38,724 nucleotides of DNA, taken from assembly GCA_013115145.1 (NCBI GenBank), contig JAAPAO010000330.1, positions 1 to 38,724 of the forward strand. Reading direction: 5' to 3'. The stretch comes from Perkinsus chesapeaki. Taxonomy: Eukaryota; Perkinsozoa; Perkinsida; Perkinsidae. Within the stretch, counting starts at the first letter, position 1, and the number at the start of each line of letters is the position of its first letter. Positions 1-38,724 of this stretch are shown in pieces. The translations under genes and the position numbers were made by a program. The notes beneath the pieces are model-generated. The model was not told the origin of the DNA and made no database searches. It was given only the letters and a program-made list of their open reading frames with translations.

Positions 1-238
1 TAATATCGAACTTGGCCATTTCTGCTGTTGCTCTCCTCTAGGCGGGGTCTCTGCCCATCATACTGCTTCTTGTACTTGCCGCCCACGGAATGAACCTCAG
101 GGATTCGGGGACCGGAGCCTCGCTGAGTTCCTGCTTCCCTGCAGCAGCCCGGGAGTAGAACCCAGGACACGTTGATTGACTCAATTCGTTCGCGTTATAC
201 ACGACCAGTTCAGAACTCAGTAGCTGAACTGGCATCAT
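1..238 (-). CDS. Possible 5' part of an unidentified gene, cut by the window edge
   Basis: An open frame runs leftwards from an ATG at 236-238. In another frame, about positions 10-95 read as a hydrophilic exon containing VGGKYKKQYDGQRPRLEESN, which looks coding. The two can be joined by an intron of the local style whose interior (about 130-170) contains a GGTTCTACTCCC stretch resembling a tRNA T arm. No family is recognised. It lies downstream of the TCF25 stop on the same strand. It could equally be an untranslated stretch of a neighbouring gene. Confidence 0.25.
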
Positions 239-451
239 GAAGTGTAAGCCTATGCTGCAGGATGAATCTTATGATCATGCAAGGTGCGTAGCGTGGCATA
301 TGATCGCGCTTCAAGCAGATGAGTAGTATATTTAATGATTTTACTGGCAATACTCGTAATAAGATACAAAGTGTAATGCACCAAAATATCCTTACTTTAC
401 CACACGCAATCAATAACAGGAATCAGGAAACAGTAATGAGTAAAGGCACAC

Positions 452-3400
452 TCAATCCATTTGAATCTCCTCCGCAACAGAGTTGTCATCTGATGAGGAG
501 CCTCTTCTTCGGTGGCGTTCGCCAGTGGTCGCCTATTACAACAGCTTAAACCAGCTCCCATTCGACATTAGAACTCACCTCCTCGAGGAGGATTTGTTGT
601 ATTATCGGATCATCGTCATCATCTGGGATATTCGCCCTATCTCCGACATCTTCAACTAACCCTTCTTCTTGCTCGTCTTCAGCATTCCGACCGAGCCCCA
701 GTCGCTCTGTTATTCGATCCAATGCTCCTCGGACGCCAGCTGTGATGTTTATCTAGGGATAATGGCAAACTGCAAGACTTGTAATTGAAAGTATTTTCAG
801 AGTCCCGACATTCGAGTTCAGCGTTTCGGTATTTCCCGAGCTCACGAAGATCTGAATCGATTTGCAAAGCATCCCGAAAGTTCCATTGTGCCGGAGCACG
901 TCTGAACGGATGATATCTAATATCGAGATTGAACTAAACACCTCAGACGACGCTCATTGTGAATGGCGTTAGGCCTACCGGTTCAGCCTCAGTGCCGGTA
1001 TAGTCAACTCTGGACCATGGCATTAAACTCTGGATGAAGGCCACCAATGGATTTGACTCCAACGAGACATTGGCTCGTCCCTCATCTCCACGCCCTGGCT
1101 GGAAGTTCGCGCCGTAGGTCTTGAAAAGCTGGAAAACCGTGTATAGCGAATATCACTGTAACGAGAGGAGAGCGGTACCTCGTTATCGGCCTCGAAAAGG
1201 GCTCTTGGTAAAACTGGAGCGTTCATTGAGAACTCGGATTTTGACAAGTCAGTGTATCGTCCAACCAGGCTCGGCAGTTCACTTGTAGACCATCGCCGTC
1301 GCACTGCCTCCAAATCTGGGCAAAGCTCAACCTGACAGTGACGTGATTAACCCAGTAGGTGTTCGAGTAGTTGTATCGTACCAATCGTTGTGAAGCACTG
1401 AAGAGCCAGTCTTGCAGCTGTGCCGGTTTCCATAGTTGCCAAGCCTTCTCCGCGTATGCCTCCGCCATGAGGAGATGGATCGAACCAAACTTCTCGTGCA
1501 TGAAGTATCTGCGAATCGCAGATACTTCACAGACTGTGATGTGGAGCAAAAAGAGTAACTCGGTTGTTCGTATGGCATGAACTGGCTCCATTTCATGCCG
1601 CGGATATTCAGTTCACTTGACGGTTCCACGGACACTTACGTTCGAGCATCCGAGAATGGTGGCTGCCTGAATAGATCTTCCCAGGGTTTGTGCCCCTCGC
1701 CCGATAACGGGACCGACATTGCCACAAGCAGCGTGCGTATAGTATAGGGGAACCTGAATCGGGCGTGCACCGAGGTTAAGTCTAGAACAGAGGGCTACAG
1801 TAGAATGGCCTTCATTAGCGCGATGGAGGCCCCCAAGGCTTCATCATCGGCGTGATCAGTAGACCGATCTAAATATTGCTATTTATGATATTATACAGTG
1901 CAAGAACTTACCACCAATCACCAGAGCCTTACGAAAGTCTTCAGCAGTAACTCGCTGAACTGCAGCTGAAGCTTCGTTGGCTGTCGACAACTGTTGATAA
2001 CGAGCAAGAGCTTCGGAGAACCTAATATACAACCTTGTGGGGCTGGTCAAACCTTGGGTCGAAGCAAATGATTAAAAATAAGAAAACGAAATGCGCGCTC
2101 CAAAAGATTAGCTTTGCTGATATAGAAGGGAACAACGTCAAAGTGCACTTACGCAAAGTTTGGCATGACCAAGTCCAGGGATGAATATGCAACCTTATTG
2201 TCATCTGATATCGAAGGAAGAGTCGCATAGGTTGACACAAAACGGTGGAGCCAATCACACTCGTGGCTGCGAATCTGAGGGACAGGGAGAAATGATCAAG
2301 AGCAGATTATAAGAAGCATGAAGAAACATGGACAACGACATCGGTAGTGCGAGATGATGGTAATATCGATCGTGACCTCATCGACGAACATTTTGTAGTG
2401 CTACAAGGCCAACTGCACTTGCCAAATATTAAAGTGTGGAACACAGACATTTTTATCGCATTTTCCATCGTAGTAACATCTTCAAGCTTTGGAGGGGCCG
2501 CGGCGCAAATGATAGAACTAGCCATTGACGATCCCATAGCAGACGATATTCCTCAATATGGTAACTTACCATCGGTAACCGATGGTGATGACAAAAGCGA
2601 GATACCTCACTCCCAAACTTTCCTACCATCTCGTCGAGGTATAGAGACTGTGGGAGAAACTATAGGGAGGCGGCTTACAGCGTAAGTATCCAAATGCATG
2701 AGGGCGTGGACTCTGTCTCGATCCTCATCCATCAATAATAACAATTTGAACACTTCCAATGCTGTTCGTGTGCAACCCTGGCCAGCTAATAGAAGTCCAT
2801 GGATCTGCAGGGAGTTCATCAATCAACCTAGGATGAATCTTACAACTTACCAGTAGAGTCCTCAATGCTAGAATTGTAAAGCAATAGTAAGGATCATCTT
2901 TGGAGAGATAGAGCGATGCTACTGGGCCAGCCCTGTCAGCTGCGTCATTACCATGCTCTGAAAAGGTGTAAAGTCCACTAGCAAAAATAATAAGGCACAG
3001 AACGTCGGGAGCGTTATTGTTCTGCCTTATACATGATGATTGAATATGATGTGCGAGGTAAATAACATTAACTAAGATTATCATTAGACTCACAATATAC
3101 TAAGCCCGCATAATACCTAATACGTGATATTTAAATTTTAAGATCGAAAAAAGAGTAGTTGATAAGAATCTGACGCGCGGTGTACAATACTTAATTTTAT
3201 TAAATACCATTCCAAAACGGTGCAAGATTAAGCATGATTTGGTCCCATTATAAACTGACTTCCTTTCTTATGTCTCCTTTTATGCCCTCCTCCTCCTCCT
3301 CCTCCAACCTTATTAGACTCCATAAAGGGATCGAATAATGGATGAGTGCTGCACTGTAAAACATAAAGTGCACGACGGAGTAGCTGACCGGCACGCTCGA

Positions 3401-5244
3401 ATTCACGATGTTCACGATAAATATCAGTAACGGCAAGTATCTGATTAATAACAATCTATTATTGTGGTGATACTATACTGATGAGACATATTCAAATATA
3501 AGCTTAGCAATCAATTTCATAGGTTCGTAGAAAAAGTATAGAAATATAACAATGATATTTTTATTATGTCATAACGATACTTCATATAATTGCGGTCCTA
3601 TTATAATATTCCTCTTTCGTACAAAGCGATGCGTAATTAGCAAACCCATGCTCGGATATGCACAACTGGTGTATATCACAGCCATTTTGATCAGCATTTT
3701 GTACGTTGACCATCTATCACAGATATCGCTTCAGTGTAATAGCGAACAAGTATACTATTACAAATCGTAAATAATATGGTATATAATATGAACTAAATAT
3801 AATCCTAACCTAATATATGACATATACCTAACAGAAATTAAGTAATTTTACAACTTACAGAGTGAAGATGAAACGGATTCTTCTGGAGGAAATATATAAG
3901 GGAGTCAACATCTGATGAAGCAACCTGATAAAAAATATAGGAACCAGGGATCGAACCCGAGACCTTACGATTTCACAGTATGTATCCATGGTCTTCAGGT
4001 AAGAGTTACTCGGTTCCAAATAAAACTGTGTCTTCTTATCACCGCTATCAGCGCTCCCCTCAGAGGCTTCGTGACTGAAAATGGTCAACAATGTTGGAAT
4101 ATAGCCCCATACTCGAACTCGTATTAGTGGTGGAAAATAGAAAATTGCGTTGGTTGTTGAAGCCTCGAGTCCTAGGCACCGTATCATTCTAAGATTCACC
4201 GAGGGGAATTGAAGATTCAACTAAGAAAGGCAGGTGGATATTCATTCCAACATCGACGGATATCCAAGGGTCGCAGGTTCGATCCCGCCACCTTACACTT
4301 TCATAACAAGTGTAGAGTCCTTTACTGCTGCCGGTGTTGGCCACATCTCTTCCTCTTGATTCATCGGCCAATCGTTTAACAGCCAAGAACGTTTCTTCAA
4401 ATTGGCACCGGATCGAGCCGCCGTGGCAGCGCCCATCCCACGCGGACGATTCATAATACGGTTCTGCGAATGTTGCTGAGTGCTGCTGTTTTCGGCTCTG
4501 ACTCGCAGAGAGTAGGCTTCGGAACCGAAAATGCCTGAAGACCATGGTTCGAATCCCACCCAAGGTATTTTGATTTACGTTTTATTTCCGTTTCAGGATT
4601 GAGGTTCCCCTTGGATATCCTCAGCAAGGGATCAGATGATGACGATGGTGAGCTGGGCACATCTGCCGACCATAAAGATTGAGCCGCTGGGATTCGAACC
4701 TGCGCCTACTTTTCTTCTCAGCTTTCTTATTCTTTTTCTTCTGTGGTGGTGGTGGACTTTTCTTCTTCTTCTCCTGCTGCTGCTGTTGCTTGACAGGTTT
4801 CTTAGCCTCCGCTATCAGCTGGGCAGTTTGTGGTGGTGGTGTACTCTCGAGCTCCTCTTCCTCCTCCTCAGAGGACCTGTCGTCTTCTTCTTCCTCATAA
4901 TCACTGTCACTATCCAGTTGTACCGCTGCAAAAACACTCTTATCTGAGGGAAACAAAGGGTGTTCTTAATATTCCGACTTCATCTGTTGGACAGTTACTA
5001 ACTCCGTCTAAGAGACTGCAATAAATATTATTTTCCTACGAACGATCGGTTTGCTCGCCCCTAAGGGCTAGGTATATCTTAATAGTGCAGCTACGCGAAC
5101 GTAAAACGGCGAGAAAGTAACGGTACGTAGATTTGGAGAGATTTCTTCTCCCTCTGAGTCATCCTCGTCAATCACTAGTGTAGACGGCAACTCATCGTCC
5201 TCGCCAGCTAACCGAAGCTGTTTGTTGATTTGACGTCTACTCAT
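452..5244 (-). CDS. TCF25: TCF25/Nulp1 (Rqc1 family) homologue, multi-exon
   Basis: TCF25-family proteins (yeast Rqc1) are ribosome quality-control factors acting with the Ltn1 ligase at stalled 60S subunits. The start MSRRQINKQLRLAGEDDELP lies at 5244. It is followed by an acidic and lysine/glutamine-rich segment (4950-4710), then by family landmarks in the right order: DPLLRISKGNLNPETEIKR and IFGSEAYS (about 4650-4500), FYLEPSNSYLKTMDTYCE (about 4015-3969), LIYFLQKNPFHLHS (3900s), FERAGQLLRRALYVLQCSTH then PLFDPFMES (about 3420-3290), GCTRTALEVFKLLLLMDED (about 2790-2720), MPNFA (about 2160) and LLMAEAYAEKAWQLWKP (about 1480-1430). A terminal exon ends SSSDDNSVAEEIQMD at stop 452-454. At least twelve introns are needed, mostly 31-47 nt; three contain a tRNA-B-box-like core. 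The junction at 2022-2052 is off by one base if read as GT-AG. Exon limits between 600 and 1300 are uncertain. Confidence 0.9.
1502..1528. repeat. Perfect 13-bp inverted repeat
   Basis: GAAGTATCTGCGA and TCGCAGATACTTC are separated by a single A. The ends GTATCT...AGATAC echo the family-3 module. It lies in or next to an intron upstream of the TCF25 exon KFGSIHLLMAEAYAEK. Confidence 0.9.
3925..3968 (-). repeat. 44-nt TCF25 intron with B-box-like core (family 1, sense)
   Basis: It begins GTAAGGTCTCGGG, continues TTCGATCCCTGG and ends TTTTATCAG. Removal joins MDTYCEI to VASSDVDSLIYFL in the family-conserved order. Confidence 0.88.
4535..4578 (-). repeat. 44-nt TCF25 intron with B-box-like core (family 1, antisense)
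   Basis: It begins GTAAATC, contains GTGGGATTCGAACCATGG and ends TCTTCAG. Removal joins NPETEIK to RIFGSEAY, a conserved stretch of the family. Confidence 0.9.
4663..4709 (-). repeat. 47-nt TCF25 intron with B-box-like core (family 1, sense)
   Basis: It begins GTAGGCGCAGGTTCGAATCC and ends GTCGGCAG. Removal joins the lysine-rich segment to VPSSPSSSSDPLLRI. Confidence 0.88.
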
Positions 5245-5478
5245 TTATCAAGTGCACCGGCTGCGATATAAATGATGATATACTAGCCAACACAACTCAT
5301 CACCATGTAATGACGGTATTAATACAATAGTAGATGGTTTATTATTATTAGTAGCACTATAAGATATAATAGCATTATCATCATCAACTAAGATCCGCAG
5401 CAGTAGGAGACCAGTCCTCGTCCGCTATCGATCTGAACATAACATTATGATGATGACCACTTATTTAAAGTAAGGTTG

Positions 5479-8400
5479 CTACTGTTCATCCAGCTCTGGA
5501 TTGGAGAAATCATCGACGCCTCTATCAAGCTCTATGAAATCGGTTAACTCGAATTGTGGAAGACATCGAATACGCTCCTACAAAGCAGAAGTGAAGACTA
5601 CACGTAAAGATGCGCCATCGTCCTACTGAAACTGACGGCAACATTCGCCACAAATCGTGATGCTGCATTTGTTTTGTCCACTCTGCCTCAACCAGCGGTA
5701 TCTAGAGCGCACAACATAACCTGTTATGTATCTTGCAAGGTTGAAGCTAAGATACTTACTGCTTTTGCTTGTAAAGGTGTAACATCCGGTGGTACTTTAA
5801 AGTGATACTCTCTCCTCGGCATCTGTCCAGTCCTAGCCGGCACTGGCATCCGGAATGCAGCCCCCGATGACCCCGCCGATTTAGCGTCGTTTGATGCTGT
5901 GTTGCCGCCACGTAATGAAAGATCCTTAATCACATCGGTGAGTCCATACCTGCTGCCACCACTTCAACAAGCGGTCATCGATTCTACAATTTTCAAATTC
6001 TAGCATTTGCGAAAGTCTAACTTGACCTTGAGCTGGCCCCGGGAGGCAGGGCCGCTTATCCTATCGAAAGCGCCGCCCCTTCGGGAAGATTTACACACAT
6101 TACACACAGGAAATACAATACAAAGTTCTATGACACAGGATACCAAGTCAGTTATTGGTTATTCTTCTATATGCATAATCGATCACCAGGGCGAGCGCTA
6201 TACAGTACAGTACAACAACCCTGCTGGGTACCTACCTGGCTAGTTGCCTAACTACAAGTTCGGTGACAACACATCTCCATTTGTAATAGCCAACTTGATC
6301 ATTGGCACGAGTTGTCGATGCTGATGGGTTCTGCTCGGCTGATGGGGCTGAATCCAGTGGTGGAGGATCTGCGGAGTTAATCGATGATGAGTTAGATGAT
6401 GGAAGGCGGCTTACCAACTAGTGGGCCGACACGGAATAGTAAAAGTAGGATGAAACGCTGCCTTACAAACCATGACCAATGTAACTGATGAGAAGGTTGA
6501 AAAGTGATGACGCGGAAGATAATATTATTGTTACCAAAAGTCTGTCGAAGTGCTTGCCAAGTAAATGATCGGTGACGAGACTCCGGCCACTCATGGTGGA
6601 GACTGGACCGGCGAATAGGCCCCAGTGTTGATAGATCAACCAGAGGACGTTATGGATGTTCCTGGCTATATCACACCTGAAGTAACATATCTTAGGTTCA
6701 AGCGAGGAAGATGCAAAGTAGGTTACTCTAGTAGCATATCGATGCCATGCAACAGGAAGTTCATATCAAAATCTCCTGGAAGTGAAGCATGCCGCACCAG
6801 TAACGATAAGAACAGGAAATGAATCTATACATTGAATTACAATGCAAGCAACTTATCGAAGTAGTACTTACCATTTTCATGGCGCATGCTACAGCCTTCT
6901 GGTTATATATATTGGTACTATGGAACATAATCTATAAAGTTAAGTGGGAGAAGAGCGGTATGAAAGAGTAGCCTTACTTTAACAATACAACTGAGAGTTT
7001 GAGTATTTCTGAGTACGCTAGCCGCACAATCGACGAGAGCATCTGGATAATGGTCTACTCTCTTATGGTACTTCATACAGAGGAACACCTAATAATGACA
7101 AAGATATCAACCTTTTTAGTGTCTTGCACGCTCAACCTCTGGATACTCACCCCCTTCAATAGTGTTCGATATCCCGGGATGTACTTCCATAAATCTGCTA
7201 ACTGATTCTGATCTACAACTACTTCGGAAACGTACCTGCGATGAGAGAATCGTTAGGTTGACCTTGCAAGATACGGAACACGTCAGATTGGAATCTGCTT
7301 ACTTGCACCAACATTTAACGAACAATAAGAACGTAGTCTTCCTCTTTCTCATTCTTGTCCGCCATAAGCTCTTCTCGCCAATTAATGAATGTACTTGAAT
7401 CTGAGCCCAAAAATATCTTCTAAGATACCCCCGTCGACCTCCCGACCTGCAGTAATCTGCGTTTAACTCTCACCCATCCATGTTCGGTCAGCCCAAAGTA
7501 TTCACTAAAATGTCACAAAAAATCAGCACGCATGCACATGAAGATACTCCCTACTTGAGACCACTATGGAACTCAGTTAAATCGAATAACAACTGGATGT
7601 CTCTCGCCTGTGGGACCCACTGGCGGTTACTATGTAACGACGCACGCATAAGGCTATACCTACAAAACAGACACGTATCTTCAGGTTGACCATGCAAGAT
7701 ACGAAATAGGTTCGGTTGCAGCCTTACGAGCTCCCTCTCCATTCAGCTATATCCATATCCTCCTCCTCTTTAGTAAGCAAGCATGCTGCTACTGTCTGAC
7801 CCAACTCCGGTACCAAGAAATATAATCTGTCCGACGCACTTTCTCATTTAAAAGTATTCCGAGAGTCCTCTAACCTGGCGTATAGCATCGGTATCATATC
7901 AGGGCTGACCTCATAGAGGTTGTATGCTCTTCTACCGGAATCAATAGTCCTCAAGGCGAATACTGCTAAGGTGTATCTAAACAGGTAATATACTACTCCA
8001 GTGCTAGAATCCACGACTTGGAATCTTCCCAAATCTGGCTCGAATCTCAGTTGCAGCAGTTCACAAAACATGTTCCCGATGAAACTAAGGGGAACTGTCA
8101 GGCCTTGAAACCTCCCATCGTCAATACCGAATTCTCACAACATAGGAAGCCAATATACCACAGATCTCTCGAGCCGCTTATCGGTGGCGGGGGTTGTGGC
8201 GAATTTCTTACATTGTATCTTGCCATCGTCTGCAACACTTCATTCTCGTCTCAAACCATTCCAACGCTGCAATTTGGGAATCATCCAAATACCCTGGCTC
8301 ACCAGGCTCTGGTAAAGCTGAAAGGTAGGTTTGAAGGTAAAGTTGGTATGATGCACGCATGCGCATTACTTCCATTGGATTTCATCTCTTGGTATTTCAG

Positions 8401-10193
8401 CAGATCCTGACGTGCTTCAACATGTGATGTGTAACAAGTCGGTGGTGGAGGAAGTTGCGACAATGCCCTGGAAAACAAAAAATATCTTTTTAGTTATGAA
8501 AATGCCGAGTCAACCTAAAGATACCCCCATCTTACTCGAGTTCTCCTCGAACTATCAAAGCTTGCAATAGTCGGCAATAGGCCTGCTGCAAACCCCATTG
8601 AATTCCACCTAAAATACAAAACATGAATCGCTTCGCTCCGCCCAGACAAACAGAATTCCCTATTCCACAACAAACATACAATACCACTTCAAGTCGTGGT
8701 AGCTCTGCAGCTGTCTTAGCGCCTTCCAATTGCAAAATTACCAATACGGTCGTTTTCTTGAATTTCTTACTACTTCACGAGATTTCCCCGAAGCAACACT
8801 TCAGATGTAGTTGACGGCGGTTCCCTCACACTACTACTAAAAGTATCACAATTCTCACATGAGTTCAAAGGTAAACAGCGCTCGCCGAGTTGATCGATTA
8901 TCATTACTGTTGGTAATAATGAGTTGTTGGCTTACCAGTTGTATAGGATAACATTGCTACTGCTTGATGTATTAAATCCATCATCATCCCTTGGGCTTTG
9001 AGAAGTATCCTATCGCTACTGTATATGAAGGACTTCATTGACTGCTTTTCTGAGCAAAACATATTTAATTGAGTTATACTGTGGAATAGGTCGTAAGTTA
9101 CGAACTATTCCGCATTGTAACGAGTCCTAGCTGAACAATTTCGAGAGCACCACCACGCACAGGTGAAGTCTCGAGAATACCAAATTCTGCAGTTAAAGTG
9201 CTACTGCAGTAAATTAATCCGAACTACAGATACATCAGTGTGAGAGTAACTAAGCCGAGTCACGGCTGAGTGAAGGCACACACACTTTACTAGTGAGAAA
9301 CATGACCATTACTAATAATCAAACATGCTTAAAGCGACCAGCTTTATCTATAGGATTGTATTATTTCTGTCTTACCAGAGACACTTAGAGCATCAGTTAG
9401 CTCAAGTACGAGTTTCTCAGTCTTCTGACTTTCACCAAATGGTTTTGTTTCATTAGGACTTAATAATCGTTCGCTTAAATAGAACACCCTCCTCAGTTTA
9501 TCAGGCATCCTCTTCAGGGCAGCCTGAGCGAATTATTCCGATTCTGTGAATATTTTACTCATCTTACATCGTCCGTCGGGCTCTGACTGCCTGTAATCGT
9601 TCTCCCTGGACGCTCATCTCTCACAATCGCTGAGGTCCTCGCTATAAAGCCATTACCGATATGGACCTGCCATCAAATTAGCAATGATGTATATCAGCCC
9701 ATTCCAGAGATAGGGGTTAATATAAACATATGAATTCAATTACCCCAGCGGCGAGCTGTCTGTATCGAGGCATCGCTGTAATGCGGAAATGCATAGTCAA
9801 TAAACCAACATGCCGACCATGATTCCACAACTTCTGAGTCATAGTTCCTAAAAACGATCAGATGGCTCATTCGTATCTTGCACGGGGAAGCTAAAGATAT
9901 TCTTACTCTCAATGAACGGCGGGGACACAGCCGATCTTCCCTGATTGGAGGTGGACTGGTCAGAGTCGGAGTTGGCCGAGCTTATGGCGTTCCTGCCCCA
10001 TTCATTAACCTCGTATATCTTAGCAAGAGGAATCTGAAAAGTATCCAAAGGTTAACCATGCAAGATACAAAATATGTTAGCTTACCCATGTTTCGCCTCG
10101 GAACTTAACCCTTTTATCAGGCGCTAGATTGCTAGAGGAATAGAGTCGCAATAAGACTGATTCTGTACGCAAGTACGTCATACTCGTTTTCAT
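5479..10193 (-). CDS. Large unidentified multi-exon gene, helical protein
   Basis: The start ATG at 10193 reads MKTSMTYLRTESVLLRLYSS and joins in frame, across a 52-nt intron (10034-10085), to IPLAKIYEVNEWGRN. Further coding blocks are SWSACWFIDYAFPHYSDAS (about 9800), VHIGNGFIARTSAIVRDERP (about 9640), RMPDKLRRVFYLSERLLSPN (about 9500), LEGAKTAAELPRLEVVLYVC (about 8720), YLSALPEPGEPGYLDDSQIA (about 8300), MFCELLQLRFEPDLG (about 8060), LYEVSPDMIPMLYARLEDSR (about 7900), REYHFKVPPDVTPLQAKAV (about 5800) and a last exon ending DDFSNPELDEQ at stop 5479-5481. The content is mostly helical, suggestive of a HEAT or karyopherin-like solenoid, but no family signature was recognised. It is exceptionally rich in introns with the GTATCTT...AAGATAC module. 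A single gene is inferred; two adjacent genes are possible. Confidence 0.5.
5728..5755. repeat. Family-3 intron module, full copy
   Basis: A 28-bp imperfect palindrome runs from GTATCTTGCA through AGGTTGAAGCT to AAGATAC. On the minus strand it lies directly behind a GTAA donor that ends the exon coding LQAKAVSILAS, so it forms the 5' part of an intron of the gene ending at 5479. Confidence 0.75.
7675..7702. repeat. Family-3 intron module, full copy
   Basis: It begins GTATCTT, has CAGGTTGACCA in the middle and ends TGCAAGATAC. It has the same ends and length as the copies at 5728, 9873, 10041 and 14848. It sits in a stretch of the minus-strand gene that lacks a convincing exon. Confidence 0.7.
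9873..9900. repeat. Family-3 intron module inside a 59-nt intron
   Basis: The module GTATCTTGCA...AAAGATAT lies just inside the GTAAG donor that follows the exon coding GRSAVSPPFIE on the minus strand. The intron ends at TTTTTAG before NYDSEVVESW, and the reading frame is kept. Confidence 0.75.
10034..10085 (-). repeat. 52-nt intron built around a family-3 module
   Basis: The donor is at 10085 and the acceptor TTTTCAG ends at 10034. The module occupies 10041-10068 (GTATCC...AAGATAC on plus). It splits codon-exactly between the exon ending KFRGETW and the exon starting IPLAKIYEV. Confidence 0.75.
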
Positions 10194-10431
10194 ACACACC
10201 AACGGTAACTGAAAGATACAAAACAGGTTGAATTGAATAACAATAGGAAACGACAAAATAAATTAATTAAGATACTTTAAAGTAATACAACCGGCATCAC
10301 CGGGCAAGAGATAATGCCACAATACGATAACTAGTGATGATAGAAGAAAACTTAAGATTTGTTAAGATTTCGTTATAATTTACAGTGAAGGTATCTACTA
10401 TATTAATCATTCAGATTCATTTTCTCCAACA

Positions 10432-11291
10432 TTACTCTGCCTCTCCCTTCCCAAGGCCATCTACCTGTCCGTCTGTATTCTCCCATACTGGTTCCTGCAC
10501 ACATGGTGTCCACGTCGAGAACAGATTTCCCGGGAACACATGATCACTGAGTTGATCCAATGATTGAGGTATTGGACCAGCTGGCGAGTCTGGCAAAGTG
10601 GGAGGTGGTGGCGCTGGGGTTTGGGGACTGAATAATAGAAGTCAATATGGTCCATCGATAATAACCTTTGTTCCTAATTCCATGGTCAACAACTGGCTAT
10701 AACTACCCTCCAGACGTTGACATGCGAGTACGGTGTAGAATTCATTTGATTATAATTTACAACTCCCCTTCACTGGTGTGCAGATATATATCTACATTAT
10801 ATATTTATTTATATCACATAAGTAATCATACCAGATAATTCGAATCAACTAAGACAGAATTGATTCCACAATTGCGACCAGATTTGTCATTAACTCACAT
10901 GAACACCCCAACGCTTACTATGAAGTCAAGCCGGTTATATTATACGCAAGCATATAGTGTCGTCCAGTATGTTGGCTCCCCTCCACTAAATCACGAGTTC
11001 CATCAAATACAAGCGATGGTGCCTCTCCTGGTTGCTCCGGTACAAGCTCATTAGAAGCAATATATGACGGTCCTGAAAAAATGCCTCCACCAGGATTCGA
11101 ACCGGCGACCATTCGATTACCCATCGCCGAATCATCATCATACGGAGGTGTTGCAACCTCGGGATATCCTTCATGACCGCTACCTGCTGGAGAGTTTCGT
11201 GGCGCACGAAAATTTAGGACTTACCGAAATCAACTGCTGCTTCTTGTGTCTGCAAATATATCTTTCCTTGTTGTGCCATTTTAATACTCAT
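10432..11291 (-). CDS. Small unidentified proline-rich protein, multi-exon
   Basis: It starts at 11291 (MSIKMAQQGKIYLQTQEAAV) or at the in-frame ATG 11279. A 41-nt intron (11184-11224) leads to SGHEGYPEVATPPYDDDS, and a 48-nt intron (11073-11120) leads to GPSYIASNELVPEQPGEAPS. Both junctions keep frame. A later exon is rich in proline and ends HVFPGNLFSTWTPCVQEPVW then NTDGQVDGLGKGEAE at stop 10432-10434. The exon between about 10930 and 10660 is not resolved. No family is recognised. The two introns belong to two different repeated intron families, one carrying the TTCGTGGCGC hairpin and one a tRNA-B-box-like core. Confidence 0.55.
11073..11120 (-). repeat. 48-nt intron with B-box-like core (family 1, sense)
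   Basis: It begins GTAATCG, contains CCGGTTCGAATCCTGG and ends TTTTTTCAG. The core matches the tRNA T arm/B box. Frame is kept between DDDSAM and GPSYIAS. Confidence 0.8.
11184..11224 (-). repeat. 41-nt intron with TTCGTGGCGC hairpin (family 2, antisense)
   Basis: On the plus strand the core is TTTCGTGGCGCACGAAA, a near-perfect hairpin. In gene orientation the intron begins GTAAGTCC and ends CAGCAG, and frame is kept between AAVDFG and SGHEGYP. Confidence 0.8.
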
Positions 11292-11748
11292 CACCAACCG
11301 GCTTGAACCTAAGATACCCCTTGAAAATCTTCATGGTGCGGAAGTTCAATACGTAACGCTATAAGGATAATAAATACCACGGATGGCACCGATGCAGCAC
11401 GTAATGGTTGGGAAAAGACCCCACGTGAGTTTCCTCAGGCAATCTTATAGACAAAGATACGGTTATTAAGATAATGTAATCTAACTGGATGCTTATGGAT
11501 GCAAATGACAGGTAAGCAGTCTTCTTCTTCTTCTTGCATGTTTATTATTATATATTAAACCTCTCAAGCAGTAGAGTACTAATACTATCAAATATATCTA
11601 CAATCTCTATTACATACCATTAATACTCAGTAAACTATAAATAGTTCTATGAGCAAACATTATTATTAACAAATATGATATACATGATGACTGTCCAAGT
11701 CATTATATAATATATTACTAGCCATAGATATCAATACTAGTATTGAAG

Positions 11749-13179
11749 TTAGATATCATAATACCCGTGCCCTCCCAACCTACCAACACCACTTTCAGCC
11801 AGCTTTGCCGATTGCGTCATCTTCACATCCTCCTCCTCGGCCTTCTTCTGCACATCAGTATTATGTTCATGATGGTTCAAATGATCATGTCCATCATCAT
11901 CCACTTCTGACAGTGGTGGCTCCAATGCTATATCGTGGTGCATGGGCCCAGTAGCTATCGTCAGCATCGATACTTTTACTGTCCCTCTACAACATTCCGT
12001 ACCTTCTGGTAGCTTTTGTATTACCTGTGAACAAAGGTAACAAAGAATTATATAATATTATAAAAATGCCTCCTAATGAATTATCATATATATAACATAC
12101 TAAAGTGCTGTATCTATACTCCCTATTATCGACTACTAGTTCACATGGTAGAAAAGATCATAGAGAGTTCAATCTTTCTACTAGGAAATCCTTCAAATTC
12201 GCATTCTAGGGAGAATTCCAGTGATACTGGCATACGATAAATATGATGAATGTAACCTATCAATGATAGGCTAGTATCATTTGCCAACTCTACTCATAAA
12301 CCCGCCGCCGCTGACATTTAAAAGGCCCATGAGTTTCATATTTCCCAAAGCCCCCTCACGAATGTACCCTAAGCGTCCCTTGACCAATCCTTACATCCAC
12401 TTTAACGAACTTCCCTGCAATTCCACGATGATTATTTGGACTTGGTTCATAATGCCACTTAAACCTTATAGGTTCAGATGTCCACTGTGGATCAGCTGAC
12501 CATCGCCAGCCAGTCTCATATACCGTACCTTACATAAACAAAGATATCGAACTAGCTATATTATATTCCTCACAAGTTAAATATGAGCAATTGAAATTTA
12601 GAAATTTTACGGATAGGCCAGCGTTGGCGAATGGATCGAAGATGCAGCTTCTAGGAAAGTGCCAAGTGTTTCACTGAAATGCTCGGTGAGTGAATATATC
12701 ATTCACACAATAACGACACCACCTCACGAGGAGAACTTATATGAAAAAATCAAGTCGATATGAGCATGCCTGGCGTAGGGACACCAAACGGGTGCTTTAT
12801 GCACAACCTTAAATGGAGGCGGCGGCGACGGGATTGATGCTCTTTCTAACTTACGCGTTAATACTTTGAATGATATGAAATGATAACAAAGAGGAAATTG
12901 ACAAACCCTTTCGCTCAAGAACTACGGTACGGTTTCTCATCTACATCTACCCAGTTCCTTACAACCAGCAATTTCAATTGCTCGTCACATTGGCTACACT
13001 TAATATTTGGCGAAGCCGAAAATACACAACATACGCAAAAGATTTCTAGGTTTTTCTGTGCACAATAATTTTCCCGTATAAACAGCAAAGATACCCCATT
13101 ATCGCACTGTAAAGATTTATTATTACCAGCCCAACATATCCTGAGCTTGGTTGACATCCTCTCCGGCAATGATCGACAT
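11749..13179 (-). CDS. Unidentified multi-exon gene
   Basis: The tentative start is at 13179 (MSIIAGEDVNQAQDMLG, with an in-frame stop upstream). Coding blocks further along are RKLERASIPSPPPPFKVVHK (about 12830), PQWTSEPIRFKWHYEPSPNN (about 12450), GYIREGALGNMKLMGLLNVS (about 12340), VSLEFSLECEFEGFPSRKIE (about 12210), VIQKLPEGTECCRGTVKVS (about 12000) and a histidine- and acid-rich tail ending RLGGHGYYDI at stop 11749-11751. A 26-nt intron (12369-12394) joins FVKVD to GYIREGA in frame. I could not resolve all junctions between 12600 and 13100, and two genes are possible. The beta-strand-like middle part could be a B9/C2-type fold, but no diagnostic motif is visible. Confidence 0.4.
12369..12394 (-). 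other. 26-nt intron
   Basis: It begins GTAAGGATTGG and ends CGCTTAG on the minus strand. Removing it joins GKFVKVD to GYIREGALG in one frame; retaining it shifts the frame. Confidence 0.6.
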
Positions 13180-13433
13180 TGCATATTAAATATCCTCACA
13201 ACAAAGTCAGCTGAACCATCAATGGATTGCTTATCGACATGATTCGGGGAGAAAGGGTCATAGGTTCGATCCACCCCGAAGTCTAATCTAAATACAATAA
13301 AACATATTGAATAGAGAGTACTATTGAAGTGGCTAACTACAGCAAGACTACCGCCTAGGTATGCCAAAAGATAGACAATTTTATTCAAAAAGTTCCTCGG
13401 CGATCACACTGCTCGAACAGTATAATAATATAT

Positions 13434-15675
13434 TCATAAAATGCAATCATCAATTGAATACCTATGACTTAAACTATCGCGCCTGGCATGCCAGCAGGCA
13501 ACAATAACAAAGAATCGAACCAGGGTCGTTTGCATGCCAATCCACCATCCTAACCAGCTTACGTATTAGTATCTCGTGGTATATGTTGTTGTTGCTGTTG
13601 TCCTCCAGCTGCCTTACTGGACCCTGGCCCTCCACGTTTATTATTACCAGCTCCCGACGGCCCTCCTGAGGACGGATCATTAAGCTGATGACCTGCCGCT
13701 TTCAATACAGCAGATGCAATCGAATTGACATCTACGTAGCCATTAAAGATTATTAATACATCCAAAATACATTATTACTACCTTTGGATTGAGTAGACCT
13801 TGCGCACCCCATATCTCTATTAGGGGTGCTGCCTTTACTACTGATACTGTTATTTGACGACAAGGCTAAATCGGGGTGTTGAAAGCTTTCTCTTGAATGA
13901 TGCACAGCGGCTGCAGTAGGCTTCACTGTATTAGTTTCTCCTCTGTTTATTCCCTCTTCCGAGTGTATTCCAAAGACTTTTAGGAAAGTGTCCTTTAAAG
14001 CTCGAAAACAGGAACGGCACGATAGAATCTCCGACGGTGACGACGACAACTTATCGGCAAACCCTGCTGCTGCTGCTAGTCAAAAAATCCAAACCAAAAA
14101 AGAGACGCTCTCTTCTTTTGGTTTCTGCGATAAATCCCTGACTTCTCCTGGTCCCGTTGACGAGGAGATGAAGGAATTGAATAGCGAACTGAAGTAAGCG
14201 TAGTTGATCACAGGTTAACCTACTTTGGATCTTGCACGCATCAACCTATGATACCAAGCTGAACGCAACTCATCAGATATAGAGACTGTGTATAACGAAT
14301 TTATTGCATGCTCCGAAAATATAACTCATCAGGATGGTCTCCAAGTAGACGTTGTCGGGATCTTGCAAGCTTCAACATATGGTCCAAGCTAAACGCAACT
14401 CAGCTCAATTGAGGAAACTATGTGTAAGTAATTTCTTGCATGGTCCGACTACAGTAACCATCACGTTGGTCCCCGAGTTGTCCTCCTTGGGAGCTTGCAA
14501 GCTCAACCTCAAGATACCCTTCCCTCTCGCCGGGCAATCCACACCACATTCTCTCCTCGAACAAACAAAAACGGCGCGCGCCACGAAATCCGTTCACTTC
14601 GATCCGGTCTGGCCTGGGAAAGTCTTGTTGAAAATATTTTCCGACACTGCCCACCGTAACGTCCTTCAAGATGATGTTGAATTCCTTATCAAATAAAACA
14701 AGTAAACCATCGATCAGCTCCAACTGCATCGCTCCGCCTTCTTTATCCCATTTTAGCAGAACCCGAACCATCTCATTATCCGATACACATTCCTTAAGTA
14801 ACGATAAAGGACCATTACGGACATTCTCAGGCACTCGGTGAAACTGACTATCTTAGGTTGAAGCTAGCAAGATGCACAATAGGTCAAGCTACTACCTCTG
14901 GTACTATCTGTTCATCTTTACCTATCATTATATCATCTTGTCCTTTATATTGACACTTAACCATTGCCACACTATAGTTTCGACACCCTGTCTCTATACC
15001 ATGTAATACCCTAACACAGTTCATCAAACTGTTGAGCGACCAAAAAGCTCTGGACCTCCCTCCACAGCGAAGCCCAACGGAGGGCCCTCTTGAGACATAA
15101 TACAGAACAGGCCCTTCCCAGTGAAATGTCCTCGCTACTTAGTGATCACTCAGCAATGCCATCGACTATGCCGTACATCATACACCAGCAATGCGGTCAA
15201 AAAAACCTCAATAACGAACTTCACATTTCTCTATACCAAATTATTATCCAAATGACAATAATATTCGTAGTAGTATATAAATGTCTGGTAATGCCCATGC
15301 CTTCCCCTTCAAACATTACCTTCTCATTTCCTGCCGTCGCCTCTTATCCTCCCCTCGTGCCAGCTTTGGAGCCTCCTTCTGCACCTCCTCCTTATTACCA
15401 TCCATTATTCCAGCCTTAGCTACTATGACCGGTAGAGTGGATGTCGAGGAAGACGACGACGAGGCCCCTGAAGCATCGATAAAGCAGTAATACATTCGAC
15501 CAGACACATACTCCTCGTGGGCATCCCCAACGGTTTGGCTATATCCTTCCTGACTTCTGGCGGTAACTTGTACCTCGACAGAACTGCACTGTTAAGATTT
15601 ATTCCGCAATGAGTAGGGCTAGTTTCCCCTCCACATTGTTAATCGTTGCCTATACCCTCCCGAGACATCCCTCAT
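13434..15675 (-). CDS. Sm/Lsm-domain protein, possibly Lsm11-like
   Basis: The start ATG at 15675 (MRDVSGGYRQRL) joins over a 46-nt intron to SRYKLPPEVRKDIAKPLGMP, then over a 44-nt intron (15468-15511) to a serine-rich and basic stretch. The core exon (about 14843-14600) reads VPENVRNGPLSLLKEC, then GLLVLFDKEFNIILKDVTV, matching the Sm1 pattern of Lsm proteins with the FDK..N...DV signature. A 47-nt intron (14551-14597) leads to NVVWIARREG, resembling the Sm2 segment after a long insertion as in Lsm11 of the U7 snRNP. The protein may stop at 14509-14511. Alternatively a 329-nt intron (14189-14517) continues in frame to FAIQFLHLLVNGTRRSQGF and a Ser/Gln-rich tail ending RYSIDDCIL at 13434. 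I prefer the longer model because the downstream exons otherwise lack a start. The part between 14950 and 15319 is not fully resolved. Confidence 0.55.
13483..13562 (-). repeat. 80-nt intron resembling a tRNA without its first bases
   Basis: On the minus strand it opens GTAAGCTGGTTAGGATGG (D-arm-like), continues through a GCATGC-centred anticodon-arm-like part to CTGGTTCGATTC (T-arm-like), and ends ATGCCAG. Removing it joins HIPRDTNT to RDSLSHRY in frame. Confidence 0.55.
14189..14517 (-). repeat. 131-bp tandem repeat, about 2.2 diverged units
   Basis: Repeat anchors (ATCTTGCA.GC.TCAACAT/CT) start at 14229, 14360 and 14492, giving periods of 131 and 132. Each unit also shares CCAAGCT.AACGCAACTC and TTGCATG.TCCGA blocks. 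The unit boundary is a copy of the family-3 module (on minus, GTATCTTGAGGTTGAGC then TTGCAAGC). The array fills a stretch bounded by a GTATCTT donor at 14517 and a CTTCAG acceptor at 14189, so it may be one long intron. Confidence 0.75.
14551..14597 (-). repeat. 47-nt intron with TTCGTGGCGC core (family 2, sense)
   Basis: On the minus strand it begins GTGAACGG, contains ATTTCGTGGCGCGCGCC and ends GAGAG. It lies between FPRPDRIE and NVVWIARRE of the Lsm-like gene. Confidence 0.55.
14848..14875. repeat. Family-3 intron module before a splice acceptor
   Basis: CTATCTTAGGTTGAAGCT followed by AGCAAGATGC. On minus it ends just before the TCAG acceptor of the exon that starts FHRVPENVRNG. Confidence 0.7.
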
Positions 15676-16882
15676 TTCCTATCACTGCCAAGCAACAAAG
15701 ATGACTTATACATCTTTACCAACTCGGTCTTCGTCGTAGCAAGCGAGTTGGAGTGGGGCGTCAACACTTCAACCCCACAGTAGACAGGCGTCACACCGAT
15801 GATGCCAAAGCCGTGTTTTGCCATGAACAGCTCGTATTTCTCGGAAAACACTATTTTACGTAATAATAATTTTTTATAAATACCTTCGATAAACTTCGAC
15901 AGCTTTCCAGAATCTGTCCTTAATAAGCTTAGAATCATTATGGAAATATAAGACAAAAATATGTAACGGGACGACGCCTGTTCGATGCCACAATAGTACG
16001 TTTAGAAAGGGAGATAATCAACAGTTATTTACCCTACAAGGATGATGGGGGAATTCAAGTCAACCTAAAAAATATCTTATTATTACCACTTGATCAGACT
16101 CTTCATCTCCGGTGAATCCAAATCAAATCTCGAGCTGCTGGACATTATGATGAAGGTCGCAAAGTTGAGCTAAAGAATATCTTATCGCACTCGGCAGGAT
16201 ACCTCCTCCAACACAACACTATGAGACAGCAAATGCAAAGACGAACCATCGTATCCGAGCTTGATGCGCGTAGGATACAAAAAAGGTCAAGTTGCAAACT
16301 CGGGCGTCATGCAATAGACCAATGTTACTTTGCGAATTTTCGTATTTACATGATAAAAAGTATTAGGGTAACCCAGAATTATTGACAATGATGAAAGGCT
16401 ATCTCAGAAAGTATCTTAGCTCTAACCAAGACTTTCGTAGGGAAATAAGATACTTTTGAGGTCAATAAGCAATGCTAATCGGTGGAGGCAAGAATATTGG
16501 CCGCTGGCGAGCGGTCGAATCAGACTTCCTCTGTGGTATGTATGGACCGAATAAACCAATACGCACCTGATGGGATTCGAACCATGAGCCTCCTCCTCCT
16601 TAAGACAATGGTCTTATCCATTACACCGCATTACCCGCTGTTTCCTAGGAGGCCTCCTTCGAACCTCCGCTGCCTGTTCTCTGTCCTTCTTTTCTGCCGC
16701 TTCCTTCTCAGCTGCTAATCGTTTGGCTCTTGCCTTCAAGAAATCTTTAAAAGGACCGACCTGACCAACGTATTTCGCACTCGGAAGAATTTAAGATACC
16801 ACCTACATGACGTAACACTAATGTCCACGTAAGATACCAATTAAGTGCCACCAACAGCAAAACCTACAGCAACCAATACCAT
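15672..16882 (-). CDS. Unidentified protein, hydrophobic N-terminus plus charged helix
   Basis: The start at 16882 reads MVLVAVGFA, a short hydrophobic segment that may be a membrane anchor. It is followed after an intron by a strongly charged helix (GPFKDFLKARAKRLAAEKEA then AEKKDREQAAEVRRRPPRKQ). After the tRNA-like intron 16531-16634 come SDSTARQRPIFLPPP, then LGYDGSSLHLLSHSVVLEE (about 16250), SSRFDLDSPEMKSLIKW (about 16110), and across a 33-nt intron GKLSKFIE joins VFSEKYELFMAKHGFGIIG (about 15900-15830). The stop is at 15672-15674 and overlaps the downstream start in ATGA. A stop in frame near 16469 must be skipped by splicing, which I did not resolve. Introns here repeatedly hold family-3 modules (16064, 16163, 16267, 16410). 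No family is recognised. Confidence 0.45.
16531..16634 (-). repeat. 104-nt intron containing a degenerate tRNA-like sequence
   Basis: Read on minus it starts GTAATGCGGTGTAATGGAT (A-box/D-arm-like), then an arm with CATTGTCTTAAGG, then CATGGTTCGAATCCCATC (B box), then an acceptor-like CAGGTGC. The T stem lacks one G and the acceptor halves do not pair, so a functional tRNA is unlikely. Splicing it out joins RRPPRKQR to RKSDSTARQ. Confidence 0.7.
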
Positions 16883-17376
16883 GAAAAATTATTTGATTAT
16901 TACTATTATAGTCGATACAACGATCATAATAGGATAGGACACTGCAGACCAGAACTGATAGAGAATGGGTATGCTTGCATTGATAGTGTCAATAGCAGTG
17001 GTAAACAATATTATAGCATTATTCAACATCTACTCGAAAGCCTTTCCAATACAGCCCATCTCTTAACACGGTTTAGTTACCAACTATTCATAAAGTTATA
17101 TCCAATCACCATTGAGCAACGTCCCACAAGAAGGTGCAAAACTAACGGAAATTTCAGAAAAATTATTGGAATTTTGCAGTGTATGAAATAAATGATAATT
17201 TTACAAACAGTAGAATGTCTTCTGATCATTAAATGTATCGACATTCAACAAGTTGATTTAAATCCTCAAAGTAACCTTGTGGGAATATCTTCTGACAGTA
17301 TACTTTCGGGCGCGCGCTTTCTATTCGATCTCAGGGACAATTAGCCAAATTATAGTGAGGATTAACTTGAGCTGAT
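16883..17376. promoter_or_regulatory. Divergent intergenic region
   Basis: It lies between the minus-strand start at 16882 and the MORN5 start at 17377, so it should hold both promoters. It is AT-rich with many ATTATT/AATAAT runs. No TATA box, initiator or conserved element could be assigned, and no convincing exon is present, although an upstream MORN5 exon could be hidden here. Confidence 0.4.
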
Positions 17377-17968
17377 ATGACTGATAAAAACGGATGGAAG
17401 GAAGGGGAAGGGGAATACACCTTTCCTAATGGTACCATGTAATAACGTAACAATTTCGTGGCGAGTGACGCTGATATATATAGATATCGCGGACATTTCG
17501 TAAACGATGAGTTTGACGGTGAAGGGTCGCTCATTTTTCCGGATGGAGGGACATTTGTTGGCACATGGCAAAGAGGGATAGCAGTTGATGGGAAGTAGGC
17601 TCCTTAAGCTCTTTTTTATCTTACTTGCTTCAACCTTAGATATTTCTTCGGTGATGGTTTGGAATATAAAGACAGTAATTGGGAATACATTGTCAGCAAC
17701 GATAGAAGGTTTTACAGCGAAGTTACGGGTGGCATTCGACCTGCTGGGGAATCTTTCGTCACTAATGATAGCACGGATGAACCTAAGATTCCCCGAGGTC
17801 AAGTTCACTGACCTCTTAATTTCCGTTATTTCAACTACAGGTTGTTTCGACCTCGGTAATGGGTACTATGATCCATCCAAGCGCGTAATATTCGACTATA
17901 ATGGAACCCAAGTTATTGGCAAACCAAATGAAGTGGAGCAGAAATGGATTAAGGAGAATGCTAGGTAA
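17377..17968 (+). CDS. MORN5: MORN repeat-containing protein 5 homologue
   Basis: MORN5 is a small conserved protein associated with motile cilia and sperm flagella. Four exons (17377-17438, 17484-17594, 17640-17797, 17841-17968) give 152 residues; human MORN5 has about 160. MORN repeats read GEGEYTFPNGTIYRGHFVND and GEGSLIFPDGGTFVGTWQRG. They are followed by DGKYFFGDGLEYKDSNWEY and the family's C-terminal signature DRRFYSEVTGGIRPAGESF with IPRGCFDLGNGYYDPSKRVI. The three introns are 45, 45 and 43 nt; the first carries the family-2 core. The N-terminus is about ten residues shorter than usual, so an upstream exon may be missing. The ATG chosen is preceded in frame by a stop. The start of the Doa10-type gene follows 293 bp downstream on the same strand. 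Confidence 0.92.
17439..17483 (+). repeat. MORN5 intron 1, 45 nt (family 2)
   Basis: It begins GTAATAACG, contains AATTTCGTGGCGAGTGACG and ends ATATATAG. The frame on both sides is fixed by the MORN repeats. Confidence 0.85.
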
Positions 17969-18261
17969 TAAATCAATAGTAAATCCTCCCTTAAAAAATG
18001 CTATTGTAAATTATCATATATTTCTATATGGAAGTGCTTTAGATTTTCGAAAATACTGACCGCTCTTTCGAAACGCGGAATAATGTTCGCATTTATTTGG
18101 TCCGAGTTGAAAACGTATGTCATGTATCCCTCCAAGATCAAGACATGTTGTACGTTTTCTGTTGTAGGATGTCCTTCAAGTGACTCCATCTCCTTGTTGT
18201 TGTTGATGTTGATGTTGTGTTTAGTATTCCCTATCATCATTATTAATAGTGTATTATCACA

Positions 18262-21200
18262 ATGAACGTCGAATCACCATCATCATCATCATCTCGAAGG
18301 TCCCTATCAGACGCCTCAGATATCCCTACAGTAGAGGACACTGCAAGCGTAGTTACCAATGCATTCGAGGCTCCTAGCATTGATAGCATCCGAGATAGCA
18401 GTATGTCATTCGATGAGCACTCCGACCCAGGCTCGCTCAGCCGTGATAATGCTGAAGAAGCAGCAGCAGCTTCGAATACGAGGGATGCCACTCCTCCTCC
18501 TGCGGCTGCTGCCTCTGCTGCTGTCGAGTCTAATGATGTGCCAATGTGTCGTATATGCGGACTTGGTACAGAGGAAGGGCCATTATACCATCCATGTAGA
18601 TGTTCTGGTAGTATAGCTTATGTACATGAACAATGCTTAAGGAGATGGCTTACTATGAGACGTAATAAGAACGGGAGGAGGATGATGATGAGGGGGCTTC
18701 TATCTCTTTATACTACGAAAAGCTCATGAATATATAACAAATGGTAAATGTTCAGTATGAATAACCCGTCTCTAAGGGGGTAAATTTCAGATATGATTGT
18801 TAAGATCATAGTTGACGAACTCAGAATATGCGGCGACCATCTCTTGTTAAGTGACGGCGGTGGCTTCCCTCTCCTTACATTTGTTATATCTCCGACCCTC
18901 CCAAGTGTGGTGTGACAGCTGCTGCTCAAACGACGCTACGCTTTGGTTAATATCAAATTCATCATACAAAATACAAAAACACATTCCAGAAATCATTATT
19001 GACATTTTAGGAGATATTTCGGTGTAGTATTATTGCACTTTAATCCCGTCTATGATAGATTACAGGATCCTATACTAATCTGCCGTGCCTTTCTCGGTCA
19101 TCACCGAACAATCGTAGAGGATACGTTCTCCAACCTTACGCAATACGATTGTATTTCTTCGCCTCCGTATATATTATTCTATCGTTCATATTGGTGAAGG
19201 TCAGTCGAACTTAGTTAATGTTTTTACTGTGTGTGTGGCAGTTTGCTGTGCCCAATAAGATCTGATTCTGTCATTCGATCAATAAAGGGGGTTAATCATC
19301 CTCGTTGGAAAGCTGTAAATGTTGAGGAAAAGTATATTACCTGGTGAAGGCCAGTCGATAGGAGTACCTGTTCCGGACAATCTTAGTTCAATTTGTTGAA
19401 TGTCGCATCTTATGTCGATCCGAGGATTACTTATCTGATAGGTACGGGTCATACAGAGCAGGAGGATGAAGGCACATTTGTGTTGGAGAATCAACGCTGT
19501 GAACTCTGCGGCCACAAATTCTCATTTCGTGTTGTGTAATGGCGGGATCAAACCCGGGACCTTTCGGTTACTCTGAAATGGTTAGGTACGCCGCCAATGC
19601 GCCAAGTCGGCTTCCTTTGACATACGTTCTCTCCGAGACTTGGAAGTTTCTGGTATCGTTCATAAAGAAATGTCTTCGGCCTTTGTATGCCGTAACGATC
19701 TGGCTGGTACCCTAGCACAAATTCGTGGCGCAGTGACGAATTGTGTCAGGTGTTATTGCCTCTAGTCTCTGTGGCTATACTCGTCGATATTTTTGGCGTC
19801 ATCGATGGTTTTCCTGATCACCTTCAAATGTAGCAGAGACAATTTCGTGGCGCAGTGACGATTTCCTTTGCAGATATGGGTTCATTCTTGGCCCTAGTTC
19901 GTCACCAGTATCATCTGTACCATGGCTTTCAATGTTTTTACGGAAGGGAATGGTCCCTATTCTATGCTGCGGTATCGTCATATCCTTATGTGGCTTCGGC
20001 CTCCTACAATTATGGTTGCATATGCGTGTTGCAGCGGTCCCTATGGTAGTGCCTACTGATGCTGGTGACGATAGGCCACGAGTGGTTCAAAGACGAAGGG
20101 CAACAACACCAGCAACAACAACGACAACAACGGCGACAGCGGCGGCGACAGCGGCAGGGGGAACTGGGGAAGGTACGCCGGCGAATGGAGGGGAAGCCGA
20201 GGCTGCTGCGGCTGCTGCTCCGGAGGAAGCTGAGATAGAAGTTGGTCTAGAAAGTAGGATAGTTGTTGAGGAGGGCTTGGATGATGAAGATGGTGATGTT
20301 ATTAGATTTGCTTGGATTGGAGGGAAGTCTTGGGCCATCCATCTCTACATGGTTTGTTATGTTGTATGCTAACACTATAGCAATGTTGGCACTCATTGTT
20401 GTGCCCTATTATATAGGTAATATTAGCATCGCTTTAGTCTAACAGGGGAAGGGCCTTGCCTTATATCCAATTGGGCCCCGGTTCTATCCCTTGTCATGTC
20501 ATGTAGGTCGCTTCCTTTATGTTCATCTCTTCCCGTCCACACTAGCCTACTCTCCGATACAGTAATATCTCCTGGGTCTCTCCCTCCAGTCACAGTACCT
20601 CACTTCAGTACCGTATCGGCCATCACTCAATCGCCAGCAGTATCGGTCACATCCACAACAACATCATCAGTGTTGGCAACTAAGCTGTGGAAGTATACCT
20701 CAGCACTTTGGGGTGATGAAGATGCTATTAACAATAGAGCAGAGTGTGTGGTGGCTCCAACAGTCCTTCAACCTGTTATACCAGTAAGAAGTCTACGGCA
20801 TAAGAAGAAGAAGCCTCTTCTTGTTGTTGGGATGTCTAATAACCTGTTCGCATAGATGTTGAATACGAAAGCTACGTAAATACTGAGTAAGGTCTTCGTA
20901 CAGGATGTTTTTCGAATCCAGCGAATTTCCGTTTCACATTTTCGCGCAGCCTCATGTGCAGAGATAGAAGTTATTCAATACAGACTTTTGAGGGGGGGCT
21001 CATAAATGAAGTTGGTAGGCCAGTATTCATCATAGCATAATGATAAGCAGTACCACCGAAAGGTTAATAATAAACATGTTATTAAATAAAGATAGTATCA
21101 TAGGTCAGTATATTACCAACCATATTAGCTTTTTATAATACTAAATGTTATTGGTAATAATAATTATTAATTATCACCAGTAGCATCCTGTCTGCCTCCT

Positions 21201-23729
21201 ATAGTGTAACTGTCAGCCATTTAGTGGGCTTGGTGAGTTCACAACACTGTAGAGGCGGGCATCCGTCTTAATAGCATTATGCTTGAAATAAATGTAATAT
21301 ATTTATTTTTAGGATGATCCTTATCTAGTATATATTCAACGTATTATACAACAGCAGGCATCATCATCATCATCCACCCAGCTCTACCCGAGACCACTCG
21401 TTGATGATGTAACCATGTCCCCTCCTTCTTCCTCCTATCGTCATCCACTATACCCTTTCAGTTTGCATGGGACTTCATCTGTCTTGCTATCGGCGGTATG
21501 GTGTGCACCCAAGTAGCAGCTGCGTATCATATTTGGTCGACTAGGGGAGGCCTTACGCTCATTGGAAGAGTAACAGCTCTGAGGCACTCGCCGAGCACTG
21601 CTGTCTTTACAGCCCTTCTTGCCAGGTATTCGCTGGGATCGGCCTCGTCCTCAAATGGTGCATCGCAATAGTGCTCGGAGGTTTCCTACCGTCTCTGACC
21701 GTTGGTTGTGTGGTCCTACTTGCACTGGAATCATCAGGTCAGCAGCAGCAGGGATAATATCGTGGCGCGTGACGTTAATGTTAGGTTCGGGCAGCCCCCT
21801 TGAACCTGCTAATAAGCAGAGTTTGATGTCATTAGCTTTAAGCCAACTTCCTGTCACCGTCGGTGCTATCGTTGTTATGCTAGTTGGTCATCTGGTCATA
21901 TCTGTCACACAAGTGGCCGAACAAGGCGTCCTGTCCTGCCTCAAACCACAGGTAAAAAGTGATGACAGTATTACCGTTAGTGATGATGTCATTCTAGGCA
22001 AGAGATGCCATGCGTGACTCACCAGCCATGGTGGCATGTTTTGGTCATATCATCGGCGGTGACACTGAGGGAGACCTGCAGCCAGCTGGAGATAATCAGC
22101 AACGGCGAAGGAGTGCGGCGGCTGCGGCAGGGAGCAGGAATAAAGGCATAGTTGCAGTGCTGTATTATTCCTTGCTTTATATAACATATAAACTAACATT
22201 GGTAAGGGTTGTCTTATGCCAACCGCAGCCCCAGCAGCAGCTGCACGCATGCACAAGCCTTTGTTAGGTGTTCCTGTGTGTCCTGCCAGCGTTGGCATTT
22301 CAACATCATTATCTACCTCTTCAAACTAGAATGGTGACAAGTGATATATCCAGTTCGATGCCATCCACCACACAAGGAGGAGGAGGAGCCTCGCCTTTTG
22401 GAACGTCAGGTCAGATATCCCTTCCCTTCAACCGTGCAAGATACTTTTCAGGTTCATTGGACTACCTCTTGATTCCCGTTGAGTTCCTTTGCGGCCATGT
22501 ACTTTTCCCGTTGGTCGTTCGCCGACCACCGATGCCCCCCATCCTTGCCTGGTTTGGGAGGAAGATAGTCAGGTGAGGCGGAGTCCTCCATCTCTTGTCG
22601 TTCATTACCCCATCAGGTTGCTTGGGCTAAGCTCGCCTTTCCTAGATTGTGGCTCTCCAGCGGGTAGAGCTGTCCCTGTTGCTTGGACTCTATCGTTGGT
22701 ACTTCGGCTGGTTACTTTGCTAGCATTGGCCGCCGGATGCACACTCGCAATCATCACTACAATGCCAGTAAGCTGATGGCTACTCTAACGAGCATCATCT
22801 TTTTGCGCTTAGTTGATAATTGGTCGCAAGGCTTGCAAATTGATACTACCTGCGACGGTTCTAAAATACGTTGATGACTTGCAGGCGGCCCCGATGGGTG
22901 TAGTGCTCACTTTGCTTGGTGGCCAGGTAAGATGTCGGCTATCTGGCTCGCTGTCACCATTGTGGTAATGTTATTAGGTTCTACTTCGCCTCCTTGCAAT
23001 GTTATCATCCTTACCGAGCGCTATTCGGTCATTAGCATCTCATTTGGCCAATAACCGTCACCTTGTTCGTTCATTCTTTTACAACACTGGTAGCTTCATC
23101 TTAAGTTTGGTATCCTTCACAGCCGCTACTGTTTTTACACTAATCGTGGCACCCCTTCTATTGGGCCTTATGCTCTACTGCCTTCTAGTGCTGCCCAATT
23201 CTGCCTCTGATATCGTCAACACAGCGAGTGCTCCAGCAAGATTGTTCGTCTTTCCGTGCTGGGTCGCTGGGCTGGTGGCGATGAAGGTAAGCTGTTGTGC
23301 TTGACCATCCAATAACATTTCATTTAGGTATGGATTCTAACTGTAGCTACCCGTGCCGACACAGCATGGGCAATGTATGACAGTCATGGTATCCTCTACC
23401 CTCCCCTTCACCGTGAGATTTGCATTAACCTTCTATGGCCATCTGTTAGAGTATGGTTATTCCATACAACAGTACCGTCAACTATTGCTAAGATCCTTAC
23501 AGTATATCTTATGAGTAACTTCGATTCGGTTGATTACATTTGTGCGCTCATTACTCGATATGCTGTTTTGTTCAGCATCGGCCTCCATGTTTGTTTCTCT
23601 AAGATTATACCATCACTGAGTGAATCGATATCTAACTATCACAGACGGATGTTTGATGAAAGATATTTGGTATCAACCGAGCTTGAGAATTTCGAGGCTT
23701 CAAATGAAGGAGAGTCATCCTCGACATGA
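18262..23729 (+). CDS. Doa10/MARCH6-type RING-CH membrane E3 ubiquitin ligase
   Basis: Doa10 (yeast SSM4; animal MARCHF6/TEB4) is the multi-pass ER E3 ligase of ERAD. A Ser/Ala-rich leader of about 94 residues precedes a C4HC3 RING-CH domain: MCRICGLGTEEGPLYHPCRC and GSIAYVHEQCLRRWL, then, after an 810-nt intron (18662-19471), NQRCELCGHKFSFRVVYAAN. The typical APSRLPLTYVL follows, then many membrane segments (for example PWLSMFLRKGMVPILCCGIV; FAWDFICLAIGGMV; FTLIVAPLLLGLMLYCLLVL). The diagnostic C-terminus FDERYLVSTELENFEA matches the DKYLVGQRL...Y ending of the family. The resolved exons are 18262-18661, 19472-19535, 19586-19706, 19750-19829, 19874-20355, 20381-20416, 20446 onward, and 22978-23286, 23328-23729. 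The region 20850-22900 contains further exons whose borders are partly uncertain. Four introns carry repeated-family cores and two are only 25 and 29 nt. Confidence 0.93.
19536..19585 (+). repeat. 50-nt intron with B-box-like core (family 1, antisense)
   Basis: It begins GTAATGGCGGGATCAAACCC and ends ATGGTTAG. The reverse complement holds GGGTTTGATCCCGCCA, a tRNA T-arm/3'-end-like sequence. Removal joins FSFRV to VYAANAPSRLP exactly as the RING-CH family requires. Confidence 0.88.
19707..19749 (+). repeat. 43-nt hairpin intron (family 2)
   Basis: CACAAATTCGT and ACGAATTGTG form the two arms around GGCGCAGTG; the intron begins GTACCC and ends GTCAG. Removal joins AVTIWL to VLLPLVSV in frame. 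Confidence 0.88.
19830..19873 (+). repeat. 44-nt intron (family 2)
   Basis: It begins GTAGCAGAG, contains CAATTTCGTGGCGCAGTGAC and ends CTTTGCAG. It is only 80 bp downstream of a sister intron in the same gene. Removal joins PDHLQ to IYGFILGP. Confidence 0.85.
20356..20380 (+). other. 25-nt intron
   Basis: It begins GTTATG, contains TATGCTAACAC (a branch-point-like sequence) and ends CTATAG. Removal keeps frame between AIHLYMV and SMLALIVVPYYI, the latter matching the Doa10 family. Confidence 0.65.
20417..20445 (+). other. 29-nt intron
   Basis: It begins GTAATATTAGC and ends GTCTAACAG, with a CTAAC branch-point-like sequence four bases before the acceptor AG. Frame is kept from VVPYYI into GEGPCLIS. 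Confidence 0.6.
21738..21784 (+). repeat. 47-nt intron (family 2)
   Basis: It begins GTCAGCAGC, contains AATATCGTGGCGCGTGACG and ends ATGTTAG. Frame is kept from VVLLALESS to GSGSPLEP. Confidence 0.75.
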
Positions 23730-24113
23730 GTTCGTCAGCATCAGAGTTGATCAGCCTGTGCTTTGGTTTCTCAGTGTACCCTTATCAGATTAGAATACAT
23801 CATTACATTCGCTTGTACACATTATGAAATATTATTTCCTATTCTGCCCTAACGGTCTTGAGTAGTTATAGTGGACGTACCACAGTGGGCGCCACCGCCA
23901 TCTTACTGCGAGCTTCACGAGAAAGCTTCCGGGGCTTAAGCACCATTTGGAGGCCATATATTTCCAATCCGTCCTGCAGAGATATATAATACCTCTCAAT
24001 CTGTAAAAAGAGCAGTCATTCCGACTAATTCTAAACAATCTCCATTCAATAGAGACTTTGCCTACACCCGATGGTCGCGAGGCTTTGCAGCCACGGTGCT
24101 ACACCGGAACTCA

Positions 24114-24170
24114 GGCAGTTGCCAACTGCCAACAGCCACGGTGCTCACCGTGGCCAACTGCCAGTTGGCC
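24114..24170. repeat. Nested inverted repeat
   Basis: The perfect arms GCCACGGTG (24135-24143) and CACCGTGGC (24146-24154) are separated by CT. They are flanked by GGCAGTTGCCAACTGCC on the left and the near-palindrome GGCCAACTGCCAGTTGGCC on the right. The block CAGCCACGGTGCT also occurs as a direct repeat about 45 bp upstream. Confidence 0.8.
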
Positions 24171-24452
24171 CGCGCTATCTACGGACTGCTATAGGTCAAT
24201 CCTCGAGCACCTGAGGCTCAAGCCCACTATGCACTCCTACGCTCAAGCCCGTATTATCAATTTCCTACGACCTTTTTACAACGCAAGCCTTTGTGAAGCT
24301 GATACGAGACAATTTGTTGTTAAAGGATGGAGACGACGGGCAGTCTAACTGCCAGATAATTTAAATGTCATTCCACTGTAGACCGAATGAAAAACTACGA
24401 GGAATGAATGTACAGCTGTAGTGCTGAAATTGTGGATGATTCAACGAAAGTT

Positions 24453-24570
24453 GACAGAGTGGCTCAGAGGCCTGACGGATCCTGTCGGAAGGATCGTGGA
24501 CTCTCTAGCTGAGGAGCTGAGGGTGTGTGGGCTCCACATGATGCTGGCCAGCTAGAGAGGACCGGTCGAT
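24453..24570 (+). ncRNA. Possible structured RNA
   Basis: Arms CTCTCTAGCTG (24501-24511) and CAGCTAGAGAG (24549-24559) pair perfectly over 11 bp. A smaller hairpin GGATCC...GGATC lies just upstream, and the first bases GACAGAGTGGCTCAGAGGC resemble a tRNA D-arm region. No known RNA family was matched. It could also be an inverted repeat without transcription. Confidence 0.25.
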
Positions 24571-24600
24571 ATGCTTGGTATAGTAATATACTGCAAAAGC

Positions 24601-26381
24601 CTAATTACATACATAACCATATACGTATTGAGTGTTGCACTCACCCGGACCGCTCCTCACTTTAGGATCTCTGAATATCCTAACATAACCATTCTCTCCC
24701 CAGCCAGTTCCTTCACTATTTCTAAGCTTCCAGTAACTGACCCAATAACTAGGGGCATCGCGTGACATGGTTAAAGAGCTACCCGACGCCGTTTTCTGTT
24801 CCGTATCCGACCAATAGCATAGCGTGGTTTGGAGCTCCGTTGCAGCTGAAGTCTGCAAGAAATTGGGCTCAGCATAACTGTTGCGATTCACATCGTACCT
24901 TTCAAAATCCCGTTCTTGTACTGCTTCCATTGTGGCGCAGTGTTGGCCACAGCAACAGCTATTGGGCCTTTCGCCAGTTCAAAGGAGAGGAGATTTAGTC
25001 TGTTACTGTCGATCGTCACAGACTTGGCCGGGCTGATGTCGCCTTTCTGGAGAAGATGCGCATCCCAAACGTCGAACGTTTCCACTCTACCCTCAGACAT
25101 TGTTTAGTCTTGTCTTGTACCACTTGACGACACACCTCGTCCTTCGCGGTGTACGCGTAGGCAGCATCGGAAACTATTCCATTCTCAGACACGTATTTCT
25201 GAGCTAGTGTTCTGGAGCCGCCATAGCAACCCCTGAAATACACTGTCACCTTACTAGAGGGTCACTTACTTATTCCCTAGTGATTGGGAACAGTCTATTA
25301 TTTGCTGCACCGAAAACCTTTCCAGAAGACCACTTTGAATTTTCATAGCTGACTCCAGAGCACCTGAGAAAAGCAACCCGAGTCGTCAGTGCCTTATTTC
25401 ACGACGTGATAGACCGAATCCCCTGGAAGGAACACGGATGCGCTCTTGAACACGGAGCGATGACCAAGACGGCGCGTGATCTGGGCACGTGGTGTCGCCA
25501 AGAACATGGCAGACACCATCTAGATGCTTGTTCCGTCTTTTGTAACAACCAGTTCTCTCATCGAAAAACGTCTGATGATGCCCTGCTCGGTCTAGAACAC
25601 AAACAGTCTTCGAAAATTATTTGACATATCGTTTCTTCTCGCCTTACGTCCTACCCAGTGCAGCCATTGCGTAACAAGCACCACACTTTCCTTGAGCAAG
25701 CGGGGCATTCACTGCTCCAAGTTCAACCCAGTCAATGCTTGTAGGGGATGTGAGAGAGATGTTCTCTACCGCATCATTCGGCCACCCTTCTACAGATGTA
25801 TAGCCTGCGAGGGAACATTGGAAAAGTTGACAGCCTTTCTAATAGCAAGTTGCGATACCTGTCTCAGGGTCGAAGAGGCTTCCATTTCGAGAAGCAAACT
25901 CTTCGTCAGTCATAGCCGAGTATTGGTTGACCGCCAATCTATAGGATAGATCTGAATGGGTACACGGCATAACTAATTGACGTATTAACTACTAATTCAT
26001 AATCATTCTTGTTTATGAGAACTTATTCTGCAATTTATGGCGCGTAGCTACTTTCTTATCTAGATTGAATCTAACTACTTGGGGACATATTCCTTTGTCT
26101 GGACACCTACTTCTGTTGTTTGTCTTTTCTATGAATGCCATATTCTCCTTAAAGACCGCAAATCTATACTCATCTTCCTCTATCCCATTAAAATATATCG
26201 AGTACCTACCGGCTCGGATTTGGTCGTGCTTCGTTCACCTTTTCGGAGCCCCTCACCTCTTTTTGAACTGTGTGTATTTTCCACGTAAGCCTTCTTGTTG
26301 ACTAACCACGTCTACTTCATCAGCACAAGCGTTGACGGATAGCACCAGAATCGCGATGAATGTGGGAAGGCTTAATTTCAT
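24601..26381 (-). CDS. Secreted papain-family (C1A, cathepsin L-like) cysteine protease
   Basis: Nine exons keep frame and give 354 residues. A signal peptide (MKLSLPTFIAILVLSVNACA) is followed by an I29 inhibitor prodomain (EEDEYRFAVFKENMAFIEK; LAVNQYSAMTDEEFASRNGS). The mature domain begins near SPTSIDWVELGAV. Q142 (LAQGKC) forms the oxyanion hole, catalytic Cys148 lies in KCGACYAM, His296 in NGAPNHAMLLVGYGTENG and Asn316 in KLRNSEGTGWGENGYVRI. The GCYGGS motif and several paired cysteines are present. Oddities: the residue after the catalytic Cys is Tyr instead of Trp, and the usual NSWG reads NSEG. Intron lengths are 51, 159, 54, 291, 37, 32, 46 and 46. A role in the lysosome or in extracellular digestion is inferred from the signal peptide. 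Confidence 0.95.
25092..25123 (-). other. 32-nt intron in the protease gene
   Basis: It begins GTGGTACAAG and ends GTCTGAG on minus. Removing it joins AKDEVCRQ to GRVETFDVWD and keeps frame through the active-site His exon. Confidence 0.75.
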
Positions 26382-28145
26382 CGGAGAGTTGCTAAACTAA
26401 GTTCTGTAGCGGAACTGGTATTCTAAGATCCACCACTCGAGAATCCCGGGCAATAATTTTATACCTGAACTCAGACAGAGGTCGGTATATTTCAGGGAGC
26501 GTGAAATTCCATTTCGGCGGTGAATGAACGGCTACTGCTTCAAACTCGTGGGTACGCGAGCGTGTCACAGCTGTGACAGAATGATGAAATCATTCGTAGC
26601 AGCTTACGGTGGGCGCCGCCAGGTGCCGTGCTCACAAAGATAGACGGGTGAAGTGAGGAGGAACATTACGGCCGAGAGGACGGAGAGTTTGAGGGCCGGA
26701 ATTCACCTCAGGTATACTCTTCAAACAATAGGCTTCAAAAAATCGTAAATGCTCCGTCTCCTCGCCTACACCAATTTCGGGACAAAATTTTTGTCTCCCT
26801 CGGAATTGAGTGGTTGCGCGTTGAAATGTCACTTCAGCGTGGATTATCTAATTGAGATACTTCTTTCAGATACAGGTTTCTGACATTCACACGCCATTGA
26901 AGCTCTTCCGTACAGTGTAGCACTGTGGTAGGCAGTGGTTTCCCAAATACAGTCATCAAGCACCTAGTAGAACCCTGTTCCCACCGGAGCGGCTCCGGCG
27001 GAGCCCCTCCCACCTGCTAATCTAGTTCGGACGGTCCCCATTTTGATGTCCGAACTAAGTATTGATAAGTACCTTCAACAGCCGTTACGCTGTGGACTAT
27101 ACTCCGTAGTATTTTCAAAGGAGGTATGGACTAGTGGTCAACTTGACTAGGTCGAACTAGGATGAAATCAGAATCTTCGTGAGCTCGCGGCATCCCCTAT
27201 TATTGGCTGGAGCTATAATCACCACACACACAGCTGTAGTCCCTACAAGATAGCGAAATAGAACTACACAATTTGCTATTTCGTTCTGGGCTGTATTAAT
27301 TTGGACGTAGCTTCTACAGGGTGTATAAAACATAAGAGCCCACCCCTCGTAACTTTCGATAGCCATCGAGTTTGATGATGTAACACATACCAATCGGCCA
27401 AGGTACTATTCTTGGCGGTTTCATCCGCGAGCACCCGAATACAGGACCATCTTTTGAACAGAGAAAACAAGCCAAAAAGAGCTGGCAAAATTCTCTACAG
27501 GTTCATCTGCCCTCTGGAGAGATGCCTTAACTAAGCGATGATCAACGCTTTTCTAACGTCTCATTGAGCAAACACAAACCCGACTGGCATCCCAGCTCTA
27601 CGCGGTTCATGTTTCCGGTTTATTTCGAAGATATCTCGAGACAACGTGAAGGATATTGGTCACCTAGAGCAAGTGTTCATCCCTGTTGGGATGACATGCC
27701 TGTTCTAGTGTTTATGAGAGCATGCGAGGGATGGAGGAGAAGGCTTCGATTCGTCGAGGGAGCGGATTGGTGCCACTTCGAGCACTTCTTCCAACTCTGC
27801 CATCGTTTTTCTCTACTTTTCAATGATTCAATTGCCTAATGTGATGAGGTGGTTGAGAGAAAGCTTAGTAGTTGGTGTTGTGCGATTTGAGCTGTATTAT
27901 ATCACAACCATTCCCTAGGTATCCTTGACACAGAATACACTCCTGTCTCTGAACGATGTGTAGAGTCATGTGTTTTGGACATGATCCATATCACATTGAC
28001 GATGTCTAAATGCCTTTCAAGAGAGATGTCTTGAGAGAGGTTGATGAGCATGCATTATCTTAGTAACGGTTAGATAATCTTGTTGGTACTTGAAAACTCA
28101 AATCAAATTATTAAGGACATGGAGTATAACATAATTGCCCATGTT
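26382..28145. other. Stretch without a supported gene
   Basis: It lies upstream of the protease start and downstream of the LRR gene stop. Open frames exist (minus 26632-26832, minus 27157-27393 and 27276-27488, plus 27564-27839) but none shows a recognisable domain or joins convincingly to neighbours. The minus block reading FRGRQKFCPEIGVGEETEHL (about 26780) looks exon-like. A small unidentified gene may be present. Confidence 0.4.
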
Positions 28146-31100
28146 TCAGAACTCATAAGCACAATAAGCAACAGCAATCTCCTTACGAAGGTTCATCTTC
28201 GCACTTGACTCATCACAAACATAAGTAACCTCCCAGAATCCTTCAAATGGAACACAACGATACCAATCTTGCGGTGGATCCATCGGTAAAGATACCTGGT
28301 AGAATATAAGAGAGATATCTCGAAGGTCAGTTATGGCACCTCTGGAGATGTTCCAATTCGGGAATTGATAAATCGGCTATCTTCAGCCTTTTTTAGTCTC
28401 AAGACTATCTGTGCCAAAACTCTCCCTTCATGTGTTCCAAAATGACAGACAAAAATTGAATTGTCGGCTCGAAGAGGATTGAGAAGGTTCAATCTGATGA
28501 TGAAATATGAACGTCTTTTAGTCGATCTCTTACTTCCCTAAACGGTGTTCTAATAGAACAACGCAGCTCGGACCAAACTGGGGCGGAAGCCCCATTCGAG
28601 ATCGGCAGAAATGATCACGTATATTAACGTAATCAATTATCCTATTATACCTGATAGATCCACATAGCAGAATGCAGAACACATCACCGACAACACCACC
28701 TACAATATTATGAAAATGTCACGTCTCAATTGCATGGTTTGGTTGGTAGGGGGGAACATCGCGAGGAGGTTGTCGACTTGGGCACATTTAACATAGAAGT
28801 GATGACTAACACGTCGAAGGCACATTATTATCTGGAATAGAGCATCATAACCAATCGCAATTAAAATACACCTACCACTTCAGGGCTGAGCTTAGCCTCA
28901 TCTAATGCTGTTTGTATTGCATGAATTACCTGAAAATTGAGTATAGTAATTACAGAGGTAAACTCTAGCCTACTCTCAGCCAGGCTTCCGCGGTGATTGG
29001 CGCCGCTCCTTTAGGAGCCCGATGAGGAGATACATAATCAAACTCCCAAGTCCCCGAGCCAGGCAGTGACCAATCCTGTCCATATCTGAAGTCATGTTTA
29101 TATCACTGACTTATTAAAAATAGGTTACTTAAATGGGACACCGTCAATGTGTTCATTCCTAAAGCATTGATAATTGCCATATTGGCTAACATCAGGCCTT
29201 CCTTTGGCTTTGCACCATTCAACGTCCCATCTATTAGTGTACCTAATAATCTTAACCTCTCAGAAAGATTCACTCTATTCCAAGCATTTACACTAAGTGT
29301 TCTGCAACCATATAGTGATCGGCAGTTTTAAGATCAAGCTTGTAGTGGCCAGATGGATTGGAGCCACTAAATACAAAGTATCTGATATGAATTTATTGAG
29401 GTTAGGTGAGGCGAATGGGCATACTGTTTAACATCTATTGGATATACCAGACGTTTCCCTAATTTCTTCTTTTTAGGCAAGCCGATACCCAGAGCTTGCG
29501 GTAGCGAGACCTGTGGAGGGGCTGGCAATACTTGTTATTCAACCACATTGTGATGACCTGCTGGCGGAATATTGTAACTTTAGCGAGGTACTCCATCAAT
29601 GACAATGCATGGGCAGGATCTAATATCTTATCCAGGAACGTTTCCAAGAGGAACACCTGCACACCATCACCGCGATAACCATGGCAGTGCTGATAGGTGT
29701 AGATATGACTTTGAGTTCGCTGGTAACACTCGCATCAAAGAGCTTTGTAACTTGGAAAGCCTCAACGGCAAAATCCTTCGAGAGTGCCTCAATTATCGGC
29801 CTTCTCGACACGTCCTGACTGCAGTTGGAGTAACTGATCCCGAACTGATAAGTTGTGACATATCACCCATACCATCGCATGAGCCTTTGGAATAGATCCT
29901 CTGATAGCCTTTTTCGTATTGTACGAGTTGGATCATCATTTAATGTTCGTGGATCGAGGGCTGCTTGGGCCGACTTTTGACGGTATCTAGCATCGTAACG
30001 TTGGAAGACCTTTGCAAATTTAGCTACACTGCAGTGTAGGTTAACATGCCTTCATCCGGCAACTGCCAGACATTCTCCTCGTCTAACTCAAAGCCAGTAA
30101 GGGCCATTCCATTATGTCTTATCTGCGGCAGAGATATCTCAACCCTCACTTTACCCTGCTGGTTACTGTATTGTTACCTCATAAAAGGTGTCTGAGAAGC
30201 CAACCGTATCCTGAATGACTTGCCACCGTCTAAGGCATTGTCTAGCAACTGCACGATTGTAAGGGTTCTCCATATGAAGCCTGTATGACCCAGATGGATC
30301 CAAAAAATTGTAACTGATGATAAGGTCAACAACGAAGGGATAAAGGGATAATCACTTCGCTCCGCCGACTCCTGAGCCACCTCCACCACCAGCACCACTG
30401 TTACCACCGCTAGTGCCGCTTTCGCCGTAGTTATCACCACCTCCATCGTCACCTATTAATACAAGTTAATTGTTTTAAGGAGCTCCACACGTACCTTTGT
30501 TGCTGTCATCTACCGCTGAATACTCACAACGGTCTAGATCAATAAAGTACATGAGTCGGTCAGGTGGGTAGGGATTGAGGTACCTAGGAGAGCATTACCT
30601 CCGATACCAGCTGGATGAGGATGCATCTACATGAGACGTAGGAGAGCTCGAATGCCATCAGCACCGATAGGGTTATTAGCGACCAATACGGTACGAATAT
30701 TAGGATGGATACATAACGAGTCTGCTAAGACCTGATGATGAAGTGTATGCAGATAATGGAAGTAATAAGCTTACAAAAGCTGATTGATAATTCAATTGTG
30801 AGTTACGTAGGTCGACATACTCTATCGTTGCTATACCTTAGATGGAGAGTGACAATGATGACATTATAGTAAGTACACCTACTGCCAAGGTAGCTGCACA
30901 GTATATTCATACAGGGATAGCAATTAACCAAAGCCTTCCTTCCAACACATTCCTCTAACTTACTAAGGCCAGCTTTACCAAGATAACCAGAACGTGCAAA
31001 GTGAGTTCCCAGAGAATGGGTCAACAATCTGAGTTAAAGGTAGAGGTCAAAAGCCAGGCAGGAGGGGTACCCTGAGTTGTTAGAGCAACTTAATGAGGTT

Positions 31101-33243
31101 ACCACGTCAACTTCAGCCAGGGCGAAGCCTATATGGTCGAGGGCCCTAACAGAGCACTGTGCAATTATCCCTTCACTTTTTAGGCTACATATGATTAAGA
31201 TGATTGCCGGAGATATCCAATACTTTAAGATGCTCCAATCTGAGTATCATATCACCGACACACATCGGTCCTTGATTCGACCATCGACCTGTTAACGAGT
31301 AGGAATTGGTATGAGTATGGTTATTTACCAAGACCAGTATAGCTCAGATCCAACTCCTCTATTATCTCGTTATCCAACCCTTCTAATAATATAGTGTAAG
31401 CATAGTCTGTTATATTTATACCAGATAATCGTAGAACCTCAAGTGTTGGTTATTGTTAGTGATAACAGTAATAGTAACACTCACCACTAGTTTGGGAACA
31501 AGATCGTCCTGCAACAGTCTACCAACAGCACGAATGGTGTCGGTGCCGAGGCCTATGTTATCGTTTAAGTCGATACATTCCACCAAATCTAGCCAACCAG
31601 CTTTCTCGAGAGAATCCAGGAGGAATCTAAAGGAGGGCTTAAACGTGCGAGAGGTGGTGAAACTGTAGTTCAGCCTACACAAAGCCTTTATCACTTAGAG
31701 AGTTTCTGTTTAATAGAAGCCTCTTCAGAGGCTGACTTCGAATCTGATAGAGATAATATACTTAGGAAGCTCTCTTCCACCTACCTCCACAGCACCAGTA
31801 ATGATTGCCTCCAACTCCCTATCTGATAGGCCTTTGTTAGAAAGCATCTAGATCATCAATAATAGCTCTAAGAATGGGCATTCATCATCTTACGAGGTCG
31901 TTAACCCCTAGAGGACCAGCTAATACTGGTAGAGGTGTTGGAGGTAGCCCCCGAACTCTGACGGCTTCGAAGAATGCAAGGCATCCTGGATATCTGATTA
32001 TTGCCGTAATCTACCCACTAGAGCCCAAGTAGGATTATATGCGATTGTCTACTTGAATCTTCTTCTAACTAGTTTTTCCGCCTCCGGATTGATCCAGGTC
32101 CCTTCCTTTGTGAACTCTCGCCATTGTGCTAAATCCTCTCGAGTTGCTTGCTTCTGTAGTGCCCCCACAGTTAAGCTCCTCCTTAACGATGCTGCACGTT
32201 CTCCTTCGCCACCTATCCCCTTCGTATTCAACTCGGCGACCATCGACTTGATACTTGTGGCGCTTTGGTAACCTGCTGTCACATTTCGGTCATGGTCATC
32301 TTCATGGTCTTACGTTGCGCTCCTGTCTGAATCTTCGGTAACTTCACAGACTTGTCAACTTGATTTGGTTCAGTAAGCTTGAATACTTGAACCCCTCTAA
32401 CACCGTCTCTAGGAGAATCAGCGACAGTTGCAGCCGAATCAGAAGTATCGGGCCTTTGAGTTTCTGTGGACATGTGTTCTGTGATGACATGTTCTTATAT
32501 TCCTCCTCTCACCTTCCTCCATTATCTTCATTAACTGTGAGCCTAGCAAGCCTCGGGCTTTGAGTTTCCTTTTCACTGCGACGGGCATCTTATCAATGCC
32601 TCCTTCATCCCCATTTGTATAAGCGTCACAAACATGCATCATCCTTGATTTAGAAACAGCAAGTGTGGTATCGAAACCGTCGTCCTTTACATGTCCTATT
32701 CCGTCACCTGCATCACCTCAATAACGCGAATTCGGCCAAGTCTCTCTACCAATAATCGTTGGGACGCTCTTCGTTCTGCTAATCCGCGTTCGTCTATCTT
32801 TTTGGTTGTTCGTGAGATTAATTGCATCTCTAGTTTGCAAGGTGTAGTTCAGCGCCTCAGTTGGCCAGTTTTTTCTAGACAGCTTGCTTAGAACTCTGAT
32901 AAGGTTAAGAAGCTGTGTTCCATCAAACGCTTAAGGTTGCAGCACCTGTGACGGGAATGCTGTTGTCTGCTAGAATCATCATCGAATGCATCTCTGAATG
33001 TTGCTTGGCTATGCTGCTGCCCATCGCTCCCATCATCCCCGTCCCTGCAAGAATAACTCCCACCATTTGCCTCGTTACCCACTTACCCTGAACTTCTTCT
33101 GTCTTGCTTGCTTGACCCCGACACAACAGTTGAAGAGTCTCCTTCAGAGCTGATATAATACAATTGCTCTTCGGATGAAGTATATCATACCTATCGTCAT
33201 TGTCTTCAATTAGTTCTTGTTTGCCATTGTCTCGTCTTGTCAT
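28146..33243 (-). CDS. Large leucine-rich-repeat (RNI-like) protein with C-terminal repeat domain
   Basis: Start at 33243 (MTRRDNGKQELIEDNDD); an acidic/basic N-terminal part includes KIDERGLAERRASQRLLVER. A 34-nt intron (32479-32512) joins SQLMKIMEE to HMSTETQRPDTSD in frame, so what looked like a separate start at 32473 is internal. Then REDLAQWREFTKEGTW and YPGCLAFFEAVRVRGLPPTP. LRRs follow: LSNKGLSDRELEAIITGAVE, LVECIDLNDNIGLGTDTIR, LEVLRLSGINITDYAYTILL, IRTVLVANNPIGADGIRALL. After a Gly-rich linker comes FLDPSGSYRLHMENPYNRAV with ENVWQLPDEGMLTYTAV, then KRLSEDLFQRLMRWYG, IIEALSKDFAVEAFQ and QDWSLPGSGTWEFDYVSPHR. Such DPSG.YRL and W.LP...EFDYV blocks follow LRRs in several protist proteins as I recall, which I cannot check here. 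The last exon ends EIAVAYCAYEF at 28146. The LRR half is well supported; exon borders and the final exons less so. Confidence 0.72.
30010..30029 (-). other. 20-nt intron in the LRR gene
   Basis: It reads GTGTAGCTAAATTTGCAAAG on minus. Removal joins DEGMLTYTA to VFQRYDARYRQ in frame; retaining it introduces TAG. It would be among the shortest spliceosomal introns if real. Confidence 0.5.
32479..32512 (-). other. 34-nt intron in the LRR gene
   Basis: It begins GTGAGAGGAGG and ends TCATCACAG on minus. It fuses the coiled-coil-like exon ending KIMEE with the exon beginning HMSTETQ, merging two apparent genes. Confidence 0.6.
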
Positions 33244-33681
33244 ATATTTTGTTTGTTCGCTGACGTGGTACCTAACACCGTTCGTCTGGCATCCTGATCT
33301 GTGTATGTTCTGTCATTTACATCTGCCAATAATTATCATAGTTCGCCTCATCGGTCGCGCTAACTCTATTCTCACTTAATGTCAAATCTACCATTAACTG
33401 ATGTCACCATTGTTTATCCTGTGATTCTCACCAATCATTTTTCCTTTAAGCCCAGGTATGCTTGGGCGTATGAACCCTATGGAGGCTCTCGAGTTTCGTA
33501 TAGATATCTGCATGACTATTGGTCACCCTTATGGACGACTGTTAATGGATACTTTGGGGTTGTTGGGCCGCCTTAGTCTAATCCTATAATCAAGGTCAAT
33601 AAGATATTCAAACACTTTAGACCGCAGTATTGATAGGGTCATTGTTGCCTCGGCATTCGCGGCAAATTCTGCTCGAAGATA
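33244..33681. other. Intergenic stretch before the LRR gene
   Basis: It contains a 65-codon plus-strand frame (33379-33576, with YAWAYEPYGGSRVSYRYLHD) of unknown meaning. No splice-compatible partner exon was found. It should include the promoter of the LRR gene, but no element could be named. Confidence 0.4.
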
Positions 33682-34149
33682 CTAAAGAGGTTGAGATGAC
33701 CTCTTCGGCATTGATAAGATTCTCTTCACCTCTGCTCTTAATCGTGATACTTTAGCTAGTTCCCGTGGTTTAAGTGTACTCTCGTCCCCCAATGAAAGGG
33801 TGTGCATGAACCGAACCTATTATAACAGCATATCGGTGGGCAATCGAGGACTATATGGCTCAAGTAGGTGAAGGCAAATAGTAAATGCGATTTAGTATAG
33901 ATATAATGACAAAGAATCATAACCTTTACTAGCTCGCACGGGCTTTAACACAACACTATATCTACTTACCAGCCATCCTGTATTTCTAAGTTTATAATGC
34001 AACCTGAACGGGTCGCTAGGAGAAGTTGTATCAGCAGCATTCTCAAGCAGTGTTGAGTCGGGTTCATCATCATCCTCAGAATCAGATGATTCCTCGCTTG
34101 ATGAGGATGATGAGTCATTATCGTTCCCCGAGACCGTAAGCAAGTTCAT
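33682..34149 (-). CDS. Small unidentified protein, acidic N-terminus and basic C-terminus
   Basis: Two exons (34149-33970 and 33816-33682), joined over a 153-nt intron, give 104 residues. The N-terminal third is a Ser/Asp/Glu cluster (SSSSSSEESSDSEDDDEPD). The rest reads PFRLHYKLRNTGWLVRFMHT and ELAKVSRLRAEVKRILSM, a likely helix. The donor GTAAGT and acceptor AATAG are canonical and the sum is divisible by three. No family is recognised. It lies 438 bp upstream of the LRR gene start on the same strand. Confidence 0.55.
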
Positions 34150-34577
34150 CTTTTTTCCTTTAGGCGCTGATGGAGTGGCGTCAATTGAATCTAATTTACG
34201 GAATGATGGTCATGTTGTTATAGTCTATTGCCTCGTTTTTCGGCTATTTTAATATCATCCTCGATATCGCCGTATATTGCCTGGTGTATTCTATTTATGC
34301 TGTTATCAACCTAATATTAATAATATTTCCTATTAATAGTTTATTTCAATACCAGTCTAGCTGCCTCCTCTCGAGGGTCTACATGTGCCTCCCCGTATAG
34401 CGTGTCCTTCTTACGTGGTCCCATCCTAATATACGTCAAGTCCAAAAAGTCGGCGAGAAAAACTATTGAGAACACGATCTTGCGCACTTGCTTAGTCTTG
34501 CAATATCTCAGGGTCAACAAACACGTGTTTGATTTGGATGCTTCCATCGGTCTTCAGAGAGGCTCCGTCGCCATTCC
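34150..34577. other. Divergent stretch with an exon-like minus frame
   Basis: It lies between the minus-strand start at 34149 and the phosphatase start at 34578. Minus 34341-34547 is open for 68 codons (RMGPRKKDTLYGEAHVDPRE), and another minus frame near 34520-34580 reads SLKTDGSIQIKHVFVDPEIL. These may be exons of a small gene whose structure I could not close. Confidence 0.35.
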
Positions 34578-36058
34578 ATGACAGTGTTATGTTTCGTCGC
34601 TATTTGGTGGACTTACATCACTGTATTATTAGGCAATGAATATCATAAGGAGGTTAGATAACGCCCTTTATTATTAACATTATTATTGTTATTGCAGCAA
34701 TCGTCTATACTAGTGATTGGTGATTGGGGTGGTAAAGGGCAAGAACCATACAAGAGTAGAGATGAGTAATCATCTTACCAGCCCAGCGACACCACCATAC
34801 CATCAGGGTTAACACTGCAAGGGTTATGGCCAGCATAGCTGATGATGGTAACGTAGCTGCCGTATTGAGTAGGTGATCAGAGGAGAGTGCGGTATGAAAG
34901 GTCCTGCAGGCACTGGTGACAACTTCTATGAAGATGGTATATCAACAGATGAATTCGATGAGCGTTTTTATGATACTTTTGAGAGTGTATTCTCAGCCTC
35001 CAGTCTACAGAGCATTCCTTGGTACATTGTAGGCGGCAATCATGATCATATAGGCAACATTACAGCACAGATAGCGTAGGCACTCGATAATCAATGGGGG
35101 CTAAGGAAGGTATCGCCTGGTAAAAGGGATTCTCTATTATCTTTACTAGTAGCACTTTTCTTGCCACGGTAACCCCTATGGACAGGTATAGTAAACGAAG
35201 CTCACGTTGGAAGTATCCAGCACTGTTCCATTATAGAGTATTTAAGTTAGTAGATGACACCACAGTAGTGGTGATAATGATTGATACGATAGTGTTGGAT
35301 GGAAAGGCTAAAGATAAATCATTTAACTGTCGGGATAATGAAGGCATATGTATAAGCGAATACGATGGACATGATAAGGTTATGCTTATCGTCACTGCGC
35401 CACGAAACTGGCCTCTAGGAACTCACAGACGACCAAAAGGCATCACTGGAATGGCTGGAGAGAGTGCTCTCGAACCATGAGAGCATCGCCGACTTCATTT
35501 TAGTGGTTGGGCATTACCCGATATGGTAGAGTCAAGCTCATCACGTTCCTTGTCATTAAGGAACAGGTCATTGGCAGAGCACGGCCCGACCTACAGGTTG
35601 TCTAGGTTACTCATGCCGATACTTACTAAGTATAGAGTAACAGCATATCTTTCTGGACATGACCATGTTCATCAACACCTGTAATACCGCTCCTTTCTTT
35701 AATCTGCAAACTATACTAGGTATGACACTCGTACTAGCTTACATCTCCTTAGTACAGGAGCAGCTGCCAGATGTTATACAGGCGAGCCTAGGATATTCAA
35801 GTTATAGCCGACTACGCATTTTGCCTGTCCCTAGCCCCGTACAGGCACTCCCCGTACTGGACTGAGTTTTACTATCACGGCTGCCCACATGGGGGACTAT
35901 TGGTCCTTAATTTCCAAGACGGCTATATGAGCGGTGAGTTCCTTCATGGTGATGGTAGAAGCCTGCATGAAATAAAAACCATTCCATCCAGACTTTCATC
36001 CTACCACATTCATGTGTTGTGTTATGCAGTTGTGTGTGTAAACAAGCCCCATGTATGA
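34578..36058 (+). CDS. Secreted purple acid phosphatase, TRAP/ACP5 type
   Basis: These binuclear metallophosphoesterases hydrolyse phosphate monoesters at acid pH in lysosomes or outside the cell. Nine exons keep frame and give 358 residues (human TRAP about 325). A hydrophobic signal-like start ([19 protein letters not shown]) is followed by the metal-site blocks in order: VIGDWGG (D34), [10 protein letters not shown] (D77, N78, Y80), GGNHDHIG (N117, H118), [19 protein letters not shown] (H225) and LSGHDHVHQ (H260, H262). All ligands are present, so activity is expected. Other family segments are [34 protein letters not shown] and [13 protein letters not shown]. Introns are 45, 26, 41, 110, 40, 41, 57 and 44 nt; the fifth carries the family-2 core in antisense. 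The start was chosen because it alone joins in phase to [12 protein letters not shown]. Confidence 0.95.
34756..34781 (+). other. 26-nt intron in the phosphatase gene
   Basis: It begins GTAGAGATGAG and ends CTTACCAG. Removal joins QEPYK to [10 protein letters not shown], keeping frame from the GDWGG block to the GDNFY block; retaining it puts TAA in frame. Confidence 0.8.
35379..35418 (+). repeat. 40-nt intron (family 2, antisense)
   Basis: It begins GTTATGC, contains GTCACTGCGCCACGAAAC, the reverse complement of the family-2 core, and ends CTCTAG. Removal joins EYDGHDK to ELTDDQKAS. Confidence 0.88.
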
Positions 36059-36380
36059 CGGTTAAAGTTGATATATGTAGCCATATTTATACAATTCTAT
36101 TAGTGATACATATTAATAGATACAACCGATAGTTGGGCCGCCAGTAATGTTATAAAACTCGGATTTACCTGAGGTCAGAACTTCTTGTGCAGAGATATGG
36201 CCTCTGGAAAGGCTTGCAAATTTCTCATCGAATGCTCCCAAGGTCATCCTTATCGATAACTCATTTAGATCGGCGCTGGGCAAGTTTTTGACCAGTCTGT
36301 ATAATAAATCTAATATCCAATTCAAGATGGTACATATAATACAGTGATGAACCCTTATTAACACTTGTTAGTGTTATACT
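36059..36380. other. Intergenic, with an 83-residue minus frame
   Basis: It lies between two plus-strand genes. Minus 36113-36364 encodes RVHHCIICTILNWILDLLYR and DLNELSIRMTLGAFDEKFAS, ending GGPTIGCIY. The composition looks protein-like with a hydrophobic start, but no homologue is recognised and it may be chance. Confidence 0.3.
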
Positions 36381-37542
36381 ATGATACTCCTGTCATGTCC
36401 TATTATTATCCTACTGTGTTTTATTCAGCCTATCTATACATCTAAGCCTAGAGTGTTTGGGTAATACCCCTCCCGAGGCCATACCTACCACTCGAGTCCA
36501 ACAGGTACTTGCCAGAGTATCGTTTGTCCGATGATGTTGACTTTGACGGTATCTTCTCCAGTGGTGTAACTGATCTTATCTTCTTTAGCGTTGAGGTTGG
36601 ATACCTCGGCATTATAGAGCAAAAGCAGCGCTTACCGAGCCCAGCCCTCTTAGACCGCGCTCGTGCTGCAGCCGATGCCCATGGTGCACATCTATTGGTC
36701 AGCATTGGTGGAGCTGGAAGGAGCGCTGGGTTCCCTGAGATGGTTGCACATAATGGCGATGTTAGAAGGTTTATTGGGCAAATGGATGATATGATTAATA
36801 AATACAAACTTGACGGTATTGATATTAATTGGGAAGCGCCACAGAACAACGCACATTGGAAGAATCTTAAGTACATGTTAAGATGGGCTAGAGTTAAGTT
36901 CAGAAGGAAAAGCACTCCTGTCATCATAACACTACCGTAGGGCGGTCTACTGTAGAGGATGTCGATAACTCCTGCTCAGGTATCATCCCGGCCAAGAGGA
37001 TATGATTAAAAAGCACAAGCTAAGCAAACAGTGTGATTACTTCCTTGCCATGTCATATGAACATCCAGTCGGTGGTGGCCCAACTGTGGCGAGAACTGTG
37101 GTTGAAGCTTGGCGGGAAAGAGGATTGGACACTAGCAAGTTAGCATTGGGGGTACCAGCAAGGTGCAAGGTGTCGCCGCCGTTTTGTGAGGTTGGTTGTT
37201 AGATACCCTTTTATGGCAGAAATAAGGTGACGGGCGAGCCGGAAACCTACGCGGAGATATCCAAGCTTAGCAATCCTTCTGAGAAGTTTGTTTATGATTC
37301 TCCAGCAGATGTTGAGGGTCGAACAAGATATGCTATCGATGAGGGCCTGGCTGGCGTTATGGTATGGGAACTAGGTAGCCCACTTCATGTCTTATCACCC
37401 TTCACAATCCTCTCCAGGTCAAGATCTTCCCCCAAGTGATCCGAGTTGTCTGTTATCGGCCATTTGTAGAATTGTCCTACCGCTTCAGACACAGGTTAAT
37501 GAGGAAGGGAAGAGTGATGGAGGAGGACAAGAAGAGCTTTGA
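36381..37542 (+). CDS. Secreted glycoside hydrolase family 18 (chitinase-like) protein
   Basis: GH18 enzymes cleave beta-1,4-GlcNAc polymers or glycan cores. Five exons (36381-36460, 36505-36936, 36980-37151, 37203-37374, 37418-37542) keep frame and give 326 residues. A signal peptide (MILLSCPIIILLCFIQPIYT) is followed by strand 1 (RVFGYLPEYRLSDDVDFDGI), the SIGG motif (93-96), the catalytic strand KLDGIDINWEAP (130-139), YFLAMSYEHP, LALGIPFYGRNKVTGEP, and VMVWELGQDLPPSDPSCLL. The catalytic Glu137 is present, but the Asp two residues before it in the usual DxxDxDxE motif is Asn135, which could weaken or change activity. Introns are 44, 43, 51 and 43 nt, all GT-AG. It lies 322 bp downstream of the phosphatase on the same strand, each apparently with its own promoter. 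Confidence 0.95.
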
Positions 37543-38085
37543 GAATATTAAGCTTGTTTGAACATATCGACTAGTGTTCCAGTAGTTAACAAACTTAACA
37601 CAGTCGAGCCCAGTCACAGTAAAATCATATTGCAAGCCCGTAGTTCCGAGCAGGATGCTACGCCACATAGTGTATGAGAGCCAATCCCTTAGAGAAAATA
37701 TCGCACATGGCGGACCCAATGATAGCGACCTCTAGCTCGACAAAGTGTTCATCGCAGCCGAACGTATTACAGTGTGAAAATAAGGCCACAGTTGGCCGCA
37801 AAAACATTGTACATACATTAGTATTCAAGCGTGCTTGGACAGAAATTAACGAGAGCGTCATTAGCTGCATCATCATCCAGAGACGATTGCGTTGTGTATA
37901 CTAATTACTATAACTAAACAGATGAGAAAGAAACATAAGACTAAAATGTTCAATAACCAACCTAAAATTGATGATAAAGTTGGTAATCATTCAGGCACAC
38001 AAACTTAAAGACGATTTGAGAATCACTTTCGATTCCACTCGTTATAGTTGGGATGTTAACTGAGCTCATTCAACGTAGAGTATCT
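37543..38085. other. Convergent intergenic region
   Basis: It lies between the GH18 stop (plus) and the MFS stop (minus). Minus frames (37477-37719 and 37658-37876) and a plus frame (37674-37904) are open but share no domain; all are probably chance. Nothing else was recognised. Confidence 0.45.
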
Positions 38086-38724
38086 TCACGCATCACAACC
38101 TCGCTCGTTCTTAACTCTTAACCATAAGAAGGTCACCATAAAGTTAAGCCCAACCACGACCGTCCAAACGGCCATGTACAACCACTGGCGACCTTCAGAT
38201 GTTTCTGAAATAACAGCGGATAAAAACGGAGAGACCAAACCAGTTATAACGGCAACAGTGTTAAGAAGACCAGATGCTGATCCACGATAGCGAGGTGGAT
38301 ACACTGCAGGGGTTAAAACGTAGATGATACACCAAGAGGGTATAAGGAAAAAGTAGATGAGACACGATGCCACTGCAACTGCTATTGGTAAAGCAAAATA
38401 CGAAGCCAAAGTGCAAGAGAGAGAAGCTAGAGAAGCACATCCTAAGAAAATATACAAAGATACCCTCATTGAGAGCCTTCTGAACATGAATGCGATGGTC
38501 ACTGCCCCGGGTATCTCACACAGTACCATAAGAAAAAAATTAAAGTCCGGATCTAGACCAGACTCAACAAGGAAGCCAGGTAAGAACAATGTGAGGCCCC
38601 AATAAGCTGTAGCCTGTAGAAACCATACAAAGCATAAAGGTAACGTTACACGTGCTGTTCCGTAGAACTGTAACCAACTCAAACGCGCAAAGCAATAAAC
38701 CAGATACTTGTCCTTTGAGGCCTG
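38086..38724 (-). CDS. Major facilitator superfamily transporter, C-terminal half
   Basis: The frame is open from the right edge to a TGA at 38086-38088, 212 residues, with the start outside the window. Six hydrophobic segments correspond to TM7-12: around CFVWFLQATAYWGLTLFLPG, FFLMVLCEIPGAVTIAFMF, LYIFLGCASLASLSCTLASY, ALPIAVAVASCLIYFFLIPS, LLNTVAVITGLVSPFLSAVI and WLYMAVWTVVVGLNFMVTFL. The YPPRYRGSASG motif before TM11 is typical of SLC22/SV2-like sugar and organic-ion transporters. The substrate cannot be predicted. It is the longest uninterrupted exon in the window, in contrast to its intron-rich neighbours. Confidence 0.88.
   Translation of the reverse strand, partial: QASKDKYLVYCFARLSWLQFYGTARVTLPLCFVWFLQATAYWGLTLFLPGFLVESGLDPDFNFFLMVLCEIPGAVTIAFMFRRLSMRVSLYIFLGCASLASLSCTLASYFALPIAVAVASCLIYFFLIPSWCIIYVLTPAVYPPRYRGSASGLLNTVAVITGLVSPFLSAVISETSEGRQWLYMAVWTVVVGLNFMVTFLWLRVKNERGCDA

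What the first reader, a model, noticed from the sequence alone, without database searches (positions are those of the whole stretch)
3925..19585. Introns of unrelated genes share a tRNA T-arm/B-box-like core
Five introns of 44-50 nt, with frames fixed by the flanking protein, carry the core GGTTCGA.TCC or its reverse complement: 3925-3968, 4535-4578, 4663-4709 (TCF25), 11073-11120 (unidentified gene) and 19536-19585 (Doa10-type). Others are likely at the donors at 4296 and 13562 and in 16531-16634. The core sits a few bases behind the donor in either orientation. Conserved interior sequence in different genes means recent common origin, as for introner elements; the tRNA-like core suggests descent from tRNA 3' ends or a tRNA-derived SINE. 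Introners are known from several protists; a tRNA-like class is, as far as I know, not well described. That last point is inference.
Basis: partly seen in the sequence, partly recalled or inferred. Interest (0 to 1): 0.9.

Follow-up and report, generated by a model that had tools for sequence, protein, structure and literature searches.

The report
tRNA-like introns scattered through Perkinsus genes
In the clam parasite Perkinsus chesapeaki, short introns of unrelated genes carry the same tRNA-like sequence, and several other repeated motifs recur in its introns too; the likely reason is that small tRNA-derived elements inserted into genes and are now spliced out as introns.

Summary
The window is a whole contig of Perkinsus chesapeaki. 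Spliced alignment to Perkinsus orthologues confirms four T-arm introns in TCF25 and one, plus a diverged copy, in the Doa10-type gene; 11073-11120 rests only on splice motifs and family membership. The exact core occurs 368 times, against 8 for the reversed pattern, real tRNA genes included. A profile trained on other contigs finds 8 copies here (0.25 expected): 5 in introns and 0 in exons of the two verified genes.

The tRNA likeness is real. Conservation runs from tRNA position 44 to 73 plus TTTT, and 7 of 62 copies keep an A box near tRNA register. But these are not recent tRNA copies: the T-stem is unpaired, no parent tRNA was found, there are no target-site duplications, and the core diverges about 3-5% per site against 16-60% in conserved flank positions.

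Three further motif families occur in protein-verified introns; others are as abundant but unplaced. Best reading: tRNA-derived, introner-like elements with a B box under constraint. Insertion, mobility and splicing of individual copies remain inferred; no RNA-seq or sister genome was available.

The parts
3925..3968 (-). TCF25 intron, T-arm/B-box element in sense: GTAAGGTCTCGGGTTCGATCCC...ATTTTTTATCAG
   Evidence: Spliced alignment to P0121 and P0122; profile hit 31.8 bits, trained on other contigs
4075..4296 (-). TCF25 intron (222 nt) with the element antisense right behind the donor (element 4267-4301, + strand)
   Evidence: Spliced alignment to P0121 and P0122; profile hit 27.1 bits
4535..4578 (-). 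TCF25 intron, element antisense (element 4537-4571, + strand)
   Evidence: Spliced alignment to P0121 and P0122; profile hit 31.6 bits
4663..4709 (-). TCF25 intron, element in sense directly behind the donor (GTAGGCGCAGGTTCGAATCC)
   Evidence: Spliced alignment to P0121 and P0122; profile hit 33.4 bits
11073..11120 (-). Predicted intron of an unidentified gene, element in sense, ends GGCATTTTTTCAG
   Evidence: Ab initio model picks these borders; strongest profile hit 38.2 bits; own-tRNA covariance model E 0.0009. Not homology-verified; unspliced reading also stays open
16531..16634 (-). Predicted 104-nt intron holding a nearly full-length tRNA-like sequence (16568-16635) with A box near register and B box
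   Evidence: GT/AG; own-tRNA model E 0.06; A-box 12.1 bits at offset -42; profile 22.1 bits. Not homology-verified
13483..13562 (-). Candidate 80-nt intron with A-box-like GCTGGTTAGGAT and diverged B box GGTTCGATTCT
   Evidence: GT/AG, weak joined frame; A-box 8.1 bits at offset -40; own-tRNA model E 9.4. Not verified
13254..13288 (+). Element copy with one core mismatch (GGTTCGATCCA); gene context unresolved
   Evidence: Profile 18.3 bits; A-box-like 6.2 bits at offset -40
19536..19585 (+). Intron of the Doa10-type gene, diverged element antisense (GGTTTGATCCC on minus strand)
   Evidence: Spliced alignment to P0124 and P0123; below the held-out profile threshold, 12.7 bits
20417..20506 (+). 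90-nt intron of the Doa10-type gene, diverged tRNA-length sequence (20428-20498), core GGTTCTATCCC in sense
   Evidence: Spliced alignment to P0124 and P0123; profile 16.3 bits; own-tRNA model only E 7.4
455..5244 (-). TCF25 gene (host of four T-arm introns)
   Evidence: 785 of 785 residues of P0121 spanned
17377..23726 (+). MORN/RING-CH (Doa10-type) gene region, host of T-arm, family c, family f and family b introns
   Evidence: P0123 = FOL47_005976 of P. chesapeaki from a 38,724-nt contig, and P. olseni P0124
17439..17483 (+). Family c intron (TTTCGTGGCG)
19707..19749 (+). Family c intron (ATTCGTGGCGCAGTGACGAAT)
   Evidence: missed by the held-out family c profile
19830..19873 (+). Family c intron (TTTCGTGGCGCAGTGACGA)
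21738..21784 (+). Family c intron (ATCGTGGCGCGTGACG)
22202..22267 (+). Family f intron (GCACGCATGCACA)
17595..17639 (+). Family b intron (TATCTT..TTGCTTCAACCTTAG)
   Evidence: (borders from P0123; the P. olseni alignment is ambiguous here)
22410..22451 (+). Family b intron (CTTCAACCGTGCAAGATAC)

Best explanation
A family of short introns in Perkinsus chesapeaki carries a tRNA 3'-end motif (variable loop AGGTC, B box GGTTCGAATCC, discriminator A and a T tract), and these introns likely arose when small tRNA-derived, Pol III-type elements inserted into genes in either orientation and were then removed by the spliceosome. Shown: the motif is repeated genome-wide; in two verified genes it lies in introns and not in exons, three copies sense and three antisense; its roughly 35 nt fill most of the four 44-50-nt introns among these six (the other two are 90 and 222 nt); a minority of copies keep an A box near tRNA spacing. 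Inferred: in sense copies the T tract would supply the pyrimidine-rich stretch before AG and a GT(A)AGGTC-like stretch would help as the donor; in antisense copies GTAAAATGCC-type starts would give the donor. Inferred: full-length (about 73-nt) tRNA-like elements are the parent form and the short introns are 5'-truncated or shrunken copies. Inferred: the B box stays nearly invariant because it is needed, either for the element's own Pol III transcription and spread or for TFIIIC binding.
For: Introns real: TCF25, two orthologues; Doa10-type, orthologue and own annotation. Abundance: 368 vs 8, 1735 vs 148, real tRNA genes included; 75 profile hits of 12 bits or more in 238,724 bases vs 1.0 in simulations, but 24 of the 75 lie at exact cores for which loci were chosen, and training copies and real tRNAs are included. 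Held-out: 8 window hits vs 0.25 expected; 5 intron, 0 exon in verified genes. tRNA likeness: column profile -8..+25; the first TTTT starts at +22 (tRNA position 74) in 19 of the 28 copies with a TTTT (58 examined); longest match of the consensus to own tRNAs 16 nt, not reached in 300 shuffles, while the other families reach 6-10 nt; own-tRNA covariance model: window copies rank 1, 2, 3, 5, 7, 10, 13 and 17 of 18, though only the first two have E below 0.1, and a full-length match in L032 (20.6 bits). A box: 7 of 13 hits of 5 bits or more fall at offsets -42 to -39 out of 76 offsets, 0.7 expected; I set these bounds; at the exact offsets of real short-arm tRNAs (-41, -40) it is 5 of 13 (62 copies, 4 of them window copies with a core mismatch that I added, 2 of which are among the 7). 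Further motif families in verified introns.
Against: No T-stem pairing beyond shuffles, and no T-stem pair among the 14 most dependent column pairs. No parent tRNA found. No target-site duplication (23 distinct introns, mean repeat 1.87 vs 1.88 cross-pair; 58 copies) and no terminal inverted repeat. ARAGORN and Rfam call no tRNA in the window. No empty site: no second copy of either host gene in the assembly, apart from one weak RING-domain match for the second. Core conserved far better than flanks, which plain decay after insertion does not predict. No RNA-seq and no sister genome, so gain of even one intron is not shown. ORF avoidance is weak or absent: cores lie in ORFs of at least 70, 100 and 150 aa in 34, 16 and 4 of 39 cases, where these cover 76%, 47% and 22% of bases.
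Confidence: 0.55

Rival explanations
1. The B box is a selected DNA element inside pre-existing introns: TFIIIC docks there without Pol III (like extra-TFIIIC sites), and the tRNA-like surroundings are the extended binding site. No insertion is involved.
For: Core divergence is only about 3-5% per site while conserved flank positions differ at 16-60%; both orientations relative to the gene occur (three and three of six verified introns), as for a DNA-binding site; T-stem pairing not kept, so an RNA fold is not what is conserved.
Against: Discriminator A plus T tract at tRNA spacing, and an A box near register in 7 of 62 copies, are ancestry marks that a bare B box does not need. Other, unrelated motif families sit in introns in the same way. 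Convergent origin of a 20-nt motif in so many introns is unlikely.
Confidence: 0.17
2. A single introner family of DNA-transposon (MITE) type whose sequence resembles a tRNA end by chance or by capture of a tRNA fragment.
For: Introners with several families per genome, part of them without TSDs or TIRs, are known (PMC9860276, passages); some excess similarity between copies (variance 8.0 vs 5.7 in column shuffles).
Against: No inverted or direct repeats; the consensus shares 16 nt with own tRNAs; positions 66-69 on the acceptor side are nearly random while both sides of them are conserved.
Confidence: 0.13
3. Ordinary tRNA genes or recent tRNA pseudogenes that happen to be nested in introns.
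For: A few copies are nearly full length with A and B box (L032 4684-4756, window 16568-16635).
Against: No tRNA called by ARAGORN or Rfam in the window; T-stems unpaired; four of the six verified T-arm introns, at 44-50 nt, are too short for a tRNA.
Confidence: 0.08
4. Not introns: the segments are retained or are mis-read coding sequence.
For: 11073-11120 is a multiple of three and reads open unspliced; no RNA-seq was available.
Against: Six T-arm introns are required by alignment to orthologues. P. marinus introns found by comparing cDNA with genome have GT/AG borders and are mostly under 100 bp, from 39 bp (PMC3101222, passages).
Confidence: 0.03

Closest known systems
Introners / introner-like elements (Micromonas, Aureococcus, 175 genomes in Gozashti et al. 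2022, PMC9860276; passages read)
   Same: Many similar short introns in unrelated genes, several families per genome, some known families lack TSDs and TIRs
   Different: Here one family has a tRNA 3'-end and B-box signature; the words Perkinsus, tRNA and SINE do not occur in the main text of that paper (supplement not available)
Introner elements of Amoebophrya (PMC7789003; passages read)
   Same: Parasitic myzozoan relative with invasive repeated introns
   Different: Those are defined by 8-20-nt inverted repeats and 3-5-nt direct repeats, mostly among introns with non-canonical borders; here no such repeats in the T-arm family and borders are GT/AG
tRNA-derived SINEs and 5'-truncated tRNA retropseudogenes (recalled, not from a call)
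   Same: A and B boxes, Pol III terminator, 3' end kept and 5' end often lost
   Different: No TSDs, no LINE partner sought, conserved element only about 33-35 nt, T-stem not kept
Extra-TFIIIC (ETC) sites (papers seen only in a search listing)
   Same: B box without a Pol III gene
   Different: Here with discriminator A and T tract at tRNA spacing, inside introns, in high number; no occupancy data

Membership tests
Introner-like elements | Similar sequences make up introns of unrelated genes | tested here: met
   the motif fills most of the 44-50-nt introns among the verified ones
Introner-like elements | Copy creates a new intron (presence/absence between relatives or alleles) | not testable with these tools
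   No sister genome held; no second copy of the host genes
Introner-like elements | Efficiently spliced | tested here: inconclusive
   Reading frames of orthologues require removal; no RNA-seq
Introner-like elements | TSD or TIR (present in only part of known families) | tested here: not met
   T-arm family only; not a required feature
tRNA-derived SINE | A box and B box at tRNA spacing | tested here: inconclusive
   Met only in a minority: 7 of 62 copies near register, 5 of 62 at the exact offsets of real short-arm tRNAs
tRNA-derived SINE | Target-site duplications | tested here: not met
tRNA-derived SINE | Tail shared with a partner LINE | not tested
   No LINE was sought
tRNA gene | Cloverleaf with paired T-stem, anticodon arm | tested here: not met
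TFIIIC/ETC site | B-box consensus | tested here: met
   (the B-box consensus itself is recalled)
TFIIIC/ETC site | TFIIIC occupancy without Pol III | not testable with these tools
   Needs ChIP data

The most novel reading that the evidence does not exclude
A tRNA-derived class of introners: Pol III-type elements spread through genes as ready-made introns, because the tRNA 3' end already holds a GTAGGTC donor-like stretch and a terminator T tract next to which any AG becomes an acceptor; the B box stays invariant since TFIIIC must bind it, so a thousand or more protein-gene introns double as TFIIIC sites.
Probability: 0.3. Interest if true: 0.87.

Novelty: new variant of a known kind. Interest (0 to 1): 0.7.

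Why it matters
Where new introns come from is a long-standing question. Most known introner families show at least one mark of DNA transposition (PMC9860276, passages). A tRNA-derived class would give a simple route by which a Pol III transcript unit can become an intron, and would link the Pol III machinery to intron gain. The Perkinsus genomes (P. chesapeaki, P. olseni, P. marinus) make the claim directly testable by comparing orthologous introns.

Tried and rejected
Recent copies of functional tRNA genes: rejected by unpaired T-stems and lack of parents. A MITE with TIR or TSD: nothing found (one search cut the last base of two introns by an indexing slip, corrected). T-arm RNA structure under selection: no covariation seen. 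A longer source repeat: all-against-all blastn of 58 flanked copies showed similarity ending near -15..+28, apart from overlapping windows, L032/L041 (49 nt, 80%) and one 29-nt match away from the core (L066/L070). Families c, d, f, b, g, h as tRNA pieces: only c had a marginal match (10 nt, P 0.02 before correction for eight consensus strings). Ab initio gene models: the first self-training diverged and the second merged neighbouring genes, so I rely on orthologue alignment; one search stopped on a script error and was rerun. A local frame score separates T-arm positions from random ones only weakly (medians 20.6 vs 17.9). Empty-site paralogues: none. Papers: ten searches; no title or abstract start listed there was on a tRNA-derived introner or on introners in Perkinsus, but the library holds open-licence papers only.
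Full report
What the window is. The window is a complete 38,724-nt contig (C258) of a 35.4-Mb, 884-contig assembly. A protein frame from contig C19 is identical to a P. chesapeaki protein on a 72,278-nt contig, the length of C19. An annotated P. chesapeaki protein, FOL47_005976, comes from a 38,724-nt contig and matches this window without a mismatch in 1,184 aligned residues. The organism is therefore Perkinsus chesapeaki.

Are the introns real? I wrote a protein-to-genome aligner with GT-AG introns. With TCF25 of P. marinus (P0121) and P. olseni (P0122) it returns 3925-3968, 4535-4578, 4663-4709 and a 222-nt intron 4075-4296, each with matching residues on both sides, for example SYLKTMDTYCEI|VASSDVDSLIYF against SYLKSMDTYCEI|VASSDVDSLIYF. 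With P. olseni P0124 and the species' own annotation P0123 it returns 19536-19585 and a 90-nt intron 20417-20506. Some other introns in these alignments are ambiguous (TCF25 around 3190-3854 and 2275-2678; the second gene around 17557-17639 and 18147-18249), and I draw nothing on the T-arm family from them.

Is the motif more than chance? The loose 11-mer is not striking in the window. The full motif is: a profile from 52 copies on other contigs finds 8 window copies where 0.25 are expected; 5 lie in verified-gene introns and none in exons. With all seven motif families the count is 11 intron to 1 exon, the exon hit being a borderline family h match; family profiles other than T rest on 3 to 22 training copies. 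In the sampled 238,724 bases the T profile built from all 58 copies has 75 hits of 12 bits or more against 1.0 in simulations; these include the training copies, real tRNAs and 24 hits at exact cores for which loci were chosen. Genome-wide counts are 368 vs 8 for GGTTCGAATCC, 1735 vs 148 for GGTTCGANYCC and 1877 vs 287 for GGTTCGANNCC. Real tRNA genes are part of this: 13 of the 44 exact sites I fetched. The non-tRNA share is thus of the order of a thousand copies or more, an extrapolation.

What the motif is. Sixty-two sequences outside called tRNA genes (one turned out to be an end-cut tRNA and three are reverse readings of palindromic cores; 58 remain for later tests) give the consensus AGGTCGCR-GGTTCGAATCC-CRGnnnnGGCA-TTTT; from -30 to -9 no base exceeds 47%. 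This is tRNA positions 44 to 73 followed by a Pol III-like T tract (tRNA numbering and the terminator are recalled). The first TTTT begins at position 74 in 19 of the 28 copies that hold one. The consensus shares 16 nt with the genome's own tRNAs, a length no shuffle reached in 300. A covariance model from 23 own tRNAs ranks window copies 1, 2, 3, 5, 7, 10, 13 and 17 of 18 hits, of which only the first two have E below 0.1. Seven of 62 copies have an A-box match of 5 bits or more at offsets -42 to -39; 6 such matches occur over the other 72 offsets. I set that range after seeing the list; real tRNAs sit at -41 and -40 (-50 in those with a long variable arm), and at -41 and -40 alone the count is 5 of 13. 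These copies include candidate introns long enough for a whole tRNA (window 16531-16634, 13483-13562; L032). tRNA ancestry is therefore well supported.

What it is not. The T-stem pairs 51-63, 50-64 and 49-65 form in 28, 27 and 20 of 58 copies, the shuffled values being 30.6, 25.1 and 23.7. None of these pairs is among the 14 most dependent column pairs, most of which are neighbours on one side of the core. The acceptor side matches no known tRNA better than random draws from the profile do (27 tRNA ends known, from 8 of 20 amino acids). So these are not recent tRNA copies. Neither are they uniformly old copies of one element. Genome-wide the excess of one-mismatch cores is about 430 (reversed control) to about 780 (my scaling of the control by the Markov ratio), against about 1,590 exact ones; that is roughly 3-5% divergence per core site, while the conserved flank positions depart from consensus in 16-60% of copies. 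Real tRNA genes inflate the exact count, so the core figure is approximate. Constraint on the B box, or repeated passage through functional copies, is the natural reading.

How it likely works (inferred unless marked). In the 12 sense rows the donor lies 3 to 25 nt before the core, so at or near the AGGTC stretch in several, and in 9 of the 12 the acceptor lies 14-22 nt behind the core, that is, at or shortly after the T-tract positions (for example GTAAGAAAGGTCG...ATTTTTAG in L045 and GTAATCG...GGCATTTTTTCAG at 11073). In some antisense copies the donor abuts the reversed T tract (GTAAAATGCC in L038, GTAAAAAATGCC in L070). Most borders are predicted by frame and splice motif, not by orthologues. 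A tRNA 3' end thus needs little to become a short spliceable intron. I commit to insertion of tRNA-derived elements, probability 0.55. No target-site duplication or inverted repeat was found, so the insertion chemistry is open.

Wider context. The T-arm class is not alone. Introns of the same Doa10-type gene carry motif c at 17439-17483, 19707-19749, 19830-19873 and 21738-21784, motif f at 22202-22267, and motif b at 17595-17639 and 22410-22451. Motif c (TTTCGTGGCGC) occurs 700 times vs 5, motif d (GCTTCGCTCCGC) 781 vs 2 and motif f (GCACGCATGCRCA) 571 vs 2. Motifs d, g and h were not seen in verified introns, so their placement is open. This multi-family pattern is what introner genomes show: Gozashti et al. 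report one to 43 families per genome and that part of the families lack TSDs and TIRs (PMC9860276, passages read). Amoebophrya, a related parasite, has introners with inverted and direct repeats (PMC7789003, passages read), unlike these. For P. marinus, introns found by comparing cDNA with genome are GT/AG, 39 to 1622 bp, mostly under 100 bp (PMC3101222, passages read). My ten searches listed no paper on introners in Perkinsus or on tRNA-derived introners (listings only).

Verdict. Observation confirmed; interpretation partly supported. A tRNA-derived, B-box-conserving class of introner-like introns in a genome with several such motif families is a new variant of a known kind. Intron gain, splicing of individual copies and the role of the B box remain to be shown.

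Noticed in passing
window 17439-17483, 19707-19749, 19830-19873, 21738-21784; genome-wide: Motif family c (TTTCGTGGCGC..) in four introns of one gene; 700 exact cores vs 5 for the reversed pattern.
   Followed up: partly
window 8623-8650, 14719-14746, 30347-30374; genome-wide: Motif family d (GCTTCGCTCCGC), 781 vs 2 genome-wide; not yet placed in a verified intron.
   Followed up: partly
window 5712-5753, 6689-6730, 7103-7144, 7677-7718, 10043-10084, 14211-14252, 14850-14891, 17600-17641, 22419-22460: Motif family b (GTATCTTGCAAGGTTGAA..AAGATAC, palindromic ends), 13 hits in this window by a profile from only 3 copies in the other loci: it may be locally amplified.
   Followed up: partly
window 6159-6203, 8873-8917; L047 6023, L021 1538: Motif family g (ATAATCGATCA..GGGCGAGCGCT), with perfect palindromic versions ATAATCGATCACGTGATCGATTAT.
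   Followed up: no
L047 7289, 4127, 7167; L049 381; L039 4886: Motif family h (GAGCGTTGAGGAAATGCAAGATTGCAAGATTTTA), in two of these directly behind a GTAA donor-like start.
   Followed up: no
window 18608-18661: The database annotation FOL47_005976 (P0123) skips this exon, which codes SIAYVHEQCLRRWLTMR; P. olseni keeps it, and the RING-CH Pfam domain is listed for P0124 but not for P0123.
   Followed up: partly
window 18662-19441: A 780-nt intron between two halves of the RING-CH domain, much longer than its neighbours.
   Followed up: no
L043 about 3350-3780: A 21-nt tandem array (GGAGCCTCAGTGGTCTCGTAG) next to a run of N.
   Followed up: no
C440, C328, C376, C317: Many near-identical tRNA-Arg(TCT) genes, some clustered on C440.
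   Followed up: no
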